Shown one piece after another: positions 1-64,000 of a DNA stretch of 64,000 bases; the first letter of the stretch is position 1, and each line of letters begins with the position of its first letter. Below the pieces are notes generated by a model. The model saw only the letters and a list, made by a program, of their open reading frames with translations. It ran no database searches and was not told the origin of the DNA. Source of the stretch: Isoetes taiwanensis (taxonomy: Eukaryota > Streptophyta > Lycopodiopsida > Isoetales > Isoetaceae); contig JAJEKV010000075.1 in NCBI GenBank assembly GCA_021234155.1, positions 2,783,280 to 2,847,279 of the forward strand, given 5' to 3'. A program made the translations under genes and the position numbers.

Positions 1-250
1 TGCTATTTTTCAGAAATGACGAAAATGTTTTTTAAATGGAAGGGCATTTTAGGTGATACGATAATATAAAACAATTATGACTTTGAAAATTTCAGCTCTG
101 TTTTAAATGATTCTACTGTTGTTGGACAGACCTCACTCTCTATAAGTTGCATGAAGGACTTTCTAGTTTGATTAGTTACAAAGAAGTTATTAGTATTTCA
201 GCCAAACACTTTTGGGGGCATTTTGGTAACTTTTGGAAAGTACAGCGGCA
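1..250. repeat. Dispersed repeat Y, left copy
   Basis: About 250 bases that recur in the same orientation at 52630-52890. Shared blocks include 'gggcattttaggt', 'acgataatataaaacaatta' and 'ggcattttggtaacttttgg'. The copies differ by scattered substitutions and small indels, so this is an old dispersed repeat or segmental duplication. No coding capacity was recognised. Confidence 0.7.
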
Positions 251-981
251 TTTGGTAATTTTTCCTAAATGGAATGAGGTAAGGGTCCTCGCTCTCCACT
301 TTGCTTCTAGAAAATGGATGAACGCTCTAAGACTTTTGATTTTTGATGCAGAAAAACAGGGTGCGTGGGCTCTCTTTAAACCATAGGTCTAGAAAATTAC
401 TTGAATCCAACTGGTGGCAACCATTCGATGGAATGGAGTTCGGTGTAACTAATCTACAACAGGATCTAGGATCTAGAGATTATCGCGATAATCTCCATAT
501 CTAGCCATTGATATTTGGATCGTGTGGCTCCGGCATGGCAATTTTTGATGTTCACACTACGCACGGCATTTAGAAATCCCACTTGGAGCATGCATTTTTA
601 CTTCCGAAAAAAAAGGGACCCTGAAATTATAGGGCCAAACAGCAGGTTTTTTCAATCCGAAAAACACAGTCGAGATTCAGTCGATTCAATCCGTCCGTCC
701 CCTGCTTCCGTCCGTCCCCTGCTGTCCCCTTCTAACCGGCGCCGCCAATATTTCCGGCGGATAAATGCCGGAAAAGCAAGAAAAGGATAAAATTTCAGGG
801 TCCATTTTTTTTTCGTCGGTGAATTTCAGCGACCTCGAAATTTCACCGAAATTACACCTTCCTAAAAAATTGGTCAGCAGGTCTAAAACCTCCACTTCGG
901 TAAACACACGTGCTCATCAAACTGAATCTACCCACAAAAGTGCTCAAAATATTTGCATTCTGCCCACAAAATATCCAAAAT

Positions 982-987
<6 letters not shown>
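251..987. other. No gene recognised
   Basis: Only short frames without domain motifs. The part around 700-850 is GC-richer and holds small inverted words (ccggcgg, ccgccgg), but nothing resolves into a known element. Confidence 0.5.

Positions 988-988
<1 letters not shown>

Positions 989-1044
<56 letters not shown>
989..1044. repeat. (TC)n microsatellite
   Basis: An uninterrupted TC dinucleotide tract of about 28 units. Apparent Ser-Leu and Arg-Glu frames across it come from the repeat and are not genes. Confidence 0.98.
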
Positions 1045-1047
<3 letters not shown>

Positions 1048-1316
1048 CGTCGGCCAGCTTCATGGATCATGGTTGCACAGTTCGGTCCAAACAAAATTTT
1101 CCATAAAAGCGGGAGTTACCTAAATACTAGATGTCGCTAAATTTCACGGGTGCCAAAATGGCTCCTCCCTTTAACGGAAAAGTGTAATGGGAACCCTAAC
1201 AACGATTAGGGGCATTTTGTCTCTCAAAGGGAGAGCCAAATTTTTGACTCTCCCTTCATCTCTCGCCATCTCCCATCTCTCCCCATCTCTCAAATTGTCT
1301 CTCAACCCCCATGTGG

Positions 1317-1480
<164 letters not shown>

Positions 1481-1589
1481 GTTTGTGAGCACGGGGGCCA
1501 GCCCTCGCTAATGATGGGTGGAAAAAGGTGGAAAAAATACAAAAGAAATTTTTTCACACGGAACTGGGCACTAAAATGCAAACGCCATA

Positions 1590-2317
1590 TGATATGATGT
1601 TAGGAGAGTGCGGGATGCTACCCCTTGAAGCTGAAGCTCCTTGCAAAACCTTGCATTATCTGCATAAGGTTTTATATGATATGCCCAGGAATAGCTTGCT
1701 AAGAATTGCCGCAGCAGAGAGTAGTGACAAAGGTTGGTATGCGGATATTAGTAGATGGTCGGGTGAAATGGGGATGGATATTCACGAATTGCGAGATGAA
1801 TCAGAAGATATTGAGGGATGGGTTCTAAGAGTGTTCTCACTAAGACATGGAGCACGCCACCGTGAAGAAAGAGTACTATCGGACTCGGATGAATCCCACA
1901 TTGAAGGCAACAAGTAAAGATCTTAGTGAACCCATATCTATGAAGCATAGGCAAGCAATTGCGAGGATCCGGTTAAGCTCGCACCATCTTGGTGTGGAGG
2001 TAGGGAGATGGGCAAACATCGCTCATGATCTTAGACACTGTAACTTGTGTAGTGACGGTGTGGTGGAGGATGAGGCTCATATATTACTTTGTTGTCGTGT
2101 TTATTCAGACTTAAGAGTCATACATGGGATCAGTGCTACCTCCCTTGAGGAGTTCTTTCGGTACCCAGGGGCATCCATTGGGGGATATATTGTTGACATT
2201 CTTAAACATAGAGATGCTTGTTTGAAAAATCAGAAGGCACGAGAGGAGCCCAGTGTGTTACTCTCAGAAGACGCACTGGATGACTTGTTTTATAATTTTG
2301 AATGTAACTTGTAAACG
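1590..2317 (+). pseudogene. LINE (non-LTR retrotransposon) ORF2 C-terminal fragment
   Basis: Two overlapping frames (to 1917 and from 1847) together read like the end of a plant LINE reverse transcriptase polyprotein. The second frame holds the C-terminal cysteine/histidine signature typical of these proteins: 'HCNLC' followed by 'VEDEAHILLCC'. Endonuclease and RT cores are absent, so this is a 5'-truncated copy, and the frame change near 1850-1915 shows it is also broken. The typical LINE tail follows directly. The family match is from motif recognition only; which LINE clade it belongs to is not determined. Confidence 0.7.
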
Positions 2318-2400
2318 TCTCATAGACCTGGTGGTCTCGAAGACGAAATAATAGATTTCATTTCATTTCATTTCTTTTTGTTGTTGTTTTTTTTTTTTTA
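2318..2400 (+). other. LINE 3' UTR and simple-repeat tail
   Basis: After the ORF2 stop come a short hairpin-like sequence (agacctggtggtctcgaag), then repeated 'atttc' units and a T-rich tract. Plant LINEs often end in such short tandem tails. Confidence 0.5.
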
Positions 2401-5400
2401 TAACTCATGGGTTTAATTATTCATGCATGTGAGTAGTACACAGTAGGTATGATAGCTTTTGTTGGACCATGGTTCTAAAAGTTAGAGCTTGAGTGGGGTT
2501 GATAAACCCTTTATTTTAAACTAAGGGGAGTGCACACCAATAATATAGTCTGTAGTATTGGTTGTCTTGAAATACTCGGACCATGGTTCTTTATGGCTTA
2601 TGTGGCCATAAGCATGCTAATACTTGGCTTTAGTTTTATAAAAATACAAGATATCTAAATTAACAGGGTATAATATTTATATGGCACTAGGGTAACGTGC
2701 CCCTCCTTTTCTGTATATCTCCACAAACTGTCTAGATCAATGGTTTAGGGCACTGGCATTGGAAACATAGATACGATTTACATGAGTTAAGTCCGGTCCA
2801 CGCCTACAAACCCTGATTGAGGACCAAAGTAGTAGGGGCAGTGGGCAAAACGTCTATTCCGGGTACAAGGGCTGGAACTCGAGGTATGCTACCCTGACAA
2901 AAAGGCAGCCGCAGCTACAAACTTCTCTGAATATATAGATCTTGTAAGCTATAGGCAAGCTATAAGTATGGTCCAAGATCTTGGATTGACAGGATAGCAT
3001 GCCAGAATCCGGAAGTAGGTGTCCTTGTGGTACAGATTATGGGCGGGAATAAATGCCCTGGGGATAATTACTATAACTACAGGATGTTTGAGCATTCAGA
3101 CGAATTTGATTCTGATGGGTGCCATATTAGCCCTAATGCTGAAGAAGTGTTAGAAGAAGGGTGGCTGGCTGTCGAGTTCAAGGCTTGTCTTGGTGTAAGG
3201 CTGACTGATATGGAGGCTGAAGCTTACTCTGGAGGTAAACGCCCATGGCATAACTATCAAGGATCTGGTGCCCAAAAGCAGAGGTATATGGGCAAGCAAA
3301 GTGGTGAAGGTAGCAGATTTGCAGGCTCTAACTACAGAGACAATGTTCCAGACACACAAGAGAGGATGATCTAGAGTGTGAACTCGAGGACATTTAGGTT
3401 TGGATCAGATAAATCTAAATGTAAATGTGAGATAAATTGATACTGATTCTTGCATAACAAAGCTGGATGTAAATAGGTAAAACAGGTGGTTTTTCAGATA
3501 ATAGTCCTTTAGGATATATACATACATCTCAAGTTAACCTTTTATGGGTTTTTGGCAATGGTCACGATGGTGCTTACTGTTGTTGTATAACAGTAAGGTT
3601 TTATAGGTGATACCACAGGAGTTGTATTGATAAATTTTAACTTTAAGCTTAGAGAATATATAAGCATTTCAGATTGATCAAGTTTAGGCTTTAAGATTTC
3701 TGGCTAGGTATTGAATTGAGGGTAAAACGGGTTACAATAGGTGACCAGCGAAAAGCTGAGAAACCTAATGTACCTTTTGGCCCCTCACTCATTACCATTC
3801 TTATGCTAATGTTGTGTTGTTTGGCTGCAGATACCGGTTTCTATTCCTATTGTCGTCTTTTTTATTTTCAAGTTCAAACCCTGGCTGGAAACATGGATCA
3901 TATTTACGGAGTTCTAAGATGAAGCACACTAAAGAAGCTGATACACTGCTGAGCATAGTCTTAAGGGAAGAATTACTTACCTCGGTCTATAATTGTAGTT
4001 GAATTCTGAATATGGAGACAACAAGGACATGATCCAGAATATGAACTCAGTATGTTATTGCTGTTTTTTTGTTGAAAGTCTGGTGGCAGCACAGTATGCC
4101 TGCATATTACCCATTTTTCGAATGCAGAACATTTAACCTTTTAGTGGCACTACATAGACATAATGATGATGCTGTTTATGTTTCTATCCAAACAGTGAGT
4201 ATTTTACAGTTGTATACCTGAAATTGCATATGAACACAAAATGACAAGTTTATATTTTGATTGAAATTCTGGTAGTAGTAATGGTAAAATGCATACTTCC
4301 CATTTTTTATACAGAAATGCTGGAAATTTAGTGGCAGGCTGACCATTTAGTGGCAGTACGTAGAACTATTGTAGAAGTTGGTTATTTTCTTATACATACA
4401 GTGTGAACATGACAGTTTAATGCTTGAAAGGCATATGGTAGTTTGCGTGGCATTAGTGCAATACTCCACATATAGCTGAAGGTTGTTTCCTGCTACAGTT
4501 TCTGTAGTTTTGCTTTAACAGTATCTAATTTAAGATATAGGTTGCAGTGACCATTAATTCAATACGTAATGATCAGGAGTTCACCAGTTGCATAAATAAT
4601 ATATTTAAGAGGATAAAGGACACAAGTTATGATAGAGTTTCTAACAGTAAGGCTAGTAATGGATACAGAGATACACGCTTCTAAATCTTAAGAAAACATA
4701 ATGGAATGCTGCTTAGAAAATCATAACAAAATCACAGATCAGATATAAGTGAGTCATATAGGTCGTAAAAGACAAACATAGACCGAGTTAAATACGAATT
4801 AGTCTGCAAAGGACCAATCCTAAACTTGACGTGAATGCAGGAGGGTATAAAGTAGTAGTTGGTGGTTTTGACATTACTTGTAAGATTGATCTAGATTCAA
4901 TATGATTGTGTAAAGACTTGTTAACATTAAACACTTGTTTATGACCCACTAGGGTTCATCTAGTTTCAATGGTTTAAATAATTAATTTTGACTATGGACT
5001 GGATACCCAAGGTTCTGAGATGAATGATGCCATCAGGGAACTTGTTCCTAGTATGGGAAGATAAGACTACAGTGGGGATTGACCCATGTAGATGTCATGG
5101 CTAGTTGGCTGCTGTCTAGGCTAGTGTGGACTGGATTTTTTTTTTCCTTGCAAATAAGAGATTTTGCCATAGCCAGAAGCTCCAAGGAGAAAGAAAAGGA
5201 TCCGAAGATCATAATTCTACTCAAGAAACTCCTCCTGCAAGCTTGCGCTAGAAGGGATCAATTATTTAGGTCTTGGTCCTCATCCTTGGAGCTAAAAATA
5301 CTCCCAAAATTTCTCGTCTTCCTCTTCGTCCAAATTCGAATCCTAAGGAATAGAGATGTTTTGCTTTTTGTAGAGGACAAAAAAAAAAAAGCAAAAGAAA

Positions 5401-5460
5401 AGAGAGGGACAAGAAGAAGCAAGCAAAAGGAAGAAACAAGCTTCTTGCTAAGGACCCAAG
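2401..5460. other. No gene recognised (AT-rich)
   Basis: About 3 kb of AT-rich sequence. Open frames at 3027-3374 (115 codons) and 5079-5486 (135 codons) have no recognisable domain, and the second is lysine/arginine-rich from A-rich DNA. Neither has convincing splice or promoter context, so they are not called as genes. Confidence 0.5.
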
Positions 5461-5479
5461 CTTATTTGTCGGGGCCAAA

Positions 5480-5960
5480 AGCGTGATCTTGTCGGTCCAA
5501 AAGATTGAAATTGCCGGATTAAGGGATAATCTTCTCAAGTCTAGTTTAATGAGAACAACCCAACTGACTTCGCAGGTTATTTTGCATAACCCACTTTAGG
5601 AGAGGGTTAGCTTCCTCAAATAGGCAGAAATGTAACTAGACTGACATATATTCATGAACGAGGAGTAAACTATGAACAACAGTAATAATACTACCAGGTA
5701 ACACCTATGGACACCCATAATCCATAATGCAATGAGGGACATCCTACTCGGTCAGACACTAAGGATTCATACTACCTAGATAAGATCAAAGTTATAACAT
5801 TTGGGATCCTACCCAGCCAGACACTAAGAGTTCAAACTAACTAGATAAGATTATCATGCTAACTACGAGTATATGTTATATTAACAAGTAATTTATGGAG
5901 CGAACATTTCTTTGGTTCTAAACATGTGGAGTTGGACACACTATTAACATCCAATGTTTG
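5480..5960. repeat. Dispersed repeat Z, left copy
   Basis: Recurs in the same orientation at 54240-54960. Shared blocks include 'gatcttgtcggtccaaaaga', 'ggttattttgcataacccac' and 'atatgttatattaacaagta'. The right copy has an extra ~100 bases around 54340-54480 and other indels. Repeats Y and Z keep the same order at both ends of the window. Confidence 0.75.
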
Positions 5961-6300
5961 ATTATACAATACAGAAATAATCTTAGCATATTCATTATGT
6001 ACAATAGTCAAAATTTCATCAACGCGATGGCATGTGCACATATAAGATTGTTTTTGCAATATAAAGCATGATTTCATTAATTGGAGAAAATAATGCAATT
6101 TTGAGAATTTTAAGCACACCTAATTTGCTCAAGCACAAATACTTTCACCTAGTTCTCGAGCCCAAGAAACATGAGGTAATTAACATACACATATACATAC
6201 AAATTATGTGTTATACTTGTACGTGTACATGATACTTGTAGAAGCCCAATAATGGCACTACATTCTACACCAATAATTCACATCAATAATTTTACTTCAC

Positions 6301-6308
6301 TATAAAAA
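6301..6308 (+). promoter_or_regulatory. TATA box of small gene, copy 1
   Basis: TATAAAAA lies 43 bases upstream of the ATG at 6344, within a block conserved in both tandem units, as expected for a core promoter with a short 5' UTR. Confidence 0.6.
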
Positions 6309-6343
6309 TAGCTCGATTCGGGGGTAGAGGTCATTCATCTTCC

Positions 6344-6586
6344 ATGGCTTCCTCGATGCCTCGTTCAGAGCACATCCGATCTTTCAAGTGCTACTTGAGC
6401 TACAACGATCTGAACGAATGCGCTAGAAATGGTATTAATCTTGATCCATGGCTCCAATCTAAAGCTGATGGTCCTGCTAGTGCTTGCAAGAAGCTCACTC
6501 GTGTTGTGGTCCACATTTACTGGCTTCCTGATCAGGAGATCTATGAGCTGAATAGCATCACGAGCTTTGGTGTTAATGATGAATGA
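6344..6586 (+). CDS. Small protein of unknown function, tandem copy 1 (80 aa)
   Basis: An intact 80-codon frame starts at the first ATG after the TATA box at 6301. The protein is soluble-looking, with no signal peptide or membrane segment. A Cys-containing N-terminal part is followed by a C-terminal block built around 'VVHIYWLPDQEIYEL' and an acidic end 'VNDE'. The second tandem copy, split by the hAT insertion, preserves the frame: 'SHSDL' corresponds to 'SYNDL', 'LLDPYL' to 'NLDPWL', 'MIHLIWLPERNSYEI' to 'VVHIYWLPDQEIYEL', and 'VDDE' to 'VNDE'. Conservation of the protein against divergent DNA argues that it is a real gene. I recognise no family and assign no function. Confidence 0.65.
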   Translation: MASSMPRSEHIRSFKCYLSYNDLNECARNGINLDPWLQSKADGPASACKKLTRVVVHIYWLPDQEIYELNSITSFGVNDE

Positions 6587-7006
6587 ATCTGTATCTGCTA
6601 AGGATATAATAATGACATGAGTACCTATGAAGTATATATTACAATCACTGTTATCAGTGATGACTACTGTATTTGTTTATGATATAATAATGGTATGAGC
6701 ACCTATGCACTATGTAAGGATGTAATAGCACAATGAATATTGTTTGATGTATCATACCTGAGTGTAGTGTAAGGGTGTGCTCTTCGACTTCCAGTATATC
6801 TGCAAGCAGTCCCTAATTTCAAGCACACCTGAATTACTCAAGCACAAAAACTTCTACCATATTAAAATCCACAAAACACGTTTTAAAAGCATACACATAT
6901 CCATACGAAAGATGTATTATACTTGTATGTATACAACAGTCTTATACACGAGCAATAATGGCGGTAAAGTCTACCCCAATAATTCACCTCAATAATTCTA
7001 CTTCAC

Positions 7007-7014
7007 TATAAAAG
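7007..7014 (+). promoter_or_regulatory. TATA box of small gene, copy 2
   Basis: TATAAAAG in the second tandem unit, aligned with the copy 1 TATA box inside 'acttcactataaaa'. Confidence 0.5.
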
Positions 7015-7078
7015 CTTCTCACAGTTCACCACATCGAGGCGATCAAGTGCTCAATGAGCCACTCTGATCTTGTCGGTT

Positions 7079-7086
7079 GCCTAGAC
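7079..7086 (+). repeat. hAT target-site duplication, left
   Basis: GCCTAGAC, identical to 13177-13184. Eight bases is the duplication length typical of hAT transposition. Confidence 0.9.
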
Positions 7087-7191
7087 CAGGGATAGGTTCA
7101 ATACGGTTTGACGCTTTATACCTTTAATAATGCATTATGAATTGAATGATACTGGCACAAATTTGCCGTGATAAAACGCAAAAAAATAATC

Positions 7192-7515
7192 TGAAAAAAA
7201 CAATTCCGGCGGTTAAAAAATTTCGCGACGCCGAAAACAACAAAATCGCGTCTGACGCTGAAAATATTTTCAGCGACGCTGAAATTTCGGTTCACGTCGC
7301 CGAAACCAAATTTTTTTCGGCGTGCGTGAAAACCACGCCCGCAGCGTCGCCGAAAATATTTTCGTGTCGCCGCGGTTTAGTTGTTTTCGCGATACGCCGA
7401 ATAATTAAACTTTCGACGTCTGAAACTGAAGATTTTCGGCGACGCCGAAAATATTTTCGCGTCGTGGTTTTGTTGTCTTCGCGTACGCGAAAATTTTCGA
7501 GCTGTTTTGCCCGGT
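7192..7515. repeat. Left subterminal palindromic repeats of the hAT
   Basis: Variants of GCCGAAAATATTTTCGGC and of cgacgc/gcgtcg words occur in both orientations, for example 'gctgaaaatattttcagc' near 7258, 'gccgaaaatattttcg' near 7351 and 'gccgaaaatattttcgcgtc' near 7445. hAT transposases are known to bind repeated subterminal motifs, and these are candidates. Confidence 0.65.
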
Positions 7516-7927
7516 TTACTAAGCAAAAAAATAATTTGCGCCAATTGTTTGGCCCTCGTTTTGTGGCAATCATTAATAGTATATATAAGAAAAACGTGAT
7601 TAGCCCTAGAATTCACCTCGAACGTTGACCGCCAGGTTGAGTCAAAATACTCCTTGGGAAACGGTTTGCCTTTGAGGTGTCGTTTTTCGAGTCACGAGCC
7701 TGACGTTGGATACTGGAACGTGAGTTTACCCGGCCCCTGGTTTTTCCAGCCTTGGGTTCGTGATCCGCTTCCATAGAATATCCTATAGGGTCCGTCCAAC
7801 CCCCTTGATTCTTTCGCGGAGCGTCGGCGTAACATATGCATTGTGAGCTTGCTCCTTTGCATATATCGTCTTCCTTTAGTTCGTGTAATCAAGGAGTCGA
7901 TAAGAGACATTGTCGACAGTCCGAGCA

Positions 7928-9215
7928 ATGGTGGCTACCGGTCACGCATCTACCTCTGGAGGTGCAGGCAGCGGTCATGCATCCACCTCTAGAGGTGCGA
8001 GGGATCGTGTGCCGTGGCGGCCACGGGATCGCAACTCGCCCACGTGGTCGCCAGATGCTCGAGTTGCGGGTCGGAAAAGAGGCCCAGAATGGGAGTTTAT
8101 GAAAGAGTTTGGTGTAAATGAGTGGCAATGTGTGTTTTGTGGATACTCATCGGTAAATGGTTCTGCAACAAGAATTCGAGCTCACATCTTACGTGAACGA
8201 GACGCCGGTGTCGCAACTTGTACCGTACCGCATCTGACTTTACTTGCGAAAGGATGCCATTGAAAGATTGTCTCGACTGGATGGGATACGCAAAACGAAG
8301 AATAATATGAGAAAAAGACAAGTTACGAATACTCAAGAGCAGTGCCGGGCAGGAGCAGACGAAGATAACTATACCACCCCCTTGGGACAAAGATACCAAT
8401 CGAGGGGTGGACTAGGGTCAATAGGTATAAGCACGGAGAAACAGAGAATGATAGAGACAATTGAAATAGTGGAAAGACAGACGAAGCAACAGAGGGTTGA
8501 TCATTGCTTAACATCAGAGCAACTGAAGAAGACGCAATTGAAGGTTGTAGAGGCATTTTTATATGCTGGGTTGTCTCCACATATTTTGGAGCACAAAGCA
8601 ATGAAAGAAGCCTTCCAGGAAGTTGCCAAAGCAGGACCGGCTTTTAGATTGCCTTCATACAAGCATGCCAACAATAAAATGGTTGATGAAATACATGGAA
8701 AAATGGTTGAGAGGGTGGAGATGAAGTTGTGTCGTGTGACTGAAGCGCGGCCAGCTTCATTAGTGACTGATGGTTGGAGCAATGTAAACAAGGACCATCT
8801 TATTAATTTCATGATCGTGTATCCAGGGGGTGAAGTATTTTTGAAAACCGTAGAAACCAAAACTGACCAAGTGACCGGAGATTGGATTTTTCAGAAAACA
8901 AAGGCCGTGATAGAGAGTTTTGGACCGAAGAGAATATTTCAAGTTGTAATGGATAACGCGTCTAATTGCAAGCTAGCGGGTCAATTATTGGAGTCCGAAT
9001 TTTCAGGGTTGCATGCTACTAGTTGCCAATGCCATTGCCTGAACCTATTGCTGAAGGACTGGTTCTCACAGCACACGTGGTTCAAAGATCCTATTCAGAA
9101 AGCGCTGCTGCTCTCTCCATTTGCCGAGCAGCTGACATCTCAAGCTCGTTCTCCATGCCATGCTGCCAAGGAGGGGGGGGTCCTCAAATTAGAGGGAACC
9201 GAAAAATCATGTTGA
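7928..9215 (+). pseudogene. hAT transposase, truncated (BED zinc finger + DUF659)
   Basis: The first frame (ATG at 7928, to 8263) has a low-complexity start with two GHASTS repeats. A BED-type finger follows (CVFCGYSS with a downstream RAHILRERDAGVATC), a DNA-binding module of hAT transposases. The second frame (8244-9215) follows after a one-base shift. It contains a DUF659-like RNase H-fold region: 'PASLVTDGWSNVNKDHLINF', 'FQVVMDNASNCKLAG' and 'SCQCHCLNLLLKD'. The protein diverges after about 9090 and stops at 9215 with no C-terminal dimerisation domain. The frameshift and truncation make it unlikely to be active as it stands. It is transcribed inward from the left terminus. Confidence 0.8.
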
Positions 9216-9541
9216 TCCTGCTGCTCTGACGCACCCACATTCCGTGGAATTGGGTTCGATTCTTCGTCCTGTTCGTGGGACATAATTTGGAGTGCTGACT
9301 TCTATAGGTGCCCTGACTGACTTGTATAGGTGTGCTTTGATTTCTTGTCTTTATAATTTTCGTTAGCTGCGACATATAAAAAAGCACAGAATAAATAACA
9401 CAAAAAACACACGAAAAGAAAAGCCAAGCTACACAACACACATGGACAATAATCTTTCAAATAGCATCAGATAAGTGTTTAATAAATTTATTTGGAATAT
9501 TATGTAATACAAGGATGTTTGAATGTAAGTGAATATGCACG

Positions 9542-9778
9542 CTAGGCGTGACTAGGACCAGCTTGGTCTAATGCATCGTCGCCACCCTGGCCAAGTTGAA
9601 GAATCCAATCTGATTCCAATTGTGGCCTCGTGCACGGAATTGGAGAGCAATGAAAACTGCTCCGCATTGTGTCAAGTAGCTGGGCCATATCAAATTTTCG
9701 TGTTTTGTCCCTCATTGGCGACTCAACGCAATGTTTCAAATAGTCGCACATTCTCCGATGCTTGCCTTGCTGCTCCAA
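9542..9778 (-). pseudogene. Possible 3' end of captured kinase-like gene
   Basis: A 78-codon minus-strand frame with balanced composition ends in 'DALDQAGPSHA'. It lies downstream of the kinase-like frames on the same strand and may be their terminal exon. That link is inferred from position and strand only; no domain is visible in this piece. Confidence 0.3.
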
Positions 9779-10190
9779 GTTTTTTTTTTTGTTGAAGGCA
9801 AGATTTTTATTAATAATAATAAATGGTACATAAACCTTATTAAGGATCCCTTGAAGGGCCAGATAGGAAGAATTATTCCCATAACAACTATAATTACACT
9901 AGCACAGTTGTAGAGAAATTCAGTACTCCATTTGAAACCCCGCTCAACTTCTTCCCTCTCAGAGCAAGTACTACGGGGACCTCTAACAAATTCCCTCTAA
10001 CAAGTTCTTGTGCGGTACTAGAGAAAGGAGTCACCCTCTTCCCGCTCTAAGCTGTACTACAGGAGCAAGATTCCTCACTTTCTTGAATCCTTCACATCCG
10101 CCCTAGTGCCATATAGAAGTTGTCGTCCTGAAGACCAGATTAAGATTTAAAGCGCATATGCTCAAGTTTAGCCACAAAAACTGATCAGCC

Positions 10191-10731
10191 CTATTCAATT
10201 GGCATCAAACAAAGACTACCTGTTAAATGATGGATCAAGAAACACCTAAGTTCCAGCCCCGTAAGCTGCTCCAAGTTTCCTATTGACTCCATGTAGGAGT
10301 GCTTACTAGCAAAGTCAGCTAAGTAGTAGACAATGCACGCTGCCCCGTGTAAATCAAAGTCAACCCTTGCAGGCACTGTCTTCGAGCCACTACCAAAAAA
10401 AAAGATCATCATGCATATATGGATGCCTGGCCCTTTCCATCTCAATTCTTTTCTTACCTTCGCCATCCATACCCTTGTAATGCCATCGTTTTACCTCCAC
10501 TGTCTCGTGGATCAACCTGGATTCACCCCAATCACAAATGCCAATGTATACAGCCTGAGGATTAATACATCCCTTCTCCTTTCCATAATCAAAATGGAGC
10601 AATATATTGCCCCGATGCAAGTCCATATGCAAATATCTTTCTTGATGGAGCTTTAAGCCCGCTCTGAATGACATTGCTAAGTCCCCAACCCTAGAGGCAA
10701 CAAATAATTCTTTCTTTTCAAGGCTCCTCAA
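10191..10731 (-). pseudogene. Protein kinase-like catalytic fragment inside the hAT
   Basis: The minus-strand frame 10390-10731 shows a kinase catalytic-loop pattern, 'HMDLHRGNILL' (compare HRDLKPEN), followed ~25 residues later by 'GICDWGES', a DFG-like metal-binding motif with Trp in the middle. Coding sense seems to pass into the frame 10191-10466 across a run of nine A bases at about 10394-10402, where a one-base slip would join them. The N-lobe with glycine loop and VAIK lysine is not visible nearby. I read it as a decayed host kinase gene piece carried by the transposon. Confidence 0.5.
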
Positions 10732-11100
10732 GCAGCCTCAAGTCCGCTCAACTCGGGGACAGCTCCCAACTTCTTAAATGCAAGCTCTGCAAAGGCATTG
10801 GACCCATGACTTGTAAAGAAGGTTGCCAACGAACCTCCATTCCAAAAAGGGAAAATTAAGCCTTGTCTTTCTAGGCCGGTTGTGCTACCAATGCAAACAG
10901 ATTATACACCCGTGCCTAACTTGCATTCCCGACTCCCTCATGTTCTTCAAAGATAGCTTCCACTAACTTATTGGGTTCTCAGACTATGCTGAAAATTATT
11001 ATGTTGAAGTTTTACACAATAAGGTTCATCCTTAATAAAACTAGACCCTAAAATATTGCACTTATACATTTGCGCCATATGAACCGAGAACCAATTAGAT

Positions 11101-11856
11101 TTATTCTTTTATTATTTGTGATGAATCTACCATGGCAAACCAAGTAGTCTTGGCATCTGCTCTTCTACGAGCTTCCCACTCCCTATCTGTCTCACTAGGA
11201 CGTTTGGCTTTTATGGTTTGCGCCAACACTTTCTTAACAAGATGGGGGGGTTGATGGGCTTCTTTCTTCAATTTTCTGTTGGTCCACGCCGCATTCCATG
11301 TGCTGGCTTTTTCTTTCAACTCTAGCCTCAAGCGATGACTACTCAAATTTGCAACTTCTGTGATCATATTGCCGGTAGTGCGGCTAATATTACCCACTAT
11401 CCATGTATACCTCTCTTGCTCACTTTTTTCAGGCTCTAGCTCCATCATTCAAGCTTAAAAGCCCTCTCGGCATCTTTTACCAGCCCCGCATGGTAGTCTA
11501 GCCATCCTTCCTCACCGCTAGTAATCAATTCCAAATCCCGAAATGAGGCATTGCCGCGGCCGATTACACAACCAGTTCATGAAATCTGGTCTCAAAGTAG
11601 ACCATGCTTGTTGTGGTCTACTTCTTTTCTGTGGCAGCGTCTCTTTGAAGATGACTCAGGTTGCGCTCAGAGTCTTTGTGTTTGAGACGCCAATGCCTCT
11701 ACTGGTTAGCGGCTCTATCTGAGACACTAATGCCACATTTGGTTGCAAGTTAACTTCCGCTCTCTCTTCCGAAGTCATAACTTTTTTTAAGGGATTGTCT
11801 AGCGTGGCTAGCAAAATGCGACTCCGCGATAATACACATGGCCCGACAAAGAACAC
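11101..11856 (-). pseudogene. Upstream part of the captured kinase-like gene (uncertain)
   Basis: Two minus-strand frames (11656-11856 and 11101-11448), with coherent coding-like sequence between them in interrupted frames, lie upstream of the kinase catalytic fragment. The second is charged and Lys/Glu-rich ('REWEARRRADAKTTW'). No domain is recognised. Stops and shifts interrupt the region. Grouping it with the kinase fragment rests on strand and adjacency. Confidence 0.3.
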
Positions 11857-11859
11857 CTA

Positions 11860-12830
11860 CAAGTCAAGCAAAGATAAAACTTTCAATTTAGTGCTTAGCA
11901 CATGAGGGTAAATCAACTCACTTTAACCAAAACAAAACACTAATTTTACGCTTCCTACACTAAGACCCTAACATGAGTATGTATGTGCAAGGCCAAGGAT
12001 AGGGTAACAAATAAAAGGACCAAAACACGATTTATGATCTATAGCCCAACTCTTTCGCCAAAATGCAAGGCTAGCAAGTTTTAAATGCATTGCACTTGTC
12101 CCAGGTCACGCTTTTTTCAAAAGACGAGACCAATCGAATGCTTATCAAAACATACGCCAGTTCCTATATTAGTGTCGGACTTTCATCAACAACACCATCA
12201 GGAACTAGGGTGTGAATTGATAAAACATTCTCCTAACCCTTAATAAAAGTGCAACGCACACCTTTCGACACCGCGTGACCAAGGCCAACAACGGCGTCAG
12301 GCGAGGGTTATACTCTTAATAAAGATAGATAGATAGATAGATAGTATTTAGGGAGACCCTAGTTGCCTTAAGCTTCAGCAGTGCCACCCACCCTCGGCAT
12401 GGCGCAAATAAATGCGGCAATACCAGGCAAGGGGCATGCCTATGCTCTTGGCAACACGCAACCCTAAAAAAGCCCTCTCAGTTGTCGTTTAAGGGAAGGC
12501 AACCAATTTCTTTTCTTTTTTGGTTTTTTTTTTTTCTTTACTTTACTCTTAAATTATTATTTGCTTAAATTATTATTATTATTTTTTTTTCTAAAATAGG
12601 CCAAGCTCAGCCCACAGAACAAGGCACTCACCATCGTTACGCCCCTTACACAAGGGGCAGCAGGGGGCCTAAATCATGGACCTAACCTGGCCTACCTATC
12701 AAAAAAACAAAAAAAAAAAACCTAAAAATAAGAAAAACAAAAAAAAAAATGGTTTTGGGTGGCAAATTGCAAGGTTGGGCGTAGGAAATACCTTGTTTTT
12801 GGCATAAAAATCTGAATCCGCCAGGCCAAT
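11860..12830. other. hAT interior without gene; GATA microsatellite
   Basis: Noncoding interior of the transposon. It contains a short (GATA)n tract at about 12322-12344 and several A/T homopolymers at 12520-12750. Confidence 0.6.
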
Positions 12831-12834
12831 ATAT

Positions 12835-13075
12835 AAAAATTTCGCAGACGCTGCGAAACTTTTTCGCGACGCCGAAAACCGCCAGACGCTAACATCGCTG
12901 CCGGTTTGGCGACGCTGGTTAAATGCCAAAGTCGCGACGAAAAAACTTTCGCAGACGCTTTCACGAAGTCGGACTGTACTTTTGCGGACGCGAAAACTTT
13001 GTATTCAAGCGTCTGTAAGTTTTTTCACAGACGCTGCTTTAAGCTTTCAGACGCTGAATTTTTTTCCCACGGCCG
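12835..13075. repeat. Right subterminal repeats of the hAT
   Basis: The word 'gcagacgct'/'agcgtctg' and 'gcgacg'/'cgtcgc' variants recur about ten times in both orientations, mirroring the GC-rich palindromic words near the left end. Confidence 0.6.
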
Positions 13076-13176
13076 GGAGGTTTTTATACGTTAAATACGT
13101 ATTTTATTAAAAAATACGTATTTTTTGACTTTATACGTCAGGAATTTTAATTTTGTACGTATAGAACCTATCCCTG

Positions 13177-13184
13177 GCCTAGAC
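13177..13184 (+). repeat. hAT target-site duplication, right
   Basis: GCCTAGAC, an exact copy of the left duplication. Coding sequence of the small gene resumes immediately after it. Confidence 0.9.
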
Positions 13185-13481
13185 ATGGGTCTTCTTCTTG
13201 ATCCCTACTTGCGAAGAAAAGCTTTGGGCGCTGAGATTCGTTGCCCTCAGCCAATTCGTGTTATGATCCATCTAATTTGGCTTCCTGAGCGCAATAGCTA
13301 TGAGATATCAGGGATCACTACTACAGCTGTTGATGATGAATGAATCACCTGTTTAGCATTGTATAGTGTAAGAGCTCTTGTGTTGAGATGAAAAATGCAG
13401 AGCGTAATGAATAATAACTAGTCTATTGTAACTTGCATGTTATATATGATATAGTAATTATGTAAAAGAGCATTGCCTACC

Positions 13482-16400
13482 TCAAGAGTTCTCATCATCG
13501 TCGTTAGCTTCTTTAGCCACTAATTCTTGCAACTGAGCCCCCACACTACTGGGGATCACCACTGACAATGGCCTGGTCTCTACGGCCCAACCATAGTCTA
13601 TTGTTTTCAAATGTTGGTAGCGTGGCGGGTCATTAGGATTGGGTCTCCAATTCTTGCTCCAGCAATCCCTATACTGCATTGCATATGAGGTTCCCTTTCT
13701 GGCAACAGGCTCAAACCAAGAGACAAACACCTCTTCGTAATGTGGGAGATTAGGGTCCTCTATTGGGTCCTCTTCGACAAAAGCCATCCACGTCGGCCAG
13801 TTATCACGTGGCCTCATTAGCAAGAGCATTCCTTTCTTGACATCTTGGTAGGGGTCGAATATTTCAACTAGGTTCTTGGGTCTATGGGTAAAAGCATGTT
13901 AGGGTGTACCACTTTTGGAACCTGCAAAAGTACATACACTAGGTACTTCTGAACTGGGTACTTTCTCATTTTTCTTTTCATTAAAACTAATACAAAAATC
14001 CAAAATAAAAGTCAAGGACATGGTAATATTCAAAGTTAAGGTAAAGATAATGCTATCGAAGACCAATATATATATATAAAAAGTTATAAAACATACCTTA
14101 TATTGAGATATTATACAGGTACCCAGTACCCAGTCCTGGCTACCTTTTTAGGTACCTTTTTAGTCACTAAATAATACTTTTTAAGGGACACCCTAACATG
14201 CTTTTACCCCTACCCGAGAAAGGCCCTACGTAATGAGATGCTTCAATGTGCTCATCCACAAACACGTTCCAATGCACTTTGCCTGGTGCTGGGCCAGAAA
14301 TCCTAAATGACAGCTCTACCGGGCTGCACGTCCCCAAGCACTCGCAGCAAGGTGGACCAGTAGTCAATAACTTCATTCATATATGTGTTGGACCATGAGT
14401 TATCGCCAGCTCTAGAAATAGCTGCCCAGTGCATCATGTACTTGGCAATAGAAGCTCTCAATGCACCTATATCTTTCAAGCTCCCATATGGCTGCACGAC
14501 CTTAGGTGACCCTCTCGGAATCATAGGTAAACCTTGGGCATCCTCCTTCCACATTCTGATTCCCTTTTCAGGGAGCCACTCCCTATGCCCTGGCCTCATC
14601 TTGTAGAACATTAGTGGCCATCCATCCTTCATGCAGAACTTGAAGAGTAGAGGTTCCAAATGACCACATAAACGGTCCTTCTTATCAGGGATAAAACCTT
14701 TCACGAATTCCTTCCAATTAGGAACCTCTGACACAAGGTAAGGTGAAGGAGACTTTGAACTACACTGCCTGAAGAGTTGCATAAGCTCTAGAATAGTCAA
14801 TGCATCTGATCTTCTCATTAGAGCAGAGTAGTTTCCAAAGAGGGCATCTATGTCATCGTGGGTGTGTCCAACCATCATGAATCCCAGCTGCACTTGATCA
14901 AAGACACCTAACCAAACCAAGTATGACAAGTAAGAGAAAAGATATCTATTCTTATTTTGACCTGAGCAATTATCTAGCTGCAAGTAAAGCCTCCTAGGCA
15001 ACTTGTTCGGTACCATGGGGCCTTTGTTAGGAGGCATAAAATCATTTCTACTGCCATTTACCATTTTTGTCCTAAGGGCATCTGTGTTTAAAATTGCTCC
15101 ACCCCAGCTGCTTTCAGGATGATCTGTATCTCTCAAATGGCCCCAATTATCCTCAGATTTATTCTCCAGTGTCTTCAAGGTATGATTCAAGGATCCCACA
15201 TGAAAATTAGAATCATCAGGCCAGAGGTCCAGTGAGAAGTGGCCCAAGGCACCTATACCATGGCCGTGCATGAGAGCACCTGTAACACTCACCTTCAGTC
15301 GTTCACCCCTCCATACAGACTTTGCTAGCTTTTCTAGACGAGGGACCAGGGTCTTATTCTGATCCATCTTATCATGTATAATGGTTAAAGCGTGCTCAGG
15401 AGATCTATGAGACAAAGCTCTCGGGACCGATAAAAGGCTCCTACATGAAATCTGGGCCGTCATATGTGATTTTCTCTCCATTGCAAGTACCCTTCTTTCA
15501 TTTGGATCTCTGGTCTTAGCAAGCTTTTCCTTTATGACAATACAGGTGTTACACTTAGAAAATGCTATCCTCTTAGCTATTGCCACCTCTGAATGATTCT
15601 CTTTCCAAGCAGACAGAAAGGACGAAGGAGAAATATGCTTGCCTGTCATCTCTGTAACGGTAATATCTACTTCTTGGTGTATATCCTTCTTAGTCAAGAC
15701 TGAAGGTAGCCTCTTAACATTTTGTCTGCTACCCTCGCTCGTAATTTTCGAGCGGTGTGGCATCGTCTCTGCGTTTTCATCTATGAACATAGATAGCACA
15801 GCATTGCCAGCCAAAGTATGAGACCTTGGCTTCTTAGAACCACTATTTCCGTGCTCAGCAATTCTGTGGCCATCATTGAAGAGCTTCTTCCACTTGTAAA
15901 AAGTGGAAATGGGTATGCCATAGGCTTTATGCCATGCTTTCACGCACACCTGTTTGTTATTCAACATCAGGTTGCGGACTACACCATTTTCAGAGCAAAG
16001 ATCTAGCATGTTATATGCAAAGGTTGTGCGCTCCGAGGACTTCATGTTCCAGTAAAAGGTTCTCATGCAAGCTATCTCCTTGGATGTAAAATTTGCACAG
16101 CATCTTTTCATGCAGCACAGTGATGACCTGAAGTCTAAAATAGCCTCAGCACTAGTTTTTCTTTCACATTTGGTCTGTGCTGGACGTGTCCCGGGTCTCC
16201 GATTGACCATGCGGTAAGGTCTCTTTTTGGTGATGCCAATTTCGGGTCTAATGGAGTAAGGTTCATTCTCCACATCCTTCTCCTTCATTGCAACCACGAG
16301 AGTAGAACCTGGAATGTTATCAACGAGCACGAAGACTATGGGCCATCTTACAAGGTCATGCAGTTGGGGCATTTCTGCACAGGCTTGGCAGTGCATAGAG

Positions 16401-16921
16401 ATCTTTTCGGGCATTGGAAATAGGCTCATGATAGTAGCAGCTATCGAGCCTTCCCCTAACTTCACGTCAGCGACAGCATGGTTTGGATCGGCAAAAACGA
16501 TAACACCATAACCGTAAGCCATGTGGCAGCATTCATGCATGAGTGTGCATGCCTTCTCAACTAACTCATCTCTAGAAAGCCCTTGCACATGATTCGTCTC
16601 ATTATTGGCTAATCTCTCATTGCCTCCGACCTGCCAGTTTATGCGTTTAATCTGTCCTGGTGGTGTGCAAACTTCTTCCTCTCTCACAAGCTGACCAGCA
16701 ATGTCCTTCTTGTACCACAACACAAAACTCCCCACAACTTCACCAATTTTTTCTATTTCCAGCTCGGGAATTGGTAGTGGCAACTGTCCATCCAAAACAT
16801 TCACAATCGAAACAACCACCATACCCTCCGGGACAATCGAATTGTGATGGCGCTCGAAATTGTGGACTCTTCCTTCTGCCACCTTTTTCCCCAGCAGATA
16901 AAGCGAGATTACATCCGCCAT
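13482..16921 (-). pseudogene. Element A transposase (DUF8039-like + DUF7869-type DDE)
   Basis: The main frame of 872 codons starts at ATG 16921 and ends at 14303. Residues ~1-75 resemble the DUF8039 module of plant CACTA-like proteins ('VAEGRV', 'LPLPIPELE'). A middle region has helix-turn-helix-like 'ISTFYKWKKLF' and a Cys pair. The C-terminal half matches the DUF7869 pattern: 'IIHDKMDQNKT', 'LYLQLDNCSGQNKN' and 'GFMMVGHTHDDIDALF', which supply candidate DDE acidic residues. Coding sense continues in a second frame (14376 down to ~14213) after an apparent shift near 14320. It is then cut by a MITE and resumes to the stop at 13482. The element B transposase is a distant homologue. These breaks probably inactivate it. 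Confidence 0.75.
13885..14210. mobile_element. MITE inserted in element A transposase (326 bp)
   Basis: Inverted ends of 23 bases agree except at the first base (read inward, GGGTAAAAGCATGTTAGGGT is shared). TA is duplicated at 13883-13884 and 14211-14212. The interior is AT-rich with repeated 'ggtac' and 'gtaccc' words. A TA duplication is characteristic of Tc1/mariner-type MITEs. Removing the MITE and one TA joins the flanking minus-strand coding sequence in frame (..GPFSG-RPKNL..). Confidence 0.85.
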
Positions 16922-17322
16922 CCTACAAACAAGAGGTCGTGAATATCGCGGCCGCGATCTTCGTAAGCAAATAGAACTCTACTACAAAACGACAACTGGG
17001 AGATAAAAAATGCTTTCGCCACCGCGATCTTATCGAGCATAGGCAAGAACGCGGTCGCGCTTTCTGCAAGCATTCACACTAGCTGTTTAGATAAGAACTC
17101 ATGTGGAAAACACATGTCGAGATTAGCATGTGGTTTCGACTCATACTTATAAATATATCGGAGTTCTTAAGTAAATAGCAAGTGTAGATGGTTGAAGATA
17201 TCGCGACCGCGATCTCGTCGAGCACAAGAGTTAAAGCATTGACTTCCAGACTAAAGCATTACTCTTACCTCACAGATCTGGAAATGGTGGCGTCAACGTC
17301 TCCTTGTAGCCAATGACCCGTC
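16922..17322. promoter_or_regulatory. Element A divergent control region, left half
   Basis: Upstream of the transposase ATG are copies of the element A palindrome: perfect 'atcgcggccgcgat' at 16945-16958 and 'atcgcgaccgcgat' at 17200-17213, with half or variant sites near 17021 and 17049. The matching right half lies beyond 45.4 kb, where the same palindrome precedes the ParB-like gene. The two halves appear to have been one bidirectional promoter region before the 17327-45425 insertion. Confidence 0.6.
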
Positions 17323-17326
17323 AGAA

Positions 17327-17356
17327 AACAAAGTTTAAAATGAAACACACTTATTT
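17327..17356 (+). repeat. Left inverted terminus of the element B segment
   Basis: Pairs with 45396-45425 in inverted orientation with two mismatches in 30 bases. Just inside, the 'aaacgcactt' word is itself inverted relative to the right end. Confidence 0.65.
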
Positions 17357-17639
17357 GCTGGAAACGCACTTTAAAAGGAATCTTTGAAAGATTCCCTAAA
17401 ATTCCCTTAAAAAAGTCCATTTTTAAGATTTTTTTGTGACAGGTGTGACAATTTAAGTAATTTAGGTACCATTTTGAGGGGTTGATTGAACATAACTTTC
17501 GTGCAAAAATTTTAAATAGCAATTTTCATCCTCCTAAACTAGAACAAAAAATAGTTACTTTTATAAAGTGTAGCAAAAAAGGGGCAGTAAAAAAAATAGC
17601 AAGGGTAGTAGAGTGACAAAGAAGTGATATATTCAAGGT

Positions 17640-18645
17640 TGTGAAAATTGTACAAAATTATGAACAAAATTGTCAAAAATATAGGACATTTTGACAAACA
17701 CTCATCACCGTGACTTTTCGTTCTTTACATGTTCGAAGTCATCTGGACAAACTTACATTTTGCAGCAAGATCGGGATGCATCTCATCCTCCGACTCATTT
17801 AATCCACGATCACTTGAGCCTTCATCCTCGGCTTCACTCTCAAAGACTTTGGATGTACTCGAGCGATCTTCTTCCTCACTTTGTCTACAAGTGAGTCTTC
17901 ATCATCATCTTTTTTGCCACCTTTCTAGGTTGTTTGTCTAATCCACATGCCGACCTTATTAAAGTTTGAGTGAATATCGTAACTTATTAGCAGCGGTCGT
18001 AACAAAGTCATATGCAAGAACCTTTACTTCAGCTAGATCTATGACAAGAAAGGTTTTGCTTTGGACTTTGCTCTCTTTCCACTCTGTTTTACCATCTCCA
18101 AAGTATAACTCCCACCCGAAAGCATTGGCGGCATTCGCTTTCATCCGAAGGCACTTTTAGTTGAGTGGGAATTCCATCCTCTTTGTTACCTCCAAGTACT
18201 TTAGCTAGCCGAATGGCTTCCCGTTTCATCATTATCACCGGGACAGCTATGAGCATTCCTTTCTGAAATCTCGAGGACCGGAACCGGATACTCGAGCAAC
18301 TTGTTGTGCCGCGGCGTCTGGGGCGGTGTACATGACTCTGTCATCTTCATCTGAGCTAGCCAATATCTCTACTTGTTCCTCTTGATTCTCAACTTGCACA
18401 GGGAGAGTTTGCCTAGATGGCCAGTTGAATGTAACTGTTCTTCGACCTTGTAATGAAGCTTGCAACATGTCACGTTGTCGAGAAAAAAACTGAGGCCACC
18501 ATAAAGCATCTGCCTCCCCAAAGTGGTTAGAGCACGACTGAATACTTGTCTCAATATAATCCAATGATTTGTTTGAGTCAAATGCTCTTCCCTCCTTTTT
18601 ACTCTTTGTGATTTCTTTCAAGCTTTTTAGAGGCATTTGCTCTGC
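17640..18645 (-). pseudogene. Element B transposase, 3' part
   Basis: The minus-strand frame starting at the retrotransposon junction (18645) continues the element B transposase, with 'SAEQMPLKSLKEI' then 'ADALWWPQFFSRQRDML'. A 'FQKGMLIAV' stretch aligns with 'VKKGMLLLM' of the element A transposase. Further coding-like sequence runs through 18144-17959 ('DGKTEWKESKVQ') and an acidic Ser-rich stretch near 17890-17740. At least two frame changes occur, so exons and stops cannot be placed exactly. This is the C-terminal region after the catalytic domain. Confidence 0.6.
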
Positions 18646-18650
18646 AGAGA
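18646..18650 (+). repeat. LTR retrotransposon target duplication, left
   Basis: AGAGA, identical to 31830-31834. Five bases is the usual length for Ty3/gypsy integrases. Confidence 0.9.
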
Positions 18651-20296
18651 TGTGACGGTCCAGGGGAATATACGCCATAAATACGTATATTCCTGGATCC
18701 GTCACCATACAAGTCTATCTTCATAGCCTTGTATACCATAGATTGTATACCATAGATTGTGGCATGGCTAAGTTATTCTCATAACTTAGCCAACCATAGG
18801 TTAAGCCATTATCCACGTGGCCTTAACCTATTGGGGCACCGCCACACAGGACTCACCCGATTAGTGCCACGTGGCATCCTAGGTGGACCTAACTTATATA
18901 GGCTTAAACCCTAACCCTAGACCTCTTTCCAGCCCTAGCACCCAGAGACTCACCTACTCGTTCGAAACCCCGTTTCGAACATCGTTTGCTGTGGCATAGA
19001 CTGGTGCAGCAGCCCCAGCAGGGTAGACTCGTTCTTGGAGTAGGAGCGGCATCTCGTGAGTCGGAGACCATGGAGGCACACGGATCTGGAGGGAGAGCTT
19101 CAGGAGCAGGTATGTAGGATAGTGATTGTGATAGCTCATCTGGAAATTAGCATTCCAGATATGCTAGTATTTTGTATCTAGAGTAGAGCCATCCTAGAAC
19201 CCATATTCAACATCTTGAACCCTAATCAAGGAACCTTAACTATTAGTTAGATTTGTATGATTAGGTTAAGATGTTCTTCTTATGATTATTCTCATGATGT
19301 GATGAGTATGGATGTTGGTTGATCTTGTTTGCTCCTCTTGTATTGGGAAGGGGGGTAGAGACCTAGAGCCATATGTAGTATGCTCCTAGAGTAGATCCCT
19401 TAGTTCCTATTAGTTGCGGCTCAGGCATAGGAGCCCACCAGGCTATTGAGGCTATGATATGACTCCAAGCACCATATAACGGGGCTAGAGGGAAAGTGGA
19501 GGGGAGGATCCCTGCCGAAGGGGGCTTCGGGGATCCCATAGTGGGCTAGGCTTATGGTCGGTCACTTAGCAGTGGGCCGAGCATGGGTCCGACACCTCCC
19601 CGGGCAATGGTGTTGCCCTGCCTCTCGAGCTGCAAGTGTTGGCTTGGCTCTCGTTTTGGGGGGTTCAGTCCGGGTACGAATCGTGTGTCGCCACGATTCT
19701 CTAGCCGCCCACGGCACCTCTAGATCCCGGGAAGGGGAGATGCAACCCTTCCCCGCCTCATCGGACCAGGGGAGATGCAACTCGGAGTAGTCCCGATGGG
19801 TGATGCCATGGGATTGCGTGTCCGGAAGGCTAGAGTCTGATCTAGCCCATTTGCAAAGTATGCACAGGAGGGGCGGATGGAGTGGTCAACCCTAGCCATT
19901 GTTCTATGCCAGCCCTCGCCATTGCCATGACTCGGTTGCGCTCTATCTTGAGGCCTAGCCCGGTCACAGTCATCCTCCCACGAAGTCCGGAGCGGGGTAG
20001 GAGCTCTCATGTTTTATGGTTCGTGATTATCATCTTTGCCTTGGTTTATGAGTGATGCACTACCCTTCGAGGTAGTATTTGTATATGTTGATGCTAGTTC
20101 TGACGTGTTATCGCTTCCGCTGTTATAGGAGCCCATAGGGGAAGGGCGCCCAAAGACACCTTTCGTGTTCCCTTCCCGCACTAAGAGTCACCTCGAAAGC
20201 GGGTAGACGAAGGGGCCCATGCGGTTGCCGAGCCGGGATGGGGATTTCTCCGCGGCGCTGCGGCCGGGCGCCGTACGTTTAGCAGGGAGCGTCACA
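18651..20296 (+). repeat. 5' LTR
   Basis: A 1,646-base repeat, near-identical to 30187-31829. It starts with an inverted word pair (gaatatacg..cgtatattc, ~18664-18693). It contains two CACGTG G-boxes (18814-18819, 18868-18873), a TATATA at 18895-18900 and a telobox-like AAACCCTAACCCTAG at 18906-18920, which together look like the promoter. It ends GCGTCACA. Confidence 0.93.
18814..18920 (+). promoter_or_regulatory. LTR promoter: G-boxes, TATA and telobox
   Basis: Two CACGTG motifs, then TATATA, then AAACCCTAACCCTAG directly downstream. G-boxes bind plant bZIP/bHLH factors. Teloboxes (AAACCCTA) bind TRB-type proteins and are linked to Polycomb recruitment in plants. The assignment is by motif only. 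The same cluster occurs in the 3' LTR (telobox at 30437-30451). Confidence 0.5.
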
Positions 20297-20297
20297 A

Positions 20298-20309
20298 TGG
20301 TATCAGAGC
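20298..20309 (+). other. Primer binding site (initiator tRNA-Met)
   Basis: TGGTATCAGAGC, one base after the 5' LTR. It is the standard complement of the plant initiator tRNA-Met 3' end and primes minus-strand synthesis in many plant LTR elements. Confidence 0.92.
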
Positions 20310-20869
20310 GATGTTCTTGGTTGACCAAGAACTAGCACTGACCATAACCATGAAGTAGTCTAACAGGCCTATAGGGGTGTGAAATAAACATTTCCACCAT
20401 CGAACCGCGAAAATGGGGGAAAAATTTTTCTCCTAGGCAGTGGGTCAGGACTTAGTTCAAGTGTTAGACGAAAGTTGAGCGAGTCAAATTCATCTTCTAG
20501 TAAATTTGGAGTGAAAATTATGCATCTGCATCAAATTTCACCTGAAATGGGTCGAAGAATCATGCCAATCGGAGACCCAGGTGAAAAATGGCGCAAATTC
20601 ATAGGTTGCACTTCGAACCATTAGAAAAATTCGAAAATCTAAGTATAATATCAATTAATATAGATTTAACATATACATTAATAGTTAAATAATTACTAAA
20701 TATGGTGTAATTAATAAGGGGGGCTAATAAATAGGGGTAATTATGGTAGGAGAATATTCCCAGGGACCCTCCTTTTTAAATATCTGACACCTCATTCTCT
20801 CTCTCCAACCCTTCACCTTCACCTCTCTCTTGCTCAGCCTTACGTCACCCATTTCCTGAACCACAAGAT

Positions 20870-21967
20870 ATGGCACGCACCAAACAAACCTACAGGAAGC
20901 CTGGACCAAGACCTACCCTCTCCATGGCGCAGGCAGCAGGGCGACATGTGAAGAAGATCCCGGAGCACCTCCGACCCAAGAAAGGGGAAGAGGAGCTTCC
21001 CCCCAGCAGCAGCAGCGGCGGCGATACGTATCATGATGCCGAGGAGAGCCCCAGCAGCATCTCGTCATCGGGAGGCACACAGAGAACAGATGAGTCTCGC
21101 CACTTCGGGCCCTCGGATACCGAGGTGGAGGAACAGGTGGAAGAGCAGCACCACCACCAGACCGACGAAGCGGGCCCTTCAGCGCCCAAAAAGAAGGGGA
21201 AGGAAAAAGTCGCGGAGTGGCCAGAGGAGAGGGCCGCCAGGAAGAAGCGGGAGCGGGAGAGGGAGCTGAGGGAGCAGGAGAGGCGGACCAAGAGGAGGAA
21301 CGACGGCCCTCGCCGGACCGTCGTTATAGAAGAGGCCCGGCCGGAGGAGGAGCACCAACAGGAGGGCGACGGAGACGAGGAGGAAGAAGAGCAGGAGGGG
21401 GACCCCGACGCTAGGCCACCCTACCCTAAGTGGCCGGAACCACCTAAGGTGGTGAAGAAGCAAAAGGTAGGGGAGCGGGCATTCGCGCTCCAGCAGGACC
21501 GCGAGTTTAAGCGGAAGATGGTGGCATACAAGGAGTACCTTCGTCGTTGGACGAGGTACAATGAGTGGTATTGCCGCCAGGAGGTGCAGCGCGTCGTGGA
21601 GGGCGGCAGGCCGAAGAAGAACCAGCCCAAGCCACCCCCACCGAGACCGGAAAAACCCAAGAGGGTTCACCACGGGCCGAATAGCACATACGCCCGGGTG
21701 TTTAGGGAGATTCGGCACTTCCAGATGTGCACGAATCTCCTGATAAGGAAGGCGCCCTTCGAGCGTCTCCTTAGAGAGGTTTTGCAGCAGTTCCGGACCG
21801 ATTACAGGGTTACCCCTCTAATGACCCGGGCTCTGCAAGAGGCTTCCGAAGCAGAGCTGGTCCAGCTCTTCGAGGAAGGGAACCTCTGCGCTATCCATGC
21901 TAAGAGAGTTACCCTTATGCCCAAGGATATTCACTTAGCACGAAGGATTCGCAGAGAGAGGCCTTAG
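20870..21967 (+). CDS. Histone H3-like protein encoded by the retrotransposon (365 aa)
   Basis: An intact frame from the first ATG. The N-terminus reads [12 protein letters not shown], so H3 residues R2, T3, K4, R8 and K9 are kept, while A7 becomes Tyr and S10 becomes Pro. Residues ~24-38 keep an echo of the H3 'VKKPHRFRPG' segment ('[12 protein letters not shown]'). Residues ~45-270 form a charged, Glu/Arg- and Pro-rich insert with coiled-coil-like RERERE runs and KKKGK/KRR basic patches. Residues 272-365 are an H3 histone fold of canonical length: '[19 protein letters not shown]', '[15 protein letters not shown]', '[11 protein letters not shown]' and '[12 protein letters not shown]'. Loop 1 is not lengthened, unlike typical CENH3. 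Its position first in the element, before gag, suggests an accessory product. Incorporation into nucleosomes is unproven. Confidence 0.92.
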
Positions 21968-22195
21968 GCCTCAAATTTTGTAAATTTTGTAGGAAAGCTA
22001 AATTTTCATGTAACTATGTTTCTTATTAATATAAAAGTTATTTTCCCTCTATAATTAGAAAAATGTTGTATGCTTGAAATATAGGAAATAGAACCCAATT
22101 GTGGTAGAATTCTTCATAGCATGTCTAGAAACACCCTAGAAATCATGACTACAACAAAATTTTGGCAAAAAAATCATCTAAAATGCTGAAAATCG

Positions 22196-22480
22196 GGCCA
22201 ACCGGGTGAGACCGCGCCTAGGGCCTCTGCGTTCCCGACGCAGGCGCGTTTCGCGCGGATTCACCCGACTGGGCCCAAAATCAAGCTTCTAGATGTCAGT
22301 TTTGCTCAAAATAAGTTGCTAGTTAGGTTAGAATTGGCCCAATTAGCCATATTAGCATCTTCAAATTCCCTAAATTGACCAAAAATTGGCCCAAAACAGG
22401 CCAACCGGGTGAGACCGCGCCAAACGCGTTTGCGTCCGCGACGCGGAGGCCATCCGCGCGGATTCACCCGGGTCAGGCCA
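22196..22480 (+). repeat. Two related long hairpins between ORF1 and ORF2
   Basis: Two copies, 22196-22276 and 22398-22480, of an imperfect inverted repeat. The arms are 'accgggtgagaccgcgc' and 'gcgcggattcacccg', extended by ggcc/ggccc words. A smaller stem 'tgcgt..acgc' lies in each loop. Possible roles are translation control, packaging or RNA stability; none is shown. Confidence 0.65.
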
Positions 22481-22772
22481 TCTTTGAGCCAAATTAGCCA
22501 AATTTGATCCAACCAACTGCCATGTAGTGTTTCTTGCCTTGTTTTGCTTAAGTTTGCACTTCATGGTAGTTCATTTGGACACCCAGAGCCATAGAACCAA
22601 GGTCGTCTTAGGTAGGTACTTTTTTTGCACGAACCCCGAGGTCACCCATAGTCTATAAAAAATAGGCCCCATTTGCCATTTTTCTTCCTACAGAACTGCT
22701 CCCAGCCCCTTAGGCGATTTTCTGATCCTCCACTGATCCTTGCAAGCCATTTTCTACACCCTTTCCTGCTCA

Positions 22773-24300
22773 ATGGCGCCCAGCAACTTTGAGAGATGGT
22801 ACAATGCTGCCAGCCATATCCATCAGCTTCCAGTAGATCAAGCCTTCTCTGTGTTTGATCACTTGTTTGATCTTCACGCAACTTTGACTAGAACACCCTA
22901 CTACACAGACATTATGTGCCAATATGACCAGCAGGTCCTGCCTTGGGAAGTTAGACTGCCTCCTAGGGGAGGGAATTGGGTTTCCCTTGAGACACTTACC
23001 CAAGCCTTAGGTCGAGAGTTGGCAGGATCCAAAGGCAAGAAGCAGCTATGGGATAGGACTAGGACCATGCCCGATTACATGACCTGCAGACATAATAGGC
23101 ATAGGTACCTTTCAGCTCAGACAGCCCTTGCCCTCTTCATGCACTATAAGTCAATCAACAAAGTAGGGGAACCCTCTGTTCAGCCCTTAGACTTAGCGCC
23201 ACTTGATACCCGTAGAGCCCAGGATCAAATCCTGAATATAGAATCCTCCGCCTACGAATATTATGGCACGACGTCGGGGGCACCATCTCTGCAGATCCAT
23301 GAAGACTACGAGCAGCTAGGGGAGCAGAACCCAGAATGGGAGAGCAGGGAGGCAACAAGAATGAAGAGGTACGCGTCGAGGCACGACGACGACATGAGAA
23401 CAGCTACCGACCCACCAGTCGGCATCACAGCTCTGTCACCGATAGTCATCGACGGGGAGGAGTACATTTTTGCAAATGACATCCTCAACTTGTCCTATTG
23501 CCAGGAACAGGGTCTTCGAATCGACGAGCTCTTGGGCATGATAGCACACGGGAAGAGCACAGACCTCATCGACTACTCATACCAGGAGATCCCAAGGGAG
23601 CTGGCGGAGAGACACTCTTATGCTGGGGAGACAATGTCGGATATAGCAGCCTATCAGCAGATAAGGGAGATCTATCGACAGCAGGAACCTATCATCTCAG
23701 AGGAGGAGTTCCAGCAGATACAGAGCACACTCTACAAACCAGGGAAGGGCCCAAGCTCAAGCCGACCAGTTCGAGCCAGGAGCATGAGGGAAGGGTCCAG
23801 CAGCATCAACTTGGACAACGCAACCAGCATGTGGAGGGATCATGAAGACCTTATGGCGGTGGATGCCTACGGCGAAGCAGCTCAAAGGAAGGGCACTGGA
23901 TCGCGAGGCGTAGGGAAGGGCGGCACGCCGCTACTATCTTCCAGCCCTCAGCCAAGGGCAAATGATAGTCTTCCACAAGGAGTTCAGCCCAAGGGGGGAA
24001 GAATCCGTGGCACTTCTCATAGCACTTTCGGGCTTCGGGCAGCACTCGAAGATATACGCCCATGCCGATCACATCATTCTTTTTCAACGAGGCGGTCAAG
24101 GCCCATTGCCTCGACTTTGGGAGAGGGCACCTTAGGGATGCAACACTTTCGATGGTAGCAGAACAACGCCGAGAACTCCCGAACCGAGATGGCCCGAGCA
24201 CTTGAAGGAAGATCGACGAGGAACATCTTGCGCAACCTCGGCAAAGGCCTCCGATTCAGGGATGTCAAGAACTTCTTCAGGCTTTCGGGAGGCCATTGAA
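22773..24300 (+). CDS. Retrotransposon ORF2, unknown function
   Basis: The frame from ATG 22773 runs to 24158. The preferred start follows the CTCA context and begins MAPSNFERW. Coding-like sequence continues in another frame to a TGA at 24298-24300 ('RNILRNLGKGLRF..'), so a frameshift near 24150 or a sequencing error is likely. The N-terminal ~150 residues look globular (Trp/Tyr/Leu-rich, 'FDHLFDLHATLTRTPYY'). The middle is acidic, and the C-terminal part is Ser/Gln-rich and disordered. I recognise no domain. It lies between the H3-like ORF and gag. It might be a nucleic-acid-binding or capsid-like accessory, but nothing in the sequence shows this. Confidence 0.6.
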
Positions 24301-24520
24301 TAGTTGTAAAATTTTCTTAAGTTTTGTGCTAAATGTTTCTTGTACCCATTGTGCTAAGATATATCTACCTTATCATGTAATCCTTATGTATTAATGACTA
24401 TTAACTGTTTTGTCAATGTAAGGCTTTGTATGATTTCTTATAACTAAAGATAATTCAATTGCAAGTAAAATTGATCAACATCTAACCCAAATAAAATGTA
24501 TTGATGATCAATCCTTGCAG

Positions 24521-26328
24521 CAAGGAACTCAAGTGCAGGATCTCAAGATCAGCACCGACCACGCAATTGGGTACCAAGGAACTTGTTTGGCAGAGAACAG
24601 GAAGACTTTGAGCAGGATATGTCACCAGAGGCAGTCAACGCAAGGTTGGTGCAGATGAGGAACCAGATGCAACACCTCATCAACTGGGCGACACCTCTCA
24701 TGAATGCACAGGAAGATGGTCCTCCACCTCCACCTTGTTTTCCGGGTGGTGACGAAGTCCCTCAGCAGGAAGGGGAGGGCAACCAGGGGAACGTCAGGGA
24801 TAGGAGAAGGAAGAGGAGAACCAGGAGTCCATCATCATCTAGCTCCAGCTCATCAGATAGCTCTTCCAGTGAGGACAGCTCTGGCTCCGACAGTCAGTCG
24901 GGCACACCTAAAGCAAGGAAAAGAGCAAGAAAGACAGATGACTATCAGAAAAAGGTGGATAGTGCTATGAGCAATGTATGGAAGACAAGGAAGCTCGGCC
25001 AGTTCTCAGGGAAAGACAGATCAGGCATGGAGGCTGAAGCATGGCTTGATGAAATGGAAGAATTTGGCAACTCATACGGTATGAAAGACAAGGACATAGG
25101 GAAAGTTGCTACAGCTAACCTTATTGGACCGGCAAGGATCTGGTGGAAGGGATATGCTAAATCCAACAAGCTGAAGAGGAACAATTGCAGGTTTAAGACC
25201 TTCAGCAAGGCTTTCCGCAAGCACTATGTGCCAAGGTCTCATACTAGTAGACAGATTCAGCAGTTTTACAGGTTGAATCAGGGTAGCTTATCAGTGGCTA
25301 AGTATACCGAAGAATTTATGAGGCTCAGGCTGCATGTTCCTGGAGTCTCAGAGAGGCAAGCCGTGGATACTTACATTGAGGGGTTGAACAGCAATATCAA
25401 GAGGCTTGTTAGAGCAATCAACCCGAAGTCAGTTGCACAGGCCGAAGATAAAGCTATAAGTTTAGAAGAGGCACCAGCAACTCCAGCAGAGAAGCAGTCA
25501 ACCTTCAGGGGTAAGAGTTCAGGGCAGTATCAGGGACAATATCAGGGTAAGCAATCAGCAGCTACACCATCAGGGAGTCAGCAGCAAGGTAAGGGTCAGA
25601 GCAAAGCTTTTGGGGACCGTAAGCCACAGAATGCATCAGGGGGCAGCGCTCTTAAGCGTCTCCTAGACAGTCTGCCGAAGGAAAAGAGACAGGAATGCAT
25701 TGAGAAAAAGCTATGTTTCAGGTGCTTCCAGCCAGGGCACCGAACACATGATTGTCCATTCGTCATGCAGTCAGCCTTGGCAGAACTCTTGGATTGGGAC
25801 TCCCCAACAGAAGCGGACGAGGACGACGACCAGCAGGAGGGCCAGGACTTCATAGATGGTGAGTGCCACATGACAGGTGATATAGAGAATCAGTCAACTG
25901 TCATCGCTGCGGACGGGATCATAGATAGTAATCCTTATGTAGTCCTCATAGATACAGGTAGCTCTCATAATTTTGCATCTCCTAGATTGGCTGCTCTAAT
26001 GAAGAACAAGGTATTGAAGTCTAAGCCAAGGCCAGTAGCTATGGCAAACGGCGCCATTCGGCACACTAAGGGGAGGAGGATCACCTTTGACATAGACCTT
26101 AGTGGGGCTAAGTGGCCGATGGGAGCAGAAGTCATGGACATCGGAAGATATGATCTGATAGTGGGGATGGAATTTTTGAAGCCAGCCAAAGCCATGATTG
26201 ATTGCGACCGGAATGAAGTCACCATGACGGCACAGGCGGCAAAGTTGATAGTGAAAGGTAAGAAGCTAGATTCTCCCTATGCGGTGTATTTCTTTGAAGC
26301 GACTAAGGAAGAGTATAGAAAGGAATAA
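24521..26328 (+). CDS. gag: Gag with zinc knuckle and aspartic protease
   Basis: The frame is open from an apparent 3' splice site (ccttgcag, 24520). The first in-frame ATG is 24619, so gag may be translated from a spliced RNA or from that ATG. Order: N-terminal helix region; Ser/Asp-rich acidic linker; a retrotransposon gag (capsid) domain with 'AEAWLDEMEEF', 'GPARIWWKGYA' and 'FRKHYVP'; a Gln/Gly-rich linker; a CCHC zinc knuckle 'CFRCFQPGHRTHDC'; then a retropepsin-like domain with active site 'VVLIDTGSSHNF'. The protease remains in the gag frame, as in many chromoviruses. The frame stops at 26328 at the gag-pol boundary. Confidence 0.88.
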
Positions 26329-27165
26329 GGTGGATTACATCTTGAGGATGGAATCAGTTGAGCCAGGCAAGCAGGATGGAAGTGACCCAAAGGGAAATCA
26401 GTTGCCCAGGCAGATAGCAAGGCTTATTTCAGAGTTCAAGGATGTATTTCCGGATGAAATCCGGCACCGCCACCTTATAGGGGTGTGGAATGTAAGATCA
26501 CATTGGCTCCGGATCACGAAAGCCTACCAGTAAGGCGCCATATAGAATGAGCACCCCAGAATTGATTGAGCTCAAGAAACAGCTTCAGGAATTGCTCGAG
26601 CTTGGATTTATAAGAGCAAGTGTGTCTCCTTTCGGAGCACCTATACTCTTTGTGAAGAAGAAAGATGGGAGCTTAAGAATGTGCATAGACTATCGCCAGC
26701 TTAATAAGCAGACGATAAAGAACTAGTATGCATTGCCAAGGGCAGATGATCTAATGGACCAGTTACAAGGAGCAAAGGTATTCTCTAAAATTGATTTGAG
26801 GTCGGATACCATCAGATAAGAATAAAAAGAGGATATCCATAAGACCGCTTTGAACAGCGGTATGGTCACTTTGAGTTTACATAGAATGCCCTTTGGACTA
26901 TCGAATGCTCCAGCAACGTTTATGCGCCTCATGAACGACATCTTCAGAGACTTCTTGGATGAGTTTGTTATTGTCTTCTTCGACGACATCCTAATCTACA
27001 GCAAGTCCCTTGAGGAGCATTGTCAGCATCTCAGGAAAGTGTTGGAGAAGTTGAGACGTCATCGGTTGTATGGGAAGCTCTCTAAGTGCCACTTTGCAAC
27101 AGGCCGAGTGGAGTACTTGGGGCATGTAGTAACATCCGAGGGAATCTCCACGAGATCCATCTAAA
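26320..27165 (+). pseudogene. pol: Reverse transcriptase region of pol (broken)
   Basis: RT motifs are spread over several frames: '[25 protein letters not shown]', a stop codon before '[13 protein letters not shown]', '[12 protein letters not shown]', 'MPFGLSNAPATF' and the catalytic 'IVFFDDILIYS' (YxDD equivalent). At least two stops and several one-base shifts interrupt it. The order and identity are those of a Ty3/gypsy RT. The breaks cluster in this ~800-base region, whereas gag and integrase are nearly intact. Confidence 0.88.
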
Positions 27166-27570
27166 ATTGAGGCAATAGTTGATTGGCCAGCTCCAAGGAA
27201 TGTGGCGTAAGTAAGAAGCTTTCGGGTTGGCGGGATATATTACGAAAAGTTCGTCAAGGACTTTGGGCGGCGGGCGCCCCTTGTCGGACCTCACTAAGGC
27301 CAAGAAGATTAAGGATTGGACTAGCCATTGGTTAGAGAAAGTCCAAGCTTCTTTTGAGAAGCTTAAAGAGGCCCTAACGACAGCACCAGTGCTTGTTCTC
27401 CCGGATCCGAGTAAAGATAAGTTGGTAGCAACAGATGCAAGCAAGATAGCAACAGGGGCAGTCTTGATGCAAGAAGGAAGGGTAGTCGCCTACGACTCGA
27501 AGAAGATGATGAACGGCGAAAGCAACGCTACCCAACCCATGATCAGGAGCTGCTAGCCATTGTCAGGGCA
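27166..27570 (+). pseudogene. pol: RT-RNase H junction, N-terminal RNase H
   Basis: The frame 27227-27556 carries 'ALTTAPVLVLPDPSK' and 'LVATDASKIATGAVLMQ', the first RNase H aspartate region. It shifts near 27540 before the 'QELLAIVRALRIWRHYL' segment, which lies partly in the next frame. Identity as Ty3/gypsy RNase H is clear, and the frame is broken once or twice. Confidence 0.85.
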
Positions 27571-28668
27571 TTGAGGATATGGAGGCATTATCTGCTGGGA
27601 AGGAAGTTTCAGTTGGATACCGATCACCAGAGCCTTCAGTATCTCTTCACCCAGCCACTCCTCAACTTAAGACAAAGGAGGTGGATGGAATTCCTTGAGG
27701 AGTATGATTTTGATATTATATATAAGCCTGGTAAGCTTAATGTTGTAGCAGATGCCCTCTCCAGGAGACCATTTCAGACAAGGACGCATTGTAATGCGAT
27801 TTCCACTCTTTCGAGTGAGTTTGGCAAGAAGATTGAGGAGTCCTTGCCAACAGATGTGGACTTCAAGGAGGTATGGGAAAGCCTTTCCAAGGAAGCCAGA
27901 ACAGATAAGGAGCGGGAAGCCTTCAAGCATTATAAGAAGGAAGGCAACCTGTTGTATCACAAGCATAAGTTGTGTGTGCCCGAATCATCAGGGGTAAGGA
28001 AGCTAATTCTTCATGACACACATAACAGCCCAATAGCAGGGCATGCTGGCTTCATGAAGACCTATTTCAAGATTCGAAGTAGCTACTTCTGGCCAGGAAT
28101 GAAGAGGCAGATAGCTGCATATATTCGGGATTGCCAGCTTATGTCACTGGAGACCAAAAGCGAGCAACTTCGGATTCCAGGTGCTCTTGAGCCATTGGGG
28201 GTGCCAAATGCAAAGTGGGAGGTCATAAGCATGGATTTCATCACAGGTCTCCCTAGAACTCTTCGAGGCAAGGATGCATTGATGGTTGTCGTAGATAAGT
28301 TATCTAAGATGGCACATTTTGTGCCTTGCAAGACTACTGACACCGCATTAGATACTGCCAAGTTAATTGTAAGGGAGATTTTCAGACTCCATGGCATGCC
28401 TCGGGAGATAATATCTGATAGGGATTCCAAGTTTATGAGTGCCTTCTGGCAGGACCTCTTCAGCACCATTCAGACGAAGCTCTCCATGAGCACGGCATAT
28501 CATCCCCAAACAGATGGCCAGACGGAGAGGACGAATCGGATCATTGAAGACATGCTTCGGAACTATGTGTGGAACAAGCAGTCCAAGTGGGATGAGTACA
28601 TCCACTTGGTGGAATTCGCCTACAACAATTATGGCGGGAGTCATCTCAGATGTCTCCTTTCATGGTAA
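27571..28668 (+). CDS. pol: RNase H C-terminal part and integrase core
   Basis: A 365-codon frame. It begins in RNase H ('RIWRHYLLGRKFQLDTDHQSL', 'VVADALSRRP'). The integrase zinc domain has HDTHNSPIAGH and then 'YIRDCQLMS', where the second cysteine of the usual CxxC is Met, so the HHCC site looks defective. The D,D,E core is visible: 'VISMDFITGLP', 'IISDRDSKFM' and 'HPQTDGQTERTNRIIEDML'. The frame shifts near 28660, and the C-terminal part continues in the frame 28650-29321. Confidence 0.9.
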   Translation: MRIWRHYLLGRKFQLDTDHQSLQYLFTQPLLNLRQRRWMEFLEEYDFDIIYKPGKLNVVADALSRRPFQTRTHCNAISTLSSEFGKKIEESLPTDVDFKEVWESLSKEARTDKEREAFKHYKKEGNLLYHKHKLCVPESSGVRKLILHDTHNSPIAGHAGFMKTYFKIRSSYFWPGMKRQIAAYIRDCQLMSLETKSEQLRIPGALEPLGVPNAKWEVISMDFITGLPRTLRGKDALMVVVDKLSKMAHFVPCKTTDTALDTAKLIVREIFRLHGMPREIISDRDSKFMSAFWQDLFSTIQTKLSMSTAYHPQTDGQTERTNRIIEDMLRNYVWNKQSKWDEYIHLVEFAYNNYGGSHLRCLLSW

Positions 28669-29321
28669 ATTACGGGTACCAGTGCTTAACCCCGGATACC
28701 TGGCACAATCCTGTGTCCAAGGTAGAAGTATCCCAGCAGATGTTAGGGGATATGCAACAGCTAGTGGAAGAAGTAAGGGGTTATTTATTGGCAGCAAGAA
28801 GTCGGCAGAAGAGTGTAGCCGACAAGCACAGGACCGTAAGAGAATTCAAGGTAGGCGATAAGCGTCCGTTGAAGATAAAGGTGAAGCAAGCCAAGCCAGC
28901 AGTTGGGAGCTGCAAGAAGCTTGCCCCTAGGTGGGCTGGTCCGTTCAAGATTTTGGAGAGAGTGGGCTCTCAAGCCTACAAGTTGGATCTTCCAGCCCAT
29001 CTCAAGGTTCACAAGGTCTTCCACGTAAGTTTATTAAAAAGGCACAATCCTAACCCTGAGGAGGTTTTGGATACTCCAACCTTGTTGGAAATGACGGAGG
29101 AGCAAGTAGAAATAGTGCCTGAATTGCTTCTTGATAAGTCATTCAAGAAGACTAGGAGGTCTCAGTTCCTCCAGTATTTGGTTAAGTGGAAGCACTTACC
29201 CGTGGAAGATGCGACATGGGTATTGAAGCAAGACTTGGAGAAGCAATACCCAGAGTTTATGAAGGAGTTTGATGGGCGAGTCGTCTCCGACTTGGTCGAC
29301 CCCGACTTGCCAGGTGGTTAG
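28650..29321 (+). CDS. pol: Integrase C-terminus with chromodomain
   Basis: A continuation of integrase: the GPY/F-like region 'APRWAGPFKILERVG' and 'AYKLDLPAHLKVHKVFHVS', then a C-terminal chromodomain at about residues 155-205 ('ELLLDKSFKKTRR', 'YLVKWKHLPVEDATWVLKQDL'). A chromodomain at this position defines chromoviruses. In related elements it directs integration toward heterochromatin by binding modified H3, usually H3K9 methylated. Of the aromatic cage positions, the Trp residues in 'VKW' and 'ATW' are visible. The frame overlaps the end of the preceding integrase frame by 19 bases, implying a single-base break. Confidence 0.88.
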   Translation: MSPFMVNYGYQCLTPDTWHNPVSKVEVSQQMLGDMQQLVEEVRGYLLAARSRQKSVADKHRTVREFKVGDKRPLKIKVKQAKPAVGSCKKLAPRWAGPFKILERVGSQAYKLDLPAHLKVHKVFHVSLLKRHNPNPEEVLDTPTLLEMTEEQVEIVPELLLDKSFKKTRRSQFLQYLVKWKHLPVEDATWVLKQDLEKQYPEFMKEFDGRVVSDLVDPDLPGG

Positions 29322-29394
29322 CTAGTATGTTGTTAGTTAGCCTTAAGCCTGGCGCATGCATTCTAGTTACTAGGGTGCATGTGCCAGAACCTTG

Positions 29395-29775
29395 GATCGT
29401 GTGGGCGATGATGGGATACACCTTTAAGGCATTCTCTAGGCCACACGCACCAAGAGGTGCGCATGACCATTAGGGTCATGTGAGTGAGGAATGAGGCATG
29501 GTGGGCGATGATGGGACATCGATCGGATGATCTCTATGCCACGATGCGGGGTACGCACACCTGGCCGTAGGAGGGTCATGGAGAAGGTTAAAGTGATCAT
29601 GCGCGATGATGGGATCGTGAGACGTTCCCTAGCTTCAAACCCGTGGGGCATGATGCACTAGGGGTACTTCGGCACCTAAACCGAAAGTACAAGGTAGCAC
29701 TTTCGATCATGGGCGATGATGGGAGCATCTTAAATGATCCTTAAGCTCAAATCCGAAAGGGCCATGATCTTGGGC
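29395..29775 (+). repeat. Four spaced copies of GCGATGATGGGA with hairpin arms
   Basis: GCGATGATGGGA at 29405, 29505, 29603 and 29713, about 100 bases apart. Each is flanked by different but self-complementary arms, for example cgtgtgg..ccacacg, atcatgc..gcatgat and gatcatgg..ccatgatc. They lie between integrase and the 3' LTR. Confidence 0.65.
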
Positions 29776-30172
29776 AAGGTAGTAGGACAACCTTGAGTCA
29801 GTAGTTCGGCTCAAGGAGGTAAGAGGGGTGGTCCCCTAAAACCACAAATTATTAACTAAACTAACGTAATGTGCTCCTTTTGCAGGCAAGTAGAAGGTGG
29901 ACTTCAACGAGGAGCGCATTACGAGAAGATAGGGGGAGCCATAATTTAGATTATGAACCCTAATAACTCTTACAATAATGTTTTGAATTATCGTAAGAAA
30001 TAACCGTGTTAAGGCTATATAATTTTGTATAAGTACAAATATAGCCTAAATTTTTGACTTGAACTAATAAAACTTGATTGCTAAACTAAACTAAAGGTTA
30101 TGACATGTTGTTGCTTGTGCAGGCATAAGGTAGGTTCGTCACCTTAGCGCAATGCTGAGGACAGCATTGTCC

Positions 30173-30186
30173 TAAGGGGGGGAGAA
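30173..30186 (+). other. Polypurine tract
   Basis: 'aagggggggagaa' immediately before the 3' LTR: the expected plus-strand primer site. Confidence 0.85.
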
Positions 30187-31829
30187 TGTGACGGTCCCGG
30201 GGGAATATACATGCATAAATACGTATATTCTGGATCTCACCATACAAGTCTATCTTCATAGCCTTGTATACCATAGATTGTGGCACTAGGGGGCATGGCT
30301 AAGTTATTCTCATAACTTAGCCAACCATAGGTTAAGCCATTATCCACGTGGCCTTAACCTATTGGGGCACCGCCACACAGGACTCACCCGATTAGTGCCA
30401 CGTGGCATCCTAGGTGGACCTAACTTATATAGGCTTAAACCCTAACCCTAGACCTCTTTCCAGCCCTAGCACCTGAGAGACTCACCTACTGCTTTCGAAA
30501 CCCCGCTTCAACATCGCTTCTTGTGGGCATAGACCTGCAGGCCCCCGGCCAGGTAGACTCGTTCTTGGAGTAGGAGCGGCATCTCGTGAGTCGGAGACCA
30601 TGGAGGCACACGGATCTGGAGGGAGAGCTTCAGGAGTAGGTATGTAGGATAGTGATTGTGATAGCTCATCTGGAAATTAGCATTCCAGATATGCTAGTAT
30701 TTTGTATCTAGAGTAGAGCCATCCTAGAACCCATATTCAACATCTTGAACCCTAATCAAGGAACCTTAACTATTAGTTAGATTTGTATGATTAGGTTAAG
30801 ATGTTCTTCTTATGATTATTCTCATGATGTGATGAGTATGGATGTTGGTTGATCTTGTTTGCTCCTCTTGTATTGGGAAGGGGGGTAGAGACCTAGAGCC
30901 ATATGTAGTATGCTCCTAGAGTAGATCCCTTAGTTCCTATTAGTTGCGGCCTGTGCATAGGAGCCCACCAGGCTATTGAGGCTATGATATGACTCAGCAC
31001 CATATAACGGGGCTAGAGGGAAAGTGGAGGGAGGATCCCTGCCGAGTGGGGGCTTCGGGGGATCCCATAGTGGGCTAGGCTTATGGTCGGTCACTTCATG
31101 TGGGCGAGCATGGGTCCGGACACCTCCCTGGGGCAATGGTGTTGCCCTCCCTCGAGAGCTGCAAGTGTTGGCTTGGCTCTCGCTTTTGGGGGTTCACCGG
31201 TGCACAATCGTGTGTGTCGCCACGATTCTCTAGCCGCCCACGGCACCTCTAGATCCTGGGAAGGGGAGATGCAACCCTTCCTGCCTCATCGGACCAGGGA
31301 GATGCAACCTGGAGTAGTCCCGATGGGTGATGCCATGGGATTGCGTGTCCGGAAGGCTAGAGTCCTGTCAGAGCCTGATCTAGCCCATTTGCAAAGTATG
31401 CACAGGAGGGGCGGATGGAGTGGTCAACCCTAGCCATTGTTCTATGCCAGCCCTCGCCATTGCCATGACTCGGTCTGCTCTATCTTGAGGCCTAGCCGGT
31501 CAGTCATCCTCCTTACGAGTCTGAGCCGGGGTAGGAGCTCTCATGTTTTATGGTTCGTGATTATCATCTTTGCCTTGGTTTATGAGTGATGCACTACCCT
31601 TCGAGGTAGTATTTGTATATGTTGATGCTAGTTCTGACGTGTTATCGCTTCCGCTGTTATAGGAGCCCATAGGGGAAGGGCGCGCAAGACACCTTCGTGT
31701 TCCCTTCCCACACTAAGAGTCACCTCAGAGTGCGGGGTAGACGAAGGGCCCATGCGGTTGCTGAGCCGGATGGGGGATTTCCTGCCGAGCGTACGGCCGG
31801 GCGCCGTACGTTTAGCAGGGAGCGTCACA
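30187..31829 (+). repeat. 3' LTR
   Basis: Aligns along its whole length with the 5' LTR (1,643 against 1,646 bases). Differences are mostly clustered 1-4 base indels in GC-rich parts, plus a missing ~10-base duplication near 30280. It carries the same G-box, TATA and telobox cluster. Confidence 0.93.
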
Positions 31830-31834
31830 AGAGA
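31830..31834 (+). repeat. LTR retrotransposon target duplication, right
   Basis: AGAGA, matching the left copy. Confidence 0.9.
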
Positions 31835-34035
31835 GCATGGAACTAGTATTGGGGATGGTGCGAATGAATTGAATACCTGCTGCTGGCTGCCACTGCAAGG
31901 ATGTGGCATATTTCTTTCCTTGTAAGATGCCCTTGCCATCTACAAGTGAAATTTTGATCTGATGCTGAAATGTAATGTTTCTCAAGGGCTCAATAGCACA
32001 GTGACCCAGTTGATCTCTCCGAAAAATCCATTCTTTGAAATCATAAGTTTCTTCCAATAACTCGATGTCTGGACGAGGATTGTAGGAATCTTGGATAACC
32101 TCAATCATTGCTGGTAGGCTGAGAGCTTTTTTTCGAGCAAGACGTTTAGAGAACCTACTGAACATCTGATCAATTTGATCGTGTGTATGACCAACAAGCA
32201 GGAAACCAATCTTCACCTTCTTGAAGATTTGTTTCTCTACTAGCATAGCACAGTAAGCAAACAACGCCTGATTCTTATTTTCCCTTGTCGTGTTGTCTAG
32301 CTGAAGATACAGAACCGGTGGTATATGTTCTAGATTGGAAAGAAGCTTATTCAATATTGTGATAGTGAGATTTGGATCAGCATGAATATTTGGATAATTC
32401 AAAAATGCCTTGCAAGATAGTTTTCCATTAAATACCATAGCACCAACAACATGCAGATGTATGAAATCTTCTTCAGCAGCATCCTTAGGCACATTGACAA
32501 AATGTGGTAGGGTGGTCTTCTTCTGGTCCATTCCATCAATAACAACTGATATGTAGTTGAGTGGTTGTTCCAGTGCTTTCTTCCTATGTTTTGTCAATTT
32601 TCTCCTTTCCAAAGATTGTTGTTCCCTGTGCTTGTTCAGTTTCTCCTTCAATGCATCTGAAATGAAAATATGTTTAGGAAAGAACCTACTTTTGAGTAGA
32701 ACTAGGCAAGAACACGTCCTGGAAGCTTACTTTTAGTGTGAAGTGTCCTTGCATTTTGTCTCTGAGCTTTTAATTCAGAGCATGTAGCACAAACAGACAT
32801 CCGGTGCTTTCTAGGAATGGACATGCGAGAAAACTCTTTTTTCCAGAGCACAGTGAAGTAAGAGTAGCAGACATGGCGTTCTCCAGCCTCGACACACATG
32901 TCCTTGTAATTATCGTAGACTTCACGTTTCCTGAAGTTGTCACTCAAGTGGTACATGGGGCTGTTAGGGAGTTTCTCGCAACTCCTTAAAGAAACCTTCC
33001 ATCCAGGAAACACATTGAAGGGCATGAATTCTGGATATACCTCCTGAATGGCAGTAGTCATTAATGCCTGGATTCTTGTCAAGCCTTTTCTTCAGGCGGT
33101 GAAGTCGTCTGCTGCCTAAAGCATGAATCAATTTGAAGGCCGTTTGACAGACGGCGTGGCCACCAGCTGTGTAAGTAAACTTCTCACCACAATCTGGCCT
33201 AATATTGAAGGCTAAGTAGCCCCTTTGGTCTAGCAGAGTCATTGAACTGTAAGTATCACGAATCAACCTCAACTCCTTTAGTCCAATCTTAAGCAAACAA
33301 CGTTGAGAACAACAGTGCTTTGTATGTGTTGCCCGCAAGTGAGCCTCGTCCATGAGTTTCTTTCTTCTAACGGTTGTACATGCTTTCTTGTGTAAGTTAC
33401 GCTTAAGATTCTTACTTGCAGGGGCTTTGAATTCGAACATGGAGTCTTGTGGCTGAGAGATCTTGTGGCTGTGTTTCTTCGTCTGAGAGATCAACATGAG
33501 GTGTACTTGTAGATGCTGAGAGGTTTGATGTGGGCAAGTCCTGGGGGGAGGTGCTTTCCCTCTCTCTGGGAAAAAGTAATCGAGGCTGGTGACGTAGTTG
33601 ACCAGCTCCTGAAGTGTCGTAGTAGAACACAGGAGTTGCGTGTCGCTGACTGCTCCCACTTGTTGTAGTACCATTTAGTGAAATGGATGGAGTTGGTGTG
33701 ATTTGCCTCCATGGAGGGAGCCTACGGTGGACTATGGGCGACGTACTAAAATGAACTGGAGTAGGTAGTCTGAGCTCTCTAGCCTGTGGTGGAGTAAAAC
33801 GCATTGGTGGGGGCAAACGACGTTCAGGAGCAGGGTGTGGTGGAGTAAATTGAACTGGTGGTGGAAGCCGAGGTGGTCATGCTGGAGTAAGCTCAACAGA
33901 GCTGGGTGTTGGAATGTCGGAGCTAGAATATTCGTGACTACTTCCTGGTGTCTGTTGAGGAGGTGTGAAAGTCATTGCAGGAGGGAGCCTGCGAACATGA
34001 GTTGGAGGCTCTGCAGTTCTTTTCTCTCGAGCCAT
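31835..34035 (-). pseudogene. Element B transposase, 5' part (DUF7869-type DDE)
   Basis: The likely start is the ATG at 34035. A Pro-rich N-terminus repeats 'RRLPPxMxFTPPQ' and has one in-frame TGA near 33880. It passes through a Cys-rich module ('HTKHCCSQRCLL'), a helical region and 'MSVCATCSELKAQ'. A likely intron follows (donor aaaGTAAGC near 32732, acceptor tttcag near 32656). The catalytic part then has 'VVIDGMDQKKTTLPHF', 'LYLQLDNTTRENKNQALF' and 'GFLLVGHTHDQIDQMF', the DUF7869/DDE pattern also found in element A. The gene is cut at 31835 by the LTR retrotransposon and continues at 18645. It is divergent from the ParB-like gene across the palindrome array. Confidence 0.8.
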
Positions 34036-34058
34036 ACTCAGAACGTTAGCGTCACACT

Positions 34059-34732
34059 GTATAAATTTATACGACAGAAGAACAGACGGTATAAATTTAT
34101 ACAGAGATGGTATAAATTTATACAGGAAAGGGAAACTCTTGGCGGCAGACAGTATAAATTTATACGGAGATGGTATAAATTTATACAGAGGAGGGCAACA
34201 TAGAACAGTAATGGTATAAATTTATACGAAAACTCACAGACACTTGTATTGGAAACTTTATGGAGAAACGCTATACGAAACGACACTTAGCAGGGGTACT
34301 TAAGCCCGGCGCCGGCCACCCTATTTTCCATATACGCAGCTCGGAGTCGAAGGCGCTCGCGGTCCGCCTTATATACCCCTTCTTATTTGCTCTCCGGAAC
34401 GTCTATACGCTAGTCCATACGGTCATGGCCACGTAAGTCTACTTTCCGTACTGTTTTAGTTTCTCTTTTGTCTTAATCTGTTAGAGTGTAAGCCCCCACG
34501 GTATAAATTTATACCGAGATGGCTCTGGATCGGTATAAATTTATACGCCCCGTGCTCGAGCGGTATAAATTTATACCGTTAAAGAACACTTGCGGTATAA
34601 ATTTATACCGGATGTGTTCTGGAACGGTATAAATTTATACCGCTCGAGCACGGATCGTATAAATTTATACCGATCCAGAGCCATCTCGGTATAAATTTAT
34701 ACCGCTCTTGCTCGGGGCGTATAAATTTATAC
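34059..34732. repeat. Array of 14 GTATAAATTTATAC palindromes in the divergent promoter
   Basis: The perfect 14-base palindrome GTATAAATTTATAC starts at 34059, 34089, 34110, 34152, 34173, 34214, 34501, 34533, 34563, 34595, 34627, 34657, 34689 and 34719. In the second group it often extends to CGGTATAAATTTATACCG. The array occupies the gap between the transposase start (34035) and the ParB-like gene (34937). Binding by an element-encoded protein is the obvious idea. Each copy also contains TATAAA on both strands and could act as a core promoter. Confidence 0.95.
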
Positions 34733-34936
34733 CGTATCAAAATTGTTTTGGAATCTTGGTGTCTAGTGCTTAAAGAATAGACCCGAACCTTAATATTTTA
34801 GTAATATTGTTGTGTTTTAAGCTTAAATAAGACAAAAGAAGTGTTAATTTAATGTGGATTTTATGCCCTTTTAGCCTCCGTTTTTACTGTTTTTGTGTGT
34901 CAAAAAGTCGAAAAATGTTCTGTTTTTTACGAAAAA

Positions 34937-37900
34937 ATGGGTTTTTTAACGCACAGTTCCGGCCCAAGGATAAAATTTGTACAGAAAGGCCAATCTTCAC
35001 AGGCTGCACCTCCTGTGCCACAGACATACGAACTAAAAGACCAGACGTGGTACGTCCACAGGGGCGCAAGAGAGAGCAAACCAACTGACGCGTACCTGTA
35101 CTTGTGCCATCAGTCAGGGAAGGGCAAGTACAAGGCCGATGAATATTATCCTGCCGGCGAAATTATAAACCTTTTGGCTACAGAAAACGAAGATGAACTT
35201 TTAATGAAGTGCATGCATGACAATGGGGAAGTCTTCTATGTTCTTAATAGTAAAATGCTTAGATTAAGCATGTGCAAGCCCAAAGACGTGCATGAGTACA
35301 TATCTGAAAATTACAAGGGCGGCTATGTAAGTTATTCTTAGTAGCTTTACGTATAAATTTATACCGTCATCCTCCTAACTTAACCCTGCATTACAGGATA
35401 TAGGCGTTGGTCAAAGGTCTGTGGTACCCCACTACTGTCGAAGCGGAAGAAAAAGATGAGGAAGTAGAAGAAGAGGAAGAGGAGGAAATAGTAATACCAA
35501 AGGGAAAGGGTAGGAAGCACTCACTGGTAGTAGATACACAGCCTCCCACCAAAAAAAAGTCTAGAGCCACAAAGTCATTGACTATAGAGGAGTCAGCAGA
35601 AGCTCTTCAGAAGGCTCCTGGAGCAGATATTGTTGTGAAGCCCGTAGATAAGTCAAGTGCTATTATAAAACGGGTTAATGCCACTAAACTGCTTAAGCAA
35701 ACAATTTCCTTGACATTGAGCACTATTAAGAGGCCGCCTAAAAATGAAGATGGGGTCAGAGTTCTTCAGGTACGAAAGCTGTACGCGGCTCATGTGGCTA
35801 TACTCAAGCAAAGAATGAGAAGGAAGCCTCATGCCCATGTGTCGCCACTAGTTGTAATGGTTGACAGGAGTCAGTGCAACCAACTAAAAGATTATAAAAA
35901 GGCTAACTTCGAGGATTACACATATTTTGTACTTGGAGGCACACATAGTTACAAAGCAAGGAAGGAACTTTCAAAAGAAGAATCCCGTAACGAAGTTTGG
36001 AAGAGCGTAGAAGCACATATCTACGTTGGAGTCACAGACGAGGAAGCAAAGGTCATTGCCGTGAGTCATAATCTCGACAATGACTTCAGACTAAAAATGA
36101 GTCTTATAGACAAGATCCGCTTCATGCACCGGGAGTATGTAGAGTTCAAGCAAGTGCATGGAGAGGACTTCAAAAAACAAAAGAACAAGCTTCAAGAACT
36201 TCGAGAAGCATGTGTCACAGAGTGCTGCCTCAGCTATGATTCAGATAAGAAGCCCATAATGGCTGTGAAGCAGTACGACAATTACTTCCAGCTTGCTTTC
36301 AGAGACGGTCAAGTAAGTAAAAGCTTTAATTTAGTTCTCTGTAGTATGAACTTTGTAAATGCGTACCAAGGAAGACCAGCCACGGTAAAAATTTATACTG
36401 TGCCTGGTCACGGTATGAATTTATACCGTGCCTGGCCACGGTTTAAATTTAAACCGTGCCCAGCCACGGTATAAATTCATACCGTGCCTGGTCACGGTAT
36501 AAATTTATACCGTGGCTGGTCACGGTATAAATTTATACCGTGGCTGGTCTTCCGTGTGCAATTAAATAGTAGACTTCACAACAAACGCTTGCTCGCCATT
36601 CAACACTAAAATACTTGTGTTCGATCGTTGACAGGTGTGGGATCTTCAAGAAAGAATATTTTGTATGTTCGAAGATGGTGAGCTGAAAGAACAATCTACC
36701 TCTGCCGGAAAAAAACCAAAAAAAAATAATGAGGCAAAACAAAAAAACATGAGCATCGTACCCTGGACGCAGCTACAGGGTTTGAAAAGCAAAGAAATTT
36801 TTGTAAGACCTAGAAAAAGTTGTGGCCAAAGAATTCACTCTCGACGAAATGGCCAAAGAAGCTAAGACGTAAGCCACATTTCTTATGTCGTGTTCTTTTT
36901 TTCCTAATTTTGTCTGACCACATTTTTCCCTCTACAGTCAGAAAGACATTGTCACCTGCCAGGCAGAATTAATGAAGCAACTAAACCTGGAGGACTGGGA
37001 GGAGTGCAAGTCTTTATATCCAACCTCTACTACAGATTCTATTATCAGAGAGCACGCTGTTAATTTCAGTGGCTGGGTAAGTTGTGCAGAAAATACTTTT
37101 TGTTTTTGTGCCTTTGTCTCACAGTTTTCTTACAGAATAAGAAGAAAGGCCTACCAACAGGATTTTTAAACCTGGTTCGTAGGGCCAAGGAGGAGAGGCA
37201 GAGACTGAAAGCAATTGAGCAAGGAAAGCAAGTCAGCACTAGCAGTTTTGACACTACTTACGAGAAATTTACTACATTTGGTCAGGACGTCCAGTACAGG
37301 GTTGTTCAGGGTGACTGCACGAGGCTGGGGACGCTTTTAGACAAACAAAACTTTACGTTATGCATTGCAGATATTCCTTATGGCTTCAAAATCAAGGATA
37401 GCACTTTTGACGAGGAGGCTTTTACTCACGTGCAAGTCCGTTCTTTCTTGGATGGCCTAAAAGAAGTCACGACATCCGGCCGGAGGGTCATCATTTTTCA
37501 TTCCGACTGCGGACGATGTCGGTGCTAAAGCCATTGGGAGTCATGCAACGCGGGCTTCGAAAACTGCGTATGGTAAGCTTTGAATTTCTTGCTTTTCTAG
37601 TTACTTTAACACCACGGTATAAATTTATACCACAGTCGCCTCGTGGTATAAATTTATACAGCAAGGCAATGGTGGTATAAATTTATACCGCCACACCACT
37701 TAACTAACTTATTTTGTTCGTTTTCTTTCCACCAATGTTTAATTGCTTTTTTGTTTGGCAGGCTAAAAACAAATGTCAAAGGACATGGTGGTGGTCCGCA
37801 ACAATAAGTCTGCTTTGAACATTTCCATATTGGTTTTTACAGCGCAGACGCCAAAAAAACCATGGTTCATTTCAATACGCAGAATGAAAAGACTCCACCT

Positions 37901-38440
37901 TGCAACGCCTTTCAGTTTCCGGCTGTTCTACAAAAATTGAGAGACCCACAACGACAAGGAGCTGTGGTATCTCATTATCAGAAGCCACAGCGGCTAATTA
38001 ATAATTTAATTCAATGCTTTTCTCGCCCAGGAGACTGGATTCTAGATGCATTTTCAGGCTCAGGCACCACAGCAGTTTGCGCCCTTAAGCAAGGGCGCAA
38101 TATTGTCTCCGTCGACATAGACCAGGACAAAATAAGTTTCATCAGGACGAGGATAAGCTCTTGTGAATCCTTTCCTGATGAAAACGAGGAACTAGGAGCA
38201 AAAAACGGTGCTGGCGATGTGAAAGGCACATATACAGAAATCCAGCCTCCACTTACGGGAAGAAAAGATGAGGAGGTGGAGTTTGTCGATCTGGAGCCTG
38301 TGGTGCCTGAGCCCGAGAAACAGCCTGAACCTGTACCATTGGAATCAGAAGGGGGCGTCTCTGCTGCTAAAACCTCGCAAGAGACTGATCCTAAGGGGTA
38401 CGAGAGTCCTGTGGACTGGGAAGAGCCACCTGTCGTATAA
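34937..38440 (+). CDS. ParB-like domain plus DNA N4/N6-methyltransferase, spliced, with in-frame stops
   Basis: Proposed exons: 34937-35326 (donor GTAAGT), 35404-36312, 36635-~36868, ~36939-37075, then exons to ~37570 and ~37760-38440. Exon 2 has an acidic start, then a ParB/sulfiredoxin-fold-like region: 'YFVLGGTHSYKARKEL' and 'VTDEEAKVIAVSHNLDND' (compare ParB GGxHRxxA and DEEAxxLAxxEN). The C-terminal part is a permuted methyltransferase: motif IV 'CIADIPYGF', then motif I 'ILDAFSGSGTTAVCALKQG'. That order is typical of the beta class that makes N4mC or N6mA. Two in-frame TAA codons (37526 and about 37806) and a slip near 36818 interrupt it. Palindromes sit in introns and at the stop codon. 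Confidence 0.65.
35351..35364. repeat. Element B palindrome in intron 1
   Basis: A perfect GTATAAATTTATAC between the splice donor at 35327 and the next exon at 35404. Confidence 0.9.
36370..36552. repeat. Six-unit palindrome array with compensatory variants
   Basis: About 30-base units: the palindrome CGGTATAAATTTATACCG or a variant, with spacers tgcctggtca, tgcctggcca, tgcccagcca and tggctggtca. One unit is 'cggtttaaatttaaaccg', symmetric on both arms. Two others, 'cggtatgaatttataccg' and 'cggtataaattcataccg', are reverse complements of each other. The array is enclosed by inverted 'gaagaccagccacgg' and 'ccgtggctggtcttc'. It lies in the intron after 36312. Confidence 0.9.
37617..37688. repeat. 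Three element B palindromes in a methyltransferase intron
   Basis: GTATAAATTTATAC at 37617, 37646 and 37675, spaced 29 bases apart, between the exon ending near 37570 and the exon starting near 37760. Confidence 0.9.
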
Positions 38441-38448
38441 ATTTATAC
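38435..38448. repeat. Element B palindrome overlapping the stop codon
   Basis: GTATAAATTTATAC begins in the last codons of the methyltransferase frame. The stop TAA (38438-38440) is part of the palindrome. Confidence 0.9.
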
Positions 38449-41400
38449 AAACAGTATTTTAAATTAACTTTCATTGTAATCTATGTGCTAAGAATTTCAA
38501 TATATTTTGATGAAGATTTTTCAACTGAAAACTTTGTCTCTTTAACAATGCTTAATTAGAACAAATCTTTCTTGATTTATGATTTCACATTCTTTCTCTT
38601 TTCTATGTTTGATTTTCTTAGTACTTATATTAAGCTGGCAAAAAGACAAACTATATTTCCTTCTATTTTCAACAACAAATACTTAATGAGTTTTTAAATT
38701 TAATGTCTCTCTCCTCAAAACAAGCTTTTTGGGTTGCCCCTAGGTTGTTTACGTGGGTTTTTGGCATATCCTAGGTATATGCTAGAATATCCCTAGGATA
38801 TGCTGGTGACTGCTCCAAACCTCCTATTTCCTGTAAACTCTCGGTCAGCTGGTAAAGAACTCCACCTCTCATTTCTTGAAGCCAACTGGGTAACTGGCAA
38901 GGCAGGGATTGGCGCTTCAATCCGATGAAGAATAAGAACACATCTTGGTTCGAAAATCCTTAGTTAAGAACCGACCTGCTTAGTTAAGAACCGACCTGGT
39001 ATAAGCCCCCCAATAGTAATGTGCGATCGGAGCTTGCCCAGCATGATCATCTATCCTGGCCGCTTCAATCATTCCTTCAGAGGTAAGTTGTATCCAACCT
39101 CCTTCAGCTTTTGAATCTAATCTAAAACTTATCTGAGAGTTGGACATGAGCTTGAGCTGAAACGAGCTTGTGAAGAATCAAATCTTCAAGGTCCATCTGT
39201 GATATATGGTTGCATGCCGGTTATACCAAATTAGCTCTTCTGGCTTTAAGATTCATCCCCTTGCAGGTAATGCTTTTGTCTTTTACTCACTATTCCCCTG
39301 ACTTTTGTTTTGTGGTATGCATTAATATTTCAGGCTTCCCTGTTTTATGCTAGGTGCTTATATGATCGATGAAGGTTCTGAAGGTATTTTAGAGCAGAGC
39401 AGACCCTCTGTGTTTCGATATTCTTTAATCTTCCAGCCTGCTTCCCAAATCTTAAAAATATACTGGTGAATTTCTGCTAGAATAAGATGATGAAGATCTT
39501 ATTATTTCGCTTGAGGCAAACCCCTAAGATATGGTCCAATCTCAAGCAGCATGCCAACATCAAATAAGGATCTCCCTTATGTCTTTGTTCCTCTGTTCCT
39601 CTTATGCAATGGACAAGTTTATCATGAGTATATAGCACTATTGCCTTCAAATAGCATAGTAATATAATCAGTGATGCAGGTCTAGAATTGAAAGAGGGCT
39701 CTCCAACTTGCTTTTGAAGGACCAACTGAACATTATGTCATGCGCCATCTATCTGGTAATGAAGATTGATGTATAAAATCCACCTTACCCGAAAATTGTT
39801 AAAATCGTGTCCCATCCTAGATGATGTGACAGACCTATTGCCTTCTCTCAGCAGGCTAATAACTTTAAATTCATTTTATTACCCTTGAGTTAGGGGACTG
39901 ATGCGTTCTATATCCTTGGCCCTGTATATTGTTGTTTCCACTTTTTAGATGTAATCAACCAGGATAATCTAGAACTACTTCCGATGCCTCCCTCTACCTG
40001 CAATATATAGACCTTATGATTACTATATTTACCTTAATCAAAAGTGTTAAATACGCCTCTCCTGCGTAGTACCAATTACTGTTTCAAGTCTTCACACTGC
40101 TATGTCCTCTCTCTGCAACAGACAGCAGCATTTGAGCAAGAGATTGATAATTATTGTTAAATCAATAAGTATGACAGTAACCTTTATAACTTGCTCCCTC
40201 ATGACAGGCATTGGCTGCATGTCTACAGAAGAATCTATTTTTCTTTATATGGGGCATCTTTAGTATGTGTTGTGCATATAGAAGCCATTTTTTTATCGTT
40301 CGTTGTTGTAGAAGATGATTATTCTAGTTAGTCATTTAATGAATGGTCATTGTGAGTGTGCAGCTCTGTTTGATAGAGCAGAGACACGAGATTTGCCACC
40401 ATATCAAGTTATGTCATATCCATTGTCTGATCTTATCCAAGAACATCCAACAGCTCCCCCTCGGACACATTTCGACCCTCCAAGACCTTTGCAATATGAT
40501 GCAGTTTCAAGGTACATTAGATTGCAAAGAGATGGTCATCGTTTGCATTTCTTTTTTATAGCTTTAGATCCATTCTTCATTGAAGGCCTGAATTGGGGCC
40601 ACTCTAGACTCTGAGATGTGTTGATTTTATATGAAGATTCAGCATAAAAAAGGCTGGGCTTCCTGATTGCATTATTAGTTCAACTGCCACACGATTTTCT
40701 GGCATAACCTGACTGGTTTTCCTTTATATAGGGCATGTTTACTATGTCTTCCTTTAGAACAGATGTCTGCACACACTACTATCTTTTGTGCTCAAATGAT
40801 CTTTTCTTTTTGATTGCAGATATTATCTTTGATACCTACTCCAGGATGGCCTATATACTTGGGGGAATTATAGATTATTTTCTATCTGGGAATTTTATAG
40901 CCTCCGTTCTCATGTTCTGACTGATTAAACTAAGGTTTTATGCTTGCTCACCTTATATTTCGACTGCCCACAGAATATGGTCATGATGGTCATGACTGTC
41001 CCAACAAGAGCAGCCTCTCGCCTCTCAATTCAAGCATGGCAACATACAAATGGCAACATCCTTTTCCTTGGGTCATCTTTATAAGTTCATATCTGATCTT
41101 CCCTATTTATTTGCTTCATTTTACGCTAGTTGTGTGCTACTAGAGTGTGATACAAGGCCCAACACATTCTGTTATTATTATTATTTAAATCATACAACAA
41201 AATCTGACATTTGTTTTTTTTTTTCATCTTCCAAAGTACTTGAAGGTTGCTAAGGCATGCAATGGATTCTTTATACAACTTGGAGGTTTGTTAAATTCAG
41301 CTTATGGACTATCAAACAAGTGAATCATTGTGGAACACGTAGCAAACAAAAAATGGAGGATTGATATTTTTAAAAATATAATTATAGAATCTATGTATTT

Positions 41401-43160
41401 TCCATTTCCTTTTTTGAGAAGCCAAATGAATCTCACTCCAGCGTGGCAAATTGTTGGCGGCTATTCTTGCAAATGCTGGGGTCAGAGCGGGTCGGAGTCG
41501 CTGGTCTGATGCAAAGGATCTTGCAAATGCTGGGGTCGGAGTCGCTGGTCTGATGCAAAGGATCGAGTTAGCTATGGGCGCTGCAGCAACTTAAAGGACT
41601 CTATTTTAAACTTTGATGAACAGACTATCTTGGTTTTGTTGAAGGGCTTTCTATGGCATTTATCCTGAAATGATCAAAGAGGTATTGAACTGGATCAGCA
41701 TTCCAAGAATCAATCACACTCTAAGGTCTTTGACTTTTGACATTCTTTAGCTTTTACTATTTTCTATCTTTTACCATTCGCAGGGCAGTATTCATTGTAC
41801 TCACATGCCAATGGAGTTGAATCAATCATACTATGAAGACCTAGGCAAAGCAACTACTTCATTGAATTATATCACACTACAACCAGGCCTCTTATGGAAT
41901 CGATTGTTGGGTAAAATGAAAACGGTCCTAATAGCTAAAGTCTATCCCCAAAAAATGTGCATGGTCAAGGTAGGAAATAAGCTAGGCAATGACTAGTCAT
42001 AATAACTAGATATAATTGCAGCTACATTGTAATGGATACATCTCCAACTCCATGACTGTCAAATATATGTTAATCAAACTCAATCGACAATACCCACCGA
42101 CATTTATGCCCCTTTACATCTAAAATAAATCTCTTTGGATCATTACTTGCACTTGCATCACAAGAACAATACAATTCCGAATAATAGACCCTACACAACA
42201 ACTAAATCTCCTAGCGGCAACACACCTATTCGCTTAGTGATCTCTTCGAGTATAATGTGGAATTCTTACAATCATGAATAGTCACCTTAGGTTATTTAAT
42301 ACTGCTTTAAACAATAGACAACTTCACTAGAACCATGAACCATAAAAAGCGTCTAATGTAAACTCTTTTGGCCCACTACTTACATTTGCATCATGAAACT
42401 TGAAGAAATACTAACGATAGACAAAGAACCACCCACCCCACTATTCTCACACATTATTGTAGATAGAACAAGTATACTTAATAACCCATGAACTCTTCTC
42501 ACATAGTCTCCCTTCTTACCTTTGCATCAACCCAATGGTGCTTGAATTCTATGGATAAATTTCATATAAAACTAATCGCAGCCCTTGCCACATCGACATG
42601 CAACAATGGTAACTACCACATCAACATGCAACAACTATAACTACATTCTAATGCACGAATTCTAACAACCTTCATAAAATCTAAGAGAATTTTACAAAAT
42701 TTAAAAGAATGTAAGCGAACCTAAAGGTATCTTATAAAATTTAAGAGAGCCTAAGTCAATCTGTGGGAATATACATAATATCTTGAAAAACCTAAAGAAA
42801 TTCAGGAAAGCCTTGATGGAATCTCACAAAGTCTCATAGAATCACATAGAATCTTGGAGAATTTAAAGGCTTCTTGGGATAATTTTTGGAAATCTAGGGA
42901 AATTCTAAAAGAATCTCATAAAAACTTGCACCTATAGGAACTTGCACCATAGCAACATGGTAAATAGGAATATAATAACTTTTGAAAAGTCCCTAAAAAT
43001 AGTAACTTTTAGCTAAAATCTTGGAGAATCTCACAAAATATCTTCATAAACTCTTAGAAAACTGGAACATACACAAACTAGAACATGCACCATGACATAT
43101 AACAACTCTATACAAATGGTGGAGGAGCAAGCCTTCCAACCATCAACAACTAAAACCCCA
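38449..43160. other. No gene recognised; element B segment interior
   Basis: 4.7 kb of AT-rich sequence between the methyltransferase and RPA-like genes. Short frames (for example 40315-40614) have no domain motifs. About 42650-43040 is a purine-rich, loosely repetitive stretch of 'aatct.a.agaat' words. No palindromes of the element B type occur here, so this part may be unrelated filler between two carried genes. Confidence 0.45.
41468..41564 (+). repeat. Short tandem duplication (~45-53 bases)
   Basis: 'ttgcaaatgctggggtc' through 'gatgcaaaggatc' occurs twice in a row. The first copy has 9 extra bases. Confidence 0.85.
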
Positions 43161-43233
43161 TTGCTTGTTCTCGTTAACCTCCATTGCTTGTCCTCATTCC
43201 TTTCGCATCCCATTAACCAGCCTCACACTGCAG

Positions 43234-44527
43234 ATGGCATCATCTAGTGGCACCAAACGCACAGCAAGCGGGGAATCTATGCACATGCCCAATTCAAAGT
43301 CAACAAAAACGATCCAAAAATCAACTTATTTGTTCGTTGCTCCTGGAAACGAGATACATGTCCTCGTTCTAATCCAATACAGAAACTTGCTACGACCAAC
43401 ATCCAACAGTTATAAGGCGTTAAATGTGGATGTCGTGGACGAGCAAGCAATGCACAAAATCACGGTAACTGCTGACGACGAACGCGGCATGGAATTACAA
43501 ACCATGTTGAGACCAGGTTTTTGGATCTCCATACGTAATTTCGCTGTAACGAAGAGAAACCCATTGTACGAGTACAGAGATTGTGTGAACACCATAAAGA
43601 TTCAAAGGAACACTGAAGTGACACCCATTGAAGGGCCTGGAGTGCTACTCTCCTTATTGCCCACAGACAGTGCAAACATACAATCACTGTTAAACGCGAC
43701 CCATGACCAACCCATACACGTCAACCTGCTAGTTGCTATTGTCGGGGTCAAAGAACATGCGATACCCTTGTTTGCTAATCGCAGATGGATGCGACAAAAA
43801 AGATGTCGCAGAACTAAAGTTCTGGCCTGAACATGCACATGTGTTTGACAAGCTCAAACACTTGTTTCTAAAAGGACGTAAACCCATTATCTTATTCAAG
43901 ACCCTAAAGGCAAGTACGTTCCGTGGCCAGACTACCTTAACATCTACAGAAGCTACAATGGCATTCAAGATTGTCGAGGACCCAGTGTCAAGTTGGTTTC
44001 CAGATGAATTATGGTTCCCAGACGATGACGTAGTACCAACACTCACAAATGAAGTCTTCGCAGCACACGTTCTACAAAATACCAATGTACATCTTCTACT
44101 ACTAAAACTAAGCCAAAATTGTCTTCGCTTTTTACTTTCTTTCATACAGCCCTCCACTAATCAAACATCCTTGCATGTACATATCTCAGGCACATTAAGA
44201 TTGAATATAACTAGCGAAAACAAGGTTGTCAAGACGTGCAATGCTTGCAACAAGGTAGTGCTGGACAGTCTCTGCGACACGTGCAAGAACGACGACATGA
44301 CAGAAGAGTTAACAATGTTCGGCGACATCGACACTGGATCCAACATGCTACATGTCACAATGGTAGGAGCATTGCTTGATAAATTCCTCGATTACCCATT
44401 AGGAGGCGCATTAGCTACAATGAAAGCAGATCCTCGATCATTCTGCCAAAGCATACTGAAGAGCCGGAGTAAATGCACATTTGAGCTCAACCACGGACTC
44501 CAAATCATTGCCTTCGACAGGATCTAG
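43234..44527 (+). pseudogene. RPA1-like single-stranded-DNA-binding protein gene
   Basis: Two frames (ATG 43234 to ~43750, then ~43750 to the stop at 44527) join by a one-base shift. The joined product has the layout of a replication protein A large-subunit relative. An N-terminal OB-fold-like region carries 'GFWISIRNFAVTKRNPLYEY'. A second OB-fold has 'LLIADGCDKKDVAELKFW' and 'PIILFKTLKASTFRGQTTL'. The C-terminal OB-fold contains a zinc ribbon, 'KTCNACNKVV' and 'SLCDTCKND'. It binds single-stranded DNA if functional. RPA-like genes are known passengers of plant Helitrons; here the gene lies inside the 17327-45425 segment on the same strand as the ParB/methyltransferase gene. Membership in element B is inferred. 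Confidence 0.65.
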
Positions 44528-45395
44528 GCTCAAAACATGATCCATAACTATACAACAACAAAAGACATCCCTTCATATTTTTAAACAACTTTACTTGGCT
44601 TGCAACTTCCATGTATTCCATGCTGTTAAATTCTTAGCAACCTTCTTCACTTTAAAGTATTGAATTCTTCCTTCATACCCTAAACAAAATTCACATGCAA
44701 AACAATTCATAATTCTTAACATCTTTTGCACACACCCACCCCCAGTCTCTTGTTCCTCTATTTCGATTCTTCATAAATTGTTTCGTATGTTATCAACTAT
44801 CAAGTACTCTAATGTATATCATCCTATTAATAAACTCATGGTTTCAAGTACTCTATTGTCTAAAAGTACCAATTTCAATAAAATGTCAAAACATAACTTT
44901 CAACTACGATTTAAGCCACTTCACAAAATATGTACATCCATTCTCTCCTTTATTACACTTCTCCTTATGCTTCTGCCATCCTAGTTCCATACCACGCACC
45001 AAACACCAATACCTTGCGCTCAAATCCCAAAGTCAATATGTCCAACTACATCCTACTCCAACACCACCTCAACACCTAAGCAGAACTTAGTAATGCAAAT
45101 GCGTACCATCACCTTCACAAAATGTCAATGTCTTAAAATAGCAATTTCGATTCAAACACTCTATTGTCTACAACTACAACTTAAGCCACTTCACTCTCCG
45201 GCCATGGAGGGCAACCCTCCGTGCGCAGCACCTTGTTTTTTTTTGCCCTTTTTTAAAAATGAAAAAGCTTACAAAATGTTGCTTTTTTGGGGGTATTTCG
45301 AATGCTATTTGATCAACAATCTATTTTGCTCCCTATTTTGTCCATTTTTTTCAAGTTTCCAATTTTTATAAAGGAATCTTTCAAACGCACTTCTT
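44528..45395. other. No gene recognised
   Basis: AT-rich noncoding sequence downstream of the RPA-like gene. It contains an internal near-repeat: 'aaaatgtcaa..tttcaactacgatttaagccacttcac' near 44880 resembles 'aaaatgtcaa..tacaacttaagccacttcac' near 45119. Confidence 0.5.
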
Positions 45396-45425
45396 AAATA
45401 AGTGCGTTTCATTTTAAACCTTGTT
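45396..45425 (-). repeat. Right inverted terminus of the element B segment
   Basis: The reverse complement of 17327-17356 with two mismatches, followed by AGAA as on the left side. Just inside is a small perfect hairpin, aaacgcactt..aagtgcgttt. Confidence 0.65.
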
Positions 45426-45429
45426 AGAA

Positions 45430-46524
45430 GCTGCAGTGCCATAAAAACATATTTTGTATCATCCACAAAGAGAAAGAAAGCATATATTTGAAACACGTGA
45501 AAATTGTATAATAAATACAGCAGAGTGCACAGGTTTGCTGAGAACATCTATTTTTAAATATTCTAATCCAAAGTATCAGCAGGTATCTTATCAATCCATA
45601 TAATACATAGTGATGTTTCAGTAGAATCAATTCAATGCCGAGAACCCTGTAAGGAAACATTCTTTAAGGAAGAATTATTTATTATTGATCATGAACTAAC
45701 AGCAGATTCTTAACAGGTTGTAGTTATCATTGAAATTCATTGGAACATTAACTTTGAGTTCACTTCACTGAGAGATATGCATCAGGATAGCCCTTTTACC
45801 TCGCCCGAAAGACAAAATTCGAAGCAGTGGAAGAAATCGAAATGTATAGTGGCGCAGTGGTGCCGGATTATCGGCGCCTTTGTCGACACCTTCAATTGAT
45901 GCGGGATTCTGCAGCAAAACCTTTGGAGAACTTGGCACAGCTTAGGCGCAGCTCGAGCATCGCCGGGATCTTGCAAAACAAACAAATTTGAATTGGCTTT
46001 TCCCGCTTTCACTCTAATTGTTTGTTACCGAATTCAAATTTTCCTGTCACTGTCCATCCGTAATCTAGTTTCTTTTTCTGGCCTTTATGGCTGCTTAATA
46101 TGTCAGGTTCATTTAATGAACTGACTGTACGGGAGGAATTTGAGCGCGGACGTCCAAGTCGATAAAGACATCTTGTACGGATTGCGTGCTTTTTGCTTAG
46201 GGTATTTTCGCACGGTCGCATTTATGGCCGGTAATCAATAAAGCCCGCCGGCCGGTAATTAATACGGCCGGCGTATAATTAATGCGCCCGCACGTACGGC
46301 GTCATTATGGCTGGCACGACAATCCACGCATTATTATGCTCGGCGGGCATTTAATTTCCGCGGCCGCGTTCCTATATAAATTCGCGCCCAGCAATCTCAT
46401 ATCATCTCAGACAGTTTTCGGCGACCGCGATTTCTTCAACGCCTAGCGCCTTCGAGCTTGCAGCGGCTTCAAGAACCTCCCTAAAACGACCGGAATTTCG
46501 TATTCAGCCGGCGCCCGCGATCCC
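45430..46524 (+). promoter_or_regulatory. Element A divergent control region, right half
   Basis: The upstream region of the ParB-like gene. From ~46210 the DNA becomes GC-rich with repeated inverted 'gccggtaattaata' and 'gccggc' words. TATATAAA at 46373-46380 lies 145 bases before the ATG at 46525. Half sites of the element A palindrome (gaccgcgat) occur near 46422. The stretch 45430-46200 shows no gene. Confidence 0.55.
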
Positions 46525-46580
46525 ATGGCACCTAAGGACTCCCTCAGAGAAGGTAAATTCTAAGATTTCAGCTCAGCAAG

Positions 46581-46878
46581 ATCGCCGCCGCGATCTTGCT
46601 TACTAGATTTTGTAATGTTTTGATTGCTATAACTGCTCAGGAAGATCGCGACCGCGGTCTTGCTGAGCATAGGTTTTCTTTTCTTGCCTTGCATTACTGC
46701 CACCCCAACAACGCGGCCGCGATGTTGTGGAGTAGTAGTATAGTAGCTCACCAGGATCGCGACCGCGATGTTCGTGAGCAGTGGTATTGTTTTCTTGCCC
46801 TGCTTAGCTGCTACACAACATCGCGGCCGCGATAGTGTGGAGTACTATTATAGTTGCTTGGAAAGATCGCGGTCGCGG
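46581..46878. repeat. Element A palindromes in intron 1
   Basis: Copies or near-copies of ATCGCGRCCGCGAT start at 46581, 46645, ~46711, 46755, 46820 and 46865, all inside the 405-base first intron. The flanks agree too: sites are set in 'aag..ctt gctgagca' contexts, and the intervening text repeats as ~60-110 base units ('ttttcttgccttgcat'/'ttttcttgccctgctt'). Confidence 0.9.
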
Positions 46879-48531
46879 TTCTCTTGAGTAGTTTATACTT
46901 TTCGTTGTACAACATTATGCAGCCTATCAGGCACTCACCACAGGCTTTTGTTTACAGCCCTTGCTCTGTTTCGTGGACCGGATGTCGAACCCATCCGTAT
47001 TATAACCCCTTCTAATGAATGCAAATGGTGTATAGAGATTGCACAAGCAATACCACACATTAAAGGTGACCGCAGAAAGGACCTGTGCCTGTTCCTGCGC
47101 ACTGGAAAGAAACCTGAGGACGTTGAACAAGTTGGCATAGTGGTGGCAATGTGGGAAGGCACGAAGAACAATGTGCAAGATGCTATCATATGCAGCATCA
47201 AGAACACACACCAATTGCAGTTCCTGGAGTACATTCTGAAATGGCGCAATTATGACCCATCTATGATGACAGCCAGCAAAATGAACAAGCCAGCCACAGG
47301 AAAAAACGTCCCAACATCAGCTAAGGGTTATGGCTGGGTGTTGCCATCTTATGAATCTCTCTCTTTGTCAGGTATAAAGGGAAACAGAGACATCTTGGTA
47401 GGGTTCTCGGCATGCAGAAATGGTTTGTCCACAGACAAGAAGCCTCCGAGCTGTGCTTTGAAAGCAGTTCGGGACGAGAAAATGCCCTCGGTGATGGACA
47501 CCAATTGGCTAAGAGCCGTGGCCAAGAAAAAAAGTGTGAAGCCAATTGCTACTTTGGGAGAGCCTTCAGCATCAAAAACAGTTGTTGAAGAACCACAATC
47601 CACGATAAACCCCTCCGGTATTATTAACCCTACTCTTCCTCTTGCTTTAAAGGCCCCAGATAGCACTACATCTGGTGGATTTATTCCAAAAAAACTTACT
47701 ACTTTCAAAATTAACCTAATCTGAACACTGACGATACCCCGCAACCCAGCAGTTCTCAAACCCCCCCTTCTGTTACGGAAGCCTCCTCTAGACTAGCATT
47801 GACATGGCCACACGCACCTGCCATTCCAGTCGAGTTGAAGTTCAATCCGGAAGAGGAGCGCAAGATGGCAGAGCAAACCACTCAAAAGCTTGAACAATTT
47901 AAACGGTTTTACCCCTTAGGGGTTAATTGGTTTACCAAGATTTCTATTTTTGATTGTGAACCTGCACTAGCAAACCTGACACACCGAATGCGATCAAATG
48001 ACCATGTTCAAACTCTGGTTAAAAGCTTCAAGACATACCCAACAGAGGTCCTCACACCTGCTGACGTCGTGCCATTTGACCCTATTACCAGGTAACTGAT
48101 TCTTTATCTTTTGGACACTCGTTGTTTAGATTTGACTTGATGGTTGTCTATTTTTCAGGAGGAGGGTGACATGGAGCAATCCAGAGGATTTAAAGGGCAA
48201 GAATTTTTACATTATTTCTGGCAACCACAGTATTTGCGCGGCACAACTCCTTTGTTCGGTCGTCGGCCAGTTGGAGCAGCAACTAGAATTTGCTAAAGTA
48301 TATGCTAGAAGAAGATCGAGAGTGTTCAACGGAAATCTTACAGAGGAATATATAGAGTTGAGTATTCAATGCAACGAAGTAATTGCAAACACCGTCTACA
48401 GAGAGCCACTGATTGAAAAACCGCAACAACTTCGTCATCAGCACAAGGCTTATGGCTGTCCTCCACAAGGACCGATAGGGACTGCTACAACTTCAGCTTG
48501 GAAGGTATTTATTCATTTTCGACTCGCCAAC

Positions 48532-48545
48532 ATCGCGGCCGCGAT
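48532..48545. repeat. Element A palindrome in a later intron
   Basis: A perfect ATCGCGGCCGCGAT between the donor at 48505 and the acceptor near 48570 of the ParB-like gene. Confidence 0.9.
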
Positions 48546-49245
48546 CTTGATGACCTTTGCTTCTGCAGGATTTCCATGAAATTGCAACGACCACTTTTTG
48601 AAAGTGCAGGAGCTTAAAGATGAAAAACAATTCATCTTTATGGATGAGAAGGTTTTCAAGAAGTTAATGGAAGTTGCCGGACTGTGGGTGAACCGTAAGC
48701 TCAGTGACGACCATGGTGAGTTTCCGGACAAGCCATCCAAAGACTTCTTTAACAAGACCTGGCTCTGGTTGCTACGAGGTATGTCGAATGCAGAGGTGTC
48801 ACAGCTGCTCGATGAGATTATAGAAGGCAAGACGTATTTAAAGGTGCAGTCAGGGTATAGCGGGAGATTTGATTGCAAGCAACGGGCAACTGACATTAGA
48901 ACCCTAACTTTTATGAGGTGCAAAATTTTATCTTATGCCACAAATTTGCTGCAAAAGGATTTCGATAGCTGGGAGGAATTGCTTCAGGCTTTTCCTGATT
49001 TGACTGAACAGAGAATACTTAATATATCAGATACCGATACAGAGTACGTGAAGGCTAACTATAACAAGGATCATACACTAGGTAACCTACCTGTAGCCTT
49101 TCTGGAGCCAATCAGAAATATTCTAAAGCCAGAAGAGGCTAGAAAAAGAAAAGAAAAGAAAAATATTGTCATAGCAGTGACAAAGGATGGCATCCCTACT
49201 TCCTCCCCAAAGCAAGTCGAGAAATGCCACATTGATATTTATTGA

Positions 49246-50090
49246 CATCCGAGGGATGAACAAGGTATGGGATTGCAAGAAATACACGATCTATTTACAA
49301 GGATAGCTACCATGACTACGCCAAAGTTTATCACTTGGTTATTATCATGCCTCGCGTGAATTTGCCCAATTGCTTGTACAAATGTAAGCAAATTCAGGGA
49401 GGTGGCCACCGCCTTTTTAGGTTCTTATGAAGAAATGGGTTGGGAGAGCAAATGAAGGGTGAAAGAATATCGAGACTATATTAGTCATATGTGCATTAAC
49501 AGGAGTGATGTTCGTAGCACCCTTGTGCAACCTGAAATGGAACTTCGCTATCTCCACACAAAGAAGGCTCCTAAAGCAACACCATTGCCTCCAATGCCGC
49601 TAACAGTAAATGAGGATGCCGATGAGAAGATAAAAAAGAAGTTTCAAACTCTTTTACAAAAACCAAGATACAAATGGGCGGCAATGGAAGGAGAGCTTGT
49701 ATTGAAATGCCAGCTGAAAACCTCGTATGCCTATTATATTGTTGATCACCGGTGCCCACCGACATCTCGCGCTATGCTCGATTTCTTTTTACGGCCGGGC
49801 AACTTCATCAGACGCTCTTATGCAAGGCAAAAAGAGCGTGGCCTTTGAAAGTTCAGCTAAAGTGTGCCATTTCCTGAGGGCCTTCTTGGAAACGCTTGAG
49901 AAAATGGCCACCAAACTACTGGGATCCAAGAAGAGGAGAAAGCAGAGAATGCGAGCCTAATCCTTTGCTGCCCAACATCAGTATTACCCAAAACACAGAT
50001 ATATCAGGGTTGGATACCATTTTGGATACCCTCGATGTTAAATCCTACGAGGAGAGAATGCAAGAAACAAAGCGCTTGCTGGAAGCTTAA
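49246..50090 (+). pseudogene. Element A methyltransferase remnant
   Basis: Downstream of the ParB-like frame, coding-like pieces continue in mixed frames: 49459-49848 and parts of 49850-50090. 'MLDFFLRPGNFI' matches the segment 'LIQCFSRPGDWI' that precedes motif I in element B, and upstream sequence has the matching approach ('AYYIVDHRCPPTSRA'). The DxPY and FSGSGTT catalytic motifs are not recognisable, so activity is not expected. Identification rests on position and one short match. Confidence 0.4.
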
Positions 50091-51617
50091 TTTTGACGGA
50101 AAAAGGTATTGAAGCCCTCGAGCCCACTTTTAAAAAATTAAGTGCGCTGAATGAGAAGATTGATGGGTACATGCCATTCTTGACAAAGCGAACATAAGTT
50201 TGAATACATGGGCGCATAAACACATGGAAATAGACCAACAAAGACATGGAAAATGACCAACAACACATGGAAACGCACCAAGATGAGGTCATTTGGGACA
50301 TAAGAGCATCAGTACACGGCAAGAAGCGTAAGCTCTTTCATCCACACGAGATTGCTACTCAATCCGGAGAAGGAACTTATAGGCGTGAACAAAGGTGGGG
50401 AGAGTGAAAATGCGAGCCCGATTCACATGTGGAGCGATCGCAAAGGCCATGGGTGTTGAGATTCCGTGAGGTCACAAAGTTATTCGTGAGATGGACACAA
50501 CACAAACTATAGAATTGGGTAGAGCGCATGTCATCCGCATGGCCAATGAAATGGGTGTGATACCTGATAGTGTATCTGAAACACAATCACAAGAATTATA
50601 ATTGCATTCCTCAAGAATGATTACTGTACATTACTATGTATTACCATATCTTTTTGTCCTTACTACTACTTCGTGCATGTTTAATGTTAAAAATAATTGC
50701 GGCCGCGATCCTCTGTGGCAAATACATAGCTTTAAATACTGAAATGTTTGTGCTATGCTTGCTCCACTGTACCTATTTTGTACGTAATGCTCTCATATGG
50801 TTTTAATAAAAGCTCATTATTTTGTCTCTTTTCTGCTGCGAAAGATTGCGTTCACGATTCTTGCGATAAGATAGAGCATTCCCTCCTACTACATTCTACT
50901 CACGATGGACCTTTGCATGAGCTGCGAATCATTGGTAGAATTTGTACAAAAAAACGCCAACTTTTACTCAGTTGCTAGTAGTTTCTGCACTATATGGCTA
51001 ACCACGAACCTATTTCATGCTAAACGAGAATTCCAAATTTCTCTAATTAATTAATTCATGCTTTATAGTGGCATATTCTTGTAGCACATGACTCTTTTAA
51101 CAAAATATTATTTTCCCTTTCCCACATAGTGGCTTAAAAAAAAATAAAGATTAAAAGAACATTGGCAAACTCATGAATAACATATAAAATATTAAATATA
51201 GCACAAATCCCATAACACATCGAAACAAAAAATTCCATTTTTTTTCCCCGATACAAAAAACGCGGCCAATAAAACGTGGCCACTATCAAAAAAATTCTTA
51301 AAGAGTCTGTTACTTTTAAAAATAACAAGCCCTTAAAAAGATAAACCAATAAAATAATTTAAGCCCTTAAAATAATATAAGCTTCTTTATTTCCCTTCTT
51401 ATTTTTAGCTACATCTTTTCCTCTTTATTTATATGAACTCTCAATGGTTCATCACGCACAAAACACCCCTGTTTTTGAATAAACATTTTCCCCCTAATAA
51501 AAAACTTGTAAAAACCAGTTGCCAACATAATGGCTTATTTGCTGTGACTCCTTTGACACATATATATTAAATAATTCCCTTTTCCAAAACTATATTCATT
51601 TTACTTATTACGATTTT
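50091..51617. other. Right part of element A and flank; no gene
   Basis: Short frames only. A diverged element A palindrome (ttgcggccgcgatc, about 50697-50710) marks that element A extends at least to 50.71 kb. Its right terminus was not found. About 51170-51420 is AT-rich with several homopolymers. Confidence 0.45.
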
Positions 51618-52350
51618 GTGGCTAGAATTGTGGGGATGTTAGTAATCTTGTTTGATATCACCTTATAGACCATCTCAAAGCTCAAGTTTATTGAATACAA
51701 ATGCTTATCCCTTTAAGCAATTTGCTACCATATGGGCATGCATCCTTATTTCTTTTGTGTCTAGTAGCTACAAAGAAAGCTACTTCTTCTAGGGGGACAA
51801 TTTAATTGGTTTTTAAGTAGAAGTTAAGAGGATTATTCGCTTACTAGGGGAAAGATACCTGTCTTGATTTAAATCTTATGCATCATAGAGCAACCAACAT
51901 GGCCTAAGGTTTCAACCAGGCAATCACACTGTTCTAGTCCTAATTGATGCCATTGTCGGTGTGGGTATAGAAGCAATATGATGGCCCTCATCTTGCTTTC
52001 TGGCAGATAAAGATCATGCCATGAGCAAGAAGCTAGAGGGTTTGAGTGTAAACAAGGCCAAAGCGTCTACACAAAAGAAGAAACATAAGCCCCATAAAGG
52101 AAAAGCCAAGGATAGGAAATAGAGACGATTTTATGGTTTTGCTCTTACGAATAGCAACCATGGCTGTGCCATGTCGGAGATATGAATAATTGAAGAGGAC
52201 TCGACATTGCTTAAGAGATGAAACCGAGATATTTGCTAGCATTAGAAGGGAAATCAGTGAGTAAACAAATGTCTTGGGCAAATGATGTTCTCCTTTGCGG
52301 AAGAGGAAAATGGATTGGCATCAGATGTACTGAGAAGCAATTTCTAATGA
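51618..52350. repeat. Dispersed repeat X, copy 1 (uninterrupted)
   Basis: Matches 54964-55265 plus 56791-~56860 in the same orientation, for example 'ttattgaatacaaatgctta', 'tccctttaagcaatttgcta' and 'agctacttcttctag'. Around 51951-51970 it preserves the uninterrupted version of the site where copy 2 has a 1.5 kb insertion. Confidence 0.75.
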
Positions 52351-52629
52351 AATGTAATGACAACATGTTTTGATTCAACATGAATTATACTGCAGAAGAT
52401 AATGCTCTTTTGCCTGCAAAATGCACGAAGGGAGAAATTGTTGCGCTTTTAGCTTTTCCTTGTCTTTAGAAAGGGACAATGGCCATGGTATTGATACCTA
52501 AAAATTTTGTATCTTACAGTTTCCTTCCAAGGCACGTTTGGAAAAAAGTCAAAACACATATCGACTATGCCAAAAACTTGGAAGGTGAGAGGGTGGGTTA
52601 GGTTATTGAAGGGAAAATAACTATAATGC

Positions 52630-52890
52630 TATTTTGCAAAAATTACTAGAATGCCTTTTAAACGAAGGGCATTTTAGGTAATACGATAATATAAAACAAT
52701 TATAACTTGAAAATTTCAACTCTGTTTTAAATGATTCCACCTTGATACTCTCATCTATAACTTCTGTGACCTCATTCTCTATAAGTTTCGTGAAGGCCAC
52801 TTCCTAGTTTGATTAGCCACAAAGAACTTATTGATATTTTAATCGAACACCTTATTTTTTGGGGCATTTTGGTAACTTTTGGAAAGCATA
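52630..52890. repeat. Dispersed repeat Y, right copy
   Basis: Direct-orientation counterpart of bases 1-250. Confidence 0.7.
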
Positions 52891-54239
52891 GGCAAGTGGA
52901 ATTTCCTACTTCCGGCATAGTGGCATCTCGGGGGATACTTATTCAAAAGAGATAATACCATGTGCGTGCAGAGGGTGGCCAAAAATGCCCCCATATACGG
53001 TTTTATGAAAGACAAATTTAACCCCAAGTAGTGGCCAAAAACCCCATAACTCCTACGTGTACGTGTGGAAATGGTTCGAACCCCCCCCCCGCCACCACGA
53101 GTCATTCAGGTACATTGTATGGCACTCAAAGTGAACCCCCCTTGAATCGCCATGCCAAAGCCACACCATCCAAATATCAATGGCGAGATTTAGAGGAGAT
53201 TATCATGATAATCAGTAAATCCTGTTGTAGACTAGTTATGCCTAGCTCTTGGACATTTTCATTTAGTATGCAAAATTTAGCTTTCTCAATACTAAAACAT
53301 GGAGGAAGGCTTTCTTAGAAAATAAGGCAATTTTTTACATAGGCCGCTCAAGCTTTTATGTACACTCTCTAGGATCATTATTCTAGAACCTTGAATTTAC
53401 CATCATTTTGGAGCCATCAAAAGATGCCCCAGAAGCATCATTGTTGGAGGTTGAAATGGTGTCACATGGCATCAGGCTATACCATAGTTCATTAACTTTA
53501 GATTCACATAGAAATTCCTGTAAGCAACGGACAAGGGTAAATGATAAAAACATAAATCTGTACTTTCGTCAATATCTGCCAAACACATTGCAGCCCATTC
53601 TAATTCCAAGGGCTCGTGCATATTAACAACCATATAGTTTCAACAGTCAACAATACCAGTATATCAGATTGCTTGACATGGTCCATATGTTTTTCTCTGG
53701 GCCATAAAGGGAAACATCCTCGGTTCCCTGATAAAATGGCAACCCACTGACTGTAGCTGAATGTAGATATTGAATGTCAGTTCCAAACAAGTAATTAAAG
53801 CAAGAACAATCAACAATCTAAAAAACATGGAGCTCTTTGGCTGCACCTGTGATTTCAGCCAGATCTATGGCAAGCTCCCCTTGCTCTGTGGCCTTGCAAA
53901 CTCGCCCACATGCCCTGCAGACTCTGGGTCTGGGGCAGCCTCTACTGGAATCAACCTGCCATCGCAACCTCCTTGCCTGCTCATGATGTATGCAAAATGC
54001 TCTAACCTGCCCTATAACAAAATGCTCGATGCTTGTTTGTCAAGTATAGGACAAAATACCATCACAGTACACAAAAAGCATACATACATGGGTGAGCCTA
54101 TGGTAAACAATGCCAGGAAATGTCGTGCACACTCTATAAATACATATGATATACGAAGAGCTGAATACATGGTCAAATCATATAGAAACCATTGAGAAAA
54201 AGCCTTACAAATATATTTTTTACGCGATGAACCATTTTT
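52891..54239. other. No gene recognised
   Basis: Contains a run of C bases at ~53081-53091. The open frame 53770-54195 has no domain motifs. Confidence 0.45.
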
Positions 54240-54960
54240 TGTGATATTCGTGGCGAAAAGCTTGATCTTGTCGGTCCAAAAGATTGAAATTGTCAGATTG
54301 AGGAATAATCTTCTCAACCTCTAGTTTAACGAGGGCAACCCTCCCCTCTCGTGAATTATACACATAACCCACTCGGCCTACTGACCTCGCGGGTTATTTT
54401 GCATAACCCACTCTAGGAGAGAGTTAACTTCCTCAAAAAGTTTGGATTATGTGGCATAAAATTTTGCCCCATGAATTCTTCATATGGGCATTGCATAAAT
54501 ATAACTAGACTACCATATATTCATGAACGAGGACTAAAGTATGAACAATAGCAATAATATTACCAACTAATGCCCATAATCCATAATGCAACGAGGGAGA
54601 TCCTACTCCGTCTGACACTACAACTAGATAAGATCAAAGTTATAACATTTGAGGTCCTACCCGTTCAGACACTAGGGATTCAGACTAATTAGATAAGATT
54701 ATCATGATAACTAGATAAGGTTAGAGTTATAATAGTTGACTGGCTATTAGAGACAATAGACAAAAGACCGAAAGGGGGAGGGAAGAGTGGTCATTGTCAC
54801 GCAACATGTTGGATATGCGTTCCTTAAAAGGCCAATGCCAAGGTTCCATAATTGTTTTAGTTTGTAAGAATATATGTTATATTAACAAGTAATTTATCGA
54901 GCGAATATTTCTTTGGTTTTGAACATTTGGAGCTGGACACATTATTAACATCCAATCATT
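54240..54960. repeat. Dispersed repeat Z, right copy
   Basis: Direct-orientation counterpart of 5480-5960, with an internal extra segment and extra sequence near 54725-54840. Confidence 0.7.
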
Positions 54961-55257
54961 TTGTGGCTAGAGTTGTGGGGGTGTAAATAACCTTGTATCA
55001 CTTAAACCATCTCAAAGCTTTAAGTTTATTGAATACAAATGCTTATCCCTTTAAGCAATTTGCTAGCATATGGACATGCATCCTTATTTCTCTTTGTGTT
55101 TGATAGCTACGAAGAAAGCTACTTCTTCTAGAGAGACAATTGAATTGGTTTTTAAGTAAAAAGGCCTATCTTGAATAAAACCTTCTGCATCATAGAGCAG
55201 CCAACATGGCCTAAGAGGTCAACCAGGCAACCACAATATTGTTATCCTTTTGATACC

Positions 55258-55265
55258 ATTATCGG
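55258..55265 (+). repeat. Target-site duplication, left
   Basis: ATTATCGG, identical to 56783-56790. The empty site in the other copy of repeat X reads attgtcgg once. Confidence 0.8.
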
Positions 55266-55309
55266 CCGCCCACTTTATTGGCTCCCAAAACTAACTTGTC
55301 AGACCAAGC

Positions 55310-55613
55310 GGGTTCGCCCAGGCGAACCCCAAAAATTCGCCCAGGCGAACCCGCAAACGACGTGGCGGGACGGTCGCGGATGCGGGACGCCTGCGTGGCA
55401 TTGCTACCGGGTTCGCTTGGGCGAACCCAAACCAGGGTCAGACTCAGGCGTGTGGCATGGCGATCTCGCGATCTCGCATTGAATGCAACCGGGTTCGCTT
55501 GGGCGAACCCATCGGCGCTGAGGGGACTGCGGCGGGACAGGGCCGTATAGGGACAGGGCGGGACAGGGCGGTACAGACGGTCGGGTCCCTACCGGGTTCG
55601 CTTGGGCGAACCC
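55310..55613. repeat. Left subterminal palindromes GGGTTCGCYTRGGCGAACCC
   Basis: Perfect or near-perfect copies at 55310-55329, 55336-55352 (partial), 55409-55428, 55491-55510 and 55594-55613. Confidence 0.92.
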
Positions 55614-56516
55614 ACCTGCGGCCATACATGGCTGCGGCGGGACAAGTCAGACCAATCGGTTTTTTTTATTCGCCGGATCAAAGACTAAGGTGGGTCTTTG
55701 ATTTGCAGCATAATGCTTCATTCTTTTGTTCTCTAGAAGCTGAACAGTCTTTGGGTTTTTGGTCTTACACAGAGTTCTGATTTCTTAATGTAGGTTTGAA
55801 ATGATTCAAAAAACTTTCTTGATCAGAATAGGAATACCATCTTGATCAATGCTGGAGTAGAATGAAAAGCTATTCCGTTAAATTTGGCCTTGATCTGTAG
55901 CACATTGCTTGGCTAATTAGTTCGGTAGAAGCTCAACACTCTTTTGGTTTTGTCGGTCTCAAACAGAGTTGTAATGTCCTAGTTTAGGCATCAAAATACT
56001 GGCTGGATCAATGCCGGAATAGAATGGAAAGCTCTGTGTCGAATTTGGACACTAATTTCTTTTCGTACCGGAGCTCTATTTTTTTGTTTGGGGCTGTTTG
56101 TTGGCATGTTGCATGTATATTCTGTTATAAGTCCAAAAACGGTGTCAGATTAATGCCCTGTAGAATGACAGCCTTTAGAGACCATGCATTTTCACGCTCC
56201 AAGGTGGAAACAACCGCTAATCTGCGTTTGCAAAAGCTAGATCTGTGGCATTATTAGTGACTTCCTAGTATTTAATCTGATAACATTTGGGTTTTTTTCT
56301 CAGAGGGTGATCAATGGAAGGAAGCATAGCGCTGTTTGTTTAGTTTCTGGCTAGTTTGGTGAATCAACCGAACGGATTTGGGGCCGGAAACTGGAATGGA
56401 GCGCATGCGACCTTCTACGGAGGAAGCGATGCGTCGGGAACGATGGGTTAGTGACCCGAATCTGCTCTGCCTGCCACCCGGTTCTGCCACCCGATCTGTT
56501 AATGGCCCCCGCCGGT

Positions 56517-56739
56517 GGGTTCGCCTGGGCGAACCCGGCAGGGCAGCCATCACTAGTATTGGCACTGCCATCACACGTACTGCCAAACCCGGGTTTGGGT
56601 TCGCTTGGGCGAACCCGGTAGCTAATGCCACGCAAGTCCTGCCCCCGCGACGCTCCCGCCACGTCAGGGGTGCGGGTTTGCCTGGGCGAATCCGGCGGGT
56701 TTGCCTGGGCGAATTTCTGGGGTTCGCTTAGGCGAACCC
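56517..56739. repeat. Right subterminal palindromes GGGTTCGCYTRGGCGAACCC
   Basis: Copies at 56517-56536, 56597-56616, 56674-56693 (both arms changed), ~56698-56717 and 56720-56739. The 56674 copy reads gggtttgcctgggcgaatcc, keeping one arm change matched in the other. Confidence 0.92.
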
Positions 56740-56782
56740 GCTTGGCCGCTGGAGTTACTTTCGGGAGCCGATCGAAGCACCG

Positions 56783-56790
56783 ATTATCGG
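56783..56790 (+). repeat. Target-site duplication, right
   Basis: ATTATCGG, followed by the resumed flank of repeat X. Confidence 0.8.
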
Positions 56791-57040
56791 CGTGGGTATA
56801 GAAACAAAAAAATGATGGCCATCATTTGTACTTTCTGGCAGACAAAGATGACGCCATGAGGTTTGATTATAAAGAAAGAGCGCTCCCCTGTTTCAACTTG
56901 CGGCAGCTGATGGAGGAAGTCCAAAAATCCAAAGACTATCAACATGATTTGACAACGCCAAGGTCTGTATCAATTGCTACGAGGAAAATCCAATTGATTA
57001 TATATACAGAGGACTTCAAGCTAGAAACAGTTAAAAAATA

Positions 57041-60000
57041 AAGAAAGCTGGGGAGAATTCTGCAAAAAGGGACCCAAAAAAAAAAAAAAAACATGAAAAC
57101 TGACTCAGTTATTAACTTATCTCAACCATACAACATCTGCTTCATCATCTTAATCCGCTCCAGCGATTTGCTCCATCTCTGGTTTGCTCCATCCGATCTA
57201 CTTTGTACAGTCTACATGCCTCGGTGACAATTTTGTTTGGCATCTTAGAAGTGCAGTCTCCAAATATAATTACGTTTTTTTTATTGTACAATCTTTGGGA
57301 CGCCAAATTGATTACCTATATGGTTCCTACACATTTGCCGGGGAGAGGGAGGAGAGGATACATGTCAATCAAATATACGCTGGTCCCGACAGTCATGACT
57401 CCATAAAACATCATATCACAGGAGGGCAATGAACAAGATTGATGGATAAAGTTACGATGTGTAAACCATGGTATAGGAAGAGTAGACATGCAGCATATGT
57501 ACGTCCTAACCAATGCTAGATACCATATACACTAATGTAGATCAAAATAAAAAACAAGGAAGGAGAATAAGAATGCATGACAGGAGGAATAAAGGAATAG
57601 AATAGAATAGAATAAAAGCATATATATAGTGAAGTCCTCCCTAGGGATTACATCAAATATTTATATCTCATGTTAACAATATCCCGAAAGGGAGTTAGTG
57701 ACCATATCTGATGAACTTCATTAATTATATAACTTATATATCAGCAATTAGTTATATGGACGGGAAAAGATCGACCTTCTTCGATGAAACGAGTTTCTGC
57801 CAATCTTCAAAAAACTATATGAGACCAACCAATCCCAACAATGATGAGTCAATGGAGTCCAAGAATCAGAAGATTTTACTGAAGTCACTAGGAGTACATC
57901 ATCCAAATACCTAGGGGTGCATTTTAAAGGCAAAAGGGTCCATAATTTGAGACATATATGATGTAGATCGAACGGAATTCACAAAGTAAAGTTCAAAGCT
58001 AGGTGGCGTACAAGTGCATAAAAGACCAAGCTTAGCCCACATATGGCGACAATTTATGTTAGTAGCATCCGCCCCCTCCCCGGGAGGGGGAGGGGAGGGG
58101 GGTCGCAAATGCTACACAAGTCCAGTGGCCTTCTAGACCGATGGGACCGATGGGAATATACTCTATTCCCCTCCCTTTTTTATTGGATAGACATATTGAA
58201 ACGACAAAGATGCCTATAAGGTAGGATAAAATCAAAGCAAGGCTATGGAAGAAGATGATTCAGGTTTTTAATCTTATTGGCAGTTTAAATATTTCTTATA
58301 AGTCTGTTACATGGGAGGCCAGCAAGGAGATGCTCTTGTCTAAAACCCTTCCTTAGTTTAAAAAGTCCAGATTGTTGACCATTTATACAGAACACAAGCA
58401 AATGCCATCTTATTCAAACCTATCACAAATCCATTACTTCTCTTAGCCCATACCACCTAGTGAGTCAGAAGCTCTACAAAAGTCAAGTTTATGCATAATA
58501 CATTTTATGATGAGAAGACTAGTATAGTTAGCTGCCGAATCCAGGATGTTCCTTTGGCAGAAATGCAGATTGTTCACATCAATCATCCGAGCCAAAATTT
58601 GTTTAATATTGGACAACTAGAACCCTCATGATTACATTATAATAATAATAATAATAATAAAGTTTATTAACATCCATGAGACCGTAGGCCATGGACAAAC
58701 GGACTGAGTGTAAATATGAAACACTATTGAGATATTCAAAGAGTATTAACACTTAGCACTGTACAGGAGTTCTCGAAGGTAATGCCCCAAGTATGGGAGC
58801 ATTAAATGGTGCTGGAACAACTTATCCATGTGTATTCTTCAATCAATCATGAAATATTTGGCCTATAGATTATCATGTCTACGACAAAAATAAATGGCGC
58901 GTCTTTCAGTCTCAATGTCTTCATTACAAACACAGATTCTTTGCTCCTCCACAATATTCAGCCACCTCCCTCGTTCAATCATTATGAGAGCTCATACGAA
59001 TACGCCTTGCTATGGTCTAGCTAGAAAACATATTGTGAAGGCTCAAATATGGTTTTTATGCTCATGCTTTAGATTAAAGTCCCTAATATAATATTGAACT
59101 TTCTTCTTGGCAGATGTATCACAGTATGCTATAAAGGTGTTCGCTGTAGCACATGCTGATCTTGATATATAGTCTTCAAGAAACATCCATAGAACTTTAA
59201 CAAGTAGACAATTGGAGATGGTGTCTCGGTTACATGCACCCAAACAGACCAATATTAGCATGACAATAGTAATAAGGGAAGGGGCGTTAGGTAATGAGAC
59301 ACAATGGCTCTTCGCCCTTCACCTATTCTTAAACAAAGTAGAATGGTGTAATTTAAGCAACTTCATCACATATATATTCAAATTTATTAAGAAGAAATAT
59401 TCTAAAAATATTGGTGCCTGTCTGCCGACCCCAACCATTTTGTTCGTTGCTTCTTAGTTCTTCTGAAAACTCCCGCATGGCACTCTTTAGTCAGGATCAA
59501 TTATAAAATAATGTGCATTGTGCAGTATACGCAATTTTATGTCTCTTTGTGGGTAGACATGCTAACATATATCCTTGTGGACCACGAACTAGAGTAGGAT
59601 TAATCTATGTTTTGTATGTCTTAACCACCTCCAAGGCACTGGCATCCCGAAGCGTACTAAGGAAGCTTGCATCCAGGTACTGCTTCAATTAATCCAAGAG
59701 AAATTGGCGGAAAGCATTGAAAGAAGTAATGTCTTAGTCTATCTTTAATCGGAGAAAAGCTTGCCAAAAAGTTTCTTTATGATTTTTTGGGGAGGCGGGA
59801 AGTTATAAAATGATTTCGTGGTTGGTTTGCTCATTCGCTCCGTTGTCTTCAGCTTTCTGCTTTTCATTCAATTAAGTTATTATCAAGTTGTTATGATTAT
59901 ATTCGAGAGTGGATATATTAGTATCTGGGAAATTGACCCACTTGGCGGTAGCTATCTCTTATAACAGTATTATTCGCCTGGTTAGTCCTCTCAATTTGCT

Positions 60001-60802
60001 ATATTGGTTCTCTTTACCTATTACTATTAGTAAGCTTCCTTCAGATTTGATAACATATCAATTTTTGGTATCAACTGCTAAGGACTCGAGGTGCATATTT
60101 CTCTCTCAATTATGAACGTTCCTAGAATTTGCGTGTCTATGCAGTAGAAGCTTCATTGCCGAATTGTATTGTTGTAAAATGTGGCCCTTGATACAGGAAG
60201 TTGAACTTCAAATTGTTGAATGGTCTAAAATTGGCTCGCTTATTTTCAAATAAAGAGGCATTTGCTTCTTTTTTACATGGTCCTTATGGTCAGAAGTAGG
60301 TGCGACCTCCTTCTGCTCCTCTTCAATCTCTAGTTCAGTCTTCCATTGGTGCTTTTCAGGTCTTGCCTTCTTTATCATTTCATCTGCTTCCACTGTTGTC
60401 ATTATTCCTCCTTCTTTGAGTTCCTTTATAGTATAGATATCTATGCTTGTTGTCTCTCCTGATCATGTTGATGATAATATTGATGTATCTCATCTAGTTT
60501 GGATACCTAAGGTTATCATATATGATAGCAGCACTATTCAGTGTACCAAAGAGCCTTGGCAAAGGGTTAATTCTGCAAGGAAAAAGTCAGCTGTAAATTC
60601 ATGTAAGCCTAGTCCGACCAATGTGAACTTATCAGGAAGTGGCTTGTACCTACCACTCTTCCTCATCGTATTGTGTGGCATGGCAACTTGATGTCAGGTG
60701 ATAAGCAGTTAGATATTGTGAAATATGTTGATCATAATGAGGCAGCCAAATGCCTCATAGTAGTACAAGAGAGATGTTTTTTTATCGTGTATGGGTGGTT
60801 TT

Positions 60803-60805
<3 letters not shown>
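57041..60805. other. No gene recognised
   Basis: AT-rich sequence with a poly(A) tract near 57074-57090, an (AAT)n run at about 58637-58660 and a G-rich/C-rich hairpin at ~58070-58100 (cccctccccgggaggggg). Open frames are short and lack motifs. Confidence 0.5.
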
Positions 60806-60807
<2 letters not shown>

Positions 60808-60838
<31 letters not shown>

Positions 60839-60910
60839 GGGGAAGGGGGCATGCTACATATACCACTTGGAACCCTCAAAAGTACCTATATTAGGTACTT
60901 TGAAAATTGA
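60808..60910. repeat. Poly(T) tract and MITE fragment
   Basis: About 30 T bases, then 'taccacttggaaccctcaaaagtacctatattaggtacttt' (60861-60901), which matches the left interior of the MITE at 13885-14210 ('accacttttggaacctgcaaaagtac'). Confidence 0.65.
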
Positions 60911-61945
60911 TACCTTTGGTCAATCTGTAGTATTAAGAGGATAACAATACTATTGGAATAAAATTAATGATCAACTTTTGAACTTAATGCATACTAGAAA
61001 ATTGCCCACCTTCGGTGGGCAGTCGATGTAGTTGCATGGCAATAATTTTACAAGGCAAACTTTGTGGTTCTTGAAATTTGAAAGATAGTTAGCTTTTGTA
61101 GTCTGAAATTGAAAATGGTAAACTTGTAGTGTGCAATTTGTACGATTGTGGACAATGGCCTTGTGACATTTTCTTCTTATGCATTGAATTTTGCATTTAA
61201 ATGTAGAAAAAAACATAGCTAGCTTTTGTATTTTGCAATTGAAAATGGTAAAAGTTCTCGATATTAACGTGTGCAATTTGTATGGTTGTGGACAAATGCC
61301 TTGTAACATTTTCTTTCATCTTTATTGAAAGAACGTTATTATTCTTGGTAATAAATGTAATGTTGTTAACAAACTGTAAGACTTGATGGTGTAATTTTTG
61401 TAGTGGATTGTAGAATATGTATTTTATTTAACAGGATTTTTGATTCTTCTATGTATTGTATTTGAGTAACATCTTGGATTGTAAATTTTTGCCACCTTTG
61501 ATTCATGTAGTGGTCATGTTGTACAGATAATCAGGAAAAAAATTAAGCATACTATGTTTTTTATCATAAAAAATGGTTTGGCTATTTTTGAAAATCTTAG
61601 CATATTTTATGATCTATATTTAACTAAAGTTATAGATATATCTAGATTTTGTATATGTTTGGAGTTGGCTAAACTTTAGATTTAATTATTCCTTTAAATT
61701 TTTGCTTGGCTATTTTTCTTGAGTATAAAATACGAGCAATTTAAATAGTGTAGTGTAGGGTAGACATATTCCATGACAATTGCCAAACAATCAAGTAATA
61801 TATGTAGTAAAGAAAACTTTCAAATAAGCTTATAACATAGCTTATAATGACATTAACCATGTGCATCATAGTTCTTTAACTAAAAAGAACCTTGAATCGA
61901 CCAACTAAAGTTCTCATGCTCATTTCCACAATGCTCATCCAAGCT
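60911..61945. other. No gene recognised
   Basis: AT-rich. Contains an internal imperfect duplication: 'tagcttttgta..tgaaattgaaaatggtaaa..gtgtgcaatttgta' at ~61090-61145 and again at ~61220-61280. Confidence 0.5.
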
Positions 61946-61946
61946 A

Positions 61947-63060
61947 TTATTGTCCACTATAGGTTCCTTTGTCGAATGTTTCCTCGTGTAACTTAGAAGA
62001 TCCCCTGTGCTTGCATTCATTGTTCCATAACTCAAATGCCTTCTCATATGGAAAAGTCTCCATGGTGTGAGTAGTGCTATATAGTCTCAAACTTGCATCA
62101 AGGTTATCTTCAAGTCGGTCATGCAACTTATTTTTTATGAAGCTCAGTGTGCTAAAACAACGTTCATCTTCAACACTTCCAAGTATCATACACAAACACA
62201 AGTTTGCCAATTTAAAGTACTCTGAAATGGCCATCCTCAACACACTATTAGAATCCAATATTATCCAAAGACGTGTTGCGCACCAAACTCCAAGGGATCC
62301 TTTAAATCTTGAGTTTGGTGGTACATACTCTCCCCAAACAATCTAGACTGCAACATCAATTGCTCCCAATCGAGAAGACCTTGTATAGTTTCAGTACCAA
62401 TCTTTCTTGGAATGCAAAAGTAATCCTTGATAGTAGCCATCTTACTTTGAAAGATTTTATACACACCTGCCATTGAGCCCTTCCAAACTTGCGAAAAAAT
62501 AACACCTATAGCATCAAACACATCATCTCGTGGAAACCTGGAATGAAGCTCATTGACAAGATTGCGTGATACCTACAAAGTGAGAAGCATCAAGTATGTC
62601 ATATACACATTTTTCCCTCACTAAATGTATAACTTTCTCATGCAAATAAAAAATCAAATACATGCAAAATTGACATAGGGTTCAAAGAAGATTTACTTGT
62701 TTCATATGATGTTTAATTGTCTCAACCAAGTCCTGAAATTCAGAACTCTTCAATTCACACTTCCTGCAGTGGCTCCCTCTTCCCCTTGTTGTCCTAAAAT
62801 TCATGTGGAGAAATTGATCTTTGACACATATGCATAAATACCCCTCCTCATCATATTGCAGAAAGCTCTCATGTGATCCAACTTGAACCAATTTGTTCCA
62901 AACAACGAATTTCTCTTTATGTAGTTCAAAACATGACTTTCTAGCCAAAGTATCCACATATAAGTTTTCTATCTCAACTTACAAGGTTTTTCTAGCTATG
63001 GTATACTCAGGTATAAAGATTTGTCTATCTTGTGAAATCTGTATCATATAGTTTAGCTTC
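61947..63060 (-). pseudogene. Decayed hAT transposase (C-terminal dimerisation domain)
   Basis: The minus-strand frame 61947-62258 carries the hAT C-terminal dimerisation signature: 'VEDERCFSTLSFIKNKLHDRL' with 'LRLY' after it. Upstream frames 62261-62521 and 62682-62957 continue the protein with interruptions: 'FDAIGVIFSQVWKG' and a Cys/His stretch 'RGSHCRKCELKSSEF'. This is the zinc-finger MYM-like/DUF4371-type hAT lineage, different from the BED/DUF659 hAT at 7-13 kb. No terminal repeats were found. Confidence 0.65.
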
Positions 63061-64000
63061 CTCGTCAAAGGTTGCATAACAAAGAGTGTAAGCATAGTCT
63101 CACAATCTGTCATAAGTCCCATTAGCTCAAATGCCCTTTGTGTCGTATTTTCATCATCATCATTCTGAATGCTAAAATATTCATTTTGTTGTTATATATC
63201 ATCTATTCACTTCAATTTGAACATGGAAGGCACAAATACAGTTATACTGCTAAGAAAATTGTTTTCTTAGTTGCATGTTTGCAACTGTCTACGTTAGTAT
63301 GAAGCTTAATATAGTCATACTTTTAATTGTTATGAAACAATTTGGCTAATCACGCATCTATTGTTTTGTATACAAATTAATTTTTTCAAGTTCCAGGGAG
63401 TTTTTTTGGCTTTTATTGACATGAATAGTTTGTAGCCCGAAGCATAAATCTACATCTCTCGCCTCCCATATCTCTATTCATTTTCTTTGGGACTTTCTAT
63501 CTCTGTGATAGACTTTTTACAATCGTAGGAAATAGATGGTTTCTTTCTTATATATTGAAAACAACCATGAGAATATATCTTGAAATTTCAACATGTGATG
63601 CTAGAGAGGGTTCACATGGCGATCATTGGGCTTCGTCTGAAATTCTGGACAATTTATTTTGTGACGTCTATGTTTAGAATATGGCTTAAAAGTATCCCAA
63701 ATGAAAACTTTCCGAATGTAGGAGCCTCATCTTCTGCCATTCAACTTTCTCATCTTTGGGCCCCCTTTGGGCTTCTCTATAGTTGCACTGTTATCTTCAT
63801 GGTCGTAAAAGAGAATTATAGAGTTGGTATGTGTTTATTGGTGTAGTTTAGATTATAGTAAGCACAAGTTCAAGCATAGCCAAGGTGGCTTCTCTGAGAA
63901 AGTCACTAAGAATATCCAATCCAAGATTTTGCACTAAGGAGATTTTAGCATCCTCAGGATAGCTACACTATAATATAGACCGTTTTGGTATCATTCATAT
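63061..64000. other. No gene recognised
   Basis: Possible upstream sequence of the decayed hAT, then AT-rich DNA without recognisable motifs. Confidence 0.5.

Follow-up and report, generated by a model that had tools for sequence, protein, structure and literature searches.

A histone H3-like first gene in a Ty3/gypsy chromovirus lineage of Isoetes taiwanensis

We found that a complete Ty3/gypsy chromovirus of Isoetes taiwanensis carries, ahead of its usual genes, an intact open reading frame (ORF1) whose product ends in a fold derived from histone H3. The frame recurs at the same place in many copies of the element, its H3 fold and neck are under purifying selection, most of the H3 DNA-contact positions that we compared are kept, and a second, related family carries an H3 fold as well. 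We consider, with about as much confidence as doubt, that the lineage kept a captured host H3 as its first gene and that the product is a nuclear variant which likely enters nucleosomes and alters chromatin. Translation, nuclear import, nucleosome entry and an effect on silencing or targeting are predictions made from sequence. Host and transposon contest over chromatin, and a selected H3 variant encoded by the element itself would be a direct, testable handle on the way in which retroelements act on nucleosomes, affect silencing marks and choose their targets.

Structure of the element

By reading the sequence, comparing repeats and searching Pfam, we delimited an element of 13,179 bp at positions 18651-31829 of the window, the 64-kb stretch of I. 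taiwanensis DNA that was analysed (Table 1). The LTRs, the 5-bp target-site duplication, the primer site, the purine tract and the order gag, protease, reverse transcriptase (RT), RNase H and integrase are those of a Ty3/gypsy element, and the chromodomain at the integrase C-terminus (Chromo 1.5e-11, in this first family) makes it a chromovirus. The order of genes is H3-like ORF1, ORF2, gag-protease, broken RT, RNase H-integrase and a tail with SH3-like region and chromodomain; the element therefore resembles other chromoviruses in its gag-PR-RT-RH-IN-chromodomain order and 5-bp duplication, but differs from them in having two further genes, ORF1 and ORF2, after the leader and ahead of gag. 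We take the primer site to be of the initiator tRNA-Met type. The earlier note had described an intact 365-residue frame inside a complete retrotransposon with breaks in the RT region, and all of this was found. The RT used to locate the window RT by tblastn, that of the second family, itself bears RVT_1 in Pfam.

Table 1. Features of the chromovirus in the window
Feature	Positions	Strand	Basis
Target-site duplication AGAGA, left	18646..18650		sequence
5' LTR, TGTGACG...CGTCACA	18651..20296	+	repeat comparison and sequence
Primer binding site TGGTATCAGAGC	20298..20309	+	sequence; one base past 5' LTR
Leader	20297..20869	+	present in 19/20 copies fetched through H3
ORF1, H3-like protein, 365 aa	20870..21967	+	ORF, Pfam, PDB, copy comparison
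H3 histone fold of ORF1, residues 271-365	21680..21964	+	Pfam, PDB sequences and copy alignment
Hairpin 1, between ORF1 and ORF2	22204..22266	+	RNA folding, motif search, alignment
Hairpin 2, like hairpin 1, 203 nt downstream	22407..22469	+	RNA folding, motif search, alignment
ORF2	22773..24158	+	no Pfam family matched
gag and aspartic protease	24583..26328	+	Retrotrans_gag 1.6e-16, RVP_2 1.2e-09
Reverse transcriptase region, broken over several frames	26496..27556	+	sequence; tblastn to second-family RT
RNase H end, integrase zinc and core domains	27421..28668	+	Pfam and sequence
Integrase C-terminus, SH3-like and chromodomain	28596..29321	+	SH3_Tf2-1 1e-20, Chromo 1.5e-11
Polypurine tract AAGGGGGGGAGAA	30174..30186	+	sequence; directly before 3' LTR
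3' LTR	30187..31829	+	repeat comparison and sequence
Target-site duplication AGAGA, right	31830..31834		sequence

When the two LTRs were aligned with blastn, there were 45 mismatches along with 50 gap openings over 1,684 columns; with MAFFT there were 123 mismatches in 1,623 aligned sites and 20 gap events. Because of these mismatches and gaps we conclude that the window copy is not new, and that indels are abundant either in the copy or in its assembly. The ORF2 frame of the window copy diverges from that of many other copies past approximately residue 384, and structure prediction for ORF2 without an alignment was poor (pLDDT 33.6). No tRNA gene was found in the window, and no Rfam match there reached the gathering score.

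The ORF1 protein

The C-terminal part of ORF1 matched the Pfam family Histone (PF00125, E 3.6e-28, residues 251-361) and, among PDB sequences, histone H3 (E 2.5e-31, residues 254-364). The profile search was thus not null, and the fold similarity in both searches bears out the earlier claims that the protein ends in an H3 fold and that the frame derives from H3. The ARTKQTYRK start that had been reported is present, but it follows a Met. The protein consists of an H3 tail (residues 1-9), a charged insert that is Ser/Glu/His-rich and basic, a basic neck (approximately 179-270) and the H3 fold. In the aligned first-family rows MARTKQT was found at the start in 20/21, with residue 7 variable, and R8-K9 likewise in 20/21. 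The canonical tail 10-44, with K14, K27 and K36, was not kept; approximately 230 charged residues stand in its place, and there are basic stretches resembling nuclear localisation signals at 107-111 and 124-127.

In a protein search with the whole of ORF1, the best 120 of 3111 matches were ordinary or tandem H3 proteins, judging by their names and three fetched sequences. The neck region (178-285) had 40 candidates in the protein collection and none at E<=10, in a search that sees only proteins with exact 5-residue words in common. Among viral contigs no match was found; 37 stretches fitted a pattern and none was confirmed. The structure of ORF1 predicted without an alignment was poor (pLDDT 52.6). 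By eye, the leader of ORF1 has the look of a gene leader, with a T/A-rich stretch and a CT-rich run ahead of the ATG.

Copies of ORF1 in the assembly

We searched the assembly from which the window comes (1.66 Gb, 1110 contigs). Frames for the RuBisCO large subunit, 490 and 512 aa long, indicate a photosynthetic host. There were at least 113 matches to ORF1, corresponding to 112 copies with 77-100% identity (best 112 of 21,557 candidates scored). No internal stop was present in 81 of these 112 and a stop was present in 31; the ranking by likeness to the window protein favours intact, slowly changing copies. Once a diverged copy was added as query, at least 215 distinct places were obtained.

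In 20 copies fetched through H3, ORF2 lay downstream in 20/20, while LTR and leader lay upstream in 19/20, both missing at L012. Further, 10 copies were picked through ORF2 from 74 ORF2 rows with no listed H3, a check that is free of selection for H3. The H3 coding sequence was at the expected place in 10/10, mostly interrupted by frame changes or gaps; several of the loci L029-L037 were disrupted. Since the H3 frame recurs before ORF2 in 20/20 copies, and H3 coding sequence in 10/10 reached from ORF2, its presence is not due to chance. It is a recurrent feature of the element family; copies lacking it, which the earlier note had named as a refutation, did not appear among the copies read. The note had suggested looking for the frame between primer site and gag in other copies; leader and LTR precede it in 19/20, and ORF2 also intervenes before gag.

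Among the matches listed, H3 lay on the same strand at mostly constant spacing before 37/92 ORF2 matches (0 on the opposite strand), before 24/75 gag matches (0 opposite) and before 36/150 chromodomain matches (1 opposite). For 51/75 gag matches no H3 was listed upstream, and 109/150 chromodomain matches had neither first-family H3 nor ORF2 listed; as the lists hold the best matches, these numbers speak neither for nor against a real absence. Second-family H3 was paired with 0/150 of the chromodomain matches listed. With only best matches listed, presence of the gene in every relative cannot be claimed.

Selection on ORF1

We calculated dN/dS by the Nei-Gojobori method for 20 copies, including the window copy; this set was ranked by likeness to the window protein, which lowers dN. 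Mean dN/dS was 0.104 overall, 0.039 in the fold, 0.056 in the neck, 0.119 in the tail and 0.243 in the acidic stretch 151-178. The corresponding dN values were 0.0135 for the fold, 0.0208 for the neck, 0.031 for the basic stretch 106-150, 0.076 for the tail, 0.099 for the insert and 0.212 for the acidic stretch. Mean pairwise non-coding divergence in the same 20 copies was 0.066 in the leader and 0.120 in the LTR. The dN of fold and neck was clearly below the leader divergence, and that of the basic stretch lay between; tail, insert and acidic stretch changed no more slowly than the non-coding leader. Mean dS of ORF1 was approximately 0.49, far above the leader and LTR values of these copies, and such a high dS lowers the dN/dS ratio.

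In six copies chosen through ORF2, not by H3, fold dN/dS was 0.082; subsets of the ORF2-picked copies gave 0.028 (four sequences, window included) and 0.168 (three). Differences at codon positions 1, 2 and 3 numbered 200, 94 and 668, respectively (21 pairs of 7 sequences including the window copy, the pairs not being independent). For ORF2, dN/dS came to 0.099 across 300 codons; the five copies compared had been selected as having an open frame.

The H3 fold and neck are under purifying selection. The earlier note had taken the open frame as a hint of constraint; an open frame in a single copy is weak evidence, and the substitution pattern of the fold is real evidence. Our claim of constraint accordingly covers the fold (dN/dS 0.04-0.08) and not tail and insert, which evolve no slower than the leader.

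Comparison of the fold with host H3

As host reference we used 15 matches with 95-96% identity to canonical plant H3, each covering all 136 residues in one frame. The first-family fold aligned with host H3 over positions 49-135 without a gap, so that loop 1 has the same length in both, and the commonest residue agreed at 59/87 positions. Residues were counted in 25 first-family rows; L033, with its out-of-frame start, was excluded, as was any row in which the fold is shorter. Out of 13 H3 positions which we take to be DNA contacts, 10 keep the host residue in 25/25 rows (R49, R63, K64, R69, R72, R83, K115, R116, V117 and T118), and three are changed (K53 to H, K56 to M or Q, F84 to V or I). 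C110, H113, D123 and L126 were likewise unchanged in 25/25 rows, and K79 was replaced by R in 24/25. The alpha-N contacts of the first-family fold are altered. In place of the host's SSAVL in the chaperone loop (86-90), PLMTR prevails among first-family rows and TFAIL among second-family rows. K56 and K79 were unchanged in 8/8 second-family copies; judging from these residues, their loss appears confined to the first family and so not common to both.

A second, related family

The canonical H3 query also gave at least 135 matches with 70-85% identity, many of them within frames of approximately 420-500 aa. Eight copies of this second family were fetched and encode a protein of 409-421 aa in which a different N-terminal part and a linker precede the H3 fold (Pfam 2.5e-41 in one copy). 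The N-terminus starts MAITKSAPDP... and variants of it, the ARTKQT start not being kept, and an ARKS-like motif occurs in the linker of some copies. The fold is closer to the host, with commonest residues in agreement at 74/87 positions. We counted at least 102 second-family matches, 68/102 without a stop (hand count); these 102 places and the 135 canonical-H3 matches come from separate lists that may share members. A search of the protein collection with the N-terminal residues 1-290 (L051:470-1696; loci L047-L054), likewise confined to proteins that have exact 5-residue words in common, gave 2435 candidates, of which none reached E<=1. The eight copies had come from the canonical-H3 list; among them dN/dS was 0.041 in the fold, 0.109 in the N-terminal part and 0.292 in the linker.

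By blastp the protein downstream of the second-family H3 is a relative of ORF2 (1e-5 and 6e-7, each from a single comparison). In three copies we read on; all three have a relative of ORF2, and two have gag. L057 has gag-protease and RT; in L056 gag-protease runs into integrase, and we therefore regard this copy as rearranged; in L055 there was no gag within its 4.5 kb. Identity to the window element was 34-48% in gag-protease, 91% (68 aa) and 65% (57 aa) in RT, 67-73% in integrase and 47-59% in the SH3-like region, which was read short of the chromodomain. Between the ORF2 relative and gag there is also an open frame of 165 aa that is alike in L057 (frame at 1259) and L056 (frame at 1143).

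One capture or two

Both families have F54 and a C-terminal Pro (24/25 and 7/8 rows) where the host has Y and A, and Q77 in most rows where the host has E. A tree built from 58 distinct folds placed the canonical H3s on one side of a branch (support 93/83) and both element families on the other; the alignment had 87 columns and two long rows. These observations are consistent with a single capture of H3, the tree being no proof. First- and second-family folds agree at 59/87 positions, a level similar to that seen in parts of pol, and between the N-terminal parts blastp detected no significant similarity. Outside the fold, ORF1 has been remodelled or exchanged. As the 15 best host H3 matches are themselves single-frame and 136 aa long, the absence of introns from ORF1 is uninformative on whether a cDNA or a gene was captured.

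Possible roles of the element-borne H3

In the explanation that we favour, a Ty3/gypsy chromovirus lineage would have acquired a host H3 coding sequence long ago and retained it in first place, ahead of ORF2 and gag-pol. The ORF1 product would be an H3 variant that enters the nucleus, as the two basic stretches suggest, pairs with host H4 and is built into nucleosomes, loaded by a chaperone route other than that of host H3. There it would alter chromatin, either on newly made DNA of the element itself or at its insertion sites. First-family nucleosomes would be without K27, K36, K56 and K79, by which silencing may be blunted or landing sites marked, and the retained residues 1-9 could still allow K4 and K9 to be written or read. 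Nucleosome entry could be poor, given the altered chaperone loop 86-90 and alpha-N contacts. In a stronger form of the proposal, which we hold tentatively and with doubt prevailing, the retrotransposon lineage builds its own chromatin and uses variant nucleosomes against silencing or for the choice of landing sites; under this proposal the H3 would have been carried long enough for the lineage to split into two families.

It is possible, though rather unlikely, that the frame is selected for a function outside nucleosomes, either assisting Gag, integrase or reverse transcription as a cofactor, or acting as a decoy for host H3 chaperones, methyltransferases or silencing factors. A decoy or cofactor would suit a protein that keeps MARTKQT and R8-K9 in 20/21 rows while most of its tail is replaced, that contains a long charged insert, and whose chaperone loop has changed in both families, differently in each. 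However, C110, H113, K115, R116, T118, D123 and L126 are kept in 25/25 rows, which is beyond what a tail decoy would need, and the ARTKQT start is gone from the second family.

That ORF1 encodes a centromeric, CENH3-like histone which steers the element to centromeres we regard as improbable. Its alpha-N motif REIRHFQ..TNLLI, which we take to resemble that of plant CENH3, counts in favour. However, loop 1 of CENH3 is longer than that of H3, and here it has host length, with no gap over 87 residues; the second family, moreover, is plainly H3-like. The chromovirus CRM elements are themselves centromeric, according to the part of PMC3059260 that was available, which also fits such a role.

Less probable still is a passenger gene that was captured and then copied along without benefit. 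The internal stops in 31/112 scored copies, the disruption at several of L029-L037, and a tail and insert that are not slower than non-coding leader would all be expected of such a gene, but fold dN/dS of 0.04-0.08, a fold dN well under non-coding divergence and the excess of third-position differences would not, nor would a fold kept in two families with dissimilar N-terminal parts. Finally, we give hardly any credence to a host H3 variant gene merely lying inside or beside a retrotransposon: the leader resembles a gene leader by eye, but ORF2 follows H3 in 20/20 and LTR and leader precede it in 19/20 of the copies fetched through H3, and the spacing to gag and chromodomain is mostly constant.

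If the favoured explanation is right, the element may shape the packaging of the DNA around it. The protein is also a natural H3 with many changes in tail and chaperone loop and a fold that is still strongly constrained.

Relation to known systems

In the open-licence literature of PubMed Central (no preprints) we found no histone-bearing LTR retrotransposon. The earlier note knew of no class of element carrying H3; this agrees with the literature searched as far as LTR retrotransposons are concerned, but not beyond them, as fungal hAT DNA transposons with a captured H3-like gene are described in the available parts of PMC3538342 (Pyrenophora tritici-repentis) and PMC6710886 (Pseudocercospora fijiensis and relatives). 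To judge from these excerpts, a host H3 was captured and multiplied by a transposable element there as here, and insertions in the N-terminal tail are also present in the H3 of the P. tritici-repentis hAT (PMC3538342). The fungal elements, however, are DNA transposons with terminal inverted repeats (TIRs), whereas the Isoetes element is an LTR retrotransposon; and in P. fijiensis the H3 copies are inactivated by RIP except for the original, according to the portion of PMC6710886 consulted, whereas here the fold is selected in two families. The window element is not a hAT of the fungal type, as it has LTRs, RT and integrase in place of TIRs and hAT transposase.

Single viral histones, namely xenomavirus H3, prasinovirus H3 and bracovirus H4, are reviewed in PMC9145170. 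In the sections seen of that review they are similar to ORF1 in that a single near-host histone resides in a mobile or viral genome and is thought to enter host nucleosomes; they differ in that they belong to DNA viruses and have host-like chaperone sites, which are replaced in the Isoetes element. The word 'retrotransposon' is absent (0 occurrences) from the main text of that review, as is 'Histone' (0 occurrences) from that of a review of additional ORFs (PMC7264820). Orchid Ty3/gypsy elements with an m6A demethylase (2-ODD) likewise carry a captured host domain, a different one, in the excerpt of PMC9289625. The survey of Neumann et al. (PMC6317226), in the passages available, includes plant Ty3/gypsy elements with additional ORFs, as here, and gives 21.4% of eORF proteins as similar to known domains. 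The capture of host genes by mobile elements is therefore already known; what is new, as far as the literature searched goes, is that a Ty3/gypsy lineage has captured H3 and that its fold has stayed under selection.

Hairpins, chromodomain and neighbouring reading frames

The two 63-nt hairpins had folding energies of approximately -45 kcal/mol per 78-nt stretch folded, with z of -4.2 and -3.9. By a loose search for the end motifs, at least one hairpin was found in 20/20 loci L009-L028 and one in L038, L029-L037 being too short. In the alignment of 25 of the 63-nt rows, change on both sides was seen in 3/22 pairs. The predicted hairpins are conserved and their covariation is thin; they could serve re-initiation, RNA packaging or as a terminator.

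Of the three aromatic residues that form the H3K9me cage of type I chromodomains, the window chromodomain (28650-29321) appeared on inspection by eye to have only the middle Trp, and the domain looks type II-like. Chromodomains of type II, without cage residues and without a known partner, are described in the accessible part of Neumann et al. (PMC6317226). An H3 made by the element would be an attractive candidate partner. A loop in which the element would both write and read its own H3 tail is not supported, as the outer aromatic cage residues appear to be missing by eye.

Several other reading frames were observed in the window. Two contain DUF7869, at 14303-16921 (minus strand, 1.8e-42) and 31812-32651 (minus strand, 4.7e-54), the latter overlapping the end of the 3' LTR; they are probably other transposons. 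At 8244-9215 (plus strand) there is a DUF659 frame (1.1e-27), presumably a remnant of a hAT-type transposase. A frame similar to N6_N4 DNA methylases lies at 37862-38440 (plus strand, 6.6e-16) in repeat-rich eukaryotic DNA, with a frame of 355 aa at 35407-36474 upstream of it. Dense self-complementary repeats at 34499-34738 and 36367-36556 precede the methylase-like frame and are possible ends of another element.
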